DNA from: Methanolobus bombayensis | Lineage (GTDB): Archaea > Halobacteriota > Methanosarcinia > Methanosarcinales > Methanosarcinaceae | Assembly (NCBI RefSeq): GCF_017873415.1 | Contig: NZ_JAGGKD010000002.1 | Coordinates: forward strand, 62,001 to 126,000 | Reading direction: 5' to 3' | Length of the DNA stretch: 64,000 nucleotides | Shown: positions 1 to 64,000 of the stretch, one piece after another | How positions within the stretch are numbered: position 1 is the first letter of the stretch | How the letters are laid out: every line of letters starts with the position of its first letter | Program-made: the position numbers and the translations under genes | Notes under the pieces: model-generated | Database searches by the model: none | Told to the model about the DNA's origin: nothing | The model's input: the letters and a program-made list of their open reading frames with translations, nothing else

Positions 1-210
1 AATACGTTTTGAGTTATCAAAATCAATAAAATCATCCTTCACGTCTTGAACTGTAATGTATGGAATCCCGTAATCTTGTGTTTCAGGAGAAAAATGAGAA
101 CCATCTGTGATTTTATCGCAAATATGCTTTAGGTTTGTAACAACATAATTCTCGGGTATCTCCCCTATCCACTCAATCCCTGAATCCTTGTATGCAGGAT
201 ATGGCTTCAT
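1..210 (-). CDS. hsdS: Type I restriction-modification specificity subunit HsdS (partial, N-terminus only)
   Basis: The first 70 codons of a specificity subunit are visible; the gene runs off the left edge. The N-terminus MKPYPAYKDSGIEWIGEIPE is the usual HsdS opening before the first target-recognition domain, followed by a KITDGSHFSPE stretch typical of that domain. Its ATG overlaps the TGA of the upstream hsdM in an ATGA arrangement, so the two are translationally coupled. The subunit would select the DNA sequence methylated and cut by the complex. The recognition sequence cannot be read from this fragment, and whether an hsdR follows lies outside the window. Confidence 0.85.
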   Translation of the reverse strand, partial: MKPYPAYKDSGIEWIGEIPENYVVTNLKHICDKITDGSHFSPETQDYGIPYITVQDVKDDFIDFDNSKRI

Positions 211-2210
211 TCACTGATAGCCTCCTTGAGCAGACCTTCCATCTCTTCCTCAAGAGCCATGATGTCTGCTCTTATTTCATCGAGACTGCGAAGAGGCGTG
301 TATTTGTAGAATTCCTTTGTGAAATTAATCTCATAACCTGTCTTGGTCTTACTTTCATCAATCCAGGCATCCGGAACATGAGGTTTGACCTCACGTTCAA
401 AATAGGTGTCAATGTCCTCTTTTAATGGGACGTTTTCATAGTCACGGAGATTTGAATCAGGTTCTGGTTTATTTTTCACCTTGCAGACATCAGCTGTTTC
501 ATCCTGTTCGGAAAGAGCTTTGATAATGGTCTTGATGAATGCAGGTTTAACGTTAATGCCTGAGTTCTTGATTTGTTGTTTTAGAACCTTTGTGAAATCA
601 TCACGGTTCTTGTACAGTTTGTCCGGATCCATTGATGAGAGCATCTTAAGGATATCAGCTTGTAAGCGTTTACCTTCCTCAATTTCCTTTTCACCTGCTT
701 CACCTTTTTTCTTGCTTGAAGCAAGGTTAATGAAAGCTTTTTCTTCCTTCAGTCTCTCGATGCGTTCTTCACTTACCTGGAAGTTAAGCTTCAGAGGACG
801 TTCTACTGTTATACGCTGGTATCCAAAGTCTTCATTGTCATAGATCTTTGAGAACTCGTTTTCCTCAAAATCACCATAGAGCTTTGTGATTGTATCGATA
901 TTTTCTGTACTGACTTCATTGCGCTTGTTACCAAGACTTTTCTTCATTTTGGAGTAGAAATCAATGGCACTGACAAGCTGTATCTTTCCTTTCCTTTCGT
1001 CATTCTTCCGGTTAGCGACTATCCATACATAAGTGTAGATACCTGTGTTGTAGAATAACTGGTCAGGAAGAGCTACAATAGCTTCAAGCATATCGTTCTC
1101 AATAATCCATCTACGTATCTCACTCTCACCGCTTCCGGCACTTCCGGTAAACAAAGGAGAACCATTGAAAACAATTCCTATACGTGAGCCGCTATCATCC
1201 TGCTTCATCTTGGATATCATATGCTGAAGGAAAAGGAAAGAACCATCACTTATCCTTGGAAGACCTGCACCGAATCTACCGCTATATCCTTTCTTCTCAT
1301 TTTCGTCTTTGATGAACTTCTCGACCTTCTTCCACTCCACGCCGAAAGGAGGATTTGAAAGCATGTAATCGAATTTTTCGAATTCAAGTCCGTCAACAGT
1401 AAAGGAATTACCAAACTTAATGTTAGAAGCATTCTGACCCTTTATCAACATATCAGACTTGCATATTGCATAAGACTCATCGTTAAGTTCCTGTCCGAAC
1501 ACTTCCAGCCTTGCATCAGGATTCAGGTCTTTCAGGTATTCTTCTGCAACAGACAGCATTCCCCCGGTCCCACAGGCTGGATCATAGAGGGTTTTGACAA
1601 TTCCCTGGCGTGTGAGTATATCCCTGTCATTGACAAAGAGGAGATTGACCATAAGCCTGATTACTTCCCTTGGAGTGAAATGGTGTCCAGCAGTCTCATT
1701 GGAAAGTTCAGAAAACTTGCGTATCAGCTCTTCAAAGATGTATCCCATCTCAACATTACTGACCTTGTCAGGGTGAAGGTCAACCTCTGCAAACCTCTTG
1801 ACAACAAGATAGAGAAGGTCTGCTTTATCAAGTTTATCGATCTGCTCATTGAAGTTGAAGTACTCAATGATGTTCCTGGCATCTTCAGAAAAGCCTTTGA
1901 TGTAATTTGCAAGATTGGCAGCAACGTTTGTAGGGTCTGCTTTGAGACTCTCAAAGTCGTATTTGCTCTGGTTATGGAAATTAAAACCGGCAACCTTGTT
2001 GAGCACAGGGTCAGTATTCTCGATATTCATGCTTTCCATTTTAGGAAGGTAGTCCAGAACCTTCTGCTTTGTAGGTTCAAGAACACAATCAAGCCTTCTC
2101 AATACCGTAAGAGGAAGAATGACTTTACCATAGTCTGCTTGCTTGTAGTCTCCTCTTAAAAGGTCTGCGATACTCCATATAAAGTTGGCGTTTTCGGTTA
2201 CGTTGACCAT
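207..2210 (-). CDS. hsdM: Type I restriction-modification N6-adenine methyltransferase subunit HsdM (long form)
   Basis: This 667-residue protein transfers methyl from SAM to adenine N6 as the modification subunit of a type I complex. An N-terminal helical domain (about 1-160) precedes the methylase domain with the SAM motif PACGTGG at 211-217 and the catalytic NPPF at 286-289. The C-terminal 250 residues are rich in charged helices that normally contact HsdS. It is longer than the usual 500-550 residues and clearly different from the second HsdM of this window (57.8-59.3 kb), so the two systems are not recent duplicates. The stop overlaps the start of hsdS by four bases. A weak GAGAT ribosome site precedes the ATG. 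Confidence 0.93.
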   Translation of the reverse strand: MVNVTENANFIWSIADLLRGDYKQADYGKVILPLTVLRRLDCVLEPTKQKVLDYLPKMESMNIENTDPVLNKVAGFNFHNQSKYDFESLKADPTNVAANLANYIKGFSEDARNIIEYFNFNEQIDKLDKADLLYLVVKRFAEVDLHPDKVSNVEMGYIFEELIRKFSELSNETAGHHFTPREVIRLMVNLLFVNDRDILTRQGIVKTLYDPACGTGGMLSVAEEYLKDLNPDARLEVFGQELNDESYAICKSDMLIKGQNASNIKFGNSFTVDGLEFEKFDYMLSNPPFGVEWKKVEKFIKDENEKKGYSGRFGAGLPRISDGSFLFLQHMISKMKQDDSGSRIGIVFNGSPLFTGSAGSGESEIRRWIIENDMLEAIVALPDQLFYNTGIYTYVWIVANRKNDERKGKIQLVSAIDFYSKMKKSLGNKRNEVSTENIDTITKLYGDFEENEFSKIYDNEDFGYQRITVERPLKLNFQVSEERIERLKEEKAFINLASSKKKGEAGEKEIEEGKRLQADILKMLSSMDPDKLYKNRDDFTKVLKQQIKNSGINVKPAFIKTIIKALSEQDETADVCKVKNKPEPDSNLRDYENVPLKEDIDTYFEREVKPHVPDAWIDESKTKTGYEINFTKEFYKYTPLRSLDEIRADIMALEEEMEGLLKEAISE

Positions 2211-2494
2211 GTTAACTATCTCTTTGATGAAGGTTTAAAATAATTAGTTGAGATGATTTGCTATATTGTACTGATTATTAAGCATTATAAAATTATTCAT
2301 TTGAGTATAAAATGAGTGTTTTCGGGGTGGCATGAAGCTAAAAATATTGGAATTTAGAGTTGTCTATGACAGTTTTCAATCATGATTACTTCTATTATTC
2401 AGGACATCTGTTGTGAACTGGCTCACCCTTATGATGAAAACGGGCTTGAAAATGATGAGCAATATGAAGAGATATTACTCCAACCCATAAAGTT

Positions 2495-2944
2495 TCAATA
2501 CTGGCTGGCAATGTATGCAACAAGCATGTATCTGAACGCTTTTCCTATAAATACCAATACAGCAAATTGCGTAAATCTGTATCTTAAAAGACCTCCGACA
2601 ACAGCTATGGCATCTCCTATGCCTGGCAGCCAAGTGAATAGCAGAGACAAGCCTCCATATTTCTTAAAACTGCCCTCAGCTCTCTGAATCTGTTCATCGG
2701 AGATACGCATATATTTGTTTATGAAAAATCCTCTTCCTGTGAAACCTATGTAGTAGGAAGTACACGCTCCTAGAAAATTTGCTACAGATGCTACAATAAC
2801 TACTGTGTAGATATTGAATTTATCAATAATCATCAGTGCCACCAAACCTTCAGAACCAAGAGGGAGGATAGTTGAAGCTAGAAAGCTTGTAATGAATAGA
2901 CTAATGTAGCCATAATCTGTCAGGATTGTCGTCATATCTAACAT
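2495..2944 (-). CDS. YqaA/DedA-type (SNARE-associated-like) small membrane protein
   Basis: About 149 residues with four predicted membrane segments. The sequence has the hallmarks of the short DedA/YqaA branch: a G-SEG-ALM stretch after the first helix, NFLGACTSYYIGFTGR, and the KYGGLSLLFTWLPGIGDAIAVVGG segment with its re-entrant-loop Gly/Pro pattern. Members of the superfamily are linked to lipid scrambling or membrane homeostasis, but the YqaA branch has no settled role. The open frame extends to a TTG at 2968, but the ATG at 2944 (MLDMTT) is the better start. It is divergent from the PEGA protein gene, with AT-rich promoter sequence between them. Confidence 0.8.
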   Translation of the reverse strand: MLDMTTILTDYGYISLFITSFLASTILPLGSEGLVALMIIDKFNIYTVVIVASVANFLGACTSYYIGFTGRGFFINKYMRISDEQIQRAEGSFKKYGGLSLLFTWLPGIGDAIAVVGGLLRYRFTQFAVLVFIGKAFRYMLVAYIASQY

Positions 2945-3038
2945 TTTTTCTTTATCCCTTCTTTTCAAAAATTATAAATACATTTATTATATATTTACTT
3001 ATCCTGGGAAGTATGGCTGTTCGGGTAAGGAAAATATT

Positions 3039-4511
3039 ATGCTTACAAGAAAATATTTCATGGATATATTCAAAAGTAATGTACTAATGACTACATTGTT
3101 GTTGCTCTTATTATTTTTTACATCTCCGGCGCATGCAGGAACGCCTGTAGTGGACACACAAATTAGTTTCACTCCTAGCTTATACCCCGGAGAATCTTCT
3201 TCCTTGAAAGTGCTCGTATCAGAAGTTAGTGGAGATGATTGGGTAAAAGACGTTACAGTATCAGTACAGGTTTCACCTAGTAGTGGGATTGTTATAAGCC
3301 CTTCTAGTCAAAGTGTATCCAGAATCAACAAAAAATCCAGTTATACATTCACTTTTCCTATTGATGTTACAGAAGCTGCTTCATCAGGGAGTCGTAACAT
3401 AATTATCAATGTCAAATACTATGAGATGGATTTGCTCAACATTAATACGCTTGGACCTTATTACTTACAGGACAGCCAGTATTTCAATATTGACAATCCA
3501 TATGGACAGATATCCATAAGTACCAATCCTCAGAATGCTGATATCTATCTTAATAGCCAATATATTGGCACATCCCCCATGACCATTTCTAATGTAGTAC
3601 AAGGCAAATACACATTGCTTCTGAAAAAAGAAGGATACAATGATGTGAGCACTAGTGTTACAGTCACAGCAGACTCTCAAAGCTCAGTAAGCAAAACCCT
3701 TTCTCAAAAAACAGGTGGTGTTAGTGTGTCCACCACTCCAAGTGGAGCCACGGTGAATATAGACGGCAAATATGCAGGGACAAGTCCACTAACTAAAAAT
3801 GGAATCCTACCTGGCACACATGATATATCCATCAGTATGAATGGTTACCGAGATGTTTCTGATACTTTTTATATCAGTGCAGGCGTCTCGACAAGTTACA
3901 AGAAGTCATTAGTCAAGGAAAATGGGAACATAGATATTGATTCTACACCTTCCGGTGCAAGCATTTATTTGGGAAGCAGCTATAAAGGAGTTACCCCCCT
4001 CTATCTTGATGGTATACCCCCAGGCACATTTACCATCAAATTAGTAAAGGATGGATATAAGGACCTAGAGCGGACAGTTACTGTAAAAGATGATTCTACA
4101 GCTTCAGTGTCTGCATCTATGGAGAAACTGAGCATTGCAGAAAAAGTGGTTACACAGGTCAATGGTAAGAGTTCATCCAGTATTACCTCCAATAAAATTT
4201 CTACAGTAGAATCTACTGAATTCAATGCACAAATATTAGAAGCTGTATTCGTAGTACTTCTGGTAATCATATCAATCATTTTTACTCGAAAAGTGCTTAA
4301 AAGCAGGAATAAAGCAACAACAAACATTGAAAATCAAACTGTAGTCAATAACATACATAATGGGGATTATATAGAAACGCACATAAGAGATTCCGTTGTT
4401 CAGCGCACAAATATTGGTTCTAAACAAGGAGCATGTCCTTATTGTAAGGATGCGACAAATACAGAAGGAGTTTGTTCAGCATGTGGAAGAACCATTGATA
4501 ACACTAAATGA
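3039..4511 (+). CDS. Exported membrane-anchored PEGA-repeat protein with a cytoplasmic zinc ribbon
   Basis: The 490-residue protein has a signal peptide (1-33, ending AHA), a beta-rich domain (about 35-150) and three consecutive PEGA domains (about 155-222, 227-292, 297-363), each with the TPSGA-type core, a G-(T/V)-(S/T)-P-L turn and a GY-D strand. A transmembrane helix follows (about 398-417). The short tail carries CPYC and CSAC motifs at 466-469 and 479-482, a zinc ribbon that would face the cytoplasm. PEGA domains are common in archaeal cell-surface proteins and are thought to bind protein or envelope partners; no enzymatic motif is visible. An AAGGA site lies upstream of the ATG. The inside zinc ribbon suggests transmembrane signalling or assembly, which is an inference. 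Confidence 0.85.
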   Translation: MLTRKYFMDIFKSNVLMTTLLLLLLFFTSPAHAGTPVVDTQISFTPSLYPGESSSLKVLVSEVSGDDWVKDVTVSVQVSPSSGIVISPSSQSVSRINKKSSYTFTFPIDVTEAASSGSRNIIINVKYYEMDLLNINTLGPYYLQDSQYFNIDNPYGQISISTNPQNADIYLNSQYIGTSPMTISNVVQGKYTLLLKKEGYNDVSTSVTVTADSQSSVSKTLSQKTGGVSVSTTPSGATVNIDGKYAGTSPLTKNGILPGTHDISISMNGYRDVSDTFYISAGVSTSYKKSLVKENGNIDIDSTPSGASIYLGSSYKGVTPLYLDGIPPGTFTIKLVKDGYKDLERTVTVKDDSTASVSASMEKLSIAEKVVTQVNGKSSSSITSNKISTVESTEFNAQILEAVFVVLLVIISIIFTRKVLKSRNKATTNIENQTVVNNIHNGDYIETHIRDSVVQRTNIGSKQGACPYCKDATNTEGVCSACGRTIDNTK

Positions 4512-4563
4512 AATTACTTACTCTTTAAATTTCCCATTGACCATCTAACTTAATTTAAAATCA

Positions 4564-4825
4564 GAACTCTGTTAACCTAAATTTTCCTCTCCAACTGGTT
4601 AGGGGTAAATTATTACATAACGAAATGTAATTACATCGTCATCTCTCTGCAAACATTGTACGATCCGAAAAGATGGAAAATAATCTATTGCCTTCAACTC
4701 ATTTTCTGCATACCGGTAGTTAAAAACTGCGACTTTTCTCATAAATCCCAAAAAGTTGATAGTCTCAATCATGATAAGCATGCATAATCGTATGAGTCGC
4801 TCAAATGAGGGTTTCTACAGAGTCC
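4564..4825. mobile_element. Degenerate insertion-element remnant with imperfect terminal inverted repeats
   Basis: The right end GGGTTTCTACAGAGTCC (4809-4825), read on the minus strand, matches the termini of the 6114-6247 element (CTCTGTAGAAA core). The left end GAACTCTGTTAACC (from 4564) is an imperfect inverse of it. A 60-codon frame reads inward on the minus strand from 4781, where a transposase N-terminus would begin, but I could not recognise it as a transposase. This fills most of the 417-bp gap between the PEGA and EamA genes; nothing else is visible there. The family is not assigned and no target duplication was found. Confidence 0.4.
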
Positions 4826-4928
4826 AATTTTCATCAAAGAAAACATCGAATTTAATTCAAAAAATGCTTATCAAAATTAATTTATAGCTAAACATCATCA
4901 CGATAGTCTTCAATTTGATGGCTTAAAG

Positions 4929-5807
4929 GTGACAAAAATGGATAAACGCAAAAAAGGACTTCTTTACATGATGACAGTGGTTGTCCTATGGGGTTTTTCC
5001 TTTGTTGCCACAAAAATATTGCTTGACTTTCTGGATCCTCTTACTGTTGTATTTGTCCGCTTTTTCATGGCAACCATACTAATGTTTGCCATCTGCAGGA
5101 AAAGAGAGAATTACAGCCGAAACGAGGTCATGTATGTTGCAATTGCAGGATTTCTTGGTATCACTAGTTACCAGATGCTTGAGAATGTAGCACTGGTATT
5201 CACAACAGCCACCAATTCATCACTTATAAGCGCTACCGTGCCTGTGGTTCTGCTTCTGACACTTGATGTTTCCAGAAGGCAATTATCGGACCGGGTCAAA
5301 TATGCGGGCGCCCTGATAGCTTTTATCGGAGTTGGCTTATTGGTACTCAACGGTGCGTTCAATCTTCATCTGAATCCTATGGGTGATATCCTCATGTTCG
5401 GTGCGGTCTTTTCTTGGGTATTCTACACCATAGTCATTGAACGCATGGGTTCAAGGAATATGTTCATTGTCTCCCGTGATCTCACACTTGCAGGCACTGC
5501 ATTTCTTTTTCCCTTAATGGTCTTTCAGGCACAGAACCTGCGGATAGAGATATTCTCACAAAATGATGCTCTGTTGGTTGTTGCAGCTCTCATTTACCTT
5601 GGTGTATTCTGCTCTGCACTGGGCTTTCTTTTCTGGAACAGGGCGATACATCTTGCAGGTTCATCCACCACGACTAATGGAATATACATGATACCGCTTG
5701 TGACGATCATTGGTGATACCCTGGTAATAGGAAATGTGCCAAATATCTATGTGCTGCTTGGTGCAGCCCTGGTACTTGCAGGAATTTATCTTTCCGAACG
5801 CAGGTAG
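4929..5807 (+). CDS. EamA/DMT-family transporter
   Basis: A 292-residue integral membrane protein of the drug/metabolite transporter superfamily with ten predicted helices arranged as two EamA repeats (about 10-142 and 158-290). Recognisable features are the LLYMMTVVVLWGFSFVATKI opening, the RFFMATILM segment and the second-repeat Y-G-V-F-CSALGF-FWN-AI stretch. Such proteins export small metabolites such as amino acids; the substrate cannot be deduced. The gene ends with TAG, five bases before the convergent ABM gene. A second EamA gene (7.7-8.6 kb) is only distantly similar, so this is not a tandem duplication. Confidence 0.88.
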   Translation: MTKMDKRKKGLLYMMTVVVLWGFSFVATKILLDFLDPLTVVFVRFFMATILMFAICRKRENYSRNEVMYVAIAGFLGITSYQMLENVALVFTTATNSSLISATVPVVLLLTLDVSRRQLSDRVKYAGALIAFIGVGLLVLNGAFNLHLNPMGDILMFGAVFSWVFYTIVIERMGSRNMFIVSRDLTLAGTAFLFPLMVFQAQNLRIEIFSQNDALLVVAALIYLGVFCSALGFLFWNRAIHLAGSSTTTNGIYMIPLVTIIGDTLVIGNVPNIYVLLGAALVLAGIYLSERR

Positions 5808-5812
5808 AGTAA

Positions 5813-6106
5813 TCACAATATTTTGTTACTATATTTATCGACCTCCGCTTCCTTTTCAAGAAAATCTACCACCAAAGGGACAATTTCCTTGAAATGTCCG
5901 GATTCAAAGTGCTTTTTCAGACTGTGTTCGTCTTCCCACTCCTCTATCATGCTAAGGATATCTGACCTTTCTGAATTCTGATATAATCCGTATTCTATGC
6001 AGCCTTCTTCCTTCAGTGTCTCTTCAACAAGTTTCCTGCATAAATCAATGAAATCCTCGCTTTTCTCAGGTTTAAAGTAGTTTTTTGCAACGACTTTTAT
6101 TTTCAT
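5813..6106 (-). CDS. Antibiotic-biosynthesis-monooxygenase (ABM)-fold protein, YgiN-like
   Basis: A 97-residue protein with the ABM dimeric ferredoxin-like fold: MKIKVVAKNYF strand, ETLKEEGCIEYGLYQN, the EEWEDEHSLKKHFES helix region and a terminal PLVVDFL strand. Family members include quinol monooxygenases and many proteins of unknown role; they are small cytosolic dimers without cofactor motifs. The gene is convergent with the EamA gene, and its upstream side abuts the small inverted-repeat element at 6114-6247, whose insertion may have replaced its original promoter. Confidence 0.82.
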   Translation of the reverse strand: MKIKVVAKNYFKPEKSEDFIDLCRKLVEETLKEEGCIEYGLYQNSERSDILSMIEEWEDEHSLKKHFESGHFKEIVPLVVDFLEKEAEVDKYSNKIL

Positions 6107-6113
6107 AAAATCT

Positions 6114-6247
6114 CGGCTCTGTACAAATTCTTGGTATTCTAATGGAGGTCGAAGTTAACAATAATTCATAAAGTGTTATATGCTATTGAATATATTTCTT
6201 AATTTCAACTTATTGCTATTGATCTCAATAGGATTTCTACAGAGCCG
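6114..6247. mobile_element. MITE-like 134-bp element with 17-bp terminal inverted repeats
   Basis: The left end CGGCTCTGTACAAATTC (6114-6130) and right end GGATTTCTACAGAGCCG (6231-6247) are inverted copies differing at two positions. The interior is AT-rich with no open frame long enough for a transposase. The termini share the CTCTGTA core with the remnant at 4564-4825, suggesting both were mobilised by the same unseen transposase. No clear target-site duplication is visible. It sits immediately upstream of the ABM gene and within the gap before the methyltransferase gene. Confidence 0.6.
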
Positions 6248-6345
6248 TTTTTCTTTTGTCGAAACGTCAACAGATAAATCTCAGATCATCTTTTATTCTA
6301 CGGCAATAGAAAAAAACTAATGGAATAAGTAATTGATATTACCCT

Positions 6346-6906
6346 ATGAGCTTTAATGATCCTGGTTTTTTTGAGGAGTTGAGGATGGAATGGCTCTGGA
6401 ACCGCTTAGGTAGTTTAAGGTACAAGAAGTACATTCAAGAACTACGACTTAAACCTGATGAAAATGCCCTTGATTTTGGGTGTGGAGGCGGAGCAGTTTC
6501 TAAATACATAGCAGAAGAACTTTCTAACGGGAGTCTTGTCTGCCTTGATACCTCTGCTTTCTGGCTTGAAAAAGCGAAAAAAAGAATGACTGGTCTTTCT
6601 AACGTTGAATACGTCTGTAAAACTATAGAAGATGCAGATCTTCCTGACAATCATTTTGATTCTGTGTTCATTCATTTTGTTCTCCACGATATAGCTGAAA
6701 AGGACAGACAGGAAGTTATAGATGCTCTTGCTTGCAAGCTCAAAGAAAAAGGACTCATCTACATACGGGAGCCTACAAGGAAAGACCATGGTATGCTTCC
6801 TTCAGAAATTGAACAGCATATGGAAGATGCAGGTCTGACGAAGATATCCGATGTGTATGGAACTTATTTTCTCTGGCCACATTATACAGGTGTTTTCCGC
6901 AAATGA
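6346..6906 (+). CDS. Class I SAM-dependent methyltransferase
   Basis: This 186-residue enzyme has the Rossmann-type methyltransferase fold: motif I ALDFGCGGGAVSKYI (about 41-55), the acidic post-motif II LVCLDTS, and motif IV-like SVFIHFVLHDI (about 104-114). The end (IREPTRKDHGM, then VYGTYFLWPHYTGVFRK) resembles UbiE-like small-molecule methyltransferases. The acceptor substrate is unknown. The gene is 23 bp upstream of the iron-sulfur flavoprotein gene in the same direction, so they are probably co-transcribed. No clear ribosome site precedes the ATG, which would fit a leaderless or short-leader mRNA. Confidence 0.85.
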   Translation: MSFNDPGFFEELRMEWLWNRLGSLRYKKYIQELRLKPDENALDFGCGGGAVSKYIAEELSNGSLVCLDTSAFWLEKAKKRMTGLSNVEYVCKTIEDADLPDNHFDSVFIHFVLHDIAEKDRQEVIDALACKLKEKGLIYIREPTRKDHGMLPSEIEQHMEDAGLTKISDVYGTYFLWPHYTGVFRK

Positions 6907-6929
6907 ATTCAATAGCATGAGGTTATAAG

Positions 6930-7526
6930 ATGAAGAATGTAAAAATACTTGGAGTTAGTGGAAGTCCCAGGAAGAACGGAAATACCGATGTCCTGCTTGA
7001 TAGTTTTTTAAGGGGAGCAGAATCGGAAGGTGCCGATACAAAGAAGATCCATTTGAAGGAGTATTCCATTGAATCCTGCATTGGTTGTGAAGCCTGCAGG
7101 AAAGATGGAACATGTACCAGGTTCCACGATGGTATGGAGCTTCTTTATCCTGAAATAGAAGAATGCAAAGGTATTATTCTTGGTTCTCCCGTTTATAACT
7201 ACAATGTAACGGCAGAGATGAAAACGTTTATAGACCGTCTTTATCCTTTTTACGTGTTCACTGAACAACGTCCGGGTCCTTATTCAAGTAAACTTGAAGA
7301 TCAGGGTAGAAAAGCGCTTATCTTTACAGTTTGCGAACAGGTAAAAGCTGAAGAAATGGGATTTGCCCTTGAAGCCCTTGGAATGCCCCTTGAGGCACTT
7401 GGTTATGAGATATTTGACAAGTTTGAAGCTACAGGCTACTTCAGTAAAGGTGAGGTCTTAAAGGACGAATCAATTCTAAAAAAGGCATTTGAAGCTGGTA
7501 AAAACCTGGCAATCAGTCTTCGGTAG
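6930..7526 (+). CDS. Iron-sulfur flavoprotein / NADPH-dependent FMN reductase family
   Basis: The 198-residue protein has the flavodoxin-like FMN site GVSGSPRKNGNTD at about 8-20 and the GSPVYNYNVTAEMKTFIDR segment. A compact cysteine motif C50-x2-C53-x2-C56-x5-C62 matches the 4Fe-4S ligands of archaeal iron-sulfur flavoproteins (Isf) such as that of Methanosarcina thermophila. These are dimeric cytosolic electron carriers accepting electrons from ferredoxin and linked to oxidative-stress defence. A GAGGT ribosome site is seven bases before the ATG. The gene follows a methyltransferase gene, probably in one operon. Confidence 0.9.
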   Translation: MKNVKILGVSGSPRKNGNTDVLLDSFLRGAESEGADTKKIHLKEYSIESCIGCEACRKDGTCTRFHDGMELLYPEIEECKGIILGSPVYNYNVTAEMKTFIDRLYPFYVFTEQRPGPYSSKLEDQGRKALIFTVCEQVKAEEMGFALEALGMPLEALGYEIFDKFEATGYFSKGEVLKDESILKKAFEAGKNLAISLR

Positions 7527-7739
7527 ATATGCTATTCAGGTGTTTTATTATTCGCTAATCTCCTTTTTATAATAAAAGTAAAATTTTCTCACTAATAAAG
7601 CAAGATAAAACCTTATCAAGTTAAATAATCTTTCTAACAAGAATTGTAGCTACAACTATAAGGTAATGGCACATACAGACTGGATGTTCACAAGAATATT
7701 CAATGTGGAAATCTAGATCCTGGTCACCGGAGATATAAA

Positions 7740-8585
7740 ATGATACCTGTCGAAACCCTTGCCATCTTTTTTGGACTTACATCTGCATTGTCATGGGGTG
7801 CAGGGGATTTTGTAGGAGGATATGCTACCAGAAAGACAGGTGCTTACTATGTGGTTCTGGGCACACAGATCATGGGTATTATTACATTCCCGATCCTTGC
7901 ATTTGTATTTTCAGAGAGTCTGCCTCCGTTAAAAGATCTTATGTGGGGTGGCCTTGGAGGATTTTTTGCAGCTACCGGGTTGATAGTATTCTATATTGGT
8001 ATGGCCAGAGGAAAAATGAGTATAGTCGCTACTCTGGCTGCAGTAATATCAATAATCATACCTGTGATATATTCAGTTTTAAACGAGGGTATTCCTTCCA
8101 TTATTAAGGTAATAGGTTTTATTTTTGCACTTATTGGAATACGCTTTATTGTTAGTATGAGAGGTGGGTCTAAATTAAAAGCCAAAGATCTGGAATATCC
8201 ATTACTTGCAGGTCTTTTATTTGGCTTGTTCTTTATATCTATTGACCATTTCAGTTCCAATGCAATTTACTGGCCATTAACAGTTTCAAGAATTACAGCA
8301 TTGATTTTGCTCACAGGATTCATGATGCTAACAAAGAACGTCACCAAACCTACCTACAATTCAATCCTGATAGTTTTTCTTGCAGGATTGTTCAATACTG
8401 GGGGAGTCACTTTATTTGCCCTGGCTTCAGGAGCCGGAAGACTGGATATTGCCACGATACTTTCATCACTTAGTCCTGCAGTTACAGTATTGCTGGCATG
8501 TTTGTTGTTAAAAGAAAAACTCGATTCGCGTCAGTGGGTGGGGGTGGTAGCATCCCTGACTGCTGTTATTCTTATATCGATCTGA
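7740..8585 (+). CDS. EamA/DMT-family transporter
   Basis: A 281-residue, ten-helix membrane protein with two EamA repeats (about 5-138 and 150-280). The N-terminal AIFFGLTSALSWGAGDFVGG and C-terminal LSSLSPAVTVLLACLLLKE are typical of the family. The last conserved stretch, KLDSRQWVGVVASLTAVILI, gives the usual terminal helix. It probably exports an amino acid or similar metabolite, but the substrate is unknown. A GGAGAT site lies five bases upstream of the ATG. It is convergent with the BCCT transporter gene. Confidence 0.87.
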   Translation: MIPVETLAIFFGLTSALSWGAGDFVGGYATRKTGAYYVVLGTQIMGIITFPILAFVFSESLPPLKDLMWGGLGGFFAATGLIVFYIGMARGKMSIVATLAAVISIIIPVIYSVLNEGIPSIIKVIGFIFALIGIRFIVSMRGGSKLKAKDLEYPLLAGLLFGLFFISIDHFSSNAIYWPLTVSRITALILLTGFMMLTKNVTKPTYNSILIVFLAGLFNTGGVTLFALASGAGRLDIATILSSLSPAVTVLLACLLLKEKLDSRQWVGVVASLTAVILISI

Positions 8586-8674
8586 TATTTTTAAAGATAA
8601 TTCTGTTTCAGAAATGTGATCGGGGTATTTTTTAGTATTTACCCCGATAATTTAAAATCCGTGCTTTTTGCCTA

Positions 8675-10279
8675 TCAGTCTCTGCCCTTCTGTTCATACT
8701 TTTCTTTTATTTCCTTAATAGTTGCCCTTAATTTAGCTCTTTCAAGAGGTAACGACTCTTCCTGTAATTCCATGAAAAGTGCTTTTATCAGGCAGTATAA
8801 CATCAAAAGCATGACAAGCATGAACGGGAAACCACCGATTATAGAAGCTGTTTGAAGAGCCCCCAGACCGCCTGCAAGTAGAAGAACTGCTGCAACGGCT
8901 CCTTCCAGACTACCCCAGATGATCCTGAGTGGAAGTGGTGGATTCGGATTACCTTTTGATGTAAGCATTCCGATAACATAAGTGCCTGAGTCAGAAGAGG
9001 TTATAAAGAATATAGCTACAGAGAACATTGCGACTCCGATAAGTATATCAGAATACGGGAAGAAGCTGAGCATACTGAAAAAGCCCAGTGCGGAATCAAC
9101 TTCCACAGCTTTGGCGATTCCGCCTGCTCCGAAATGTTCAATAAAAAGGGCAGACCCGCCAAAAATGCTGAACCATACCATACTTACAACGGTAGGTGCA
9201 AGCATAACTCCTATTATAAAACTTCTGATAGTTCGTCCTCTTGACACACGGGCGATGAAAGAGCCGACAAAAGGTGCCCATGCAATCCACCATGCCCAGT
9301 AGAAGATCGTCCATGAGTCTCCCCATCCTTCGACACCTACTCCCGCAGGATCAGTTCCGAATGACATCTGCAGCAGGTTCTGCAAATAACCCCCAACAGA
9401 ATGCGTAAAAAGCTCAAGTGTAAATAATGTAGGTCCGAGTACAAATATGAGTATCATTAAAATCAATGCAACTGCAAGATTTATTTGACTCAACCATTTT
9501 ATTCCTCTGTCAATACCTGAACTGGTTGACATCACTGCCAGTATTGTAACTACGGTTATGATTAAAACCCATAATGTAGGTCCGCTCACATATCCGAACA
9601 GTTCTTCAAGTCCTGCTCCAATTTGCATGACACCAAGACCAAGGGTTGTGGCTATACCGAAAAGGGTTGCTAGAACACCGATAGTATTTACTGCAACTCC
9701 CCACTTACCATCGATTCCTTCTCTTCCGAGAATGGGTTCCAGAGTAGAACTCAATAACATAGGTAATCCTTTTCTGTAAGAAAAGTATGCTAGTGATCCG
9801 GCAACAACAGAATATATTGCCCATGGATGGAATCCCCAGTGGAAGAATGAATATCTCATGGCTGCATGCAGGGATTCAGCTGTATTTGGTTGTTCGTAAA
9901 GAGGCCACATATAGTGCCAGATAGGTTCTGAAACACCCCAGAAAAGCAAACCTATCCCCATTCCGCAACTAAAAAGCATGGCAAACCATGAGAGGTCGGA
10001 ATATGCAGGTTTTTCGTAGTCTCCGCCTAATTTGATATCACCAAGCGGACTTAACATCAGGTATATAATCAGTAACAGGAAAATACTTCCACCAAGTAAA
10101 AATGACCATCCGAGATTTCCTACCATCCAGTTAAAAGTATTATCCATATATTGACCAAAACTCTCTGCGTAAAACGTACCTGCAAAAACAAACGCTAAAG
10201 TCAGAAATAACGATACCAATAATGTAGGTGTTTTTAACGTTTCAGAAAATTCAGTAAGTCCTTTTTGCATTTCTCTCAT
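8675..10279 (-). CDS. BCCT-family (betaine/choline/carnitine) transporter
   Basis: A 534-residue secondary transporter with twelve predicted helices. Family signatures include FWGVSEPIWHYMWP, HWGFHPWAIYSVV, and the tryptophan-rich WAWWIAWAPFVGSFIARVSR block that forms the trimethylammonium box and neighbouring helix in glycine-betaine carriers. The C-terminus is short and charged. The substrate is probably a quaternary ammonium compound such as glycine betaine or choline; the exact one is not fixed by sequence. A strong GGAGGT site is six bases upstream of the ATG at 10279. The gene diverges from the MtmB-like methyltransferase gene, suggesting either osmolyte uptake or supply of a methylated amine as methanogenic substrate. 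Confidence 0.92.
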   Translation of the reverse strand: MREMQKGLTEFSETLKTPTLLVSLFLTLAFVFAGTFYAESFGQYMDNTFNWMVGNLGWSFLLGGSIFLLLIIYLMLSPLGDIKLGGDYEKPAYSDLSWFAMLFSCGMGIGLLFWGVSEPIWHYMWPLYEQPNTAESLHAAMRYSFFHWGFHPWAIYSVVAGSLAYFSYRKGLPMLLSSTLEPILGREGIDGKWGVAVNTIGVLATLFGIATTLGLGVMQIGAGLEELFGYVSGPTLWVLIITVVTILAVMSTSSGIDRGIKWLSQINLAVALILMILIFVLGPTLFTLELFTHSVGGYLQNLLQMSFGTDPAGVGVEGWGDSWTIFYWAWWIAWAPFVGSFIARVSRGRTIRSFIIGVMLAPTVVSMVWFSIFGGSALFIEHFGAGGIAKAVEVDSALGFFSMLSFFPYSDILIGVAMFSVAIFFITSSDSGTYVIGMLTSKGNPNPPLPLRIIWGSLEGAVAAVLLLAGGLGALQTASIIGGFPFMLVMLLMLYCLIKALFMELQEESLPLERAKLRATIKEIKEKYEQKGRD

Positions 10280-10756
10280 TCATTTACCTCCAGTTTATAC
10301 TTTGAAAAAAAGTGAGTTTACAATTAAGCAAAAATGCTGCAGGTGAACTACCCTTACCTTTCGTTCTGATCACATGAAAGGGGCTTCCTGTCTTAGAAGT
10401 TAATATAAAGATTTTCATCATTTTAAGAAGATCAAGAAACGATACCCTTGTAAATAACTTCATATCATATCTAATAATAAAAACTCCACTTCAAGTAGCA
10501 TTAATAGAACACGATTGAGATTTATACAATCATTATTCAATTGTTAATCATCAAGCATCTTATTTATTGTCCTATAAATTAAAAACTCTTCTGTTAACAT
10601 CTGTATTTTATTTGTGGTTATATATTATAATGACAGTATATTGTAACTTAGTAATAATATTTGGTTTTTATTACAAATCATATTAACTTATGTATTTTAT
10701 GTTATCAGTTATTGCTATAAGTTAAAAGCTACTAGGAAATATAAGAGGTATCATGT
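10280..10756. promoter_or_regulatory. Long AT-rich divergent control region between the BCCT and MtmB-like genes
   Basis: This 477-bp non-coding stretch has no open frame and is strongly AT-rich. On the plus strand a TATATATTA element (about 10618-10628) is a reasonable TATA box, implying a leader of about 100 bases before the MtmB-like gene; long leaders are known for methylamine methyltransferase mRNAs. A GAGGT ribosome site (10745-10749) sits seven bases before the ATG. The minus-strand side carries the GGAGGT site of the BCCT gene (10286-10291). No clear operator palindrome was identified. The promoter positions are inferred. Confidence 0.45.
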
Positions 10757-12127
10757 ATGTCAGATATATATAAATATTTAAGAAGTTCTTTTTCGGGTGA
10801 AGAGAAAAAAGAAAATGAACACGACATGGATGTTTTCAAAATATCCCGGGAACTTGCTGAGGATTATAACATAATAAACGAAGGGGATTTTGTACCATAT
10901 GATATGGATATGGCAGATGCTGTTTTTTCAGCAGCTATCGAACTTCTGACCACCACCGGGGTTTATTGTACGGATACAGGAAGATCGATACAGGTAAATA
11001 ATGAAGAAGTATTACAGGCTCTCGGAACTCCCAATGCCCTTGAGATTGGAAGGTTTAAAGAAAGAATTGAAGTTGTAAGAAGGTGTGTAATGGATTCTCA
11101 GGCACCTGTAATAATTGGTGGACCAATGGGTGGCAAGATTTCTGAAAAGGATTATCTGAACATACACATAAGTTCTGCAAGTGAACCTATTGTTCAGGGA
11201 ATCTATGGCGGCTCACTTCAAACTTTTAATGAGGATCCCATAAAATTTGACAGCCCTGAGGAAATGTTTGTGTCTTTTGAGGAAGCACGGCTTGAAAGAC
11301 TTGCAACAAAAGTTGCCGGAAGGGAAGGACTTACTCTTATAGGCCCCTCAACTCCGACAGTGTCGCAGGCCTATATGCTAGTATCTTCAAATGAATTATA
11401 CACAAAGAATGATGTTCATAAAACCCATCAACTTGAGAATTTGAAAACAAATTTCGAGACATTCTATAGGGCTATATTCCATCAAGGTAACGGAAATAAT
11501 TATTTTAGTGATCAATGTCCGGTTTTAGGTGAAAAGCACATTGAATCTCCTGAAGCTCTGGCTATTATCGATGTTGCAGAGACCATACAATCCCGCCTGG
11601 TAACAGGTGCGAATCTGCATGCTTCTGGAGCCGTTGATTCAGATACTAAATCGTCATCTTCTAAAGAAATAATATGGTCATCCAATATGGCGTCTCTTGC
11701 CATCTCCCGCAATATGAACCATTGTACTGGAAGATATTACAGGAATCTTGCAGGTTGTTGTACCGACATGATGTTTTATGAAACTGCAGCCCAGGCAATA
11801 GGAGATACGGTTTGTGGAAGAGAAATGTTAATAGGTCCTCTGGGAGGAGGCAGTAAGGGAACTGATATGTCCACTGGTCTTGAGTCAAGATTCATGGGAG
11901 AGGTGAGCAGAATGGCTCTTAATTTAGATCTGGCAGAAGCAAATGAGGTCATTGAAATGCTTTATTCCAAGTACGAGGACAGGCTTTCCGACGCTCCTCA
12001 TGGAAAGGATTTTGAATCATGTTACACTGTCAATTCCAAATATGAAATGAAACCGGATCAACAATATATGGAGCTTTACTCTAAGATTATCGGCGAAATA
12101 GATGAGTACTATAGAAATATGTTCTAA
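10757..12127 (+). CDS. Pyrrolysine-free homologue of monomethylamine methyltransferase MtmB
   Basis: At 456 residues it is almost the length of Methanosarcina MtmB (458). Shared blocks include FVPYDMDM (46-53), GVYCTDTGR (68-76), IIGGPMGGKIS (119-129), SDQCP (251-255), CCTDM (334-338), GREML (354-358) and APHGKDFESCY (413-423), aligned from memory of the M. barkeri protein. MtmB methylates its cognate corrinoid protein with the methyl of monomethylamine, using pyrrolysine 202 encoded by in-frame UAG. Here that position is Ile195 (ATA, 11339-11341). MtmB Glu259, Gln333 and Glu229 correspond to Asp252, Arg326 and Lys222, while Tyr335 is kept as Tyr328. A different substrate or mechanism is likely. 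No corrinoid protein or MtbA gene lies nearby, so these would act in trans. A GAGGT site sets the start. Confidence 0.85.
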   Translation: MSDIYKYLRSSFSGEEKKENEHDMDVFKISRELAEDYNIINEGDFVPYDMDMADAVFSAAIELLTTTGVYCTDTGRSIQVNNEEVLQALGTPNALEIGRFKERIEVVRRCVMDSQAPVIIGGPMGGKISEKDYLNIHISSASEPIVQGIYGGSLQTFNEDPIKFDSPEEMFVSFEEARLERLATKVAGREGLTLIGPSTPTVSQAYMLVSSNELYTKNDVHKTHQLENLKTNFETFYRAIFHQGNGNNYFSDQCPVLGEKHIESPEALAIIDVAETIQSRLVTGANLHASGAVDSDTKSSSSKEIIWSSNMASLAISRNMNHCTGRYYRNLAGCCTDMMFYETAAQAIGDTVCGREMLIGPLGGGSKGTDMSTGLESRFMGEVSRMALNLDLAEANEVIEMLYSKYEDRLSDAPHGKDFESCYTVNSKYEMKPDQQYMELYSKIIGEIDEYYRNMF

Positions 12128-12302
12128 ATATGAATGAAATTTTAGGCATATCTTTTATTGAATCAGTTTGTGAATAAACTCGTTGAATGTGAACGTCTCA
12201 AATCTGTGAAACATTTCTGGTTGTGAGAACCTATGGATCTTTCACAGGTTACTATTTTTTAACTATTTTAACTAAATTGTTTTGAGTTATATGGGAGATT
12301 AT

Positions 12303-12390
12303 ATGTTCGGTTTAAGCTTGTGGACAGACCTTTCACTCGAGAAAGCTGGATGAAGCAGGAAGCCACCCAATTTATTGGCTGGTAGTTCAC
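12303..12390 (+). ncRNA. Solo IS200/IS605-type right end resembling a TnpB omega-RNA
   Basis: The sequence contains the conserved order of an IS605-family right end: a CTTTC-ACTC-GAGAAAG hairpin region, GGATGAAGCAGGAAGCC, an imperfect hairpin (CCACCCAA / TTGGCTGG, 12363-12382) and the terminal TAGTTCAC (12383-12390). In complete elements this stretch is the 3' end of tnpB and becomes the guide-RNA scaffold. No tnpB or tnpA is present, so this is a relic or a solitary element. Its final bases overlap the stop codon of the convergent histidine kinase gene. Identification rests on recalled family features, not on a search. Confidence 0.55.
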
Positions 12391-15300
12391 TTGGTGGTAT
12401 CAACTGGTATTGCAAATGTGAATGTACTTCCCTTACCTACTTCACTTTCCACTTCTATGTCTCCGGAATGCATTTCCACGTAATATTTTACAATAGCAAG
12501 TCCCAGTCCGGTTCCTCCGTGAGTTCGGCTTATCGATGAGCTGATCTGTTTAAAAGGGTCAAAAATAGCTTTATTTTGTTCAGAGGGAATACCGATGCCA
12601 TTATCAGATACAGAAATGTGTACTTTCCCGTTTGCTACTTTAGAATCAACTCTTACTTTACCATGGTCAGGTGTGAACTTGATTGCATTACTTAAGAGAT
12701 TGTATAATATCTGTTTGATTTTTATCCTGTCAGCATTTATTTCAAGACCCTTTAATTCAATATTGGTTTTAAAATCGATATGTTTCTCTTTTATAAGAGG
12801 TTCCATTAGCATTATGCTTTCTTCCAAAACCTCTGACATATTTATTGGTTCAGGGTCGAATACCATGTTGCCTGATTCAATTTTTGAAACATCGAGTATA
12901 TCATTGATAAGGTTCAGCAAATGATTACCACTTTTCAGTATGTTTGAAACATAATGAAGTTGTTTTTCATTAAGTTCTCCAAAAATTTTATCATTTAATA
13001 TCTGGGAAAAACCGATAACTGAATTAAGTGGTGTTCGAAGCTCATGACTCATATTGGCAATGAACTCCGATTTTATCTGGTTTGATTCTTCAGCAAGGGC
13101 TTTAGCTCTTAGAAGGGCCATTTCTGTATTTTTTCGTTCAGTAATGTCTGTTAAAAATAGAGTAAGACCGATGACATTCCCATTCTCATCTTCAAGAGGA
13201 CTATACACGTTCTCGTACCATCGTCTTTCAAGTAATGAATCGCCGTATTCTTCAATAGTGGTAAAAGCTTCGCCTGCCAGTACTCTGTCAAAATTCATTT
13301 TTGATTTTTTTCTGTCTGAAGAATCTGTGATGTAATCAAGCATACAGGTGCCAATATCAATGTCCGCGTTCCATATGTTTTTCATAGTGTTCCGGTGATT
13401 TTCATTAAAAGCAATATACATGTAATTTCTATCAAGGGCGAAAATGATCACATCTTCAGGGCTTTCAATAACTTCATGAAGTAGTTGGTATGCCTGTCTG
13501 TATTTCTGCTCGGCTTGTTTCAATATTTCCGCAGCTCTATTTCTTTCAGTAATGTCTCTGCATATGCAATATGCCAGATTCTGTTCATTTATTATTGCAT
13601 TGTTAGTAGTGACTTCCACATCAAATGAGCTCCCATCTTTACGGAAGTGCTTTGTTTCAAAATGGGTAAATGATTTATCATTAGTTCTAATTACTTCAAT
13701 TAGCTTCTCTTTATTGAATGATCTATCCCAATCCCAAACGTGTAACTGGAGCAATTCATCCATTGGATAGCCAAGCATATCCGCATATTTCTGATTAGCT
13801 TCCACTATTTTTCCATTTTGATCAATGGCAACAATTCCATCGTTTGCCTGCTCGAAGAAAATACGTGTTCTTATGTTCTCTTCTGCAAACCTGGCCTCAG
13901 CTCTTTTTTTCTCAGTTATATCGGCATGAGTTCCATACATAAGAAGTGGTTTTCCCTCTTCGTCCCATTCGATCACTTTTCCACGATCAAGTACCCATAC
14001 CCACTCTCCATTCTTGTGTTGTAAGCGTGCTTCATATTCATAATAATCAAGCTCGCCTTCAAAGTGTTTCCTAAGAAGCATTTCAGCTTCTTTTAAGTCG
14101 TCCGGGTGGGATAATTCTGCCCATGTCTGTATATTGGTTGGAGCTAATTCATCAAGCGTATAACCTACTATCTCTGCCCAGCGTTCATTGAATGAAGTTT
14201 CACCAGTCTGGATATTCCATTTCCATGTCCCGATATTTGTACCTTCAATGATGTTCGCAAGACGTTTGCGCTCTTCTAACAGCTCTTTCTCTGCCTGCTT
14301 CCTTTCGGAAATATTCCTGCCAATTCCCAATACTCCAATGAGTTTTCCACTGGAATCATACATAGGACTTTTAATAGTTTCCAGATATTCTTTGTGTCCG
14401 TCGTCGGCATAAGTGATTAATTCCTCATTCATTGAAGGTTTACCGGCTTCTAATGCCTCCATATCCTTTTGTCTGAAAAAGTCTGCAAGTTCCTTGTCAA
14501 CAAAATTATGATCCGTCTTTCCAATGATTTCTGCTTCTTTTGCACCGAAAAAACGCTCAAATTTACTATTGCATTTAAGGTACATTCCTTCGGGATTCTT
14601 CAGCCATATTAGATCAGGAATAGTATCTACCAGTGTACGTAGTTGTCCCTCACTATTCATTAGTGCTATTTCTGCATTTTTGTGATCAGTTATATTGATG
14701 GATGCTGACATGACCCTCTGAATGCCATTGATCATAACAGGACTCAATCGGACATAAAGCCAAAGATCTTCGCCGTTCTTCTTTTTGTGAAGCCATTCAA
14801 ACTCCTGCGCCCCTCCTGAAACAGTTTTATGTATCAATTCTTGAGCTTCTGCTAGTGAGTATGGATGCTCATACCAGATATCATTCTCCTGTAATTCTTT
14901 GAGTGAAGAAAAGCCAAAAGAAGTATAAGCTGCAGGATTAGCGTCAATTATATCCCCACTGTCCTTATCGTGTATTATTGTGGAAATGGGTATTTCTGTG
15001 AAAAGACTTCTGTACTGCTCTTCACTGTTCTGGAGTTTCTCTTCATATATCTCTTCAGAGTTTTTTGTCCCTGTAAGGTCACGAATAATAGAACAAAGAA
15101 GGGTTTTTTCTCCGATGCTGGTAGGAAAGGTATTTACTTCGACATCTCGTATTTCACCACTAGCAATTTGATGTTTGAAGAAAAAGTGATTTTTTATCTC
15201 ATTCATTGCCTTTTGGACCGCTGCTGAGACTTCCTCTTCAGGCATTGAATTTATGTGAAAGATCTTCTTACCTATAAACTCCTCTAACTTCCAGCCATAA

Positions 15301-15416
15301 AATTCACATGCAGCATGGTTTGCATCAACGATATCAAGGGTATCAGGATCTATAAGTAACATAATGACATGTGCGTTGTCAAATAATGTCCTGTACCCGG
15401 TTTCCTTAATTCCCAC
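12387..15416 (-). CDS. Soluble multi-PAS sensor histidine kinase (six PAS domains)
   Basis: A 1009-residue kinase without membrane segments. Six PAS domains follow one another (about 1-120, 132-250, 256-380, 384-508, 511-635, 640-765); several end in the usual DITE(R/K) PAC motif. The dimerisation/phosphoacceptor domain has the H-box [16 protein letters not shown] (about 780-795) and the ATPase domain has [16 protein letters not shown] and [11 protein letters not shown]. It should autophosphorylate in response to cytosolic redox, light or ligand signals; no ligand can be assigned. There is no receiver domain and no adjacent response regulator. A GTG start is supported by GAGGA six bases upstream. 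It shares its upstream region with the divergent APC permease genes. Confidence 0.93.
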
Positions 15417-15626
15417 AATTATTCCTCGTTATTCTTTATGAATTAGATTTAACAAAGAGGAAATCTATCATCTTATTTGAATAGAGAGATTTTTAATTTT
15501 TACTACTCAATTACATGCAGTTATTATTATATAAATCACTGCTTGTTTTTTAATGTTATTAATTTCATGCTCTTGCTCCAACAATAATCAAGGGACTAAT
15601 TTTTATAACAAGTCATCAAGAAAACA

Positions 15627-16946
15627 ATGGGATTCTTGATGGCCGAAAGCAAATCAATGGGACTTTGGTCAGCCACATCAATTGGTGTCGGTGCCATGGT
15701 GGGTGCAGGGATATTCTCAATATTTGGAACGGCAACCCAGATATCCGGTAATGCAGTCTATATGTCTTTCATAATTGCCGGGGCAATAGCTCTGCTGAGT
15801 ACTTATTCCTATGCAAAATTAGGAGTAAGATATCCTTCCGCAGGTGGTCCCGTTGAATTTCTGATCCATGGGTTTGGTGATAGAATACTCACCGGTGCTC
15901 TGAATCTGTTGTTATGGACAGGCTACATTTTTGGACTGGCATTATATGCAAAAGGATTTTCTCTCTATGCACTGGCATTAGTGCCACTTGATTCTACAGG
16001 TATCTGGACAAATGTTTTTGCCACAGCAATAATAGTAGTTTTTACAGCCGTCAATTTTATCGGTGCAAAGGCTGTAGGAAAATCAGAACTTATTATAGTA
16101 TCAATTAAAGTGGGTATCCTTCTGCTTTTTGCAGTTTCCGGTCTCTTCTTCATAGAACCATCAAATCTTTCAATCACAGGATTTCCATCAACCTCAAATA
16201 TCCTCTTTGGAGCTGGCATAGTATTTCTTGCATATCAGGGTTTCGGGCTCATTACCAATGCAGCAGAAGACATGATTGATCCCCAAAAAACACTCCCTCG
16301 GGCATTGTATCTGAGTGTGATAATTGTAATTTTTCTCTATGTTCTTGTAAGTATCACAGTTATTGGAAACCTGTCCATTTCCACAATATCAACAGCCAAA
16401 GACTATGCTCTGGCTGCCGCTGCACAACCTTTTCTGGGAAATTCAGGATTTACAATCATGGCAGTTGCAGCTCTTTTTTCAACATCTTCCGCCATTAATG
16501 CATCTCTGTATGGGGGTGCAAACGTAAGTTATCTTATTGCAAAAGAAGGTGAATTACCTGCTTTTTTTGAAAGGAAAGTATGGAACAGAAGTACAGAAGG
16601 ACTTTTCATTACATCAGGTCTTGTGATTCTATGCATTAATCTTCTAAATCTGGAAGGGATAAGTATGATCGCAAGTGCATCTCTGTTGGTGATCTATGTT
16701 GCAGTTAATGTCTCTCATATGAGGTTGGTAGCTGAAACAGGTGCGAAACGCTATCTTATATGGTCATCTCTTCTCAGTAGTATAGTGTTTTTTGGGATAC
16801 TGGTTTATTATGAAATATTGAATTCAATACCAACACTGGTGGTTTTTGCTTTTATCATTGCATTATGTTTTATAGTTGAATGGGTTTACAGAAAATGTTC
16901 GAACAGAATACTAAAAACAAGAAGCAATGGTGGTAATCAATTATGA
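15627..16946 (+). CDS. APC-superfamily amino acid/polyamine permease (first of a tandem pair)
   Basis: A 439-residue permease with about twelve membrane helices. The first helix carries the unwound substrate-site motif GVGAMVGAGIFSIFG, followed by the SYSYAKL and RYPSAGGPVEF signature of amino acid transporters. The substrate is unknown. The frame opens at 15627, but the ATG at 15639 (MAESKSM) follows a GGGAT-like site and may be the true start. A TATA-like TTATATAAAT lies near 15527. Its stop overlaps the start of the next permease gene by four bases (ATGA). Confidence 0.9.
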   Translation: MGFLMAESKSMGLWSATSIGVGAMVGAGIFSIFGTATQISGNAVYMSFIIAGAIALLSTYSYAKLGVRYPSAGGPVEFLIHGFGDRILTGALNLLLWTGYIFGLALYAKGFSLYALALVPLDSTGIWTNVFATAIIVVFTAVNFIGAKAVGKSELIIVSIKVGILLLFAVSGLFFIEPSNLSITGFPSTSNILFGAGIVFLAYQGFGLITNAAEDMIDPQKTLPRALYLSVIIVIFLYVLVSITVIGNLSISTISTAKDYALAAAAQPFLGNSGFTIMAVAALFSTSSAINASLYGGANVSYLIAKEGELPAFFERKVWNRSTEGLFITSGLVILCINLLNLEGISMIASASLLVIYVAVNVSHMRLVAETGAKRYLIWSSLLSSIVFFGILVYYEILNSIPTLVVFAFIIALCFIVEWVYRKCSNRILKTRSNGGNQL

Positions 16947-18244
16947 GTGAAGGTTCTTCAGCAAAAAATATAGGCTACCTTTCCGCAGTTTCAATAGGAG
17001 TTGGTGGAATGGTCGGCGGAGGAATCTTCGCCGTTCTCGGACTTGCTGTTAAACTCGGAGAAGGTGGGACACCTATTGCCTTTGCACTTGCAGGTCTGGT
17101 GGCATTAATAACATCTTATTCTTATGCAAAACTCTCTGTTCGTTATCCATCAGAAGGTGGAACTGTGGAGTTTCTTAATCAGGCATTTGGTTCTGGTATG
17201 ATAACCGGAGGACTGAATGTATTACTCTGGTTGAGCTATGTTGTCATGCTTTCACTCTATGCTTATGCGTTTGGTAGCTACGGTTCAACATTTTTCCCTG
17301 ATTCCATGCAGTTTGTCTCTAGACATATTCTCATTAGTGCGATTGTGGTATTGATGACTGCGATCAATGTTATTGGCTCCAAAGTTGTAGGCAAATCTGA
17401 AGAATGGATTGTAGCATTTAAAGTTGCAATTCTCACCATTTTCATAGGAGGTGGGCTGTGGAGTATAAGATCACAAACTGCCCAGGTAACTTTAGGTTCA
17501 GATCCACTCCAACTTGTTGCCGGTGGAATGATAATTTTCCTGGCATATGAAGGATTTGAACTCATAGCCAATACTGCAAATGATATCAAGAACCCTGAAA
17601 AGACCCTTCCACGTGCCTATTATTCTGCAGTTCTTTTTGTTATCCTGCTCTATGTGTTGATAGCATACGTAACCGTTGCAAGTGTTTCAACCGACACCAT
17701 TGTTCAGGCACAGGATTATGCCCTTGCAGTTGCTGCTGAACCGTTCCTCGGAAGTTTAGGTTTCAATCTTATTGCTGTTGCAGCTCTTTTATCCACAACA
17801 TCTGCGATCAATGCAACATTATATGGAGCTTCACGTGTGAGCTATATTATCGCAAAAGATGGTGAACTGCCGGAATTATTAGAGAAGAAGATATGGAACA
17901 AACCTGTTGAAGGGTTGCTATTGACTTCAATTATGACACTGTTTGTGGCAAATCTTTTTGACCTGTCCAGCATTTCAATCATGGGTAGTGCGGGTTTTCT
18001 TCTGATATTCGGAGCAGTAAATGCTGCAAATGTTCGTGTCTATAAGAGAACCAAAAGTAAAAAATGGATATCAATAACTGGCATTGTTGCATGCATCGTA
18101 GCTTTTCTGGCACTTATCTGGTATGTACTGACCAACTCTCCTGCAGATATCTATGTATTAATAATAATGGTGTTCCTTGCTTTTGCAGTTGAGTTTATCT
18201 ATAGAAAATATACTGGCAGGCAAATAAAGAAAATTCATTTTTAA
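16943..18244 (+). CDS. APC-superfamily amino acid/polyamine permease (second of a tandem pair)
   Basis: A 433-residue paralogue of the preceding permease. It has the matching GVGGMVGGGIFAVLG first-helix motif, the RYPSEGGTVEFLNQAFG signature and the conserved AVAALLSTTSAINATLYG helix. The ATGA overlap with the upstream gene indicates translational coupling, and the similarity points to local duplication. The two could be functionally distinct uniporters or a heteromeric pair; APC carriers usually act alone, so separate substrates are more likely. A kinase remnant follows on the opposite strand. Confidence 0.9.
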   Translation: MSEGSSAKNIGYLSAVSIGVGGMVGGGIFAVLGLAVKLGEGGTPIAFALAGLVALITSYSYAKLSVRYPSEGGTVEFLNQAFGSGMITGGLNVLLWLSYVVMLSLYAYAFGSYGSTFFPDSMQFVSRHILISAIVVLMTAINVIGSKVVGKSEEWIVAFKVAILTIFIGGGLWSIRSQTAQVTLGSDPLQLVAGGMIIFLAYEGFELIANTANDIKNPEKTLPRAYYSAVLFVILLYVLIAYVTVASVSTDTIVQAQDYALAVAAEPFLGSLGFNLIAVAALLSTTSAINATLYGASRVSYIIAKDGELPELLEKKIWNKPVEGLLLTSIMTLFVANLFDLSSISIMGSAGFLLIFGAVNAANVRVYKRTKSKKWISITGIVACIVAFLALIWYVLTNSPADIYVLIIMVFLAFAVEFIYRKYTGRQIKKIHF

Positions 18245-18279
18245 CGATTAGATTATTCCAGATTCAAACCTTCTATTTG

Positions 18280-18531
18280 TTATTCAACAGGGATCACAAA
18301 TGCAAAAGTGTTCCCTTTTGCGGGTTTGCTCTGACCCAGATATTGCCTTTGTGCATTTCAACATATTTTTTGACAATTGCAAGACCAAGCCCGATTCCAC
18401 CCTGCTCTCTGATACTGTACTTACTTATTTGTTAAAAAGGTTCAAAAAGACAGGCTTTGTTCTCACTGGAGATTCCAATTCCGTTGTCCTTGACACTTGT
18501 GTGGATTATATCAAATTTAATCCGTTTGTTC
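18280..18531 (-). pseudogene. Remnant of a histidine kinase ATPase domain (C-terminal end only)
   Basis: Read on the minus strand, the sequence encodes the last 80 or so residues of a kinase: KDNGIGISSENKACLFEPF, then a TAA at 18434-18432 where other kinases have Lys, then QISKYSIREQGGIGLGLAIV and KKYVEMHKGNIWV. A one-base frameshift near the end separates this from the proper terminus GNTFAFVIPVE and its stop (18282-18280). It starts in a frame overlapping the tail of the intact kinase gene upstream. It is best explained as the leftover of a deleted tandem kinase copy. Confidence 0.88.
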
Positions 18532-21171
18532 AATATTTATATTATCATATTCAGGTTCTTTCGGAATCCTAAAAACAAAACTACTTCCTTCTCCGGGATT
18601 ACTCTGAACACTGATACTGCCTCCATGCATTTCAATGAATTTTTTAGCAATAGCCAGTCCCAGTCCGCTTCCTTTAAAATCATGATTTAAACATGGTTTG
18701 ATCTGCCTGAAAGGCTGGAAAAGTTTATCCATATCATTCAGTGAAATCCCTATACCTGTGTCCTGTATATTAAGATATACTGAACTGTCCACTGTACCTG
18801 CTTCAATTGTAACTTTTCCATTCTCCGGAGTAAACTTAATGGCATTACTTGCAAGATTGTAGATAATTTCCTTGAATTTAGTCCTGTCAGCAAATATCAT
18901 CTCTGGCAGAGAATTATATTTAAGTTCAAGGTCTACTCCTTTTTTCATGGCCATTGGCGTCACTGACATTTTTATTTCGTTGATGCTATCTGAAAGGTTG
19001 AATTTTTCATAGTTGAGTTCCACTCTTCCGGCTTCTATCTTTGAAAGGTCCAGAATATCATTGATTACATTCAGGAGGTGTTTTCCACTTTTTGAAATAT
19101 AATCTATATATTCAGTCTGTGCTTCATTTATTTCTCCGAAATCCCCTCCCTTTATAATTTCTGAAAATCCGATGATGGAATTAAGGGGAGTCCTTAGTTC
19201 ATGACTCATGGTTGCGAGGAATTCATTTTTGGCTAAGCTTGCCTCTTCTGCAGTGATCTTAGCTTTCAGCAGTTCATCCGAATATTTTTTCCTTTCAGTA
19301 ATATCTCTGCAGACACAAAACACGAGTTTTTTGCCACTATATGCCATAAGATTTGAGTTGATTTCAACATTAAGGATAGTTCCATCTTTACATTTCTGTT
19401 TTGTCTCAAACAATATACCCTGGAAATCTGAAGATTGGATCATATTGAGAAGATGGTCGCGGTCAAAATTAGCATCCCAATCCCACACATACATATTTTG
19501 AATTTCGCTGACAGTATATCCAAGCATTTCAGCAAAAGCCGGATTTGTCTCAAAGACACTTCCATCCATTTCCAGTATGACCATTCCATCCCTTGACTGT
19601 TCCATTAGAAGACGGCGCCAGTGAACTTCTTCAGAAAGTGCATTCTCCGATTTCAGGCGTTCAGAAATATCTTTAATGATGGCACAGTTATATTCTTCCT
19701 CTCCATAGATCATGTGATTGACAGAAATTTCGACAGGTAGCAATCTTTTTTCTTTTGTCAGATGCATGGAATGGAAAGTAAAACTCTTTTTTTCTGTGAC
19801 TAGTTTCCAGTGTTCATTCCACATATCTTCTGTGAAAACCGGATCAATATCCGGTACTGACATGGTCAAAAGTTCTTCTTTTGAATAGCCCAGCAAATCA
19901 CAGGCCGATTTGTTGGCAAAAAAGAATTCTCCGGTTTTCCTTGTCCAGAATACGGCATCGCTGAAATTCTCCAGTGAAAAACAAGCAAGATTCAATCCTT
20001 TTTCAGTCTTTTTACGTTCGGTTAGATCCCTTATGAAAGTACAGTCGTACTCTTTACCTTCATAATTCATGTAGTTGGAAATTATTTCAACAGGGCACAT
20101 TTCACCTGAATTAGTGCGAACATCAACTTCTGCAAGTGATGTCTTTTCATTACATAGTTTTTCCCAGTGTTCTTTCCATGATTCCTGTGTAAGTTCAGGA
20201 TCAAAGCTGAATACTGACATCGACAGCATTTCATCTTTAGAATAACCTGTTAGATCACACGCAGCTTTGTTAACATAAAATACATTTCCATTTTTCTCTA
20301 ACCATGCGACAGCATCCTTAGAATTTTCAAGTGAGTGACTTGCTTTTTTTAATTCTTCTTCTGCATTCTTCCTTTTCGTTATATTCCTGAAAAAAGTGCA
20401 GTGATATTCTTCTCCTTTGTAGTTCAGATAATTGACCGTTATTTCTACAGGCAGGATATTTCCAGATTTGGTGCGGACACTGGACTCATTAAAATATGTT
20501 TTGTTTGATCTCACATTTATCCAGTGTTCATCCCACATGGATGAAGTAAAATTTGGATTCACATCTGATACAGACATTGATAGTAGTTCTTCTTCAGTAT
20601 AACCAAGAAGGTTGCATGCGGCTTTGTTGACATAAAACATTTGTCCGTTTGATTTAACCCAGACTACCGGATCAAAAGCATTCTCAAGTGCAAAAAATGC
20701 CAGATGCAGATCTTTTTCAGTTCTTTTCTGTTCAGTTACATCACGAACCACGACATAATTCACATCTTTTTCTTTTTTAAGTGGGTCACTCCTGTAAATC
20801 TTTACATCGCGAACTTCACCACTTGAAAGCATGTGTTTTGAAAAAAAGTAATTTTTATCACCTGCATTCTTGCATTCAATGGAACTATTTTCCTTTCCTT
20901 TCCTTGATTCCATAATTACGGCATCTATATCACTGATATCCATTTTCTTCAGTTCTTCCAGTGACCATCCATAAAATTCAGAAGCAGTATGATTTGCATC
21001 AATGATCTTGCAAGTACTCTGGTCAATTAACAGTACCACTGTTCTGTCATTCTGAAAAAGGTCCCTGTAGGTTTCTTCATTTTTGAGAAAATAGTCTATC
21101 AAAGTTTCTTCATAGCAAAAGAGAGATGAATTATCTCCGGTCTGCTCCCAATGATACCTTTTTTTTCCCAT
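18517..21171 (-). CDS. Soluble multi-PAS sensor histidine kinase with a triplicated PAS unit
   Basis: An 884-residue cytosolic kinase: five PAS domains (about 25-150, 156-275, 276-395, 396-515, 520-640), H-box [16 protein letters not shown] (about 657-672), then an ATPase domain with NLASNAIKF, DTGIGIS and GSGLGLAIAKK. The second to fourth PAS domains are clear repeats of one another, each with the pattern SLEN-DAV-W, NK(A/S)ACDL-GY and PVEI--N---Y-GEEY. The final dozen residues (EYDNINIEQTD) are atypical and overlap the neighbouring kinase remnant in another frame, suggesting that the end was formed by recombination. No receiver domain or partner is present. Confidence 0.92.
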   Translation of the reverse strand: MGKKRYHWEQTGDNSSLFCYEETLIDYFLKNEETYRDLFQNDRTVVLLIDQSTCKIIDANHTASEFYGWSLEELKKMDISDIDAVIMESRKGKENSSIECKNAGDKNYFFSKHMLSSGEVRDVKIYRSDPLKKEKDVNYVVVRDVTEQKRTEKDLHLAFFALENAFDPVVWVKSNGQMFYVNKAACNLLGYTEEELLSMSVSDVNPNFTSSMWDEHWINVRSNKTYFNESSVRTKSGNILPVEITVNYLNYKGEEYHCTFFRNITKRKNAEEELKKASHSLENSKDAVAWLEKNGNVFYVNKAACDLTGYSKDEMLSMSVFSFDPELTQESWKEHWEKLCNEKTSLAEVDVRTNSGEMCPVEIISNYMNYEGKEYDCTFIRDLTERKKTEKGLNLACFSLENFSDAVFWTRKTGEFFFANKSACDLLGYSKEELLTMSVPDIDPVFTEDMWNEHWKLVTEKKSFTFHSMHLTKEKRLLPVEISVNHMIYGEEEYNCAIIKDISERLKSENALSEEVHWRRLLMEQSRDGMVILEMDGSVFETNPAFAEMLGYTVSEIQNMYVWDWDANFDRDHLLNMIQSSDFQGILFETKQKCKDGTILNVEINSNLMAYSGKKLVFCVCRDITERKKYSDELLKAKITAEEASLAKNEFLATMSHELRTPLNSIIGFSEIIKGGDFGEINEAQTEYIDYISKSGKHLLNVINDILDLSKIEAGRVELNYEKFNLSDSINEIKMSVTPMAMKKGVDLELKYNSLPEMIFADRTKFKEIIYNLASNAIKFTPENGKVTIEAGTVDSSVYLNIQDTGIGISLNDMDKLFQPFRQIKPCLNHDFKGSGLGLAIAKKFIEMHGGSISVQSNPGEGSSFVFRIPKEPEYDNINIEQTD

Positions 21172-21427
21172 AGGATCATCTAGCCTGTCTTAAAGTCAGA
21201 TCCGTCAACAGCAAAGACATCCGGAATATTGTATCAGACAACATACCAGAAGACAAAATCATTTGAAAATCTCTATCTTTTCAAAAGCATTTCCTGCCTT
21301 TAATTGACAGCAACCAACCCTGCGAATATTACTATTGAACCACTGTTATTTAAAGATGAATGATTTGATTTTTTAAGATTACAGTTGCATATGGGAAAGA
21401 TTCAGGAAAAAATGCTGAGTTAAAAAG

Positions 21428-24055
21428 TCAAAGAGCTTTTTTCAGTGTGATCCAGAACACACTTCCCTTTCCTTCAGGATTGTCCTCAACACCATATTCT
21501 CCATCATGCAGTTCGATTATACGTTTTACAATAGCAAGGCCTAATCCAGTTCCCTTTATTCCTTTTTTATCTGCACGCTGGAAACGGTTAAAGAGCAGGA
21601 CTTTATCGGAATCAGAGATTCCTGCTCCCCGGTCTGTAACAGTGACTTTCCACATCCTGTCAAGCTCTTTGAAAGTTATATCAATGGCACTTCTTAAAGG
21701 GCTGTATTTGATAGCATTTGACAATAGATTTGCAAAAACCTCTTCTATGATCGGATTAGCTACAGCAGGACAGGCACTAATTCCATATATATTCACTGTC
21801 TGATCATTTGTTTCTATTGTTTCCCTGAAACTATCAATGACCATTTTAAACACAGGTACCACGTCTATCTTTTCAAAACCAATGTCCTCTTCTTTCTGGA
21901 GTTTTGCAAGCTTGGTGGCAGTTTCAAGCATCTCTATCAATCTGTCATTGTTTTCCTTGACTTTCTGTGCCAGCATCCTTGATTGTTCATCGCTTGTTGT
22001 GTCAAGAAGTTCTTCTGTGTAACCTTTGACAACACTGGCCGGAGTGAGCAGATCGTGACGTATGATATCGGTGAACAGGTCTTTAAGTTCGTTTGATTTT
22101 TTGAGTTCAGATGCATATCTTTTTAGTCTTTCTTCAGCTTTCTTTCTCTCAGTGATGTTCCTGGCTACAGAAAGAATGGCCTTTTCGCCTTTGTATTCTA
22201 TAAGTCTGGAATTGAGTTCAAGCGGAAGCACGGATCCGTCTCTAAGCACAAAACTGATCTCAAAAATAACGCCTTTTTCCTTCATTATGCGTTCTGTGTA
22301 ACTATCCATCAGTAGTTTCATTTCAGGTTTTACAATATCATCAGGAGACATTTCAAGCATTTCTTCCCTTGTGTAACCAGTTGAAGAGACCATAGCTCTG
22401 TTCGCATCTATAAAATTACCATAAGGACTGCAGATATATATGAGGTCGTCAACGTTATTGAATACTGTTTTAAGGTTGTTCTCGGACTCGATCAGCATTG
22501 ATTCCATTCTTCTGTTTTCGGTTATGTCCTCACCTGAGCTGATAACTCCAATACGTTTACCGTTCTCATCTTCAACAGGAACATCATGCCAGAATATCAG
22601 TCTTTCTTCTCCATCTTTTGTAAGTATAAAGTTCTCAAAATATTGTGGGGGATCTAATTCGTGGTTAATAACCTTAACAAAATTACTTTTTGTTAGATCT
22701 CGGACACTTTCAGGAAGGAAATTATCAAACCATTTCTTTCCTATTATTTCGTCTTTATCATATCCGAGGACTTCAGCTCCTTTATTGTTAACGAAGATTA
22801 CTTCCTGATCGGGATTTACAATACCTATTATAGAACCTGCCACATCAAGATAATTGTAGAGTTTATCCCTTTCTATTTTAAGAAGCTCTTCAGTACGTTT
22901 TCTTTGGCTTATATCCCTTATTATGAGAAGTTCTGCCTTCTTTCCTTCATAATCGATAAGCGAGCCATTGATCTCAACAGAAATATTTTCATTTTCCCGG
23001 GTTGTTATATTCATGTCAAAGATTTTTTTGTCAGCTACTTTTAAGCTGCATAGTTTCATCCATTCTGAAGCTTTTTGTTCATCATTTGAAGGGCTGAATT
23101 TCATATAATTCTGGTTGACAATCTCTTCAAGGGTGTAACCTGTGAGTTCGGACATCTTTGAATTTGCAAATTTTATTATCCCGTCCTGAATTATCAGAAC
23201 TCCGTCATTTCCTTTTTCCACAATTGTTGAGTATTTCTTTTCGGATTCCAGAAGTTCCTGTTCGACAATTTTTGTTTCAGATATGTCTTTTCCCACGCAG
23301 ATAAACATGTCATTGTTGTCATCATCCAGAGGCTTGCATGTTATATTCATAGGAACTTTTTCCCCGTTCCTGCACAAATGCTCTAACTCACATTCAGAAC
23401 GTCCTTTTTTAGCTGCTTCTTCTATTATAGAAGGGATTTCATTATTGGTGACACACTGGTTAATGAGTTCTGATATGTTCATTTTGTGAAGCTCGTCAGA
23501 TGAGTGTCCTGTACAGGTTTCAAAATTAACATTAAAATCAACTATGTTTCCTTTATTGTCAACCATGAAAATGTAATCTTCAAGTTTATTGTAACAATCC
23601 CTCAGTTTTCTTTCAAAGGTTTTAAGTTCTACTATTTCTTCCCTTTTTTCAAAAGCAAGCGTTACAAGCTTTGTTATCATTCCAAGTATTTTTTCGTATT
23701 CTTCAATTCTGGTCCTGTTATCATGAACATCAGGTTGCAGTCCTTTGAGGCTAAGCTCTATAAACCCATTATTTTTTCCATTAATAACAATATCATTAAC
23801 AAGTACCATATCATGGTTAGCACAAGCCGAATATTTGCATTCTTTTCCAAGTAATCCGATCTTGATCGATACAAATTCCGGTCCATTAAAAAGATATTTG
23901 ACCCTGTCTGTAAGCAACTTCAGGGATTTTTCTAAAGTTGGTTCATTTAATAAAACTTCAAAGACATTCGTAACGTTGGTAATTACGCTTTCGTTATTTT
24001 TTGTATATCCATTCATCTCCCATTTTCCCCATGAGCGAACAAATGGCAGGTGCAT
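21428..24055 (-). CDS. Soluble sensor histidine kinase with N-terminal GAF-like and four PAS domains
   Basis: An 875-residue kinase. The first 140 residues look like a degenerate GAF-type domain. Four PAS domains follow (about 150-265, 270-390, 395-520, 525-645) with PAC endings such as DISQRKR and NITERKKAEE. The phosphoacceptor helix is RHDLLTPASVVKGY, the less common HDLLTP form, and the ATPase domain has [18 protein letters not shown] and [12 protein letters not shown]. This catalytic core belongs to a different subgroup from the SHELRTP kinases around it. The start is uncertain: the frame opens at 24055, but the ATG at 24016 (MNGYTKN) is a plausible alternative. Confidence 0.9.
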   Translation of the reverse strand: MHLPFVRSWGKWEMNGYTKNNESVITNVTNVFEVLLNEPTLEKSLKLLTDRVKYLFNGPEFVSIKIGLLGKECKYSACANHDMVLVNDIVINGKNNGFIELSLKGLQPDVHDNRTRIEEYEKILGMITKLVTLAFEKREEIVELKTFERKLRDCYNKLEDYIFMVDNKGNIVDFNVNFETCTGHSSDELHKMNISELINQCVTNNEIPSIIEEAAKKGRSECELEHLCRNGEKVPMNITCKPLDDDNNDMFICVGKDISETKIVEQELLESEKKYSTIVEKGNDGVLIIQDGIIKFANSKMSELTGYTLEEIVNQNYMKFSPSNDEQKASEWMKLCSLKVADKKIFDMNITTRENENISVEINGSLIDYEGKKAELLIIRDISQRKRTEELLKIERDKLYNYLDVAGSIIGIVNPDQEVIFVNNKGAEVLGYDKDEIIGKKWFDNFLPESVRDLTKSNFVKVINHELDPPQYFENFILTKDGEERLIFWHDVPVEDENGKRIGVISSGEDITENRRMESMLIESENNLKTVFNNVDDLIYICSPYGNFIDANRAMVSSTGYTREEMLEMSPDDIVKPEMKLLMDSYTERIMKEKGVIFEISFVLRDGSVLPLELNSRLIEYKGEKAILSVARNITERKKAEERLKRYASELKKSNELKDLFTDIIRHDLLTPASVVKGYTEELLDTTSDEQSRMLAQKVKENNDRLIEMLETATKLAKLQKEEDIGFEKIDVVPVFKMVIDSFRETIETNDQTVNIYGISACPAVANPIIEEVFANLLSNAIKYSPLRSAIDITFKELDRMWKVTVTDRGAGISDSDKVLLFNRFQRADKKGIKGTGLGLAIVKRIIELHDGEYGVEDNPEGKGSVFWITLKKAL

Positions 24056-24260
24056 TCACTAAATGCATAAATTAGTAAATCTCCACACTAACCTATCTAT
24101 TTTATGCTTTTTTATGTTATAAATATATCTGCAAAAAGTATTTTTATAAATATATTCAACTTTATTTGAGACTAATTATACTATCTGAAACGAAAACGGA
24201 ATTGGATCGCAGAATTATTCTTTAAATACTAACAAGGAAAAAGTTATATTTTTCTTCATT

Positions 24261-25547
24261 TTAATTGTACAGATATTCTTCAACAAAAAATGTGTTTGCA
24301 GAAGATACTGATTCTATTATCTCAAGGTAATCTGCATTATCAATACCATCTGAATTTTCAACAAATTCCTTATTTGCTTGTTGCAATGCTTCTACTCCGA
24401 TTGTTTCATATAATGTGTATGTCAGAGAAAATGCTTTCTTGTATCCGAAATCCACATGTTCCTCAGTATCAGTGTTGAGAGTTTTCGGGGTACTCCAGTC
24501 TGAAAGAGGGAAATCATGTTCACCATATAGGTTTTCGTACTTTCTGAGAAAACGGTCACGCCTTGATTCAGCTTCTTCCGGTTCAATTTCGCTTAGCACT
24601 ATGTATGCATAAAGGTCAGCATAACCTTCATCCATCCATAGCTGGTCGAAGTTGCAGGCACGTGTCCAGTAATGTGCCAGCTCATGAACCAGAATTCCAT
24701 GGTTTGAAGTGTAAAGTAGCCAGATTCCGTTGCTTCCCTGATTATAACCGCCATAGCCACCTGTCTCTGTCAGGTTTGCCTGTGTTATGGTTATATTATA
24801 CTCAGGTGGGTATGCAATTCCCCAGTTTTTCTCAAGCAGGTTCAGGCTTTCAATTGTTGTCTTCATTATGTCCTGTGCCCACTGTTCTTCTCCTTCCCAG
24901 TACCTGATCTCAATATCAACATCACGTTCTGTAAGGTGAGCTGTATCTTTTAATGTGAGGCGTTGTGAAGCTCTTACTGAGTTTACTTTACATGCTTTAT
25001 TCCAATCCTGTCCCTTTTCGAATATGTAAACACTTGAATACAATTTATCTTCTACTCTGTAATCATTCCTGCTAAGATGGGTTTCAAATTCAGAAGGAAC
25101 TTCAAGGGTTACTTCAACGTTGTCACCATATTCATTCATTGTGAATACAGCTGTATTCTTATTAATCTCGATCTCATATTCCACATAAAATCTGTAACTG
25201 TCTTCGTACCAGACCTTGTTGTTAAAATAAAAGACATAATATCCTTCATCAACCATGTTGAAAGCCATGCTTCTTTCATCATCGAAAACTTTGATGCAAT
25301 TTGCTCCATCAGGAAGATAAGCATTGTAATTGGAGTAGTATCCTCTCCAGTATTTTGTATCAGGATTATTGTTATGGAATGTGATCTCTCTTGATACTTT
25401 GACTATTCCTTCCTCTGGAATAAGTTCATAACTGGAGCTTACATCAGTGAAAATATTATTGCCTGATGCGGCTGTTAGGTTAATAGTGCACAGGAATAAG
25501 AAGAGCATGGTTCCTGCAAGTATCTGACGTTTTTTAGAAGATCCCAT
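24261..25547 (-). CDS. Exported peptidase-MA/M1-like zinc metallopeptidase
   Basis: A 428-residue secreted protein. A signal peptide (about 1-28) is followed by a beta-rich N-terminal domain and a gluzincin core with H288-E-L-A-H292 and WMDEGYADLY, whose Glu307 would be the third zinc ligand. The spacing HExxH-x14-E is shorter than the x18 of classical M1 aminopeptidases, as in some Peptidase_MA-like families. It probably cleaves peptides or surface proteins outside the cell; the substrate is unknown. It stands alone with AT-rich sequence on both sides. Confidence 0.82.
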   Translation of the reverse strand: MGSSKKRQILAGTMLFLFLCTINLTAASGNNIFTDVSSSYELIPEEGIVKVSREITFHNNNPDTKYWRGYYSNYNAYLPDGANCIKVFDDERSMAFNMVDEGYYVFYFNNKVWYEDSYRFYVEYEIEINKNTAVFTMNEYGDNVEVTLEVPSEFETHLSRNDYRVEDKLYSSVYIFEKGQDWNKACKVNSVRASQRLTLKDTAHLTERDVDIEIRYWEGEEQWAQDIMKTTIESLNLLEKNWGIAYPPEYNITITQANLTETGGYGGYNQGSNGIWLLYTSNHGILVHELAHYWTRACNFDQLWMDEGYADLYAYIVLSEIEPEEAESRRDRFLRKYENLYGEHDFPLSDWSTPKTLNTDTEEHVDFGYKKAFSLTYTLYETIGVEALQQANKEFVENSDGIDNADYLEIIESVSSANTFFVEEYLYN

Positions 25548-25816
25548 TACTATCTATGTGTAGAACTTAATGTTCACTATTTAATGCGTTATGACATCAA
25601 AATTTAAATCGTGTACATGAAAATAGGAATTTTGTACATGGAATTATAATAATTCAGTTAAAATTATAAATTTATGTGCAACTGTTTGTTTTTTATGTAT
25701 TCTTATGTGCAATCATCAATTGCTGATTTTTGCATAGGTCACTGTTACCATGTGCCATAATAGCAAATCATTTAAAGATGTACTACCATGAGAGGATATT
25801 TTGCGGAGATGTTCCA

Positions 25817-27118
25817 ATGAGATACTGGCAGCCAAAATATGAGACCATGAAAAAAGACGAACTTGCCGAACTGCAACTAAAACGCTTGAAGAAGACGGCT
25901 GCGGCAGTCTATAATAACGTTCCTTTCTACAGGGAGAAGTTCAGGCAACTTGGTATAAATCCTGGTGATATCAAGTCAATAGATGATATCAGTAAATTAC
26001 CATCCACAAGGAAAACCGACCTCAGAGACAATTATCCGTTTGGTCTTTTTGCAGTACCTAAAGAGGAAATAGTAAGGATACACGCATCCTCGGGTACCAG
26101 CGGAAAGCCAACAGTTGTAGGATATACACAGAATGATATTGATACATGGTCAGATCTTATGGCAAGGAATCTTACCATGGTAGGTCTTGATAAAAGCGAT
26201 GTTTTCCAGAATGCTGTGAATTATGGCCTTTTCACAGGTGGACTTGGTTTTCATTATGGTGTTGAAAGAATGGGAGCGATGGCAGTTCCAAGCGGAACCG
26301 GTAATACATGCAGGCAACTTGAAATGATGATGGATTTTGGTGTCACTGCAATGCACTGTACTCCATCTTACGCACTCTATCTTGCAGAAACAGCTGCTGA
26401 AATGGATATTGTGAATAAGCTTTCTCTGAGAGTTGGCTGCTTTGGAGCGGAACCCTGGTCTGCGAATACCAGGAAACAGCTTGAAAGTGCTCTGAACATC
26501 AAAGCCTACGACTCCTATGGTCTTTCAGAACTAATGGGTCCTGGTGTTGCTTTTGAATGTGAGGAACAGGATGGTCTTCACATATGGAGTGATCATTTCT
26601 ATGTTGAAGTTCTGGATGAGAACGGTGAGCAGGTTGCAGAAGGCGAAAAAGGAGAACTTGTACTCACATCCTTAACCAAGGAAGCCCTTCCGATCATAAG
26701 ATACAGAACCGGTGACATTACACGTCTTCTTGAGAGTGAATGTTCATGTGGTCGTACAACACCACGTATCTCAAGGCTTCTTGGAAGGGCAGATGACATG
26801 CTCATTGTAAGAGGTATCAACGTTTTCCCATCACAGATTGAGGATGTCATTGTGGACATTCCTGAAGTTACAGAACATTTCCAGGTACTTCTTGACAGGA
26901 ATGCCAAGATGCTGGATGAAATAACTGTTAAGGTTGAACTTGAGGAAAATGCATTTACAGGTGAACTAAAAGACCTTGCAGCAGTCCGCAAACATGTTGA
27001 GAATGAACTCAAGAGTGTTCTCAACATCAGGACGAATGTGGAACTTGCTGAAAAAGGTTCTATTCCCAGAACGGCAGGTAAATCACAGAAAGTTGTTGAC
27101 AGAAGGAATGCTATCTGA
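25817..27118 (+). CDS. Phenylacetate-CoA ligase family protein (PaaK-like)
   Basis: A 433-residue AMP-forming aryl/acyl-CoA ligase. Family motifs are NNVPFYREKF (about 35-44), the ATP loop HASSGTSGKPTVVGYT (about 93-108), the SYGLSE signature of the adenylation site, YRTGDITRL, and the RGINVFPSQIE hinge to the C-terminal domain. It activates an aryl or acyl acid with ATP and CoA. In methanogens such ligases work with indolepyruvate:ferredoxin oxidoreductase to assimilate aryl acetates into aromatic amino acids; no such oxidoreductase lies beside it here. The frame extends upstream to 25730, but the ATG at 25817 has a GGAG site and matches the family start. The marker-8 gene follows after 36 bp. 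Confidence 0.92.
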   Translation: MRYWQPKYETMKKDELAELQLKRLKKTAAAVYNNVPFYREKFRQLGINPGDIKSIDDISKLPSTRKTDLRDNYPFGLFAVPKEEIVRIHASSGTSGKPTVVGYTQNDIDTWSDLMARNLTMVGLDKSDVFQNAVNYGLFTGGLGFHYGVERMGAMAVPSGTGNTCRQLEMMMDFGVTAMHCTPSYALYLAETAAEMDIVNKLSLRVGCFGAEPWSANTRKQLESALNIKAYDSYGLSELMGPGVAFECEEQDGLHIWSDHFYVEVLDENGEQVAEGEKGELVLTSLTKEALPIIRYRTGDITRLLESECSCGRTTPRISRLLGRADDMLIVRGINVFPSQIEDVIVDIPEVTEHFQVLLDRNAKMLDEITVKVELEENAFTGELKDLAAVRKHVENELKSVLNIRTNVELAEKGSIPRTAGKSQKVVDRRNAI

Positions 27119-27154
27119 TTACTTTGGTTCAATCTCATATATTAAGGTGAAAAT

Positions 27155-28003
27155 ATGGCTCATGTAATGGAAATTCTCGGAAAGGCCAGAGTTGTTGTAG
27201 AAGATGGAAAGGTCACTGAAGTTGGTGAACCTTTGATTGGCTGGTGCCCTATTTTTGACAAAGCCCGTGGCATAACTGAGATCACAAAGGATGAGATCAG
27301 GAAGAATATGGAATTCCGCATCAAAGATTTCGGTCTCTTCACAAATAAACGTCAGTTAGATATGGATATTTTCGTAGGATTTGGTGCTTCCGAGACGATG
27401 ATGACAGGCCTTAACCGTGGTCTGCTGGATACAACTGTCACTGCATGCGATGGTGCAGGAACTGTAATATCCAACAATCCAAACCTTGTTCAGGGAATGG
27501 GTGCACGCATTTCAGGTCTTGTTGAAACAGAACCTATAGATGAGACCATAAATGGAATTAATGAGCGTGGTGGAATTGTTCTTGATCCGTCAAATGCAAA
27601 TATTGATCCTGTTGCAGGTGCCAGGAAGGCAGCACAGCTTGGTTACAAAAAAATAGCAGTTACAGTTGTTTTCCCTGAAACTGCAAAAGAGCTGCGTAAG
27701 CTTGAAAAGGAACTTGACCTTGAGCTTGTTATTATAGGTGCACATGTAACAGGTATTGACAGGCAGATGGCACAGGATCTGCTGGATTCTGCGGATATTG
27801 TAACGAGCTGTGCTTCGAAACATGTACGTGAATTGGTAAAACCACTTGTGCAAGTAGGCAGTTCGGTTCCTCTTTTTGGACTTACACAGCGTGGAAAGGA
27901 GTTGCTTCTGGAAAGGGCAAAAGAAGTTGAATCGCCGCTGTTTGTCAGTTCCTCAAAGCTTCCTTCATTACCTGAAAAGAAACAGCCGAAAAAACTGGTT
28001 TGA
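27155..28003 (+). CDS. Methanogenesis marker protein 8 (DUF2099 family)
   Basis: The 282-residue sequence matches the pattern I associate with methanogenesis marker protein 8: HVMEILGKARVVVEDGKVTE-VGEPLIGWCP, FVGFGASETMMTGL, CDGAGTVISNNP-LVQGMG and the DIVTSCASKHVRE segment. The family is largely confined to methanogens and its biochemical role is unknown. There are conserved Cys residues (C51 in GWCP, C in CDGAG, C in SCAS) that might bind metal or a cluster. An AGGTGA site precedes the ATG. Position directly after a PaaK-like ligase suggests co-transcription, which may hint at a link to acyl-CoA chemistry (inference). Confidence 0.85.
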   Translation: MAHVMEILGKARVVVEDGKVTEVGEPLIGWCPIFDKARGITEITKDEIRKNMEFRIKDFGLFTNKRQLDMDIFVGFGASETMMTGLNRGLLDTTVTACDGAGTVISNNPNLVQGMGARISGLVETEPIDETINGINERGGIVLDPSNANIDPVAGARKAAQLGYKKIAVTVVFPETAKELRKLEKELDLELVIIGAHVTGIDRQMAQDLLDSADIVTSCASKHVRELVKPLVQVGSSVPLFGLTQRGKELLLERAKEVESPLFVSSSKLPSLPEKKQPKKLV

Positions 28004-28052
28004 TTAACCGTTTTTTCTTTTATTTTTGGATATTATTGTCAGGTTGCATATT

Positions 28053-28469
28053 TCATTTTTCAGGAATTTTAAGCCTGTTTTTCTTTCTGTATGTCATTCC
28101 GTTGAATATTGCAACGATGTCTCCTCTGTCGTCAGTTACGTTTACTACATAGGTTGATATTTTAGGATTGATGGAAGTTTCCTTAGCTTCTGCATAAAGG
28201 GTACCTTCCGTTGCGGCTTTAACAAAGGATATATCTGCATTGATTGCCACAGCAACGTTTCCATAGGAGTTTGAAGCTGCAGCAAATACCATATCCGCCA
28301 GTGTGAAGATGGCTCCACCATGTACTGTTTCCAGAACATTTAGATGTTTTCTTTCAATCTTCATCTCTGCTTTAGCATAGCCTTTTGAGACTTCGGTCAA
28401 TTTCATTCCTGAATTTGATGCAAAGCATTCCTGTGCGAAATATCTCTGTATGTCATCAATATTTTCCAT
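28053..28469 (-). CDS. PaaI-type hotdog-fold thioesterase
   Basis: About 138 residues with the single hotdog domain of the PaaI/4HBT group. The signature LNVLETVHGGAIFTLADMVFAAASNSYG contains the HGG turn and catalytic Asp. The protein would hydrolyse aryl- or acyl-CoA thioesters in the cytosol. It is convergent with the PaaK-like/marker-8 pair, consistent with recycling CoA from overloaded acyl-CoA pools. The frame opens at 28481, but a GAGGGT site favours the ATG at 28469. Confidence 0.88.
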   Translation of the reverse strand: MENIDDIQRYFAQECFASNSGMKLTEVSKGYAKAEMKIERKHLNVLETVHGGAIFTLADMVFAAASNSYGNVAVAINADISFVKAATEGTLYAEAKETSINPKISTYVVNVTDDRGDIVAIFNGMTYRKKNRLKIPEK

Positions 28470-28621
28470 ATTTACCCTCATTTGAATATTGTCCTTTAAA
28501 TTTGTCTTTCTGCTACTTATCTATTGTTAAATTATCAAGTTAACTGTTCGTAATTACACAAATAATGTTATGATTAATCATGACAAATATCAGCAAACTA
28601 TATATACTATAGGAGAATAGT

Positions 28622-28643
28622 CTATCATGATAAAACATGATAG
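28622..28643. promoter_or_regulatory. Perfect inverted repeat downstream of a TATA box (candidate operator)
   Basis: CTATCATG and CATGATAG form 8-bp perfect arms around a six-base ATAAAA centre. A TATATATA-type TATA box lies at about 28598-28607, so the repeat covers the expected transcription start. The architecture fits repressor binding over the start site. The second arm contains the ATG of the small frame at 28637. Confidence 0.4.
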
Positions 28644-28750
28644 AATATCACGTAAATCCTAACTCATACAGCTTTGGAACATTTCTCCTTTCACTGATGA
28701 TCACTCTGATGGCATACTACTCATTCCTCAGCTACCATGGTGTAGTCTGA
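28637..28750 (+). CDS. Possible 37-residue single-span membrane peptide
   Basis: A short frame encodes MIEYHVNPNSYSFGTF followed by a hydrophobic stretch (LLSLMITLMAYYSFLSY, about 17-33) and ends HGVV. The composition suggests one transmembrane helix. It has a TATA box about 30 bp upstream, a start-overlapping palindrome and a stable downstream hairpin, which together look like an independent transcription unit. No proper Shine-Dalgarno site is at the right distance; the mRNA could be nearly leaderless. I do not recognise a family. The surrounding gap (28482-29199) holds no other supported gene; its right half is AT-rich with a direct repeat of TTGTTTCTATA near 29000-29030. Confidence 0.33.
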   Translation: MIEYHVNPNSYSFGTFLLSLMITLMAYYSFLSYHGVV

Positions 28751-28791
28751 TTTGTACCACAAAAAGAAATTCCCATTTTTGGGATAGTTTA

Positions 28792-28833
28792 GAAAAGAGC
28801 AAATGGATAACAGTGTCCATTTGTGCTCTTTTC
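28792..28833 (+). terminator. Long stem-loop downstream of the small membrane-peptide frame
   Basis: GAAAAGAGC plus AAATGGA (28792-28807) pair with TCCATTT plus GCTCTTTTC (28816-28833), giving a 16-bp stem with one two-base bulge and an eight-base loop. It lies about 40 bp after the small frame. It may end that transcript; there is no long T-tract directly after it, so a structured RNA or transposon-derived repeat is also possible. Confidence 0.45.
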
Positions 28834-29199
28834 CCTTCATACTTCTGCTTAAAAGCAAAAACAATTCTTCAGGTATTTTGTTTTATTATTCAATGTTTTG
28901 TAAGTCAAAAAGGGCTGAATTGCATAATACTATATAAGTTTTAGGATTTTTTATATTATTTTTCAATTATAATAGTATTTTTTTGGACAAAAATTGTTTG
29001 ATTTGTTTCTATAGTTTTGTTTCTATAAAACATTTTTAAATTTTAAAACCAAATGCAAAATATTTATATCTACAAAGGTAATTGCTTTATTTCATATTAT
29101 ATAATGATTGTAACTTTTAGACAGGTGCAAAATAAAATAGAAAAGAGTGCATTTAGTCAGTTGTTATAAACTGGTAAACTATAGTAGGGGTTATTAGGT

Positions 29200-30852
29200 G
29201 TGTTAGGTAATGATAACATAAATGAAACTACTGATTTTGAATCGATGGACATTCCCGATTCTGTAAAAAGGGAATTGTTCCAGAAAACAGCTCTTCTGTC
29301 GGGTTTACTCCGCTGGGTTCCGGATCTTGTTTTTTTTAAAGATTCAGATGGTGTTTTTCTTTCATGCAATGAAATGTTTTCAACATATGTTGGCAAGCCC
29401 ACGAGTGAAATAATAGGCAAAACAAGTCATGATATATTTGACAGAGGTAGAGCTGATTTTTTCCGGTCCAATGACAGAAGAGTACTGGAATCCGGTCACT
29501 CTTACAAAAGTGTTGAATGGATGGATCGTGCGGATGGTAAGAAAATCCTGCTCGAAACATTTAAAGCTCCGCTTTTCACTGAAGAAAATGAGATTATCGG
29601 TGTAGTGGGTGTTGGGCGTGACATAACCCAGCGAAAGCTTGCTGAGACTGAATTACAGGACAAAAAGAATGAATTGTTCCAGATAGTTAATGGCAGCCCA
29701 ATATCTGCTTTTGTTATCAACAAGGACCATGAGATAATATACTGGAATAAGGCATGCGAAAAGACAACAGGTGTCAAGGCTAATGATATTATAGGTACAA
29801 GGGACACATGGATGGCTTTCTACAACGAAAAAAGGCAGGTACTTGCAGACTTGATAATTGATAATTCTCTGAGTGGGATCGAACAGGTATATGGTGATAA
29901 AAAACTGCAACCTTCCTTTGTGGAAGGTGGCTATGAAGCTGAAGACTACTTCCCTGCACTTGACAAATGGATACTTTTTACTGCTGCTCCCATAAGGGAT
30001 CATAACAACGATATAATAGGCGCAATAGAAACCCTTCAGGACATTACTCTCTCAAAAAAGGCTGAACAGGCAATCCTTGATGCGAAAATGCTGGCAGAGA
30101 ACACTTCACGCACAAAGAGTGAGTTCCTTTGTAATATGAACCACGAACTTCGTACACCCCTTAATCTTATACTGGGCTATGCCGATCTGCTGTTGACAGA
30201 AGAAACAGGAGAATTGAATGAAGAACAAAAACACTTTGCTGAGATCATCAAATTTGCAGGATCCAGATTCATCGAACTTGTTGATTCTTTGATATATATA
30301 GCTGAGATAGAAGAGGGGAAAATGGAGCTGGATATTGATCTGTTCTCCCTGCCCAACCTCATATCTAATATCAACAAGGTACTTAGTTCACATGCACTAA
30401 AAAAAAGTGTAAAACTGGAATTTGATATCGATCCATCGATTAAAGTTATCTATGCCGATAAATCCAAGATAAAGACAATTTTGCATCATTTGATCAGTAA
30501 TGCTATAAAATTCACTCCTTCAGGTGGAAAAGTTTCAGTTTCCGCCACTCAGGATGATAAAAATGAACTACATTTGATAGTGAAAGATAACGGGATTGGC
30601 ATATCCGATGAAGATCAGGAGCAATTGTACAATGCATTCGTGCAACTTGACTGGTCCCTTAATCGCAAATTCGAAGGAACAGGACTTGGTCTGAGCATAG
30701 TGAAAAAATTTGTCGAAGTTCAGGGTGGCAGGATATGCCTTGAAAGCAAGCCTGGCGAAGGAAGCATATTTGAAGTCATATTACCTATGTTATCTTCGGA
30801 AAGTTCCACTGTCCTTGAGGATATATGTAACAGCACTGAATTTTCAGAATGA
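29200..30852 (+). CDS. Soluble PAS-PAS sensor histidine kinase
   Basis: A 550-residue cytosolic kinase with two PAS domains (about 25-150, ending DITQRK, and 155-285, ending DITLSKKAE), an H-box [17 protein letters not shown], and an ATPase domain with [18 protein letters not shown] and GTGLGLSIVKK. The first PAS is of the PAS_4 type (WVPDLVFFKDSDGVFLSCN). It starts with GTG, supported by an AGGGG site nine bases upstream. No receiver domain is attached. It is convergent with the JAMM-protein gene. Confidence 0.92.
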   Translation: MLGNDNINETTDFESMDIPDSVKRELFQKTALLSGLLRWVPDLVFFKDSDGVFLSCNEMFSTYVGKPTSEIIGKTSHDIFDRGRADFFRSNDRRVLESGHSYKSVEWMDRADGKKILLETFKAPLFTEENEIIGVVGVGRDITQRKLAETELQDKKNELFQIVNGSPISAFVINKDHEIIYWNKACEKTTGVKANDIIGTRDTWMAFYNEKRQVLADLIIDNSLSGIEQVYGDKKLQPSFVEGGYEAEDYFPALDKWILFTAAPIRDHNNDIIGAIETLQDITLSKKAEQAILDAKMLAENTSRTKSEFLCNMNHELRTPLNLILGYADLLLTEETGELNEEQKHFAEIIKFAGSRFIELVDSLIYIAEIEEGKMELDIDLFSLPNLISNINKVLSSHALKKSVKLEFDIDPSIKVIYADKSKIKTILHHLISNAIKFTPSGGKVSVSATQDDKNELHLIVKDNGIGISDEDQEQLYNAFVQLDWSLNRKFEGTGLGLSIVKKFVEVQGGRICLESKPGEGSIFEVILPMLSSESSTVLEDICNSTEFSE

Positions 30853-30867
30853 GTTTTCAGAAAAAAT

Positions 30868-31272
30868 TCACAGAATTTCATCATCCTCTATTTCAACATC
30901 AAGTACATCTAATGAAATCTCTTTCCCTCTTCCGTCAAAACATTTCCAGTTATGCGGGCCAAAAGGATGACCGGCTATTATATGATGAGTTCCGGTTTTG
31001 CTGAATAGTCTGAGATCAGCCTTTGAAGGTCTTATAATAGAACTTGGATGGCTGTGTACAGATCCGACTGCAGAGATATTCGGCATCATAAAAAGCCTGA
31101 GCACTGCATTTATCTCACTTGATTCTGTTCCTGGAAGGATTAGTATGTCAGTGATGACTCCATCCTTTGATTGTAAGAGTCCTGCAAATTCATTAGGATA
31201 AGTTGATCTGCTAACCTCAAGTATAAATTCCAGTGTTTCCTTTGCAATTCCCTTTATCATTTCACCCATCAT
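30868..31272 (-). CDS. JAMM/MPN-domain metalloprotease-like protein
   Basis: The 134-residue protein consists of a single JAB/MPN domain. The zinc motif is present: E28 in the NEFAGLL segment and HSHPSSIIRPSKADLRLF (H-x-H-x10-D). Archaeal JAMM proteins remove ubiquitin-like SAMP modifiers or process related substrates; this one could alternatively act on small-molecule conjugates. A charged C-terminus (DVLDVEIEDDEIL) follows. It lies between two kinases and its stop is 16 bp from the end of the convergent kinase. Confidence 0.85.
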   Translation of the reverse strand: MMGEMIKGIAKETLEFILEVSRSTYPNEFAGLLQSKDGVITDILILPGTESSEINAVLRLFMMPNISAVGSVHSHPSSIIRPSKADLRLFSKTGTHHIIAGHPFGPHNWKCFDGRGKEISLDVLDVEIEDDEIL

Positions 31273-31318
31273 TAATTTCTACACATGGAGAACATATAAA
31301 TTTATTGTAGATATTATT

Positions 31319-33076
31319 CTATTGATCGCATTTATTTTTAGGGTCAGCAGGGAGGGATATGTGGACATCGGTTCCTTTTCCCTTAGTAGATTCGATCCAG
31401 ATTCTGCCATTATGGGCATCGACAACTTTTTTTGCAATATGGAGTCCAAGACCGTTACCTCCGTATCTGCGGGTTGAAGATCCATCTACCTGATAAAATA
31501 TATCAAAAATATTTTCAAGTTTATCATCAGGTATTCCTATTCCTGAATCCTTTACCACTATATGTACACCGTGGTCTTCTTCCTCTGCCATAACAGTAAC
31601 TTCTCCGTTTTCCGGTGAAAATTTGATGGCGTTATCAATCAGTTTGTAAAGCAGCTGGGGAAGGAAATAAACATCACCATTGATCATCGGAAGTTTTCCG
31701 TTTATTTTTTTATTCAAGAATATTTTGTTTTTTGTAGCTTCAAAGTGATGATGCTTCAATGCATTGTCAATTACGTTTTCCATCTGTATGGGATCAAATT
31801 GATAACAAGTTTTACCGGCAAGAACACTTGCCATATAAAGCAATGAATCAATAAGGGTACCCAGTTTTCTGGAACTATTGAATATTGAGTTAGCCGATTT
31901 TTTTTGTTTTATATTCAATGATCCTAATTGTTCTTCATTAAGTATCTCACTGTATCCAAGGATAGAATTAAGCGGAGTTCTAAGCTCATGACTTAGATTT
32001 GATATGAATTCATACTTCATCATTTCCATGGATTTCAGTTCATCATAAGCTATAATGAGCTTTTTATTACGTTCAGTTAACTTATCCTGTGCCTCTTTTT
32101 CCCCAATGGCACTACCTATTATATTTGCAACTGCTCCAAGTACAGTCACATCTTCCATGCTCCATTTACCGGTGGCTTTTACATTATCAAGACCAATAAA
32201 TCCGTTCACTTTCCCTGCAACGTATACCGGCAACACAAGAACTGAAGTAATGTCCTGCATTTCCAGTATCTCTTTTTCTGCAGCTGCTTCCGGAGGCAGT
32301 TCCGACACTTCTTTTATATGGATTATCTCACCATTTTCGAGTTTTTTCATCCACCAGGGGAACATGTCCTGGGGTAGATCCTGAAGATTATCTTTTTGAG
32401 CTTCAACCTCTCCTTGGGCCCATTCATGCGTATTGCTCATAGTATCATTTTCATCGTCGAAGCGGAAAAGATAAGCACGACTGGCACCACATACAGTACC
32501 TGTTTTTCCAAGGCATTCTTCTATCACATTATCTAAATTTTCAGGTGCAACAAGAGCCGAGGAAACAAAAGAGATTGCACGTTCTATCTCCAGTTTTCTA
32601 TGTAAAAGGATACTTGAACCATTATCATCCAAATTTGAACAAAAATCTTTTCTGTCAAAGGAAAAACTGAGATCTTCCACATACCACGCAATTGAAATCT
32701 GACTGGCATCGTTAAGTTGAACATTAACTTTTTTGCATCTGATATCTTTTTCAATATTCAGTTTTGTGTTCCATTTGCAGTTAAAGATCTGTCCGTTTTC
32801 TTTTTCATCATTTTTTCCCGGAATTTCTGTGTCACTATGGTTACAGCAAAAGATATCATCCATAGATGATCCATATATCTCCTCTATGGTGAATCCTGTG
32901 ATTTTTGTAAATTCCGGGTTACAGTATTGAATATACATTTCCCTGTCTGTCAGCAAAACACCCAGCGGGAGTTCCTTGTATAGTCGGATATAATCAGTAT
33001 CACAAAGAAAGTTGTCATTCCTTTCAATATCATACAAACCTTCTGATACCATTGAATTTTTTCCCTTGCAGTGCAT
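31319..33076 (-). CDS. Soluble PAS-GAF sensor histidine kinase
   Basis: A 585-residue cytosolic kinase. A PAS domain (about 25-145) is followed by a GAF domain (about 165-325) with the motifs SRAYLFRFDDE, SNTHEWAQGEVEAQ and GFIGLDNV, a coiled linker, the H-box [17 protein letters not shown] and an ATPase domain with KLIDNAIKFSP, DSGIGIP and GGNGLGLHIAKK. The GAF domain is closely related to the first GAF of the membrane kinase at 49.4-52.2 kb, so the two may sense the same type of signal. A GAGGAG site lies just before the ATG. There is no receiver domain. Confidence 0.92.
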   Translation of the reverse strand: MHCKGKNSMVSEGLYDIERNDNFLCDTDYIRLYKELPLGVLLTDREMYIQYCNPEFTKITGFTIEEIYGSSMDDIFCCNHSDTEIPGKNDEKENGQIFNCKWNTKLNIEKDIRCKKVNVQLNDASQISIAWYVEDLSFSFDRKDFCSNLDDNGSSILLHRKLEIERAISFVSSALVAPENLDNVIEECLGKTGTVCGASRAYLFRFDDENDTMSNTHEWAQGEVEAQKDNLQDLPQDMFPWWMKKLENGEIIHIKEVSELPPEAAAEKEILEMQDITSVLVLPVYVAGKVNGFIGLDNVKATGKWSMEDVTVLGAVANIIGSAIGEKEAQDKLTERNKKLIIAYDELKSMEMMKYEFISNLSHELRTPLNSILGYSEILNEEQLGSLNIKQKKSANSIFNSSRKLGTLIDSLLYMASVLAGKTCYQFDPIQMENVIDNALKHHHFEATKNKIFLNKKINGKLPMINGDVYFLPQLLYKLIDNAIKFSPENGEVTVMAEEEDHGVHIVVKDSGIGIPDDKLENIFDIFYQVDGSSTRRYGGNGLGLHIAKKVVDAHNGRIWIESTKGKGTDVHISLPADPKNKCDQ

Positions 33077-33201
33077 TTCTCCTCACGCTTGGCATTTTTA
33101 GTATCCCTGATGATTCCATCTATTATTTTATTTTATATTAATTAATCTTATATTAATATTTGGAATATTTTATCTATCAGAAAAACAGAGCAGAGTTTTC
33201 C

Positions 33202-34635
33202 TTAGTTTAGTAAAAGATAGATCGCTCCTGATACGCCTGCTCCTGCAAAAGTTGCAACAAAATTGACACCACTGTTAGAAAGTAAGCCACGTTTCTGAAT
33301 TGTTGCACCAAGAATACTATCAATATTCGTTCCAAGGAACCCTCCTGCAGTTGTCACGGCTATGGCCATACCTGCTTCTTCTACTCTTCCAAAGAGAACA
33401 GGAAGAAAACCAATGACCATGGAACCAAAAAGAGCGGCAAACTCACCCAGTACGGTAACAGCTCCGTCAACGCCTGCCTTTGTTGGTTTCAGCGTTGTTA
33501 TCATTATAGGTTGAGTATTTGCGGTTGTTCCGATCTCACTTGCAAGGGTATCGCCGGTTGCAGTGGCCACCGTGCCAAGGTATGCGAATATTATCAAATC
33601 GGCATATTGCGGATATATCCCGTAACATATTGCAAGAACAAGCGCAGCAGTGCTGTTACTGAAAACATTCTCATAGCTTCTGACACCGCCTTTGGACTGA
33701 GCAAGACCTATGGATTCCTTGTATCTGTATTTATACTTTGTAAAGGCTCCTCCGAGTATGAAGAAGGTGAGCAGGAGAATAAACCAGAACAGTTCACTGA
33801 AAACAATTATAAGTACTCCCAGAAGAGCAGCACCGAAAAGTGCTGAAAGGTCCGCTATTTTTGTTCTGTATGCAAGATAACCGAGAATTAATGAAAAAAT
33901 AAGTGCAAAGAACATCTGCTGCGGTGGAACTGAGTATCCGAAAGAGCTGAATAGCCACATGGACATTCCTGAACCAAGAGGTACTGACAGGTTGTTGTCA
34001 ATGTTTGATGGGATCGACTCAAATAATGCGCCTGTTATGGAACCGATAACTGCCAGGAAAAAAAGCATATTAAGATCGATACTCATATCCTGCCAGTGCA
34101 TTAGCCAGATTCCTGCTATGTATGCTGTTAATATGCCTACGCCCAGAAGGACAATACTGGATGGGAGCAGGCAACATTCAGCTTCTTCAGAGTTGGAACC
34201 ACAACGAAGAATTTCCAGTTGTTTACGATGTCTTATGAAGTTAGCAGAACTTGTTCCAAAAGTAGATATTGCTATTGCACCGGCTATCACATATAAAGGA
34301 AGTCTGTAAGGAGTGAATTCAAGTAATGCACTTATCAGCATCAGGATGAATGCAGAAAATGCAAGGTTCCTGGCACTTTTGTGTCCTTCATTTATCTTAT
34401 CACTAAGCATTTCCCTGGAGCCAGGGAGTGGTTTCTTGTACAGGTAACGGTTAAGGAACCAGTCTTCAGGAAGGAATGTGAGCCCGAAGATCATAAGAAA
34501 ACTCAGGATAAGCAATATTTCAGATCCGATAAAAGGGAATAATAGTACCAGGAAACCAAAAGCAGCATGAAGTAATTGCCTCCTGTATTCATGTTCCATA
34601 TTCTCAAATATATTCGGAATGCCTGCCATATTCAT
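33202..34635 (-). CDS. DUF92-family polytopic membrane protein (phytol-kinase/CTP-transferase-like)
   Basis: A 477-residue protein with about twelve membrane helices. The C-terminal half is a DUF92 domain with GGVRSYENVFSNS, the acidic GDTLASEIGT motif and GGFLGTNIDSILGA. The N-terminal half (RRQLLHAAFGFLVLLFPF, then DKINEGHKSARN) resembles the dolichol-kinase/CDP-alcohol branch. Plant DUF92 proteins (VTE6) phosphorylate phytyl phosphate with CTP, so a role in isoprenoid-phosphate metabolism is a plausible inference for an archaeal membrane. No partner genes are adjacent. Confidence 0.83.
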   Translation of the reverse strand: MNMAGIPNIFENMEHEYRRQLLHAAFGFLVLLFPFIGSEILLILSFLMIFGLTFLPEDWFLNRYLYKKPLPGSREMLSDKINEGHKSARNLAFSAFILMLISALLEFTPYRLPLYVIAGAIAISTFGTSSANFIRHRKQLEILRCGSNSEEAECCLLPSSIVLLGVGILTAYIAGIWLMHWQDMSIDLNMLFFLAVIGSITGALFESIPSNIDNNLSVPLGSGMSMWLFSSFGYSVPPQQMFFALIFSLILGYLAYRTKIADLSALFGAALLGVLIIVFSELFWFILLLTFFILGGAFTKYKYRYKESIGLAQSKGGVRSYENVFSNSTAALVLAICYGIYPQYADLIIFAYLGTVATATGDTLASEIGTTANTQPIMITTLKPTKAGVDGAVTVLGEFAALFGSMVIGFLPVLFGRVEEAGMAIAVTTAGGFLGTNIDSILGATIQKRGLLSNSGVNFVATFAGAGVSGAIYLLLN

Positions 34636-34795
34636 CGCTGGTTTTTTGAATGGTAATTTTTGATATGCTTAGTATTTCAGATAATTTTTAAGCTATATAT
34701 TGATAATGATTATTCCATTATTATAATATTAATATATTTTCCTGTTTCTTGTGTATCTTTTTTGTAGTAATTAAACAAAAACAAATGCTGTCTAC

Positions 34796-34812
34796 TGTGT
34801 TATGATAACACA
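34796..34812. promoter_or_regulatory. 17-bp palindrome upstream of the HTH-cupin regulator gene (candidate operator)
   Basis: TGTGTTATGATAACACA is a perfect palindrome with 8-bp arms around a central G. About 17 bp downstream lies a TATATTAAA element (near 34829-34837) that could be the TATA box of the regulator gene, which starts at 34984. The location suits binding by the HTH protein itself or another regulator. The rest of this 348-bp gap is AT-rich, with no other gene visible. Confidence 0.42.
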
Positions 34813-34983
34813 TGACACATTTAAAACAAATATATTAAAATAATAGTAAGCCTTAATCCCACAGACCTATCTGGAGAATACCGGGGAGTAGTATCCCTTT
34901 TTGCGATAATATACCGCTTTATCATTTGTGATTTGCGGACTTTCTCGTGATGTATTTACATTTTCATTTAGGAAGGTGTTTCT

Positions 34984-35538
34984 ATGCAGGAAAAGATCAA
35001 AGAAATTGCAGCCCGTGTAAGGGAATTACGTGATATTTCCGAAGTTTCCATTGAGGAAATAGCTGGAAAACTGGCACTGTCCGTTGATACATATTCTAAG
35101 TATGAGAACGGTGAAGAAGACATACCTGCAAGCATTCTGCTTGAGATCGCCCAGATCCTTAATGTAGATATGTCTGTACTGCTCACCGGAGATGTTCCAA
35201 GAATGAACATTTTCTCAGTCACACGTAAGGACAAAGGTGTAAGTGCTGAACGCCGCAAGGATTACAAATACCAGAATATTGCTGCCAACTTTGTTCACAA
35301 GAAGGCTGAACCTTTTGTAGTCAGGGTTGATCCCAAACCAGAAGGAACAGCAATATCAATGAACTCACACCCCGGACAGGAGTTTGATTATGTCCTTGAA
35401 GGAACCCTTAAAGTGGTAATTCATGGCAACGAACTGATCCTTGAAGAAGGAGATTCGATCTTCTTTGATTCCGGCTATGAACACGGAATGCAGGCAATGG
35501 GTGGAAAACCTGCGAAATTCCTGGCTGTGATATTGTAA
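34984..35538 (+). CDS. HTH-XRE/cupin transcriptional regulator
   Basis: A 184-residue regulator: an N-terminal helix-turn-helix of the XRE type (about 5-62, VSIEEIAGKLALSVDTYSKY) and a C-terminal cupin domain (about 105-183; HPGQEFDYVLEGTLKV, EEGDSIFFDSGYEHGMQA). The cupin would bind a small effector. The gene is 26 bp upstream of a medium-chain acyl-CoA synthetase gene, so the effector may be an organic acid or its CoA ester (inference). A paralogue sits beside the second acyl-CoA synthetase gene at 44.5-47.2 kb. The GGAAGGTG site precedes the ATG. Confidence 0.9.
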   Translation: MQEKIKEIAARVRELRDISEVSIEEIAGKLALSVDTYSKYENGEEDIPASILLEIAQILNVDMSVLLTGDVPRMNIFSVTRKDKGVSAERRKDYKYQNIAANFVHKKAEPFVVRVDPKPEGTAISMNSHPGQEFDYVLEGTLKVVIHGNELILEEGDSIFFDSGYEHGMQAMGGKPAKFLAVIL

Positions 35539-35564
35539 CTGATTTTTGATTTATCGGAGGTAGC

Positions 35565-37238
35565 ATGACTTCATTACTTGATAAATATGTTTCACGTGTA
35601 GAATTCGAGTCCTACGAGGATTTCAAAACGAACTTTAAAATAAACATTCCTGATAACTTCAATTTTGCCTATGATGTTGTGGATGTCTATGCAGCAGAAC
35701 AGCCTGATAAAAAGGCTCTCATCTGGTGCGATGACAACGGTGATGAAAGGATATTCACATTCAAGGACCTTCAATATTATAGTAACAAAACTGCAAATCT
35801 TCTTAAGAGCCTGGGTGTAAAGAAAGGTGACAACGTTATGCTCATGCTCAAGAGCCGTTACGAATTCTGGTTCTGCATCCTTGCTCTTCACAGGATAGGT
35901 GCCATTGCAGTTCCTGCCACACACATGCTCACAAAGAAGGATATAACGTACAGAGTAGAGCGTGCAATCATCAATACAGTAATCTGCGCACCTGATGAAG
36001 GTGTCCTCGATTATGTGGATGAAGCCTATGATGAGGTGAGCAGCATCCTCAAGAATCGTCTTGTTATCGGTCTTGAAAGAGAAGGCTGGCTTGGTTTTAC
36101 CGAGGAAATGGAAAAGGCATCAGAGGAATTTGAACGCCCAACAGGCGAGGAATCCACCACTAACGATGATATTCTGCTGAACTATTTCTCATCCGGAACC
36201 ACCGGTTTTCCCAAAATGGTACAGCACAGTTTCACCTATCCGCTTGCGCACATTATAACTGCAAAATACTGGCAGAATGTAACAGATGATGGTCTCCACT
36301 ACACAGTTGCAGACTCTGGCTGGGCAAAGTGTGTCTGGGGAAAGATATATGGTCAGTGGATAGCAGGCAGCGCTGTTTTTGTCTATGACTATGAGAGATT
36401 CAGTGCAGATAAAATGCTTGAGAAAGCTATCAAGTACGGTGTAACTACATACTGTGCTCCACCAACCATCTACAGATTCCTTATAAGGGAAGACCTAAGC
36501 AATTATGATTTCAGCAAGCTTGAATACTGTGTAACAGCAGGAGAGCCTCTTAACCCTGAAGTTTATGAGCAGTTCTACAAGATAACAGGCCTCAAACTCA
36601 TGGAAGGTTTCGGTCAGACGGAGACTGTTGTTTCAGTTGCCACTTATCCCTGGCTTGAACCAAAACCAGGTTCAATGGGCAAACCATCACCTGAGTATGA
36701 TATCATTCTACTTAATGGCGAAGGCAAGCCATGTGAAGCAGGTGAAGAGGGTGAGATCTGCATTGACACAAGCTTCGGAAATCCACCAGGAATATTCACC
36801 GGATACCGTTCAGACGAGACACTTACTGCAAGGGTCTGGCATGATGGTTATTACCACACAGGTGACATGGCATGGAAAGATGAGGATGGTTACTACTGGT
36901 TCGTAGGACGTGCCGATGATATCATAAAGACATCCGGTTACCGTGTAGGTCCTTTTGAAGTTGAGAGTGCACTTATTGAGCATCCTGCAGTTCTTGAATG
37001 TGCGATCACAGGTGTTCCTGACCCTGTCAGGGGACAGGTCATAAAGGCAACCATCGTTCTTACAAAGGACTACACAGCAGGCGATGAGCTTAAGAAAGAA
37101 CTCCAGGATCATGTGAAGAAGGTCACAGCACCTTACAAATATCCACGTGTTGTGGAATTTGTGCCTGAACTTCCAAAGACGATCAGCGGAAAAATAAGGC
37201 GTGTTGAGATACGTGACCATGATAAGGAAGGTCAGTAA
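35565..37238 (+). CDS. Medium-chain/branched-chain acyl-CoA synthetase (AMP-forming, Macs type)
   Basis: A 557-residue ligase that makes acyl-CoA from acid, ATP and CoA. It contains the P-loop [15 protein letters not shown], the adenylate motif [30 protein letters not shown] and the catalytic lysine region [12 protein letters not shown] at the end. The sequence resembles the acyl-CoA synthetase of Methanosarcina acetivorans (Macs), reported to prefer 2-methylbutyrate. The downstream vorCBA genes would reductively carboxylate the acyl-CoA to a 2-oxo acid. The regulator gene just upstream is probably in the same transcription unit. Exact substrate preference is not readable from sequence. Confidence 0.9.
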
Positions 37239-37361
37239 CTTTCCTTTTCATTCATTTTTCATTTAAGTTCCGGACCATAAAGTAAATAGGGATTTAACGT
37301 CTTTAGGGACTATTCCTTATCCGGGATATTATTTTTATTCATTCAAATGAGGATTTGAATT

Positions 37362-37595
37362 ATGTCAGGCAAAAAAGAACCATACCCGGTTATCAATATC
37401 ATAGAGTGTAAGGCCTGCGGACGTTGTATTGTAGCATGTCCAAAGGGTGTCCTGAAAATGAGCGACGATCTCAACGAGAGAGGATACCATTACATAGAAT
37501 ATGCAGGCGAGGGCTGCACAGGTTGTACCAACTGTTATTATACCTGTCCTGAGCCACTTGCCATAGAGATACACATTCCGCTTAAGGACGATTGA
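37362..37595 (+). CDS. vorC: 2-ketoisovalerate:ferredoxin oxidoreductase, ferredoxin-like delta subunit
   Basis: A 77-residue polyferredoxin with two 4Fe-4S clusters: [14 protein letters not shown] (about 17-30) and [14 protein letters not shown] (about 47-60). It passes electrons between the catalytic subunits and ferredoxin. It is 15 bp upstream of the alpha-subunit gene, giving the order C-B-A seen in Methanothermobacter VOR. It could also belong to a related 2-oxoacid oxidoreductase, but gene order and subunit sizes favour VOR. Confidence 0.88.
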
Positions 37596-37610
37596 ACTTA
37601 AGGTGAGAAC

Positions 37611-38669
37611 ATGGCAACACAATTAGTAAAAGGTAACACAGCAGCTGTCATAGGAGCACTATACGCTGGCTGTGACTGTTATTTCGGTTATCCTATCACT
37701 CCTGCAAGTGAGATATTGCAGGAAGCTTCCAGGTATTTCCCAATGCTCGGAAGAAAATTCGTACAGGCAGAGTCAGAGGAAGCTGCTATCAACATGGTCT
37801 TTGGTGCAGCATCCACAGGTCACAGGGTTATGACCGCATCATCCGGACCTGGAATAAGTCTGAAACAGGAAGGAGTATCCTATATGGCAGGAGCTGAACT
37901 TCCATGTGTAATAGTTGACATCATGAGAGCAGGCCCCGGACTTGGAAATATCGGTCCTGAGCAGGGGGACTACAATCAGGTGGTCAAAGGCGGAGGCCAC
38001 GGTAACTACAAGAACATAGTACTGGCTCCAAACTCAGTGCAGGAAATGTGTGATTTTGTTATCAAGGGATTTGAACTTGCTTGCAAATACCGAAATCCTG
38101 TTGTTGTAATGGCTGACGGTGTACTCGGACAGATGGTTGAGTCCCTGCAGTTCCCGGAAGTTTCAGTAAAACCTGAGATTGACAATGAATGGGCTGTAAG
38201 TGGTACAGCAGAAACCAGAGAGAACCTTGTAACGTCCATTTTCCTTGACTTCAACCAGCTTGAAGAATTCAACTATGAGATCCAGGAAAAATACGCCACA
38301 ATTGAGGAACAGGAAGTGGATTACGAGGATTATATGACAAAGGATGCTTCAATCATTCTTGTTTCATACGGTATCAGCAGTCGTATTTGCAGATCTGCTG
38401 TTGACCAGGCAAGAAAGGAAGGTATCAAGGTCGGTCTTTTCAGGCCAAAGACTTTGTTCCCGTTCCCCAAGGAAGAACTGAAGGCAATTGCAGACTCAAG
38501 GGAATGTACATTTGTTTCCGTTGAGATGAGCAACGGACAGATGCTTGAGGATATTAAACTGGCAATTGAATGCAGCAGGCCGACTGAAATTGTACACCGC
38601 ATGGGTGGAAACCTGATCACAATGGACCAGGTCCTTGACAGCATCAGAAAGATCGCAGGGGAGGAGTAA
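37611..38669 (+). CDS. vorB: 2-ketoisovalerate:ferredoxin oxidoreductase, alpha subunit
   Basis: A 352-residue subunit corresponding to the pyrimidine-binding and transketolase C-terminal domains. Motifs include [33 protein letters not shown] and [12 protein letters not shown] near the N-terminus, and the [16 protein letters not shown] domain II. The enzyme interconverts branched-chain 2-oxo acids and acyl-CoA with ferredoxin in the cytosol; in methanogens it often runs in the synthetic direction. A two-base gap separates it from the next gene, and a GGTGAGAAC site precedes its ATG. Confidence 0.9.
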
Positions 38670-38671
38670 CA

Positions 38672-40093
38672 ATGGCAGAAAAAGTGATAAAGAGCACTGG
38701 CCTGTACTCAGAATATACCCGTAAGGGTGGTGCAGCTCCAACCGCAACCCACTACTGTCCCGGATGTGGACATGGTGTTATCCACAAGCTTATCGGTGAG
38801 GCAATGCACGATCTTGAAATACAGGACCGCAGTGTCATGATAAGTCCTGTAGGTTGTGCTGTTTTTGCTTACTACTACTTTGATTGCGGAAACATCCAGG
38901 TAGCACACGGACGTGCTCCGGCTGTTGGAACAGGTGTTTCAAGGGCTCAGGATGATTCAGTAGTTATTGCTTACCAGGGAGACGGTGACCTCGCATCAAT
39001 CGGTCTGAACGAGACAATCCAGGCAGCTAACCGTGGTGAGAAAATGGCAGTATTCTTTGTCAACAACACGGTTTACGGTATGACCGGAGGACAGATGGCA
39101 CCGACAACTCTCATTGGAGAGAAGACCGTAACCTGTCCTGAAGGAAGAGATCCAGGATTTGCAGGTTATCCGTTGCACATGTGTGAGCTTCTTGACAACC
39201 TGAAGGCTCCGGTTTTCATTGAAAGGGTTTCAATTTCCGATATTTCACACATCAGAAAGGCACGCAGGGCGATTCGCAAGGCTCTTGAGATACAGCGTGA
39301 CGGTAAAGGATATGCATTTGTGGAGATTCTTTCCACCTGCCCGACAAATCTCAGACAGAACTCCGAGCAGAGTACTGCTTTTGTCAATGAGCAGATGGAA
39401 AAGGAATTCCCGCTTGGAAATTACAGGGACCTTACAGATGAGACCGAATCACTTTGCAGAGGTGACAGTGTATTTGACAGAAAGTCAATTGATGACCTCT
39501 TCAACCTTGAGACTGAATCCTCACCTGACGCAAAACTTGATCCTTCATTCCCTGAAGTTCAGATAAAGGCAGCAGGTTTCGGTGGACAGGGTGTCCTTAG
39601 TATGGGACTGACCCTTGCACACGCTGGTTGTGATGCACAGCGCTTTGTTTCATGGTATCCATCATATGGTCCTGAGCAGCGTGGTGGAACTTCCAACTGT
39701 TCAGTTGTCGTATCAGGCGAATCCATTGGTTCTCCGGTAGTCTATACACCTGATGTCCTTGTGGCAATGAACCGTCCTTCACTGGAAAAGTTTGCTAATG
39801 ATGTCAGGGAAGGAGGATACGTACTCTATGATTCAACAATAGGAGAATGTGATATTCCGGAAGGTGTCAAAGGCATAGCTGTTCCTGCTGTAAAGATTGC
39901 AGGTGATGCAGGTTCTGAAAAGGCTGCAAACACCGTAATGTTGGGAGTTATCATGGCACTTGGTATTACAGGACTTGAAGAGGAGCATTTCAAGTCAGCG
40001 CTTGCAGAGACTTTTGCAAAGAAACCAAAGCTCATTCCTCTGAATCATGCAGTTCTTGAAGCGGCTGCTGAATGGGCAAAAGAGAATATCTGA
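38672..40093 (+). CDS. vorA: 2-ketoisovalerate:ferredoxin oxidoreductase, fused beta and gamma subunits
   Basis: A 473-residue fusion. Residues about 1-250 form the thiamine-diphosphate-binding beta subunit with HYCPGCGHG, the [12 protein letters not shown] magnesium/TPP motif and [11 protein letters not shown]. Residues about 285-470 are the gamma domain with [13 protein letters not shown] and [13 protein letters not shown]. The same fusion occurs in Methanothermobacter VOR. A hairpin-plus-T-tract terminator follows at 40130, closing the regulator-synthetase-VOR cluster. Confidence 0.9.
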
Positions 40094-40129
40094 TTTATTA
40101 AAGTCTTAAATTTAAAGATCAAAAAATTA

Positions 40130-40164
40130 AACAGGTAGTTTTCGCCTGTTACTTTTCTTTTTTT
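40130..40164 (+). terminator. Hairpin and T-tract after the vor operon
   Basis: AACAGG (40130-40135) pairs with CCTGTT (40145-40150), followed within two bases by a tract of TTTTCTTTTTTT. It lies 37 bp after the vorA stop and before the thioredoxin-like gene. Confidence 0.6.
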
Positions 40165-40218
40165 GAAGATAAGTTTTTAATAGCTGAAAGCCCCCTTTTA
40201 TTATGGGAGAGGATAAAA

Positions 40219-40611
40219 ATGGCTGAAAGCAACATTTTAGAAGCTAATGATTCCAACTGGGAAGAGCTAATTGAAAATCAGGAAAAACCAATGGTTGTAA
40301 TGTTCTATCTGCCAACCTGTGTTCATTGTAAGGAGATTGAACCATATTTTAAGGACTACTCAATTGAGTTCCACAAGTCATGCACTTTTGTAATGATGAA
40401 CGGACTTGACAGTCCAATGACTGCAAGAAAATATGGTGTGCGTGGAACACCAACTTTTAAGTTCTTCTGCAAGGGCAATGCCATTAAGGAAGAAGTTGGT
40501 CTTGTTTACCCTTCAATTCTCAGGAAATCAATTGAAGAACTCATAAGACACGGTGATGAATGTGTGCTACACACATCCCCGATGCCAGACGAGGTTTCAC
40601 CATATGAGTAA
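40219..40611 (+). CDS. Thioredoxin-fold protein with a CVHC active site
   Basis: A 130-residue single-domain thioredoxin-like protein. The active-site motif is YLPTCVHCKEIEPYF (CxxC at about 34-37), and the conserved cis-proline segment is VRGTPTFKFF. The middle residues Val-His differ from the Gly-Pro of classical thioredoxin, resembling DsbA/PDI-like pairs and suggesting a more oxidising potential. There is no signal peptide, so it is cytosolic. It is convergent with the phosphoglycerate mutase gene. Confidence 0.87.
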   Translation: MAESNILEANDSNWEELIENQEKPMVVMFYLPTCVHCKEIEPYFKDYSIEFHKSCTFVMMNGLDSPMTARKYGVRGTPTFKFFCKGNAIKEEVGLVYPSILRKSIEELIRHGDECVLHTSPMPDEVSPYE

Positions 40612-40621
40612 AAGAATAATA

Positions 40622-40648
40622 GATGAATAAGTTTCACTTTTATTCATC
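40622..40648. terminator. Bidirectional hairpin between convergent genes
   Basis: GATGAATAA (40622-40630) and TTATTCATC (40640-40648) are perfect 9-bp arms with a nine-base loop. The structure covers the end of the phosphoglycerate mutase gene and lies 11 bp after the thioredoxin-like gene, so it could terminate both. Confidence 0.5.
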
Positions 40649-41305
40649 CTTAATGAATTCACCGTTCTCAAACCGGTAATATAGTGGTTTCCCCGTTGCA
40701 AGTTCCAGTTTTGGTATATCCTCGTCACTGATATTATCAATGAACTTTATCATAGAGCGCAGGCTGTTGCCGTGTGCTGAAACTATTACATTTTTTCCGT
40801 TTTCAAGTTGTGGAACTATTTTTTCTTTAAAATAAGGTATTGTGCGCTCATAAGTATCCTTGAGACTTTCACCACCGGGTGGTTGCACATCGTAACTTCT
40901 TCTCCAGATGAATACCTGTTCCTCACCAAACTTTTCCTTTGCTTCCTGTTTGTTCTGTCCCTGCAGATTTCCGTAATATCTTTCATTCAGTGCATCATTT
41001 GAAAAGACAGGAATTTCATTTTCCTCGAATCTGACCGGATGCAGTGACCATTCATTTCTCTTCTTACTTTCATGCAGGAAAATACCACTTTTCTTCTGCT
41101 TTGCAAGTATTAGAAAAAGAGTCTCCTGCGCCCTTATGAGTTTGGATGTGAATGCAACATCTATCTCTACATTCTCAAGTTCGGTGGCACAATCCATTGC
41201 TTCCTTTATCCCTTTTTCACTAAGTGGTACATCAACCCACCCTGTGAACCTGTTCTCAAGGTTCCATATGGATTGTCCGTGTCTTAACAGTATCAGATAA
41301 TTCAT
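40640..41305 (-). CDS. gpmA: 2,3-bisphosphoglycerate-dependent phosphoglycerate mutase
   Basis: About 221 residues of the histidine phosphatase superfamily. The catalytic RHGQS, the WNLENRFTGWVDVPLSEKG stretch, RRSYDVQPPGGESLKD and VSAHGNSLRSMIKF are all typical of GpmA. It interconverts 2- and 3-phosphoglycerate in glycolysis and gluconeogenesis. Most archaea rely on the cofactor-independent enzyme, so this bacterial-type mutase was probably gained by transfer. The frame opens at 41329, but the ATG at 41305 (MNYLILLRHG) matches the family start. Confidence 0.92.
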   Translation of the reverse strand: MNYLILLRHGQSIWNLENRFTGWVDVPLSEKGIKEAMDCATELENVEIDVAFTSKLIRAQETLFLILAKQKKSGIFLHESKKRNEWSLHPVRFEENEIPVFSNDALNERYYGNLQGQNKQEAKEKFGEEQVFIWRRSYDVQPPGGESLKDTYERTIPYFKEKIVPQLENGKNVIVSAHGNSLRSMIKFIDNISDEDIPKLELATGKPLYYRFENGEFIKDE

Positions 41306-41420
41306 CGAATCATTCCCGTTCATTCCCATAAACCGAATAGTATTTTGTAGCCTGCATATTAAAAGCTTAAGGTTCTAAGGTAATATTCATAAATGTACCC
41401 GGACATCTATTGTTCCAGTT

Positions 41421-42323
41421 ATGAACTCAGAGGACACAATTCAGGCATCGGATTTCCTGCCACTGGTCCAGCCACCCCGGAAAGATGAAAACAGTGACAG
41501 TCTTTGTTTTGCATTCAGAAACCGCAAATTATTGCTTATCTATGATGAAGGTGGTTACAGATTACCATTCCTGTCTGAAGTGGAGGGACTTGATTTTTCA
41601 GGTATAAGGACTCAGTATCTGGGAGAACTCAGGGATACTTCCTGTTATTCCATGGAACTTGACAGTTCAAAATGTCCTGATGAGATAGTATCAGGTGATC
41701 CTTTCAAGTCATCTTCCACAGATGTATGTAGTATCAGTGAAAAAATTTGTTTTGCAGGTCTCAGGGAACTTCATGGAATTCTTGAAGAAAACCTCAGTGC
41801 GCTTGCAGGAAAAGCTGTTCACGTAATGGAATGGGATAAAAATACTATTTATTGCGGCAGATGTGGCAGTGAAACATACCTTAAAGAAAAAGAGAGAGCA
41901 AAACATTGCCAAGAATGTGGTTTTACAGTTTTCCCTAAAATATCACCGGCAATAATAGTATTAATTGAAAAAGAAGACAAACTCTTGCTTGCACGTTCTC
42001 CTCATTTCCCCAAAGGAAGATACAGTATCATTGCAGGATTTGTAGAACCCGGGGAGTCAATAGAGCAGGCTGTTGTAAGGGAAGTAATGGAAGAAGTAGG
42101 TATCAATATCAAGAACGTCAAATACTTTGGAAGCCAGCCTTGGCCTTTCCCGGATTCGCTTATGATAGGGTTCACTGCTGAACATGCAGAAGGTGACATT
42201 CAGATAGATGGCGTTGAAATAGAAGACGCAGGGTGGTATACTAAAGATGAGATTCCAAATATTCCAGGAACTCATAGCATATCAGGACAACTGATACAAC
42301 ATTTCATCAGCAGGCACTCCTGA
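41421..42323 (+). CDS. nudC: NADH pyrophosphatase NudC
   Basis: A 300-residue Nudix hydrolase with the NudC architecture: N-terminal domain, a zinc ribbon CGRCGSETYLKEK then CQECG (about 151-175), and the Nudix box GFVEPGESIEQAVVREVMEE (about 212-231, with EVG following). The diagnostic SQPWPFPDSLM motif follows. It cleaves NAD(H) to NMN(H) and AMP, and family members remove NAD caps from RNA. It stands alone, divergent from the phosphoglycerate mutase gene. Confidence 0.93.
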   Translation: MNSEDTIQASDFLPLVQPPRKDENSDSLCFAFRNRKLLLIYDEGGYRLPFLSEVEGLDFSGIRTQYLGELRDTSCYSMELDSSKCPDEIVSGDPFKSSSTDVCSISEKICFAGLRELHGILEENLSALAGKAVHVMEWDKNTIYCGRCGSETYLKEKERAKHCQECGFTVFPKISPAIIVLIEKEDKLLLARSPHFPKGRYSIIAGFVEPGESIEQAVVREVMEEVGINIKNVKYFGSQPWPFPDSLMIGFTAEHAEGDIQIDGVEIEDAGWYTKDEIPNIPGTHSISGQLIQHFISRHS

Positions 42324-42470
42324 TAGTTTAATTTTAATTTTAATTTTACTTTCCTTTTTTGTTTGGCATTTGTTATTTTTAAATGCACAAGATTTATACA
42401 GTCGCACAGCAAATAATACTCAGGACTTTATTTTTCAAACTTAATAGAAAAACATGAGGACGGCGTTAGG

Positions 42471-44438
42471 ATGTCATTTTACAGACAAATCTATATCATT
42501 TTCATATTAGTAGCCAGTTTGACATTTGTGCAAACATGCGCAGCATTAACATATTCAGGTGGTGGTGAATGGAATTATTCTGAAGAGATTATCATTAAGG
42601 AGAACTCAGGAAGCAGTCTTACAAATTATCAGATTCCTATAGTTCTGAATAATTCTAACTTTGATTTTTCACTTGCTCAATCTGAGGGACAGGACATTCG
42701 TTTTACATCCGGTGATTCACAACTTAAACACTGGGTCGAGGAGTGGAGTTCTGGAAAAGAGACAGCAACCTTATGGGTGAAAGTACCTTCGATTCCTGCC
42801 AATAGTAACACTAAAATCATAATGCATTATGGAAATCCCGAAGCTAGCGAGATTGCAAGTGGCCCGGGAACCTTTGAGTTCTTTGATTCGTTCAGCGGAA
42901 GTACTTTCAGTAATTGGGAATCATTTACAACCGGTGGTGGTGAGCAGGAAGTTTCCAGTGGAGTGTGTAAACTCATAGTTCCAAAGTTCCATCCGGAGGA
43001 TGTTTCAAGTCTTAAATCCAAGGATGAATTTTTAATAAATTCCATGTTCGTAGTAAAAAGGTCAAAAACAACTACCGGAGAAGATAGCAGAGGCCCTGTT
43101 ATAACTCAGGGATTTGTTGATCCTCAGAAGGAAACTAAAAATCAGATACTTGCTGTATCAGAGCTTGAAAATGAAACAAAGGTAAGCTGGACCATTAAAA
43201 ATGATAAGGAAGATGTACGCTATTATCCTTCTGATTTGACAGATATTGACGAGATCGAAGGTGACTGGTACACCATTGGAGTTACCTGGTACATGGATGA
43301 TGAACTTGGAAACCTTGCCTGGTATAAGGATGGCGTCAGGGACAGTAAAATGGATATTGTGTCAACTGAAGAGTACAATTATGTTCCTGTTGAGGATATG
43401 AAAGTATACATATCTGCGAATTCATACTCTGACGCTTCAGATAATACCGGCTATGTATCTATAGACTATGCCTATGTACGTAATTTTGTTCCTGAAGAAC
43501 CTACTGTAAGCTTTGAAAGTTCAGTGCAGGAACAGGAAGTTACCGCAGAAGCTCCTGTCAGAATTAACATAACTCCTGCAAGTGGTATCATGACCGCAAT
43601 ACGCATCTTCAATACTAGTGATTATGACGAGGATGCCATTGTTGAACTGAAAGAAAGCGGACTTAACACAATCATGGTTCTGACAAACGAGTATAACATC
43701 TGGAACCTTGAGAGATTCGTTAAGACAGCACACGACCATGATATGCAGGTCTATGCAATGATATTCAACGATCCGAACAGTGACACTAATGAGGATAACT
43801 CTGTTTACGTGAAGAATGTGCTTGAAGAGGTAATCGACTACAACAGCAAATCACTTTCAGCATTTGACGGTGTTGATATTGCTCTTGATCCATGCACTGA
43901 TGACCTTGATAATGCGTGTGCTTTAAATCTTCTTCTGCTTGAAGATACCAGGGAAATAACAGGTAATGAACTTGCAATTGCAGTTGATATTCCTACATCT
44001 TATACTCTGTCTGACATTTCAGGAGTTTCGGAAACAGCCGATCTGATAATCCTTCAGACATACGAACTCGGAGAAACAAATCCGCAAACAAGGACAGATA
44101 TCATTGATTCTGTAGCATCCAGAATGGGTGAAATAAGGGCATCAGAAGGAAAAGCACTTATCGGCATTTCAGTAAATGAGGATTTCCTGACAGATGCTGA
44201 TGTGCAGAGTCTTCTTTCTGAGCTTGAGGATTATTATGCAGATGACAGTGCATTTGTGGGAACATCAATTGCTGTTTACGAAGAATATGATGCTTATGCA
44301 AGCATTCAGGACACTGCAGAAGAAACTGAAAGTGACGGCAGCAGTATTCCGGGATTCTCAGCAACATTGGCAATAGCCGGAATTGTCGGTGTATTGGTAG
44401 TTTCCTATATTCAAAAAAGAAGGATAAAAGAAAAGTGA
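42471..44438 (+). CDS. Surface protein with DUF2341 and a PGF-CTERM anchor
   Basis: A 655-residue exported protein: signal peptide (about 1-25), a DUF2341 domain (about 30-125), a concanavalin/LamG-like beta domain (about 135-345), and a region (about 360-610) with alternating strands and helices that resembles a TIM-barrel, glycosidase-like fold. The terminus has SIPGFSATLAIAGIVGVL, a hydrophobic helix and KRRIKEK, which is the PGF-CTERM sorting signal cut by archaeosortase-type enzymes and replaced by a lipid anchor. A role in binding or degrading extracellular polysaccharide is inferred. No archaeosortase is in the window. Confidence 0.83.
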   Translation: MSFYRQIYIIFILVASLTFVQTCAALTYSGGGEWNYSEEIIIKENSGSSLTNYQIPIVLNNSNFDFSLAQSEGQDIRFTSGDSQLKHWVEEWSSGKETATLWVKVPSIPANSNTKIIMHYGNPEASEIASGPGTFEFFDSFSGSTFSNWESFTTGGGEQEVSSGVCKLIVPKFHPEDVSSLKSKDEFLINSMFVVKRSKTTTGEDSRGPVITQGFVDPQKETKNQILAVSELENETKVSWTIKNDKEDVRYYPSDLTDIDEIEGDWYTIGVTWYMDDELGNLAWYKDGVRDSKMDIVSTEEYNYVPVEDMKVYISANSYSDASDNTGYVSIDYAYVRNFVPEEPTVSFESSVQEQEVTAEAPVRINITPASGIMTAIRIFNTSDYDEDAIVELKESGLNTIMVLTNEYNIWNLERFVKTAHDHDMQVYAMIFNDPNSDTNEDNSVYVKNVLEEVIDYNSKSLSAFDGVDIALDPCTDDLDNACALNLLLLEDTREITGNELAIAVDIPTSYTLSDISGVSETADLIILQTYELGETNPQTRTDIIDSVASRMGEIRASEGKALIGISVNEDFLTDADVQSLLSELEDYYADDSAFVGTSIAVYEEYDAYASIQDTAEETESDGSSIPGFSATLAIAGIVGVLVVSYIQKRRIKEK

Positions 44439-44481
44439 TGTGAGAACACATCATTTTCCTTTTTAATTTTTTTTAAATTTT
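44436..44481 (+). terminator. Intrinsic-type terminator after the DUF2341 gene
   Basis: TGATGTG (44436-44442) pairs with CACATCA (44447-44453) across an AGAA loop and is followed by TTTTCCTTTTTAATTTTTTTT. The stem begins inside the stop codon of the surface-protein gene. T-rich sequence continues to about 44505, before the end of the convergent acyl-CoA synthetase gene. Confidence 0.65.
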
Positions 44482-44513
44482 ATTTTTGTTCTTATTTTTT
44501 TCCGATTATCCGG

Positions 44514-46160
44514 TCACTGGTCGTTTTTCTGTTCAAGAAGTTCCACAGCAAGATCCCTTAGTTTGAACTTCTGGATCTTTCCGCTTGCTGTGAGTGGATA
44601 GTCTTCCACGAAGAAAACATGCTTTGGGACCTTGTAGCGTGCTATTCTTGCAAGACCAAAGTCCCTGACATCTTCTTCTGTGATGTCTGAATCCTCGGCT
44701 TTGACTATAAAAGCCCCAACGATCTCACCATATTTCTCATCAGGTATACCGACAACCTGGGCATTCTTAACACCAGGCATGGTGAAAAGGAATTCTTCGA
44801 TCTCTCTTGGATAGATATTTTCTCCGCCACGAATGATCATATCCTTGATACGGCCTGTAATCTTGTAGTAACCTTCTTCATCAACAGTTGCAAGGTCACC
44901 ACTATGAAGCCATCCATCTTTATCGATTGCCTTTTCTGTCATTTCAGGCATTTTATAATATCCTTTCATGACATTGTAACCACGGCAGCAGATCTCTCCC
45001 TGTTCGTTCGGTTTTACGATCTCACCACTTTCCGGATCAACGATCTTAACTTCGATCTCTGGCATTGCAGTTCCAACAGTACTGACACGGCGCTCAATTG
45101 AGTCATCCGTACTTGTCTGGGTGAACACAGGTGATGCTTCTGTAAGTCCGTAGGCGATTGTAATATCCTTGCAATGCATATCATTGATGACGCGTTTCAT
45201 GGCTTCTATCGGACATGGTGAGCCTGCCATTATACCTGTTCTGAGTGATGAAAGATCGAACATCTTGAACATTGGGTGGCTGAACTCTGCAATGAACATT
45301 GTTGGCACGCCGTAAAGGGCTGTACATTTCTCTTTCTGTACTGCTGCAAGAACCATAAGTGGGTCGAAGAGCTCAAGCATAACAAGTGTACCACCATGTG
45401 TGAGAGTTGCAAGCACACCAAGCACTATTCCAAAACAATGGAACAGGGGCACCGGGAGACAAAGCCTGTCCTCTTCTGTGAATTTCTGTCTTTCACCGAT
45501 GTAATAACCGTTGTTAAGAATATTGTAGTGCGTCAGCATCACACCCTTTGGGAAACCTGTCGTACCGGAGGTGTATTGCATGTTAATGACATTATCCTTA
45601 TCAAGTGTCTTCATTATGTCCCGGATTTTTTGATCACTGCCGTGCTGTCCAAGGAGGAACAGTTCTCTGGTACTGTACATTCCACGATGTTTCTCCTGGC
45701 CAATGAAAATAACATTCTTCAGGTGTGGGAACTTTTCGCTTCTTAAGTTTCCACGGCTCTGGGTCTTTAGCTCAGGAACAAGCTCATAGATTGTCTCAAT
45801 GTAACTTACATCCCTGAACCCATCGATAATAGCAATAGCTTTCAGGTCAGCCTGTTTCATAACATACTCGACTTCATGGATCTTATATGCGGTATTCACA
45901 GTGACCAGTACGACACCAATCTTTGCAGTGGCAAACAGGAAGGTAAGCCAGTCGGGAACATTGGTAGCCCATATACCAACATTATCCCCTTTTTTTATTC
46001 CAAGTTCAAGCAGGCCTTTAGCCAGCATGTTAACTCGTTCATCAAATTCTTTATAGGTGAACCTCAGGTCCCTGTCAGGATAGACGACAAATTCCCTGTC
46101 TGGATCGTTCCTGACAGTATTCTCAAAAAAATCACCGATGGTCTCATTTGTAAATGGCAT
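44514..46160 (-). CDS. Acyl-CoA synthetase (AMP-forming, FadD-like)
   Basis: A 548-residue ligase. It has the P-loop [18 protein letters not shown], the adenylation motif [29 protein letters not shown], and the [15 protein letters not shown] hinge with terminal lysine in [14 protein letters not shown]. It would activate medium or long-chain fatty acids in the cytosol. A thioesterase gene is 18 bp upstream and an HTH-cupin regulator gene 16 bp before that; all three are probably one operon on the minus strand in the order regulator, thioesterase, ligase. Confidence 0.9.
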
Positions 46161-46178
46161 GATTAAATCTCCGGAATC

Positions 46179-46601
46179 TTATTTACAACTGTTATTTTCT
46201 TCCTGCAGGTGTTCTTCCAGTTGTTTCCTGATTTCATCAGGAATTGGCACAGACTTTTTGTTCATAAAATCATAATGCACAATTGTTGACCTGCCTACTG
46301 CTCCTTTTGTCCCGTTTTGCCATGCTTCCTGTGTAACTACGAAGGACGAGTTCCCTATCCTTGATATGTAGGTAATGATCTCAACATCGTATCCGTAGAA
46401 CATTTCACCTACATAGTCATATTCAGTCCTTGCCATGATGAGTTTCCAGTTCTCATAACTCAGATCAAGGTCAGGTGTAAACATTCTGAAAACCGGGTTT
46501 CTGGCCTGTTCGAACCAGATGGCAATCGCAATGTTGTTGGCGTGTTTCAGTCCGTCTATGTCGCCGAATCTTGGAGTAACAGTTGTTTTGAACATTTTCA
46601 T
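46179..46601 (-). CDS. Acyl-CoA thioesterase of the YbgC/4HBT hotdog family
   Basis: A 140-residue single hotdog domain. TPRFGDIDGLKHANNIAIAIWFEQAR (about 7-32) carries the aspartate and the histidine-asparagine of the 4-hydroxybenzoyl-CoA thioesterase family. It would hydrolyse acyl-CoA. Placing a ligase and a thioesterase in one operon suggests control of an acyl-CoA pool or an editing role. It is different from the PaaI-type protein at 28 kb. Confidence 0.88.
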   Translation of the reverse strand: MKMFKTTVTPRFGDIDGLKHANNIAIAIWFEQARNPVFRMFTPDLDLSYENWKLIMARTEYDYVGEMFYGYDVEIITYISRIGNSSFVVTQEAWQNGTKGAVGRSTIVHYDFMNKKSVPIPDEIRKQLEEHLQEENNSCK

Positions 46602-46617
46602 CTACTTCTGATCTTAA

Positions 46618-47193
46618 TTAATAAGGTGCATAAACCACTGCCAGTATCTTTGCATCTTCGCTTCCTGTTGCATGAACAAGATGCGGAACAACGGAATCGT
46701 AATATATGCTGTCACCGGTTGAAAGTGTGAAGCTGTCATTTCCGTAAAGTATCTCTATCTCGCCGCCGAGCACGTAAATGAATTCTTCTCCTTCATGGGA
46801 TGATTGCTTTGCCTCACCTGACCTGGGGTGGACATCTATGATGAAAGGTTCCATGTGTCTGTCAGCCTTGTCTTTAGCCAGTGAGAAAAAGTCCAGTGTG
46901 CTTTTTTCGCATGTGTCGCAGTTACCGGAGAATCTCACAACATTGTCAGATTCACCATTTTTAACAACTACCGGTCCTGTGTGTGGTGCATCGTCCAGGA
47001 ATGTTCCAAGACGAACTCCCAGAGCTCTTGCGATCTGCATGACCGGAGTAAGAGAAGGAACAAGCGCTCCGTTTTCGAGTTGCGTTATCAGTTCTGTGCT
47101 TGTATTACTGTTATTTGCAAGATCCTCCACAGACATTTTCTGCATTTCACGTATCTGGCGTATTTTGTCACCTAGTATGTTCTTATCTGCCAT
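46618..47193 (-). CDS. HTH-XRE/cupin transcriptional regulator
   Basis: A 191-residue regulator with an N-terminal XRE helix-turn-helix (about 8-62, [23 protein letters not shown]) and a C-terminal cupin (about 110-190; [34 protein letters not shown]). It is the paralogue of the regulator at 35.0 kb and likewise heads an acyl-CoA-synthetase gene set. A cysteine pair CDTC in the linker (about 93-96) is absent from the paralogue and could sense redox or metal. A GAGGAT ribosome site precedes the ATG. Confidence 0.9.
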
Positions 47194-47209
47194 CGTTAAT
47201 CCTCTTGTT

Positions 47210-47222
47210 TTTTGTCACAAAA
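47210..47222. promoter_or_regulatory. Palindrome just upstream of the second HTH-cupin regulator (candidate operator)
   Basis: TTTTGTCACAAAA has 6-bp perfect arms around a central C, ending 17 bp before the regulator's ATG. It overlaps the expected 5' end of the mRNA, consistent with autoregulation. It is not the same sequence as the palindrome upstream of the paralogue. Short, so chance occurrence is possible. Confidence 0.3.
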
Positions 47223-47377
47223 CGTGTTCTTAGGCTTATGGTATGCTCAGTTAAAAAAGTATTGATTTATCATGAACATTAGAACCGGAACAGTCTGCTT
47301 CTTTTTGCTTCCAGGATCCTAAATATATTATCTTAAATAATGTATAAGTTGTTTCAACAATTATTGAAATGGATATG

Positions 47378-47386
47378 TTTAAATAG
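47378..47386 (+). promoter_or_regulatory. TATA box of the hydantoinase-A gene
   Basis: TTTAAATAG lies about 55 bp before the ATG and would place the transcript start near 47410. An AGGTGAT ribosome site (47429-47435) is well placed before the ATG at 47441. A TTGTTTCAACAA palindrome at 47349-47360 is just upstream and could be a regulator site. Confidence 0.4.
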
Positions 47387-47440
47387 CTACGAACCAATCT
47401 ATAATTGTATTTCAATTTATTTCAAAACAGGTGATAAGAG

Positions 47441-49375
47441 ATGCATTTCGGTCTTGGAATAGATGCTGGCGGAACATATACGGATGCAGTGCTCATAAGA
47501 GGTTCAGACGGTGCGATAGTTGATTCTAAAAAAGCTTTCACCACATATCCTGATCTCCAGGAAGGTATAAAGAACGTGCTGGATTCACTTGATCAGGAAC
47601 TTCTTAAAAACGTGAATCTTGTCTCAGTTTCCACAACACTTTCCACAAATTCGTTACTTGAAGGAACTGGAACTTCAGTTGCTCTTATCATTATAGGTGA
47701 AAAACCTGCTCAAACCGAATTCCCCTCTGAATATATGATATGCGTGCAGGGTGGACATGACACCAGAGGTGACCAGTTCAGTGAACTTGATGTGGGCGCT
47801 GTTGAGGATTTCATCCGCAGCACAAAAAGGCAGGTTTCTGCTTATGCGGTTTCCGGATATTTTGGTGTAAGAAATCCTGAGCATGAACTTCAGGTGAAAG
47901 AAATTATCACAAATATGACCGAAATGCCGGTTGTGTGTGGTCATGAGCTTTCACAGGAACTCGGTGCCTATGAAAGAGCTGTAACTGCTATCCTCAATGC
48001 CCAGCTTATCCCTATCACTCACCAGTTTGTAAGTTCTGTTGTAAAAGATGTCCGTGAACGTGGAATTGATGCACGTCTTCTGATGCTCAAATGTGATGGT
48101 TCGGTTTACAATATAGAGGATGCACTGGAAAAACCAATAGAAACGATATTCTCGGGTCCTGCTGCCAGCTTGCTTGGTGCATCCTATCTTTCAAAAATGG
48201 AAACATGTGCTGTTATTGATATTGGGGGAACCAGCACTGATGTTTCAATGATTCACAACGGAGTGCCTGAGATAAGCAGCTCCGGTGCTGTTGTAGGTGG
48301 ATGGAAGACCCGTGTAAGAGCTATGAAAATGGAAACCTCTGCAACAGGAGGTGACAGTCACATATGGGTTCAGGATTCACAAGTACATGTGGGACCCAGA
48401 AGAGTTCTTCCACTATGTGTTGCTTCCACAATGTATCCTGATCTTCTGAACAAGCTCAAAAGAAACAGGGTTGTTTCAAGAAATTTAATGGATGAGAATT
48501 TCCAGCCTACCAAATTCTTTGTCAGAACAGCCTATGAAGCTTTTGATCTTAAAGCTGATGCACGTCGACTCCTATCAATGATCGGTAGTGAACCTGTGTC
48601 AGTTTCCGAGATTAATTCTGCTCTTCGAAAGAATATTCCTTCTGATGTTCTGAATTCTCTTATACAAAAAAGGCTTGTACAGGGAATAGGTTTCACACCC
48701 ACGGATGCTTTGCACGTTCTTGGTATCTATGATAAATGGAATGTACAGGCTTCAGAGATAGGTGCCATGAATCTCGCACGCTATACTACAAAGGGAAAAT
48801 ACGATCTTTGTACTTATGTGAGGGAGCTTGTGGCAAAGAACATGGCAGCAGATCTTATGTCCTATATTCTTCCACATCATCCACCGGAGATGATCGCTGA
48901 CCTGCTTGACAATGAATATCCTGCAAAATTCAAGGTTGAGCTTCCTGTAGTGCTTCTTGGAGGTCCTTCAAGAGCTTATGACAGTGAACTTAGTTCTCTT
49001 ATTGATGCCGAAGTAGTGGTTCCTGAATTTGCAGATGTTGGAAATGCAGTTGGAGCACTTGCAGGTAAAGGTGTCAAAAGAATAGAGATCATGATAAGGC
49101 CCGCATCTCTGGAAAATCCGGATGAGGATTTCCTTGTGTTTTCTCCTGTTAGTAGAGAGCGTTTCAAAAGTTACGGGGATGCAGTTGAATTTGCAACAAA
49201 TGTCGGTAACGAGCTGGTACTTGATTATGAAATGCGTTGTGGGATCTTAAAACAGGATACTAAAGTGACAGTATCAAAGAAAACCGTGTCTCCAGATAAC
49301 TGGTCTCATCCACCACTGGAAACAAAAGTGATAGTTGTGGGTATTGGCAACCCAATGATGATATTGAAGGAATGA
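47441..49375 (+). CDS. Hydantoinase/oxoprolinase-A family protein (HyuA-like)
   Basis: A 644-residue ATPase-type protein. The N-terminal domain starts GLGIDAGGTYTDAVLI (phosphate 1 motif), and the central domain has AVIDIGGTSTDVSMIHNG plus ETSATGGDSHIWV. HyuA proteins use ATP to open cyclic amides or to phosphorylate substrates of carboxylase complexes. No HyuB-like partner or carboxylase subunit is adjacent, and such stand-alone HyuA proteins are common in methanogens without known function. It is convergent with the membrane histidine kinase, twelve bases apart. Confidence 0.85.
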   Translation: MHFGLGIDAGGTYTDAVLIRGSDGAIVDSKKAFTTYPDLQEGIKNVLDSLDQELLKNVNLVSVSTTLSTNSLLEGTGTSVALIIIGEKPAQTEFPSEYMICVQGGHDTRGDQFSELDVGAVEDFIRSTKRQVSAYAVSGYFGVRNPEHELQVKEIITNMTEMPVVCGHELSQELGAYERAVTAILNAQLIPITHQFVSSVVKDVRERGIDARLLMLKCDGSVYNIEDALEKPIETIFSGPAASLLGASYLSKMETCAVIDIGGTSTDVSMIHNGVPEISSSGAVVGGWKTRVRAMKMETSATGGDSHIWVQDSQVHVGPRRVLPLCVASTMYPDLLNKLKRNRVVSRNLMDENFQPTKFFVRTAYEAFDLKADARRLLSMIGSEPVSVSEINSALRKNIPSDVLNSLIQKRLVQGIGFTPTDALHVLGIYDKWNVQASEIGAMNLARYTTKGKYDLCTYVRELVAKNMAADLMSYILPHHPPEMIADLLDNEYPAKFKVELPVVLLGGPSRAYDSELSSLIDAEVVVPEFADVGNAVGALAGKGVKRIEIMIRPASLENPDEDFLVFSPVSRERFKSYGDAVEFATNVGNELVLDYEMRCGILKQDTKVTVSKKTVSPDNWSHPPLETKVIVVGIGNPMMILKE

Positions 49376-49386
49376 GAAGTCAATCT

Positions 49387-52158
49387 TCAATTAATTGCAG
49401 GAAGAGTAACGTGGACCTTTGTTCCGGAACCTTCCACACTTTCGATCCAGAGCCTTCCTCCGTGATCTTCAGTAATCCTCTTGCAAATGTTAAGACCAAT
49501 GCCAGCACCACCATATCTCCTTGTAAGGGAACTGTCAAGCTGGTAAAAGCTATCAAATGTCTTTATGATCTTTGTTTCAGGTATTCCAATTCCTGTATCT
49601 TCAATGATTATATGTATTCTCTTTTCTTCCATTGTTGCTGAAATTGAAATCCTGCCACCTGATGGTGTAAATTTAAAAGCGTTATCTATCAGATGAATAA
49701 AAACCTCACTAAGATAATTTGAATCACCATTTACAAAGGGCAGGGAATCCGGAATTGTATTTTCTATTGTCAGGTTCTTATCAGTATTCTCCATCGAAAT
49801 TATGGAAAGCGTTTTTTCTACGATCTGTGGTATTCTTAACTCAGAGTATTCATATTCGTAATTCTTCGCTTCCAGTGTGCTCATGAAAAGTAACGATTCG
49901 ATAAGACGTTTTAATTGTCCTGAATTGCTGTTGACAACTTTCATAGCTCTTTTTTGTTCTTTGTTAAGCGGACCCAGTGTTTCATCACCTACAAGTTCAC
50001 TGAAGCCCATTATTGAGATAAGAGGTGTTTTCAGTTCATGACTCATGGTTGCAAGGAAATTACTCTTCATCTCATCCAGTGAATGAAGTTCATCGTTCGC
50101 TTCCCTGAGTTCATCATTGATCTCTTCCAGTTTCATGTTGTATTTCTTAAGTTCATCCTCTGACCTTTTAAGAAGGATCATGTCACCCACCATCTGGGTG
50201 ATAAGGGATAGCTGTCGGATATTGTTTTCAGTGTAATCATCTTTCTTATTTGCAACTGCAAGGAAACCAACAACTTCATTTTCATAGAGTATGGGTGTTG
50301 CAATATATGACCAGACTCTCATTTTCCTGAATATGTCAGGGCATCTCTCAAGTTCTATTTCATCTGGCTTGTTCATTACAAGGGGTTTTTTATTTTCCAG
50401 TAATTCTGTCCATCTGTGACAACTTTCCAATCCGTATATCAGATCATTATCGGTAAAACCATGCATCTTTAACATATTTTCAGGTTTTATAATAACGGAG
50501 GACAGCTTTTTATATTCATCAAAGAAACCAAGAACTCCTGCTTCGCTTCCTGTTAACTTGATTCCTTCTGAAAGTGCGAAATTGCAAATATCGTCAATGG
50601 AAAAACCATTCATGTAACTTAATTCATGTAATGTTTCAAGGCATGATTCATCAATCATCAAAGCTTTTTCTGTTTTTTTGAGTTCTGTCAGATCATTGAG
50701 TATGAAGACAATCCTGCTATTGGTTTTCGCATAGTAAAAAACAACCTGCCTTTCACTTCCATCCAGACATTTTATTATCCATTCTCCACTAATTCCGGAA
50801 TCCTTTTCTTTTGATATATCATTCCAGTTTTCCTGTACTTTCCTGCGATAATCAGGATCTGGATAGGCTGCTTCCCACCATTTACTGATTGTGGGGATGT
50901 CATCAACAGTATAACCTATCATTTCAGTGAACTTGTGGTTCGTATATTCAAACTCTCCAAGAGAATTCATAATAGCTATAGGAAGCGGTGAATTGTCTAT
51001 TATTTTTCTGAAATTCTCTTCACTTTCTTTTATGGCCCTTTCGGCCTGTTTGATTTCTGTGATATCATGTGCCAGTTCCAAACGTACATCGCTGCCATCA
51101 ATCCATTTTATTATCCTGTCCATGATCAGATAATCTCTTTCTGATATTGGGTTATGATATTCCCATTTGTATGTACGGTCTTTATTTTTGAGTATCAGGG
51201 GATTTGTACAAAAGTCGCATGGTTCACCGAATCCCTGGAGTACCTTATAACATTTTTTCCCAATTGGATTCTCTTCAAGTATCTGCTTCAGGAATTTGTT
51301 AACATATAATATTTCATAGGTATAAGGATCAGATACATATACAGGTTCTTCAATGCTGTCAAATATTGACAACAGTTGTCTTCTTTCCAGGTTCAGATCT
51401 TCTGTAATGGATCTTTTCCTGAACGCCATTGCAAGTATATTTGAATATGTATTAAGTACCTCAATATCTTTTTTAGTCCATTCGCCGGTTTCCCTTACAT
51501 TATCAAAGCCTATAAAACCGGCAATTTCATTTTCTATAAAGAATGGAAGTGCAATAAGTGATTTTATATCCTGGCTCATCAGGAGCTCTTTTTCAGAGTT
51601 AGCTTCAGGTGGCAGTTTTTCAATATCTTTTATGTGAATGGATCCTTCTTGTGCCACTTTATCAAGCCACCATTTGTAATCAGAACCAGATAAGTTTTGA
51701 AGTATTTCTTTTTGTGGCTCGACATCATCTGCACACCATTCATGTGTATTGCTTACATTATATTCATCATCCAGAATTCTGAATACATATGCACGGTCAG
51801 CACTGCAAAGTTTACCAAGCATGCCAAGTGACTCTTCTATCTTCTCATCCAGATTGTCGGCAAATGAGATCATTGATGATATTTTAGATAGGGTACTTTC
51901 TATCTGGTATTTCACCATGAGCCTGTCGTGAGCATCCTTGTTTTTTTGTACTTCGGTTTCGAGGTCTTTTTTCAATGCTGTTATTTTGAGATTATGAGCT
52001 ATTACAAAACAGAAAAGTATTATCAACAGGCTGATCCAGATAATTTTTTGTTCACCTTCAAGAATGTATAGATGGAACAGGATAATAGCCAAAATGATCA
52101 AAAAAGATAAAATCAGTAATACTAATTTGTTTGTGGCTATGTTTTTCATCCTTATCAC
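49387..52158 (-). CDS. Membrane-bound GAF-PAS-PAS-GAF sensor histidine kinase
   Basis: A 923-residue kinase anchored by two N-terminal helices (about 11-31 and 38-57) with almost no external loop, so sensing is probably intracellular. Domain order: GAF (about 90-248), PAS (about 258-372), PAS (about 376-500), GAF (about 512-665), coiled linker, H-box ATMSHELKTPLISIMG, ATPase with HLIDNAFKFTP, DTGIGIP and GGAGIGLNICKR. The first PAS contains Cys303, Cys314 and Cys317 (CDFC) that could hold a metal, heme or redox disulfide. No receiver domain or partner gene is nearby. Confidence 0.92.
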   Translation of the reverse strand: MIRMKNIATNKLVLLILSFLIILAIILFHLYILEGEQKIIWISLLIILFCFVIAHNLKITALKKDLETEVQKNKDAHDRLMVKYQIESTLSKISSMISFADNLDEKIEESLGMLGKLCSADRAYVFRILDDEYNVSNTHEWCADDVEPQKEILQNLSGSDYKWWLDKVAQEGSIHIKDIEKLPPEANSEKELLMSQDIKSLIALPFFIENEIAGFIGFDNVRETGEWTKKDIEVLNTYSNILAMAFRKRSITEDLNLERRQLLSIFDSIEEPVYVSDPYTYEILYVNKFLKQILEENPIGKKCYKVLQGFGEPCDFCTNPLILKNKDRTYKWEYHNPISERDYLIMDRIIKWIDGSDVRLELAHDITEIKQAERAIKESEENFRKIIDNSPLPIAIMNSLGEFEYTNHKFTEMIGYTVDDIPTISKWWEAAYPDPDYRRKVQENWNDISKEKDSGISGEWIIKCLDGSERQVVFYYAKTNSRIVFILNDLTELKKTEKALMIDESCLETLHELSYMNGFSIDDICNFALSEGIKLTGSEAGVLGFFDEYKKLSSVIIKPENMLKMHGFTDNDLIYGLESCHRWTELLENKKPLVMNKPDEIELERCPDIFRKMRVWSYIATPILYENEVVGFLAVANKKDDYTENNIRQLSLITQMVGDMILLKRSEDELKKYNMKLEEINDELREANDELHSLDEMKSNFLATMSHELKTPLISIMGFSELVGDETLGPLNKEQKRAMKVVNSNSGQLKRLIESLLFMSTLEAKNYEYEYSELRIPQIVEKTLSIISMENTDKNLTIENTIPDSLPFVNGDSNYLSEVFIHLIDNAFKFTPSGGRISISATMEEKRIHIIIEDTGIGIPETKIIKTFDSFYQLDSSLTRRYGGAGIGLNICKRITEDHGGRLWIESVEGSGTKVHVTLPAIN

Positions 52159-52481
52159 AATCTTTAATGCATAAATATGGTTGCAGCTACAACATTCTAA
52201 TGATTTTATAACATTGCTTAATCCTTTTAGTATATATATTTATTCAAATCGAATCAACAAAAATATATTTTCAATCAAAATATATTCAATTGTAAATTAG
52301 TTAGTGGATCTATTTACTTCTTGGTCAAATAATTGAACATTTTCGAATAGAAAGCGTTATATTTTTATAGTTACTATGTCCGACGTTAGCATTTATGTTC
52401 AAATGCCTTTGATAAAAAAAAGTTTTATGAAAAGTCAATTGTTGAAGAAAACGTTATATTTCCAGGAAATAAACTACATTT
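52159..52481. other. AT-rich non-coding gap between the kinase and sirtuin genes
   Basis: This 323-bp stretch contains no supported gene. It is very AT-rich, with several TATATATTT- and AAATATATT-like blocks (about 52232-52290) that could serve as TATA boxes for the divergent kinase and sirtuin genes. No clear palindrome or structured RNA was found. Confidence 0.5.
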
Positions 52482-53216
52482 ATGCAGAGATTTCTTGACC
52501 TTCTGGAAAAGTCTGAGAATTGTGTCTTTCTGAGTGGAGCCGGCATTTCCACTTTTTCCGGAATTCCGGATTTCAGAGGTAGTAACGGTCTCTATGCAAA
52601 GTATGATGCCAATAAGATATTTGATCTGGCATATTTCCACAAGGATCCTGCATATTTTTATACCCATGCAAGGGAATTCATTTATGACCTGGATACCAAA
52701 GAGCCAAACCTTATACACAGGACTCTGGCAATGATGGAGAAAAAAAGTTTCATCAATTCTTTGATTACCCAGAACATAGACTTGCTTCACCAGAAAGCAG
52801 GATCATCTAATGTGATAGAGATCCACGGTTCACCTGCAAATCACAGATGCCTTTCCTGTGGAGAGAACTATTCCTACGCTGATGTTCGTGAACTTCTGGA
52901 AAAAGAGACGGTTCCTTATTGCACCAGATGTAATGGACTCATTAAACCGGACATAACATTCTTTGGTGAAATGCTGGACGAGAGCGCAATTACAAATGCA
53001 ATGGGAGCAAGTTCAAAAGCTGACCTTTTTGTGGTCATAGGTTCATCACTTGTAGTTCATCCGGCAGCCAGTCTCCCTCTTTATTCACTGAAAAGAGGTG
53101 GGAAACTTGTGATTGTAAATAATATGCCAACGCCATTAGATGGATATGCATATTTGAAATATGATGAACTGGGTGATTTTTTCAATCACCTTTCATCTTA
53201 TCTCAATGACAAGTAA
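52482..53216 (+). CDS. Sir2-family NAD-dependent protein deacylase
   Basis: A 244-residue sirtuin. Motifs are GAGISTFSGIPDFRG (NAD site, about 20-34), TQNIDLLHQKAG, the catalytic histidine in IEIHGSP, and two zinc cysteine pairs, CLSC and CTRC. VVIGSSLVVHPAASLP closes the Rossmann fold. It removes acyl groups from lysines with NAD; archaeal sirtuins act on chromatin protein Alba and on metabolic enzymes such as acyl-CoA synthetases. Two acyl-CoA synthetases are in this window, so regulation of those is possible but untested. Confidence 0.93.
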   Translation: MQRFLDLLEKSENCVFLSGAGISTFSGIPDFRGSNGLYAKYDANKIFDLAYFHKDPAYFYTHAREFIYDLDTKEPNLIHRTLAMMEKKSFINSLITQNIDLLHQKAGSSNVIEIHGSPANHRCLSCGENYSYADVRELLEKETVPYCTRCNGLIKPDITFFGEMLDESAITNAMGASSKADLFVVIGSSLVVHPAASLPLYSLKRGGKLVIVNNMPTPLDGYAYLKYDELGDFFNHLSSYLNDK

Positions 53217-53244
53217 TCGTTTTTAAGTCTTCAATTTTCAGATA

Positions 53245-53946
53245 TCAATAGATTCCAGTGGAATCCACAAGAACGAAACAAGCATCTGAATTTGCTTCAA
53301 TAACAATTTCCTCATTCTGATTTATGCGTATCTGGTCATTCTTTCCAAGTTTCTCACCACAGGTTGTGATCTCTCCTTCCAGCACGTAAATGAATACATA
53401 CCTTGAGACATCAGTAAGTATGTCAACAACTTTTCCTGAATCGATTTTTGACATATATACCGTAGTATTGGCTCTGAGTTTAACTGCTCCAGGATATCCC
53501 TGACCAGCGACGGGAACAAGTTCATTCTTTCGGTTGTCCAGGTCAAAGTTTTCCTGCCTGCAGGCAGGCTTCATATTCTGCATGAGCGGCTCGATCCACA
53601 TGCGGCAGAGATGCACATCCTTGCCGGACAGGTTCATGTCTGTAAAAGTAGCTCCGCTTCCACTTGAAAGCACCTGAACGTCACCAGCTTTCAATGTTTC
53701 CCTGGCACCGGTGCTATCCTCATGACTAAGTTCACCTTCGAGGACAATGGTGACGATCTCTTTATCATTAACAGATTCAGGTTTGTACAATTTTCCTGTC
53801 TTCAGTATCTCATCGTTAAATACCTTAAGGTCTCCGAAGTGTGTGTTTTGCATATCCAGATAATCCGAATATGAGAAAATCCAGTAACCGTTTATTGAAT
53901 CGTTTTCAACGAAATGCCTTTCATCTGCTCTAACTACCTTTATCAT
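53245..53946 (-). CDS. Pirin-like bicupin protein lacking the usual metal ligands
   Basis: A 233-residue protein matching the YhhW-type pirin layout: RADERHFVEND start, NDEILKTGKLYKPESVNDKEIVTIVLEGELSHEDS, a DVQVLSSGSGATFTDM segment, and a second cupin (about 165-230). In pirins the first cupin binds metal through HPH and a later RHSE motif. Here those positions read KPE and TFTD, so the canonical histidines are absent. It may be a non-enzymatic binding protein. It is convergent with the sirtuin gene. Confidence 0.72.
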   Translation of the reverse strand: MIKVVRADERHFVENDSINGYWIFSYSDYLDMQNTHFGDLKVFNDEILKTGKLYKPESVNDKEIVTIVLEGELSHEDSTGARETLKAGDVQVLSSGSGATFTDMNLSGKDVHLCRMWIEPLMQNMKPACRQENFDLDNRKNELVPVAGQGYPGAVKLRANTTVYMSKIDSGKVVDILTDVSRYVFIYVLEGEITTCGEKLGKNDQIRINQNEEIVIEANSDACFVLVDSTGIY

Positions 53947-54069
53947 ATTATCTTCCTTTTTTTCGGATAATTTGATATTGGTGTTTAAGTACTTGACTGT
54001 AAACCCGATGCTATCCGCAAATTAAAAGTCAAAACCAGATAATGAAATCAAAAATAACAACAATGCCGC

Positions 54070-54576
54070 TTATTCTTCATCAGCGGCACGATCGAATGTA
54101 AGTTCCAGTACACCATTCCTGTAACTTGTGACCATACTTTTCGGGTCGACGTCACATGGAAGGTCTATCACTCTTGAATAACCGGTGCTATTTGTTATGA
54201 CACCGATCTCGACATGGGAACAATATGGATAATATTCCACATGTTTTTCTTCAACACCAAGGTCTGCAAGCAGTACAAGTTTGTCCTCGGTCTCAAAGAA
54301 ATCTATGAAAGGCTCCTGATTGAAAATATAGAAGTCTCCCGTCCTCTCATCTTCTTCATAGTCAGGAACTTCACTTTCGCTTTGTCCCTTGAACCCGAAT
54401 ACAGTAGGTTTTTTACCTGGTTGACCGATGATTGTAAATCCGCGTATCACAGCTTTTCCATCTTCTTCTGTGATGCTTTCGGAGAACATTTCCATGATGT
54501 GCTCTATCAGTTCATCGATACTTGTTATTCTGTCAGGCGCTTCGTCATCACCGGAGTAATGATCTTTGTCGTTCAT
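54070..54576 (-). CDS. Small heat-shock protein of the Hsp20/alpha-crystallin family
   Basis: About 168 residues. An acidic N-terminal arm (GDDEAPDRITSIDELIEHIMEMF) precedes an alpha-crystallin domain (about 80-165) ending in the conserved VTSYRNGVLELTF. The C-terminal IxI anchor is missing; the protein ends DRAADEE. Such proteins hold unfolding proteins in large oligomers. The frame opens at 54630, but a GAGGA site favours the ATG at 54576. A TATATATAG box at 54684-54692 (minus strand) is a likely promoter with a leader of about 90 bases. Confidence 0.82.
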   Translation of the reverse strand: MNDKDHYSGDDEAPDRITSIDELIEHIMEMFSESITEEDGKAVIRGFTIIGQPGKKPTVFGFKGQSESEVPDYEEDERTGDFYIFNQEPFIDFFETEDKLVLLADLGVEEKHVEYYPYCSHVEIGVITNSTGYSRVIDLPCDVDPKSMVTSYRNGVLELTFDRAADEE

Positions 54577-54683
54577 TCCTATATCCTCTTTTTGAAACGG
54601 GTTTCGTAACGGACTATTCCTGGTTAACAATTTGTTGGTCTTTTAGTGTAACCTCAATTGTTCTATCATATGCGAACAAGTTC

Positions 54684-54692
54684 TATATATAT
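54684..54692 (-). promoter_or_regulatory. TATA box of the hsp20 gene
   Basis: On the minus strand GGATATATATAGAAC is a strong archaeal TATA element. The transcript would start near 54660 and run about 85 bases before the ATG at 54576. Confidence 0.5.
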
Positions 54693-54716
54693 CCTGCGTT
54701 CTGAATGAAGCTGCCT

Positions 54717-54756
54717 GAAAAAAGAGAGCAAGTGATATTTAATTCTCTCTTTTTTC
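54717..54756. other. 12-bp perfect stem-loop between divergent promoters
   Basis: GAAAAAAGAGAG (54717-54728) and CTCTCTTTTTTC (54745-54756) are exact inverse complements with a 16-base loop. It lies between the hsp20 and lysA promoters rather than downstream of a gene, so its role is unclear: a shared regulator site, a small transcript end or a repeat remnant. The rest of the 370-bp gap is AT-rich. Confidence 0.45.
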
Positions 54757-54870
54757 TGCATATCTATCTATCTTTTTTATTTACTATTAAGTTCTCGGTC
54801 AGAAGTATCAATGTAACAGACAAATATGAACGAATACCTTTGTTTTTTCATCTTTTTTGCTTTATTCAAC

Positions 54871-54878
54871 TTATATAA
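54871..54878 (+). promoter_or_regulatory. TATA box of the lysA gene
   Basis: TTATATAA lies 69 bp before the first base of the ATG at 54947. The transcript would start near 54900. A CGAGGAAAAT ribosome site directly precedes the ATG. Confidence 0.45.
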
Positions 54879-54946
54879 TGTTTCTCCAAACAACTATTTA
54901 TCTTTGTACCGAGATTTAAGGAACCAGATATTAACGAGGAAAATAT

Positions 54947-56209
54947 ATGGTTTCAAAAGAAGTTCCATTCACAAAGGAAGAAATAGAACAGCTCATAGAA
55001 AACTATCCTACACCTTTTCATGTATATGATGAGAAGGCTATTATAGAAAATTCCAGAAAACTCAAGGAGGCATTCAGTGTTGTCAATGGTTTCAAGGAAT
55101 ATTTTGCTGTAAAAGCACTTCCAAATCCATATATCATGAAGTTGCTAAAGACAGAAGGGTTCGGTGCTGACTGCAGTTCACTACCTGAACTTCTGCTTTC
55201 CGAAAAGACGGGAATTGTAGGTGAGAATATCATGTTCAGTTCCAATGATACTCCTGCAGAGGAATTCATCAAGGCTAAAGAACTTGGAGCTATCATTAAT
55301 CTTGATGATATAAGCCACATCGAATTTCTGGAAGAATGTGCCGGATTACCTGAGATTGTCTGCTGCCGCTACAATCCCGGACCTCTGAAGGAAGGAAATG
55401 CTATCATAGGCAATCCGGAAGAAGCCAAATACGGATTTACAAGAGAGCAGCTTTTTACAGGCTACCGCATGATGAAGGAGAAAGGTGTGAAAAGATTCGG
55501 ATTGCATACCATGGTTGCATCCAATGAGCTTGATCCTACTTATTTCATTGAGACTGCAAAGATACTCTTTGAGCTTATTGCCGAGCTTTCAAAGGAGCTT
55601 GACATCAAATTCGAATTCGTGAACCTTGGAGGTGGAATCGGCATTCCTTACAGACCTGACCAGGAACCAGTACCATACGATGTTATCGCGAAGGGTGTTG
55701 CAAAGGCATACGATGAGACCATCAGGGCAAATGATCTGCATCCACTGAAGGTATTCCTGGAATGTGGCAGGGTCATCACAGGACCATACGGTTATCTTGT
55801 GTCAAGTGTACGCCATATGAAGCACATCTACAAGGACTATGTTGGTCTTGATGCATGTATGGCCAATCTCATGCGTCCGGCTCTCTATGCTGCTTACCAT
55901 CACATTACCGTTCTTGGCAAAGAGAATGAGGAACATGAGATGCTTTATGATGTAACTGGTTCTCTCTGTGAGAATAACGATAAGTTCGCAATCGACAGGC
56001 TCCTCCCGGAAATAGAGCAAGGTGACATACTTGCTATCCATGATGCAGGAGCACACGGACATGCCATGGGCTTTAACTACAATGGTAAGCTCAGGTCAGC
56101 AGAATTCCTCCTGAGACCGGACGGCAGCTTTGTACAGATCAGAAGAGCCGAGACAATAGAGGATTATTTCGCAACCCTTGATTTTGAAGGTCTTGCAGAT
56201 TTTGAATGA
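54947..56209 (+). CDS. lysA: Diaminopimelate decarboxylase-type PLP enzyme
   Basis: A 420-residue fold-type III decarboxylase. Lys56 in FAVKALPNPYI binds PLP, FGADCSSLPEL and FVNLGGGIGIPYRPD contact the cofactor, and TGSLCENNDKF carries the active-site cysteine donated across the dimer. It makes lysine from meso-diaminopimelate. Alternatives in the same superfamily are ornithine or carboxynorspermidine decarboxylases; the LGGGIGIPY and CEN-D features favour LysA. No other lysine genes are adjacent. A hairpin and T-tract follow the stop. Confidence 0.78.
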   Translation: MVSKEVPFTKEEIEQLIENYPTPFHVYDEKAIIENSRKLKEAFSVVNGFKEYFAVKALPNPYIMKLLKTEGFGADCSSLPELLLSEKTGIVGENIMFSSNDTPAEEFIKAKELGAIINLDDISHIEFLEECAGLPEIVCCRYNPGPLKEGNAIIGNPEEAKYGFTREQLFTGYRMMKEKGVKRFGLHTMVASNELDPTYFIETAKILFELIAELSKELDIKFEFVNLGGGIGIPYRPDQEPVPYDVIAKGVAKAYDETIRANDLHPLKVFLECGRVITGPYGYLVSSVRHMKHIYKDYVGLDACMANLMRPALYAAYHHITVLGKENEEHEMLYDVTGSLCENNDKFAIDRLLPEIEQGDILAIHDAGAHGHAMGFNYNGKLRSAEFLLRPDGSFVQIRRAETIEDYFATLDFEGLADFE

Positions 56210-56240
56210 ATGCTGAAGTGTTCATTCTCTTTTTTCTTTC
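56204..56240 (+). terminator. Hairpin and T-tract after lysA
   Basis: GAATGAA (56204-56210) pairs with TTCATTC (56221-56227) over a ten-base loop, followed by TCTTTTTTCTTTC. The stem begins within the lysA stop codon region. Confidence 0.6.
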
Positions 56241-56325
56241 ACTTTTCATCCTTTTTTCTTCATGCAGTTCAATATTACAACAATACTATTAACAGCCAGA
56301 ATAATATCAGATAATAGTGACAACT

Positions 56326-56718
56326 ATGCAGATCAAGACGAACAAAAGGATGGAACTCATTGATATTACAGACAGAGTAAGAAAAGAACTGGATGAAACC
56401 GGAGTTCAGAAAGGCATCTGTGTGATAAGCACAAAGCACACAACAACATCGATAATTATCAACGAGAATGAATCCGGTCTTGTGTCAGACATTCTCGGAT
56501 TGCTGGAGAAACTCGTCCCTGCACATGCCGGTTATGCTCATGACCGAATCGACAATAACGCAGATTCGCACTTAAAAGCAATGTTGCTTGGAAGCAGTGA
56601 AACACTCCCTGTTATTGATGGAGGTTTGCATCTTGGAACATGGCAGAGCATTTTCCTTGTGGAAATGGATGGCCCGAGAACAAGAGAGGTAACGGTTACT
56701 GTGATCAGTAGTGAATGA
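56326..56718 (+). CDS. YjbQ/UPF0047 family protein
   Basis: About 130 residues of the conserved YjbQ family: MELIDITDRVRKEL, STKHTTTSIIINENESG, the YAHDRIDNNADSHLKAMLLG histidine-rich segment, and GTWQSIFLVEMDGPR. Family members have thiamin phosphate synthase activity in weak side reactions, but the true function is unsettled. The frame opens at a GTG (56317); the ATG at 56326 gives the usual family length. Confidence 0.9.
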   Translation: MQIKTNKRMELIDITDRVRKELDETGVQKGICVISTKHTTTSIIINENESGLVSDILGLLEKLVPAHAGYAHDRIDNNADSHLKAMLLGSSETLPVIDGGLHLGTWQSIFLVEMDGPRTREVTVTVISSE

Positions 56719-57028
56719 AACAGTCACAATCTAAAAACAAAGTAACTATCCGCCGAAGGCGGCTCATTTCAATGTTGCTACACAGAAGATAGTTCCAAAC
56801 ACTATTGCAGTCCTGCTATTAATTCCACAGAATTTCTGCAAAGAATGTATTTCATGGTATTATACAGAGTATTTTGTTTTTTCTTATAGGAAAGCTCCGG
56901 CTTCGTCGGACCCTCCGGGATCACTTTAGTTATCCATGACCCAAAGAGCCAATAATATAAGTCCATAATATAGCATATAGTTGAGGTAAAAAAGTGAAAA
57001 AAAGAAAGTAATTGGATCTTGTTTCTAA
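56719..57028. other. Non-coding gap with two GC-rich hairpins
   Basis: This 310-bp gap holds no supported gene. Two compact hairpins stand out from the AT-rich background: CCGCC-GAA-GGCGG (56750-56762) and TCCGGC-TTC-GTCGGA (56896-56910), the latter followed by CCCTCCGGGATC. The first may terminate the YjbQ transcript. The second is on either strand a candidate terminator for an unseen transcript or part of a small structured RNA. Confidence 0.4.
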
Positions 57029-57226
57029 TTACTCTGACTTCTCGTAGTCAGCGTGTGCATAGAAGCATCTTTTTGGAGTACAGATCGCATCTGAGCTCTT
57101 GAGTTTCTTAAGGATCTTGCTGACTTCTTTGCTTTCCATACCTGTTACTTCAGCGATTTCTCCGGGTCTCATTGGTTTTCCTGAGTCTTTTAATGCGTCG
57201 AGTACTTTCTGTTCATCATCTGCCAT
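57029..57226 (-). CDS. Small winged-helix DNA-binding protein
   Basis: A 65-residue protein forming one winged helix-turn-helix: DEQKVLDALKDSGKPMRPGEIAE, recognition helix ESKEVSKILKKLKSS and a wing ending CTPKRCFYAHADYEKSE. It has the look of MarR-like or ArsR-like archaeal mini-regulators. Two cysteines flank the wing. Targets are unknown; it stands alone, 112 bp from the HIT-protein gene. Confidence 0.8.
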   Translation of the reverse strand: MADDEQKVLDALKDSGKPMRPGEIAEVTGMESKEVSKILKKLKSSDAICTPKRCFYAHADYEKSE

Positions 57227-57337
57227 ATTTTATTCTCCTGCAATTATTTTACTATAAAGGGAATTGTGAAATAAATAATTGATGCAATAGATAGCGTTTC
57301 TTTTTATTTTACTGAATCGGATGATTAAACGTTCGTT

Positions 57338-57751
57338 TCAAAATGAGTTCCTGAGCTTTTCAGCAAGTTCAGCAATGTTTTCCGTGGAGGGATGCAGTTC
57401 CACGATGGTGTGCATGTTACCTTCTCCATCACCTGCTCGCCTTGGAATTATGTGAACGTGAACATGTGCCACTGTCTGCCCGGCTATTTCTCCGTTGTTG
57501 ATTCCAATATTCATCCCTTCGAGTTCAAGAGTCTTTCCAACTGTCTTTGCGATCTTATTGACTGAAGCAAACAGTTTAGCTGCATCCTCTTCACTCATGT
57601 CAGTGAATTTACCAAAATGCTTTTTCGGAAGAACGATTGTGTGTCCCTCTGCACAGGGGTATATATCCAGAAACGCATAAACAAAATCATCTTCATATAC
57701 TTTATGTGAAGGAATCTCACCGGCAACGATCTTACAGAATAGACAATCCAT
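57338..57751 (-). CDS. HIT-family nucleotide-binding hydrolase
   Basis: About 137 residues with the HIT fold. It starts MDCLFCKIVAGEIPSHKVYED and has the catalytic triad HVHVHIIPR near residue 98-106. Such proteins hydrolyse nucleoside phosphoramidates or dinucleoside polyphosphates. CLFC could bind zinc with His residues further on. The frame opens with GTG at 57760, but GGGTGAT is the ribosome site for the ATG at 57751. Confidence 0.92.
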   Translation of the reverse strand: MDCLFCKIVAGEIPSHKVYEDDFVYAFLDIYPCAEGHTIVLPKKHFGKFTDMSEEDAAKLFASVNKIAKTVGKTLELEGMNIGINNGEIAGQTVAHVHVHIIPRRAGDGEGNMHTIVELHPSTENIAELAEKLRNSF

Positions 57752-57824
57752 ATGTATCACCCTCTTCCTTTGAAGCTCTGGATATTTAATTATTGTTGTT
57801 GGGTTTATATGTGAAAGCAGTATA

Positions 57825-59330
57825 TTAATTCAACATCTCTTTCAATTCTGCAACATTAGCCTTTATCTTATCTTCCAGTTGCTCTATCTTTTGGATAATA
57901 ACTTCCGGCTTTTCATATTCAATCTCTTCATATTCTATCTCTTTGTATCGAGATATTGAGAGATCATAGCCATTTTCCTTAATCTCAGTGAATGGAACAT
58001 AGAAGCATTTACCCTTCCTGTCTTCCGGATTCTCTGTTTTCCTGTTCCTGAACCTCTCTAATATGTCAGGAATATCACCCTTCATATCAATTGGAGCTCT
58101 TTTGTCATCCAGAGAGTAACCGTCTGCTTCCATATCATAGAACCAGACCTTTTCTGTGTCCCCGCCTTTGGTGAATATCAGAACAGCAGTTGAGACTCCT
58201 GCATAGGGTTTGAATACACCAGATGGCATGGAAACAATTCCTTCAAGCTGGCATTTTTCAAGGAGCATCTTACGAAGGTCTTTATGTGCTTTGGAACTTC
58301 CAAAGAGCACACCATCAGGAACAATTACACCACACTTTCCACCCATCTCAAGCAGACGAATCATGTTTTCTACAAAGAGAAGTTCGGTCTTCTTTGTGTT
58401 CAGTGTTAGCTTGTCATTGATATCATCTTTGTCTATACTACCCTTGAAAGGTGGGTTTGCAAGGATCACATTATAGCGGTCTTCTTCAGTATATAGGTTT
58501 GAGAGAGTATCTGTAAGGGTAATATGAGGGGACTTAATACCATGAAGCACCATGTTCATGAGTCCAATTCTCACCATTGTTGAATCGAAATCAAAGCCGT
58601 AGAAGGTGTCATTATGCAGCTTATCCCAGTGTTCCTGTTCTGCAATATTGTCACCTATCAGGTTGTGATAATCTCCTTCCTTGTCCTGTTCTATCATTTC
58701 AGGAGAGGTATAATTCCTGAGTATGTGTTTGTAGGCTGAGAAAAGGAAACCACCTGTACCACATGCAGGGTCGCATATTCTGTCATTAATGTCAGGGTCT
58801 ACAAGCTCAACAATCATCCTGATAATGTGCCTTGGTGTTCTGAACTGCCCGTTCTTACCGGCTGTCGCAAGCTGGCTTAGCAGATATTCATAGAGATCAC
58901 CCTGCACGTCTGCTGACTGAGCTGATATATTGAGTTCATCGATAATGCCAACAGCCTCCTGCAAAAGCGTAGGCTTTGGAATAATGAATACTGCATCTTT
59001 CATGTGTTCCGAGAACAGAGTCTTCTCACCGTCATGAATGTTCTTTATGAAAGGAAATACTACATCTCTTACATGTTTGAGCATGTCTTCGGCAGATTTG
59101 TGTTTCCAGACTGACCACCTGCATTCTTCGTTTCCCTCAAAGATGGACTTGTACTCTTTTCCCATAGAGTTAGCACGTCTCTGCTCCAGAACATCCATAT
59201 CTTCAAGCCTTTTCATGAAGATGAGGTAGGACATTTGCTCTATGGATTGCAGTGGATTTGACAGACCGCCACTCCAGAACCTGTCCCAGAGTGAGTCTAT
59301 CTTTGTTTTGATTTCAGGTGAGAGTCTCAT
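57825..59330 (-). CDS. hsdM: Type I restriction-modification N6-adenine methyltransferase subunit HsdM
   Basis: A 501-residue modification subunit with PACGTGG at 188-194 and NPPF at 292-295. The N-terminal helical domain begins LSPEIKTKIDSLWDRFWSGG. It is the last gene of the hsdR-hsdS-hicB-hicA-hsdM operon, separated from hicA by 78 bp containing a 14-bp tandem repeat. It methylates the site chosen by HsdS. It differs in length and N-terminus from the HsdM at the left end of the window. Confidence 0.93.
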   Translation of the reverse strand: MRLSPEIKTKIDSLWDRFWSGGLSNPLQSIEQMSYLIFMKRLEDMDVLEQRRANSMGKEYKSIFEGNEECRWSVWKHKSAEDMLKHVRDVVFPFIKNIHDGEKTLFSEHMKDAVFIIPKPTLLQEAVGIIDELNISAQSADVQGDLYEYLLSQLATAGKNGQFRTPRHIIRMIVELVDPDINDRICDPACGTGGFLFSAYKHILRNYTSPEMIEQDKEGDYHNLIGDNIAEQEHWDKLHNDTFYGFDFDSTMVRIGLMNMVLHGIKSPHITLTDTLSNLYTEEDRYNVILANPPFKGSIDKDDINDKLTLNTKKTELLFVENMIRLLEMGGKCGVIVPDGVLFGSSKAHKDLRKMLLEKCQLEGIVSMPSGVFKPYAGVSTAVLIFTKGGDTEKVWFYDMEADGYSLDDKRAPIDMKGDIPDILERFRNRKTENPEDRKGKCFYVPFTEIKENGYDLSISRYKEIEYEEIEYEKPEVIIQKIEQLEDKIKANVAELKEMLN

Positions 59331-59365
59331 TGTATCACTTTTGTTTTTCAGAACTGACGGACAAT

Positions 59366-59421
59366 ATTAGAAGATTATAATTAGAAAATGGTAATTAGAG
59401 GATGATGATTAGAAGATAATA
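59366..59421. repeat. Four tandem copies of a 14-bp repeat between hicA and hsdM
   Basis: Units start at 59366, 59380, 59394 and 59408 and all begin ATTAGA: ATTAGAAGATTATA, ATTAGAAAATGGTA, ATTAGAGGATGATG, ATTAGAAGATAATA. The last unit overlaps the end of hicA and contributes its final residues. Spacing is exact. This may alter the hicA C-terminus or expression of hsdM by slippage, or be a binding array; each role is inferred. Confidence 0.75.
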
Positions 59422-59651
59422 AGTTGTTTTAGCAGCTCTATCCATTCGTCACGGCTTATTTTTGCATCGTTGATTATCTTTCTTATAAGCCCTTTTCCTA
59501 TGTCTTTCTTTGAGTGGATGGGAATTATGGTTGTCCTGCCGTCAGGATGTCTCATGAAAAGATGGCTTCCTTTTTGCCTGAGTTGTTCAAACCCGAGCTT
59601 TTCAAGTGCCTTTATGACCTTTTTTGCAGGAAGAGGCTTTATTTCTGTCAT
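59409..59651 (-). CDS. hicA: HicA-family mRNA interferase toxin
   Basis: An 80-residue protein with the compact double-stranded-RNA-binding-like fold of HicA. The conserved stretch KALEKLGFEQLRQKGSHLFMRHPDGRTT contains the catalytic histidine (about residue 30), followed by IPIHSKKDIGKGLIRKIIND. It would cleave mRNA unless bound by HicB. Its ATG directly follows the hicB stop. The last residues (QLIIF) are encoded by the tandem repeat. The pair lies between hsdS and hsdM. Confidence 0.92.
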   Translation of the reverse strand: MTEIKPLPAKKVIKALEKLGFEQLRQKGSHLFMRHPDGRTTIIPIHSKKDIGKGLIRKIINDAKISRDEWIELLKQLIIF

Positions 59652-59873
59652 TTAAATGCCAACTTTGACTTTCTGAATGCCTATGAAGTCCAGATGATTC
59701 CCGATATCATCTTCTGATGTGACTTCCATGTAAAGCTCGATTGCCTCTTTTATCCGCACATTGAGTTCATCAAGAGTCTCGGCTTGTGTGTGACATCCTT
59801 CAAGTTCGGGCACGGATGCAACATAAATACCGTCTTCATCCTGCTCTATTACAACAGTAAACTCTCTTATCAA
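59652..59873 (-). CDS. hicB: HicB-family antitoxin (short form)
   Basis: A 73-residue antitoxin with the partial RNase H fold: FTVVIEQDEDGIYVASVPELEGCHTQAETLDEL and IKEAIELYMEV. It lacks the C-terminal DNA-binding domain seen in many HicB proteins, so repression of the operon would need another protein or conditional cooperativity is absent. It precedes hicA, with no gap. Order antitoxin-toxin differs from the toxin-first order of E. coli hicAB. Confidence 0.92.
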   Translation of the reverse strand: MIREFTVVIEQDEDGIYVASVPELEGCHTQAETLDELNVRIKEAIELYMEVTSEDDIGNHLDFIGIQKVKVGI

Positions 59874-59936
59874 TTGTATTCCTCTGGTTTTTCTTAAAAA
59901 TAAGATATATTTGCAAGATATTAAGAGTTAATCCCA

Positions 59937-61142
59937 TTACTCCGCTATCAGTTCCCCATTGAAGGCTTTTTGCATGAGAGCGTTGAAAAGCGTGTCGATT
60001 TCTGTGGATGATTTTTTTTGCTGTTCATTTGTTTGCTTTAATTTATTTACAATTGCTGCAAACTTGGTTTGCAATTCAATATCAGGAAGAATTACCTCAA
60101 TCATTTTGATTTGTTGAAACTCTAAATTATCAGCAGTAACAGATCTAACACGATTCAATAGATATTTTTGGTAGGATTTGAAGTAATAAAGCATAAACAA
60201 AGGGCTTACAATTTTTTTATCAAAAACAAACCCCTTCATATCTTGATTTAATGTAACGTCACAAGTGTTAATTGCCACAGGTAGTTTCTTTTTTAGAATT
60301 CCACTCCTAATTACCATCAGTAAAGAATCAGAAGGTATTACTTTTGCAGAGCTGTTTGAGATGGCATTTTCTGTTATATGATCAATGCTGTCAGATATGA
60401 AATCCTGTTTCATATCTTTAGGAGTGACCCAAGGTATTTCGCCATCATAATATTCTGATTTGGATTTTGATGGTGTTCCTCCACCATATATGTCAAGACA
60501 TAAGTCTTTGAGTTTTTTAGTATCCCAGTTTTTATTGTTGGTAACAGGATCTCCAAACATCTCCAAAAACACACTTTGCAGGAGTTGCTGTGTAAGTTCA
60601 TCAGCCTGTGCCCGCATTTTTTTATTTTCTTCGGCTTTTTCGAGGATGGATACAATATGGTGTTGGGTTTCAAGAGGTGGGACTGGTATATTAGCACTTT
60701 CAATGTCTGATAACTTCAAAGAAGGATAATTTGTATTTGGTGTCAAATGTTTAGCATCGAGACTCAAAGACCAATAATATAGATATTCTGGCAATAAACA
60801 GTTATTAGGAATTACTGTTGCAAGATGTGAGGAAACATACGCTGCTTCTCCTAAAAGCGCACGATGATTCAAAAATGTGGATGCTCCACTTTTTGGAATA
60901 AGAAGTGTATTTTTTGGCCAAAATTTTAATTTAAATTTTTCCAAGGCAATATCATTCAATTTATCCCTTGGACTTTTTAAACAGATTGTTTGGCCATATT
61001 GACCCACATCAGAAGTTCTTACAAATGGGTGCTCACCATTTTCGTAGTAATTGTCTCCCTGTGGTGCTCCATTTCCAGCACCAACGGTTGCTACATTACC
61101 TAACTTCTTCCATTCCCACCCATCAGGTAACTCTTTTTTCAT
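59937..61142 (-). CDS. hsdS: Type I restriction-modification specificity subunit HsdS
   Basis: A 401-residue specificity subunit with two target-recognition domains (about 5-175 and 195-380), each followed by a conserved helical spacer; the first ends NIPVPPLETQHHIVSILEKAEENKK and the second PDIELQTKFAAIVNKLKQTNEQ. The first spacer contacts HsdM. It starts MKKELPDGWEWKKLGNVATVG, as in many family members. The ATG is three bases after the hsdR stop. The recognised bipartite sequence cannot be deduced. Confidence 0.93.
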   Translation of the reverse strand: MKKELPDGWEWKKLGNVATVGAGNGAPQGDNYYENGEHPFVRTSDVGQYGQTICLKSPRDKLNDIALEKFKLKFWPKNTLLIPKSGASTFLNHRALLGEAAYVSSHLATVIPNNCLLPEYLYYWSLSLDAKHLTPNTNYPSLKLSDIESANIPVPPLETQHHIVSILEKAEENKKMRAQADELTQQLLQSVFLEMFGDPVTNNKNWDTKKLKDLCLDIYGGGTPSKSKSEYYDGEIPWVTPKDMKQDFISDSIDHITENAISNSSAKVIPSDSLLMVIRSGILKKKLPVAINTCDVTLNQDMKGFVFDKKIVSPLFMLYYFKSYQKYLLNRVRSVTADNLEFQQIKMIEVILPDIELQTKFAAIVNKLKQTNEQQKKSSTEIDTLFNALMQKAFNGELIAE

Positions 61143-61145
61143 CCG

Positions 61146-63986
61146 TTATGCCTCTGAACCAAAAATCTCTCTTTCGACTCCATTGCAGATATCGATAAAG
61201 GCATTTAATTCTTCCTGAGAGAACATAGGCATTGGGGCAGTTGTGCCAAAATTAGTAAAGGGAGCGTTCCAGAGGGTTGAGAACTCGATGTGTTTCTTTC
61301 TAAGGAAAACGGTTTGGAGAGTGCGGATGAAATTAAGCTGGTCGGCTGTGTAGTGCTTGTTGTTCTCAATGATGAAGGTCTGGAAAGCGTCTTTGATGGT
61401 GTCTTCAGGGGACGGGAAGTCATAGAGACCTAGGATGTGCTTGATGAGATCTACAAGGCTTGTATTCTGCCTGTGGTACATCTGTTTGAATCTTGACTCG
61501 TCTAGGGTCAATTCTGAGTTAAAAAGAGTGTTTTCAAGGTGCTGAAGGTCACTTTCTGTAAGAATCTCATCATTTAGTATCTTATGGACAACAGGATGAG
61601 TTTCTGCAAGTTCCTTTATCCAAACCTCTACCTTAGCTTTGTATGTAGTCACATATTCGGCTTCATCATCTTTGATAGTCCATTGTTTCCTTTCTGCAAT
61701 GGTATCTCCCATATCAATAACAATGGCTTCTCTTGGTTCTCTGGACATATAAGGCATAAGAGGTGCAATCTCATCCACCATTCTCTTAGCATCCTCAAAA
61801 CTAACACTATTCCAGAAAGAACGGGACAGAATCTCATCAATGAATTCCTCATTATCCTGCACCTTATCCAGAGTCCTTGGAAGATGTTCCACCATCTCAG
61901 CAATAGACTCCTTCAGGCGTTCAATTTCATGAGTATTATTCTGAAGTATCGCAAGGCCGAGTTTCTCACATTTCAGGGAGAATGTAGCCTCTTTCAGGTT
62001 CACACCTGGCTTGAACTTCATCAGTGGCATAATCTTCTTCTGAAGGAAATCAACCGGGTCAAGTCCTATATTATCCCATAGTTTAGGCGACAATGCCTTT
62101 TCTACATCCTGAAGATGTTCCTTAACGCTAATAGAATCCTGAGGCAGAGATTTAATATCTTCAATAATGCCAGTCTTAACCTCATCTGCAAGTTCATCAT
62201 TCCCTCGACTCATCAACTCATTCAGTTGTTTGAGCTTGAAAAGGAATATACGGTTTGTAATAGCCTCAGGCGACTCGTTCTTTACGCCTTCCGGGTTCAT
62301 GTCCCAATACTCAAAGTTGTTCCAGAAATCAAACACCTTGAAGTATTCTTTCTTACCGTTAGGCAGCCAGTCCCTTTGTTCACAGGCAGCATCAGCCCTG
62401 GTACCTCTGCCAAGCATCTGCCAGAACTTTATCTTTGAGAACACAGGTTTTGCAAAAACCAGATTACAGACTTCCGGCACATCAATACCAGTATCCATCA
62501 TGTCAACTGAAATAGCAACCCTTGGAAATGATTTGTCCCTGAAATCATCGATACCTTGTGATGCTCTGGAATCATCAGAAATAATAATCCTTGCAAGCTG
62601 ACCTTTGTATTCTGGATAGAGTCTCTCAAAAGCTTCCCAGAGTCTCTTGGCATGAAGCTTTGATATGGCAAAGAAAATAGTCTTTGCAGGTAATGTGCCT
62701 GATTGGTCTGTAAGACTGTTTTCCATAAACTCCCTGACAATAGCTTCAGATGTTCCTTTCAAAGCAACCTTTTTCTCAAGCTCAGTACCTTCAAAGTTAA
62801 TAGTATCAGGGTCAATGCCTTTGTTAATTAATTCCTCTCGCTCACTTTCTGTGAGGTCATCAGGTCTGAGACCATTTATCTGGAAATGTGTTCTTGCACC
62901 TGATACATTTTTCCTGAAATCACATAGAACGCCATCTCTTACAGCATCCTCATAAGCATAAAGGGCAGTAGGCGAGTCATCATCACACTCAAAGAATCTG
63001 AAAGTGTCCCTGTCAACCATATCAGCCGGAGTAGCTGTTAATCCTATCTGTATAGCATCAAGATAAGTGAATATACCTTTCCACTTGGAATAGATTGATC
63101 TATGTGCTTCATCAGAAAATATGAGATCAAATTCTCCCGGTGAAATAATGTATTTTTCATTCTTATCTTTCTGGTTGTAAATCTCCTGAAATGTCTGAAT
63201 AGTGGAAACATATAACCTTTTATTTGGATCATAATTGCCAGAAAGAATCTTCTCCTTTGATTCGTCAGGGAAGAATTTCATAAACCCTTTCTCATAAGCT
63301 TGTTTTCTAAGCTCCCTACGGTCAGCCAGGAACAGAACATTCTGAACACGTCCTTCACGCATCAACTGGTCTATTATAGCCATTGCAACACGGGTCTTTC
63401 CCGTACCAGTTGCCATGACAATCAAAGCTTTTCTGTGTCCTTTGCGAATATGTTCAACTACCCTCTTTGAGACCTCTACGCTTTTTTGACGGTCAACAAT
63501 CTTTTTGTTAATTTCAATATCATGCTCAATTCTGGCACTCTGAATTTGAAAGTTCATTCTCTCAAGGTCTCTTTGAGAATGGAATCCTTTTATCTGTCTC
63601 ATAGGATAGCGTTCTCTATCCCAGAACCATATATCATAGCCATTTGAAAGATAAATGAAAATGTGTTTACCCGTCTGAGCCTTGATATCATCGGCATATT
63701 GCTCAGCCTGCTTTTGTCCTATGGTTGGGTCTTTAGATGTCCTCTTAGCTTCAATTATAGCAATTGGATCGCCCAGACTATCAAGTAATAGATAATCAAC
63801 ATATTTGCTCTCTAAATCGTTCTTCAGGGTTTCATTTACCTGTTTGTAGAGCTGTTTTTCAAAATCAGATTGTTTTGTATCAACCTCATCGATGACTTTT
63901 GACCTATCAGAAATATCCCATCCATGTTCTTTGAGAAGAACATCGATCTTCTGTTTCCGTGTTTGTAACTCGTTGAGATTGAGCAT
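61146..63986 (-). CDS. hsdR: Type I restriction endonuclease subunit HsdR
   Basis: A 946-residue subunit of the type I complex. The N-terminal nuclease domain has the DPIAIIEAKRTS motif (E-x-K at about 79-81), followed by SF2 helicase motifs: Walker A ATGTGKT (about 192-198) and DEAH (about 292-295), then LTATPAD and the GRGTRAD motif VI. It translocates DNA and cuts unmethylated sites. The frame extends to a GTG at 63998, but a GGAG site six bases upstream supports the ATG at 63986 (MLNLNELQTRKQ). It heads the operon with hsdS, hicBA and hsdM. Confidence 0.93.
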   Translation of the reverse strand: MLNLNELQTRKQKIDVLLKEHGWDISDRSKVIDEVDTKQSDFEKQLYKQVNETLKNDLESKYVDYLLLDSLGDPIAIIEAKRTSKDPTIGQKQAEQYADDIKAQTGKHIFIYLSNGYDIWFWDRERYPMRQIKGFHSQRDLERMNFQIQSARIEHDIEINKKIVDRQKSVEVSKRVVEHIRKGHRKALIVMATGTGKTRVAMAIIDQLMREGRVQNVLFLADRRELRKQAYEKGFMKFFPDESKEKILSGNYDPNKRLYVSTIQTFQEIYNQKDKNEKYIISPGEFDLIFSDEAHRSIYSKWKGIFTYLDAIQIGLTATPADMVDRDTFRFFECDDDSPTALYAYEDAVRDGVLCDFRKNVSGARTHFQINGLRPDDLTESEREELINKGIDPDTINFEGTELEKKVALKGTSEAIVREFMENSLTDQSGTLPAKTIFFAISKLHAKRLWEAFERLYPEYKGQLARIIISDDSRASQGIDDFRDKSFPRVAISVDMMDTGIDVPEVCNLVFAKPVFSKIKFWQMLGRGTRADAACEQRDWLPNGKKEYFKVFDFWNNFEYWDMNPEGVKNESPEAITNRIFLFKLKQLNELMSRGNDELADEVKTGIIEDIKSLPQDSISVKEHLQDVEKALSPKLWDNIGLDPVDFLQKKIMPLMKFKPGVNLKEATFSLKCEKLGLAILQNNTHEIERLKESIAEMVEHLPRTLDKVQDNEEFIDEILSRSFWNSVSFEDAKRMVDEIAPLMPYMSREPREAIVIDMGDTIAERKQWTIKDDEAEYVTTYKAKVEVWIKELAETHPVVHKILNDEILTESDLQHLENTLFNSELTLDESRFKQMYHRQNTSLVDLIKHILGLYDFPSPEDTIKDAFQTFIIENNKHYTADQLNFIRTLQTVFLRKKHIEFSTLWNAPFTNFGTTAPMPMFSQEELNAFIDICNGVEREIFGSEA

Positions 63987-64000
63987 AGAAATCTCCACAT

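Follow-up and report, generated by a model that had tools for sequence, protein, structure and literature searches.

A divergent BCCT transporter and pyrrolysine-free MtmB homologue gene pair in Methanolobus bombayensis and related genomes: a possible import and methyltransfer unit

Background

Most homologues of the methyltransferase MtmB that lack pyrrolysine (Pyl) are without known function. An exception is MtqB of Methanococcoides methylutens Q3c, assigned in 2026, a non-Pyl MtmB acting on tetramethylammonium and choline (PMC13044021); the main text of that report does not refer to a transporter. A second relevant system is opuD-mtgB-mtgC of Methanolobus vulcani B1d, in which a BCCT carrier gene lies beside that of a non-Pyl methyltransferase, the compound concerned being glycine betaine (PMC6855144). 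Characterised first methyltransferases have a corrinoid gene adjacent, and pyrrolysine MtmB has mtmC next to it.

The locus described here lies in a stretch of 64,000 nucleotides from Methanolobus bombayensis (hereafter the window). Its MtmB homologue resembles MtqB in being a Pyl-free MtmB-family protein of a methylotrophic methanogen, and, as in strain B1d of the same genus, a BCCT gene stands next to a non-Pyl methyltransferase gene. However, MtgB belongs to the MttB superfamily, its gene is in line with that of the carrier and a corrinoid gene is next door, none of which is true of the window pair. The opuD-mtgB arrangement itself was also observed in our data, at locus L122.

Results and discussion

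The gene pair and its intergenic region

The open reading frames and Pfam matches confirmed the predicted divergent pair, both in coordinates and in families. Both frames are intact, and their starts are separated by 477 bp. The features of the locus are as follows.

8675 to 10279, minus strand: BCCT-family transporter, clade BCCT-A, 534 aa, with a complete aromatic box, a GMGIG motif and a charged C-terminal tail
10280 to 10756, no strand: AT-rich intergenic region of 477 bp between the divergent starts
10286 to 10291, minus strand: GGAGGT, Shine-Dalgarno-like, for the BCCT gene; all six pairs have the CCTCC unchanged
10704 to 10721, plus strand: ATCAGTTATTGCTATAAG, a conserved element some 35 bp before the start of the MtmB gene
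10745 to 10748, plus strand: GAGG, Shine-Dalgarno-like, of the MtmB gene (conserved in the six pairs)
10757 to 12127, plus strand: Pyl-free methyltransferase of the MtmB family (clade I), 456 aa

When the intergenic regions of the six pairs described below were aligned, both ends were found to be conserved and the AT-rich middle was not. The element ATCAGTTATTGCTATAAG is possibly a TATA/BRE or an operator. A promoter scan of the locus gave fewer sites than shuffled sequences did, the model being one for sigma-70 and not for archaeal promoters. That the two genes share a control region, as originally supposed, describes their geometry and no more.

Distribution and conservation of the pair

Among 111 Methanosarcinaceae genomes, clade I of the MtmB homologues was found in eight, BCCT-A in ten and both in seven. 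The two genes are adjacent and divergent in six of these seven, that is, in 6/111 genomes overall, which goes beyond chance. Accordingly, BCCT-A is present in 7/8 clade I genomes, a co-occurrence with a Fisher p of 2.8e-8 when phylogeny is ignored. Linkage in this genome only was what the original prediction had named as speaking against it, and a pair peculiar to M. bombayensis is refuted by the six genomes in which it is adjacent. The accompanying generalisation, that transporters commonly lie next to the methyltransferases that they feed, does not extend to the BCCT/MtmB pair, which at 6/111 is rare.

The six pairs occupy three different chromosomal sites, and the flanking genes differ between the window, Methanohalophilus and G011/G020, with the exception of PAS kinases near the first two. 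The MtmB tree, from which 9 duplicate or partial entries of the 66 found were left out, is congruent with that of the BCCT carriers, and the window groups in them with Methanohalophilus and not with the other pairs of its own genus. Within Methanohalophilus, three genomes have the pair, three have neither gene and one has another MtmB type alone. The conserved divergent arrangement at three sites, together with the agreement of the trees, supports the view that the pair is one inherited or transferred functional unit. Both genes are under purifying selection, as dN/dS lies between 0.06 and 0.09 when clade I MtmBs are compared in pairs and between 0.03 and 0.10 for BCCT-A.

To the proposal that follows we attach tentative, not quite even, confidence: the pair may be a two-gene unit of halophilic and haloalkaliphilic methylotrophic methanogens in which the BCCT carrier feeds a substrate to the MtmB homologue. 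The carrier, presumably Na+-coupled, would import a quaternary or zwitterionic compound that bears methyl groups. From this compound the Pyl-free MtmB homologue would pass a methyl group on to the cobalt of a corrinoid protein whose gene lies at another locus, and an MtbA-type CoM methyltransferase would then form methyl-CoM. Within this proposal we infer catalysis, a betaine-like carboxylate substrate class, the corrinoid partner and co-regulation.

The main rival, which we regard as possible but rather unlikely, is that the carrier is an ordinary glycine betaine importer for osmoprotection, with a linkage that is fortuitous or stems from salt-niche genes having been transferred together, and that the MtmB homologue is unrelated to it. 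Among the genomes searched, BCCT-A is confined to salt-associated genera (10/111 in the family and 8/392 in a phylum-wide sample), the salt association of several of these genomes being assumed by genus. In addition, BCCT-A has no MtmB neighbour in 4/10 genomes (G030, G031, G083 and G097), which favours osmoprotection and was counted against a functional unit. On the other hand, incidental linkage does not readily account for the recurrence of this divergent order at three sites in the chromosome, for the congruent trees or for the presence or absence of the pair as a whole within Methanohalophilus, and a second BCCT carrier (clade B) is already present in all seven genomes that have both genes.

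The MtmB homologue

The protein matches Pfam MtmB (PF05369) over residues 3-451, with an E-value of 9.6e-138 and 460 bits (cut-off 25). It has no other Pfam match, there is no PF06253 (MTTB) match at the locus, and a search of NCBIfam gave no name for it. As predicted, it is Pyl-free, with no in-frame TAG and Ile195 at the pyrrolysine position. It shares family and fold with MtmB (PDB 1l2q/1nth) at 30% identity, and 1l2q was the closest structure to its predicted model (TM 0.88); however, the window protein lacks the TAG, and the positions of Pyl202, Glu259, Gln333 and Tyr335 are changed in it.

In M. barkeri MtmB numbering, the window enzyme has I195 for Pyl202, K222 for E229, D252 for E259 and R329 for Y335; the phmmer and MAFFT alignments place Gln333 against Tyr327 and Tyr335 against Arg329. 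We take the M. barkeri positions used here to be active-site residues. A literature search for the active-site residue numbers of MtmB gave no result, and the site has been described as an anionic cleft with no further detail (PMC2933860). The reading of the pocket comes from the alignment and these residues, which was counted against the two-gene unit. The predicted model is poor in this region: its pLDDT is below 50 at residues 193-225, and the pocket was therefore not judged from the structure. Lys, Arg or His occurs at position 229 or 335 in 6/6 paired MtmBs and in 0/32 unpaired relatives. The pyrrolysine-type pocket appears to have been lost and a basic residue gained, which might be what a carboxylated, betaine-like substrate requires. 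The absence of TAG and the altered pocket rule out a normal pyrrolysine MtmB.

There is little chance that the window enzyme is itself an MtqB, demethylating tetramethylammonium and/or choline imported by the carrier. The Q3c enzyme, also Pyl-free and of the MtmB family, accepts both substrates (PMC13044021), and choline can be carried by BCCT carriers. The likely MtqB group in our sample (L078, L117 and L118) is characterised by a corrinoid gene upstream and a Cys/Met pocket signature. It is only about 29% identical to the window protein and lies in another part of the tree, and membership of this group is unlikely. MtqB has a conserved Met and Cys in the pocket; the Cys259/Met260 of the group may be these residues (positions 4 and 5 of PMC13044021), and the window enzyme has D252/Q253 there. 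No mtqC-like corrinoid gene lies directly upstream of the window gene, where the neighbour is the divergent BCCT. The carrier has Tyr in place of the choline-marker Phe, and M. mahii reportedly grows on neither choline nor betaine (PMC3017947).

Since M. mahii SLP (G033) carries the pair, that growth report was counted against simple betaine or choline catabolism; if glycine betaine is the substrate, it probably serves turnover or adds to the methyl supply, and is not a sole growth substrate. Demethylation by an MtgB elsewhere was rejected, as the seven genomes with both genes contain no non-Pyl MttB/MtgB (eight PF06253 matches, all with TAG). In a more specific form of the two-gene unit, which we consider unlikely, the MtmB family would have evolved a third specificity, for glycine betaine or some other betaine as a quaternary substrate with a carboxylate. 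The substrate would enter through the divergently encoded BCCT and be demethylated with a corrinoid protein from another locus, a betaine-type route that would not depend on MtgB and would move between halophilic methanogen genera as a two-gene cassette. The quaternary or zwitterionic substrate originally proposed retains the backing of the conserved pair and of the MtqB and opuD-mtgB precedents, and is weakened by the growth report and by the missing corrinoid neighbour. A clade-bound transporter provides a direct handle on the substrate of its MtmB homologue; if the unit is real, a wider range of compounds would be converted to methane in salt-loving methanogens, in whose habitats betaines are abundant osmolytes.

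The corrinoid partner

None of the six pairs has a corrinoid gene next to it, which was counted against the two-gene unit. This also favours a non-catabolic role, in which the MtmB homologue would be a regulatory protein or one linked to corrinoids, with a part in sensing, scavenging or repair, and the carrier would supply or modulate its ligand. In Methanococcoides, the relatives share their operon with genes for an Orc1/Cdc6-type ATPase and a hydantoinase-like protein, not with one for a corrinoid protein. Purifying selection on clade I and the closeness to the MtmB structure argue against such a role, as does a paralogue in the same genome (L037) that directly follows a corrinoid gene, and we consider it improbable. 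A corrinoid gene of the type neighbouring L037 stands alone in 3/3 Methanohalophilus genomes with the pair, and in 4/6 pair genomes a corrinoid protein encoded away from the pair is a candidate for the partner. In G011, G020 and G031 the candidate was absent at the threshold used, which was likewise counted against the unit. This search counted 14 of 16 matching genomes; G027 and G120 were dropped (37-41% identity, each match lying next to an MtmB-like gene of its own), as were second matches of 44-45% in G028, G062 and G068 (beside MtqB-like genes).

The BCCT transporter

The carrier matches Pfam BCCT (PF02028) over its whole length (E-value 2.4e-183, 610 bits, cut-off 27). Its top NCBIfam match is the glycine betaine BCCT equivalog NF047988, at 603.5 bits, below the curated cut-off of 650. 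In the alignment the aromatic box is complete (W148, W153, Y156, W330, W331 and W334), and all five residues of the quaternary-ammonium BCCT box, Trp146, Trp151, Tyr154, Trp326 and Trp329 in TmaT numbering (PMC11708041), are kept. By published markers, Phe at TmaT 154 denotes choline carriers and Phe at TmaT 329 DMSP carriers; neither is present in the window carrier, which has Tyr156 and Trp334 instead.

The nearest solved structure is that of the trimethylamine carrier TmaT (408 bits), and the premise that BCCT carriers import quaternary compounds proved too strict. It is nonetheless very improbable that the carrier is a TmaT-type importer serving the normal trimethylamine pathway, with the MtmB homologue handling a side product. 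The two carriers have the same aromatic residues and share a Met in the GxGxG motif. However, the second BCCT of the same genome scores still higher against TmaT (497 bits), so this closeness is not specific to the pair, and methanogens are thought to use another trimethylamine permease, MttP (PMC11708041). As the other two BCCTs compared also match TmaT first, the match was rejected as a mark of a trimethylamine carrier and says nothing specific; the aromatic-box residues are common to betaine and trimethylamine carriers, so that sequence cannot decide trimethylamine specificity.

In line with osmoprotection, BCCT-A resembles BetP more than do the other carriers compared (364 bits, against 343 bits for the choline carrier); in the second BCCT of the genome and the B1d carrier, by contrast, the choline carrier scores above BetP. 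The charged C-terminal tail of BCCT-A also favours osmoprotection. The catabolic B1d carrier, 44% identical to the window carrier, is without this tail, a difference counted against the two-gene unit. The aromatic box and the GxGxG motif are common to BetP, TmaT and the window carrier. At the position of BetP T250, named as a Na1-site residue (PMC13270143), the alignment reads Ile in the window carrier and Leu in TmaT.

Distribution and inheritance of the divergent pair

Two genes lie back to back in the window:

8675-10279, - strand, BCCT transporter gene, 534 aa, PF02028 match across its length
10757-12127, + strand, MtmB-family gene, 456 aa, PF05369 match across its length

Both open reading frames were found at exactly the positions given in the original prediction; an AT-rich gap of 477 bp separates the divergent starts, and a Shine-Dalgarno-like sequence precedes each gene. 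The solved structure nearest to the MtmB homologue is that of M. barkeri MtmB (approximately 30% identity), and the gene carries no in-frame TAG, the pyrrolysine position being Ile195. Beside the pair, three large PAS-type proteins, two of which are sensor histidine kinases by Pfam, are encoded at 12387-24055, and two tandem amino-acid permeases at 15627-18244.

The pair was surveyed in 111 Methanosarcinaceae genomes, with the window MtmB clade (clade I) delimited at an identity of at least 67% and the window BCCT clade (BCCT-A) at approximately 72% or more. Clade I was present in 8 of the 111 genomes, BCCT-A in 10 and both in 7: the window assembly (G000), Methanolobus sp. M17C-73-03 (G011) and MAG T3Sed10_220R1 (G020) of the same genus, Methanosalsum G031, and the Methanohalophilus genomes G033 (M. 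mahii SLP), G085 and G087. The two genes are adjacent and divergent, with gaps of approximately 380-480 bp, in all of these seven except G031, and the proposed linkage thus extends beyond this genome, to 6 of the 111 genomes. The co-occurrence of the two clades gave a Fisher p of 2.8e-8 across the 111 genomes, a value uncorrected for relatedness. Only the MtmB of clade I was found in Methanosalsum G098 (72% complete), while BCCT-A occurs without clade I in G097, G030 and G083, the latter two of which carry an MtmB homologue of 55-56% identity. Among the Methanohalophilus members that appeared in the MtmB or BCCT matches, the pair occurs in three genomes, both genes are missing from G084, G088 and G089, and G086 lacks the BCCT and carries an MtmB of 58% identity.

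The pair is flanked by EamA-type and PAS-kinase genes in the window and by other genes in Methanohalophilus, where PAS kinases lie at a distance of a few kb; the pair of G011 and G020 is embedded in the ribosomal-protein superoperon. The site in these two genomes (L052:7976-11362 and L053:7995-11362, respectively) is near the chromosomal site of Methanococcoides' own MtmB gene without a pyrrolysine codon (non-Pyl). Taken together, the pair is a real two-gene unit that has been conserved; it is rare, and among the genomes searched it occurs only in salt-associated methanogens.

The window sequences grouped with Methanohalophilus, not with G011 and G020 of the same genus, in both the BCCT tree (support 98/99) and the MtmB tree (98/95, and 92/92 in a second tree), and the MtmBs of the six divergent pairs formed one clade (100/99). 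The dN/dS values were 0.06-0.09 among clade I MtmB pairs and 0.03-0.10 among BCCT-A pairs (Nei-Gojobori; many of the synonymous distances approach saturation). The most economical explanation is that the two genes were inherited together and moved together as one unit.

Paralogues and relatives of the MtmB homologue

The MtmB family has five members in the window assembly (3.12 Mb, 35 contigs); two of the genes contain an in-frame TAG and the other three do not. The two other TAG-free paralogues show 54-55% identity to the window MtmB: one (L037) is directly 3' of a corrinoid-protein gene, and the other (L039) is convergent with a pyrrolysine mtmB, with an mtbA-like gene nearby. A second BCCT gene, of clade B (44% identity to the window BCCT), is preceded by a DUF1638 gene on contig C17.

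In the MtmB family tree (57 rows), a Methanococcoides clade, the L037 protein and a Methanolobus/Methanomethylovorans clade near mtbA were close to the window clade, and two uncultured archaea formed deeper rows. Sister non-Pyl MtmB genes of 48-49% identity were observed in the uncultured archaea B74_G9 and JdFR-19 (L072:5751-7109 and L076:9992-11350). In the Methanococcoides clade, an Orc1/Cdc6-type ATPase is encoded after MtmB, and in most cases a hydantoinase-A/oxoprolinase protein comes next, an unusual partnership (L045:6186-10784, L054-L058); several of these loci adjoin the ribosomal-protein operon. In a distant group (L078, L117 and L118; approximately 29% identity to the window MtmB), a corrinoid gene immediately precedes the MtmB-family gene and the pocket contains Cys-Met. 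Judged by gene order and signature, this is likely the MtqB group of PMC13044021, where MtqB of Methanococcoides methylutens Q3c is described as demethylating tetramethylammonium and choline.

The active-site pocket

Positions 202, 229, 259, 333 and 335 of M. barkeri MtmB, which we take to be the active-site residues from the 1l2q/1nth work, are Pyl, Glu, Glu, Gln and Tyr in MtmB; in the unpaired non-Pyl relatives of clades I-III, a hydrophobic residue is followed by Glu, by Gly or Ser, by Tyr in most cases, and by Trp (Phe in L037). At 229 and 335, the paired homologues have Lys and Arg in the window, Glu and Arg in M. mahii, Glu and His in G085 and G087, and Lys and Trp in G011 and G020. Thus, a basic amino acid occupies at least one of these two sites in 6/6 paired MtmBs, compared with 0/32 unpaired ones (31 aligned rows plus L162), although these represent at least two changes rather than six because the six form one clade. 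The Methanosalsum MtmBs keep Glu and Trp; the BCCT is unlinked in G031 and was not seen on the short contig in G098. The MtmB active site has been described as an anionic cleft (PMC2933860), and the positive charge gained here, as read from the alignment, would suit a carboxylate-bearing substrate. An AlphaFold model of the window homologue (mean pLDDT 75, pTM 0.84) adopts the MtmB fold, with a TM score of 0.88 to 1l2q, and is unreliable at residues 193-225.

A candidate corrinoid partner

In methanogens, the gene of the first methyltransferase is described as lying next to that of its corrinoid protein (PMC6855144); a corrinoid gene adjoins none of the six pairs. Relatives of the corrinoid protein next to L037 were found in 14/111 genomes after the exclusion of G027, G120 and second matches in G028, G062 and G068, and were present in 11/22 genomes with a clade I/II-type MtmB versus 3/89 others (p 4e-7, uncorrected). 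In the three Methanohalophilus pair genomes, the corrinoid gene (58% identity to that beside L037) stands alone with a DUF1638 gene; at the threshold used, this type was absent from G011, G020 and G031, and in G072 a different corrinoid gene adjoins the MtmB. The L037-type protein is put forward as a candidate partner of the pair's MtmB homologue, and only as that.

The standalone module of corrinoid and DUF1638 genes in Methanohalophilus (L168:7202-8698, L181, L182 and L183) matches genes near the L037 MtmB. In a separate conserved cluster (L166:4488-7594, L170:7650-10973, L171-L173), a corrinoid-like protein is encoded together with a URO-D/MtbA-like protein and a PAS sensor kinase; this cluster may sense methylated compounds through a corrinoid.

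The carrier and the possible substrate

The aromatic box (W148, W153, Y156, W330, W331, W334) and the GMGIG motif of the window BCCT are intact. By the markers described in PMC11708041, Phe154 for the choline type and Phe329 for the DMSP type, it is of neither type, and its score of 603.5 for the glycine-betaine equivalog is below the cut-off of 650. All three methanogen BCCTs that were compared had TmaT as their best structural match; of the three, only BCCT-A scored higher with BetP than with the choline carrier.

Osmoregulated carriers have a charged C-terminal tail. BCCT-A also carries one, in contrast to the carrier encoded next to mtgB in M. vulcani B1d, which has almost no tail. This tail favours, and the recurrence of the pair counts against, the main rival explanation, osmoprotection by the carrier with an incidental linkage to the MtmB gene, which we regard as less likely than an importer-methyltransferase pair.

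According to its genome paper, neither choline nor betaine supports growth of M. mahii; the available text treats the two BCCTs as potential importers of betaine and does not place the pair's MtmB homologue among the methylamine systems (PMC3017947). A Red Sea Methanohalophilus strain, which may or may not carry the pair, is likewise given as glycine betaine negative (PMC6491703). These reports argue against growth on choline or betaine, leaving other betaines, osmolyte turnover or osmoprotection alone. In the literature as far as it was available, MttB-type clusters with a BCCT are described (PMC9768040), and no description of this MtmB-BCCT pair was noticed. That the pair comprises an importer and a methyltransferase for a betaine-like compound is the most likely of the readings considered, at somewhat less than even chances.

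In G027 (L080:907-4054), the genes for a BCCT of 28% identity and another non-Pyl MtmB of 32% identity are convergent; the BCCT has a degenerate aromatic box, and dimethylamine-system-like genes adjoin. The second replicon of G030 carries a BCCT gene (L086:9415-11004) that an in-frame TAG interrupts, either broken or read through; TAG is decoded as pyrrolysine in this family of organisms.

Follow-up and report, generated by a model that had tools for sequence, protein, structure and literature searches.

Among the pyrrolysine (Pyl)-free homologs of the methyltransferase MtmB, function has so far been demonstrated for one, MtqB of Methanococcoides methylutens Q3c, whose gene adjoins that of the corrinoid protein MtqC and which demethylates tetramethylammonium and choline, and methylamine weakly (PMC13044021, March 2026). 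The tree of 1,061 sequences in the same study includes many other Pyl-free MtmBs, to which no function is assigned; the view taken in an earlier, sequence-only reading of the locus described here, that a Pyl-free MtmB equivalent is little described, is thereby superseded. The existence of such proteins, one of them with a function, is already known. What is new is a separate branch, represented by the protein that we call P0001, together with its head-to-head pairing with a special BCCT-family transporter in six of eight genomes, the matching distribution of that transporter, and an MtqC-like corrinoid protein, adjoining a group I paralog in the same genome, as the best candidate partner. P0001 is a real, intact and selected Pyl-free MtmB that belongs to a distinct clade and has a conserved transporter partner. 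Its clade is the second, phylogenetically distinct group of Pyl-free MtmBs for which a functional clue, in this case genomic, is available.

The gene and its active site

The window, a 64-kb stretch of DNA (C2:62001-126000 of genome G000, that of a salt-adapted methanogenic archaeon), contains the following features, given in window positions:

8675..10279, minus strand: BCCT-family transporter, 534 aa, divergent partner of P0001 (PF02028, 610 bits; aromatic motifs)
10280..10756, no strand: divergent intergenic region, 477 bp (six orthologous intergenic regions aligned)
10757..12127, plus strand: Pyl-free MtmB-family methyltransferase P0001, 456 aa (PF05369, 460 bits; AlphaFold pLDDT 93.7; TM 0.95 to 1l2q)
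11339..11341, plus strand: codon ATA, Ile195, at the position of MtmB Pyl202 (alignments, sequence)
11420..11422, plus strand: Lys222, opposite MtmB Glu229 (alignment)
11510..11512, plus strand: Asp252, opposite MtmB Glu259; Gly, Ser or Cys in the closest relatives (alignment)
11732..11737, plus strand: Arg326-Tyr327, opposite MtmB Asn332-Gln333 (ungapped alignment SGNQYY/TGRYYR)

The assignment of this 456-aa ORF to the MtmB family, made in the sequence-only reading, is borne out by a near full-length PF05369 match (profile positions 2-448 of 450, against a curated cut-off of 25 bits) and by an E-value of 2e-68 against M. barkeri MtmB in the PDB. PF05369 is the sole family found in a Pfam scan of P0001, which gave no PF06253 match, and the predicted fold, from an AlphaFold model built on 34 aligned homologs, superposes far better on MtmB (1l2q) than on MttB/MtgB (TM 0.55). 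Membership in the MttB family, which the earlier reading also disfavored, is rejected on this evidence. The gene is under purifying selection: dN/dS is 0.06-0.09 among Methanohalophilus orthologs, for which dS is unsaturated, and about 0.06-0.11 for orthologs against the window gene, where dS is saturated. Because seven orthologs are also without the TAG and dN/dS lies at 0.06-0.09, a chance intact frame, an assembly error or simple decay can be set aside, the last as had been argued from the sequence. It is also conceivable that P0001 is a non-catalytic or regulatory paralog, for instance one that senses or sequesters the BCCT substrate; pocket residues vary (I/V/L/F at 195, K/E at 222), and no corrinoid gene adjoins it. 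Strong purifying selection and an MtmB fold that is modeled as intact at high confidence nevertheless make such a role very unlikely.

P0001 departs from MtmB proper at four pocket positions, with Ile195 for Pyl202 and Lys222, Asp252 and Tyr327 for Glu229, Glu259 and Gln333. Ile195 faces Pyl202 of 1l2q, in a column that holds an in-frame TAG in 38 of the 38 Pyl-MtmB sequences aligned; this substitution, and that of Glu259 by Asp252, had been recognized correctly by comparison with the M. barkeri protein. The replacement of Glu229 by Lys222 stands as an alignment but not as a trait of the group, since Lys is confined to the window protein and two close relatives (G122/G128) and nearly all other non-Pyl relatives keep Glu. 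The pairing of Gln333 with Arg326 was one position off: Gln333 faces Tyr327 (codon 11735-11737), and Arg326 (codon 11732-11734) faces Asn332. The supposed loss of Pyl is likewise not established; because the tree described below has no root, with Pyl-MtmB as one group among four, the direction of change cannot be claimed.

These replacements bear on the possibility that P0001 is a Pyl-independent methyltransferase for monomethylamine or another simple methylamine, or a back-up for MtmB. Such a role would fit the low methylamine activity of MtqB (PMC13044021), the position of a sister group (L004 type) next to Pyl-mtmB in many Methanolobus genomes, and the incomplete Pyl-mtmB copies of one carrier genome, G109 (see below). 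However, the replacement of Glu259 and Gln333, the two intact Pyl-mtmB genes of the window genome, and a BCCT partner better suited to quaternary or tertiary amines leave it quite improbable. A substrate different from that of MtmB, as the sequence-only reading suggested, is probable.

Phylogeny and distribution

PF05369 genes occur in 98 of the 186 genomes of the order, and the window genome has five, two with the TAG and three without. Beside one clade of Pyl-MtmB, the trees recover three Pyl-free groups (I, II, and III). Within group I, P0001 and seven orthologs (67-75% identity) form a clade with 100/100 support, comprising sequences from Methanohalophilus (G106, G108, G109), Methanosalsum (G146, G147), and Methanolobus-type MAGs (G122, G128); some of these genus labels are presumed. 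Most of the carriers belong to halophilic genera (Methanohalophilus, Methanosalsum). Across 393 sampled genomes of the phylum, matches of at least 48% identity are confined to the window's own family; two named records outside the family, of uncertain placement (L075, L076), contain group I relatives at 48-49%.

Group II includes sequences from Methanosarcina, G092, and others, several of them beside or near Pyl mttB/mtbB clusters (L095, L094, L093, L096, L126). Group III, from Methanococcoides and Methanosarcina, has its gene directly downstream of a corrinoid gene. We infer that group III is the MtqB group, from the MtqC-MtqB gene order, the taxonomic spread, a position close to Pyl-MtmB in the tree, and conservation of a CMCP-like (Met-Cys) motif; group II (Methanosarcina/G092 C3) was dropped from consideration as the MtqB group, the MtqC-MtqB order having been found in group III. 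P0001 is about 30% identical to group III, and an AU test rejects its grouping there (p 0.0004), a result that extends to MtqB to the degree that MtqB is correctly placed in that group. P0001 therefore belongs to a functionally uncharacterized group. That it might be an MtqB ortholog, a tetramethylammonium/choline methyltransferase under another name, would accord with the shared family, the shared absence of Pyl, and the chance that MtqC-like corrinoid proteins serve both. But gene order, occurrence in Methanococcoides and Methanosarcina, branching, and the Met-Cys motif all put MtqB in group III, and, as far as this placement goes, the AU test leads us to reject orthology, which we consider extremely unlikely. 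In the neighborhood of the P0001 locus, mtqC is absent from the position directly upstream.

In Methanohalophilus G109, both Pyl-mtmB copies (L251:1937-2938, L252:1327-2148) are without roughly residues 23-171, part of the N-terminal barrel, which may reflect either a true deletion or an assembly fault. The sole full-length MtmB-family gene of this genome is its Pyl-free P0001 ortholog.

The divergent BCCT transporter

The strongest functional clue is the BCCT gene that lies head-to-head with P0001, which the sequence-only reading missed. This arrangement recurs in six of the eight genomes with a P0001-type gene (the window genome, G106, G108, G109, G122, and G128), and the outer neighbors of the pair fall into three unrelated chromosomal settings; in the window it is flanked by genes for a DMT-type transporter and for a sensor kinase, and in G122/G128 by ribosomal-protein/TruB clusters. 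The Methanosalsum ortholog adjoins an OFA/MFS transporter, with the BCCT gene elsewhere in the genome. In the six-region alignment, a block adjoining mtmB (TATCAGTTATTGnTATAAG..., then AGAGGT) is common to the relatives and is likely the mtmB promoter and ribosome-binding site. Six or more proteins resembling sensor kinases are encoded in the 64-kb window, and PAS domains are repeated in several of them (12387-15416, 18517-21171, 21428-24055, 29200-30852, 31319-33076, and 49387-52158).

Of 112 genomes of the family, 10 have this special type of BCCT (72-92% identity): seven of the eight P0001 carriers versus three of 104 others (Fisher p 2.6e-8, from counts that are not phylogeny-corrected). 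The one carrier without it is a 72%-complete MAG, and the genomes that have it without a P0001 ortholog are Methanosalsum G145 and Methanohalobium G103/G104. Within genera, it is present in 3/3 carriers versus 0/5 non-carriers of Methanohalophilus, and in 3/3 versus 0/24 of Methanolobus. The ordinary BCCT (about 48% identity) is encoded by a different gene, which is widespread and which the window genome has as well. The window BCCT shares 92% identity with the Methanohalophilus proteins and about 80% with their counterparts in G122/G128, whose genus code is that of the window; because it is closer to Methanohalophilus than to its own genus, the sequence comparison suggests that the BCCT-mtmB pair has moved laterally.

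The window BCCT carries the HWGFHPWAIY and WAWWIAW motifs of the betaine-type aromatic box. Among solved structures it is closest to the trimethylamine transporter 8zw8 and to BetP; the top match is no different for the ordinary BCCT, so the nearest structure is uninformative as to substrate. The pairing has precedents in which a BCCT gene adjoins another kind of Pyl-free methyltransferase gene, namely BCCT-MttB(non-Pyl)-corrinoid operons (G096, G100, G137) and a BCCT beside a group II MtmB (G079). Pyl-free MttB, and hence MtgB, is absent from the window genome.

Candidate corrinoid partners

Neighborhoods at eight orthologous loci hold no corrinoid gene adjoining the P0001 clade, and therefore no adjacent mtmC. 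A divergent corrinoid protein, here termed CorA (57% or more identical), is found in ten genomes, all of which hold group I genes of the P0001/Methanococcoides type (p 1.1e-8); this co-distribution is with the wider group I, not with the P0001 clade alone. In the window genome, CorA (C2:361199-361849) directly precedes a group I paralog at C2:361885. Of the Methanohalophilus species, the three with a P0001 ortholog have CorA (in G106 at C1:1977381-1978034) and the five without one lack it, G107 among the latter having a more distant relative (44%). Methanosalsum, G122, and G128 yielded no CorA. In the corrinoid tree, CorA groups with MtqC-like proteins in a single clade (99/99), separately from MtmC, MtbC, and MttC. 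Because of this placement and the co-distribution with group I, CorA is the best candidate for a partner acting in trans. A second divergent corrinoid protein (k0, found with a URO-D protein) was rejected as partner for its mismatched distribution, being present in G110 and undetected in G106 and G147.

Other genes recur in these neighborhoods. DUF1638 proteins adjoin corrinoid genes; in Methanohalophilus the DUF1638 gene comes after CorA, and in the window genome the protein is fused to a histidine kinase (L204:10054-10857; L212:11285-12973). Group I non-Pyl mtmB genes of Methanococcoides and G107 cluster with Orc1/Cdc6-like and Hydantoinase_A-like genes (L087, L088, L089, L092, L136), and in the window genome an Orc1/Cdc6-like gene is divergent to the CorA-mtmB pair (L084). 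A Hydantoinase_A-like protein in the window (47441-49375, plus strand) is 54% identical to a Methanococcoides protein clustered with group I mtmB, and other such proteins lie near Pyl methylamine genes in the window genome; it is possible that the window protein is a corrinoid-methyltransferase accessory protein.

Proposed function

Given the observed family, predicted fold, absent Pyl, and purifying selection, together with a BCCT gene that is a conserved neighbor and shares its distribution, we propose that P0001 may be a Pyl-independent, corrinoid-dependent TIM-barrel methyltransferase for a BCCT-imported quaternary amine, in which catalysis, substrate class, and partner are the conjectural elements. 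This is the most likely of the readings considered, at about even odds. The divergent BCCT would import a betaine-, choline-, or tetramethylammonium-like solute, a quaternary, positively charged N-methyl compound whose methyl group is already activated. As such a methyl group is already transferable, a Pyl adduct would be unnecessary, which could account for a hydrophobic residue in place of Pyl and a rebuilt pocket. This pocket, hydrophobic at 195 and aromatic at 327, would hold the delivered substrate. Co(I) of an MtqC-like corrinoid protein would accept the methyl group from P0001, and MtbA would transfer it on to coenzyme M; the gene for this corrinoid protein would lie elsewhere, its best representative in the window genome being G000:C2:361199-361849. 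The reading is supported by the activity of the Pyl-free homolog MtqB on tetramethylammonium and choline (PMC13044021). Counted against it are the lack of an adjacent corrinoid gene, the gaps in CorA distribution noted above, and the OFA/MFS rather than BCCT neighbor in Methanosalsum.

The main obstacle to a role in growth on quaternary amines is physiological. Neither choline nor betaine supports growth of M. mahii (PMC3017947), and M. portucalensis FDF1 is described as using methanol and methylamines only (PMC4928046). G108, which carries both the BCCT-mtmB pair and CorA, is very probably M. mahii, as the locations of its two BCCT genes match those of Mmah_0372 and Mmah_1398. This growth range implies that the substrate may be another quaternary amine, or that the role may lie in osmolyte turnover, in which P0001, when external salinity falls, would demethylate a compatible solute such as glycine betaine that has been taken up or stored, or would salvage methyl groups from it. 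The mostly halophilic carriers, the BCCT partner, the M. mahii phenotype, and the synthesis and accumulation of betaine by Methanohalophilus are consistent with turnover; however, no osmoregulatory gene was found adjoining P0001, and the ordinary BCCT is a separate gene. We regard turnover in place of growth as unlikely.

More tentatively, the BCCT-MtmB pair could be a mobile quaternary-amine module of halophilic methanogens, in which a third Pyl-free MtmB branch either uses a substrate other than choline and betaine or consumes a compatible solute in adjusting turgor; this is possible, though doubtful. If so, compatible-solute use would couple osmoregulation directly to methyl transfer and methanogenesis. 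With a dedicated BCCT and a candidate MtqC-like corrinoid protein, the role of a Pyl-free MtmB and the dispensability of Pyl become testable in cultured Methanohalophilus. If quaternary-amine methyl transfer by P0001 is borne out, there would be an unrecognized way for quaternary amines to be converted directly to methane in saline environments, or for osmolytes to be turned over there.

Comparison with known systems

P0001 resembles MtmB (PDB 1NTH/1L2Q; PF05369) in family, length, and fold, and probably in corrinoid-dependent methyl transfer. It differs in sequence (30% identity), in having no Pyl, in the replacement of Glu259 and Gln333, and in a gene that lies beside a BCCT transporter instead of MtmC. 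With the glycine betaine methyltransferase MtgB, of the MttB superfamily, it has in common a Pyl-free, putatively corrinoid-dependent character, and the Pyl-free MttB-type genes of Methanococcoides and Methanolobus also adjoin a BCCT; MtgB, however, belongs to PF06253, and its structural similarity to P0001 is low. The group I non-Pyl MtmBs of Methanococcoides, Methanolobus, and Methanohalobium form one supported clade with P0001, at 53-61% identity, but have different neighbors, either Orc1/Cdc6-like and Hydantoinase_A genes or Pyl-mtmB. MtqB falls in the inferred group III, a separate deep clade from the group I of P0001, and adjoins a corrinoid gene, whereas P0001 adjoins a BCCT gene. Yet both are Pyl-free members of the MtmB family, and P0001, like MtqB, has an MtqC-like corrinoid protein as candidate partner and likely acts on a quaternary amine.
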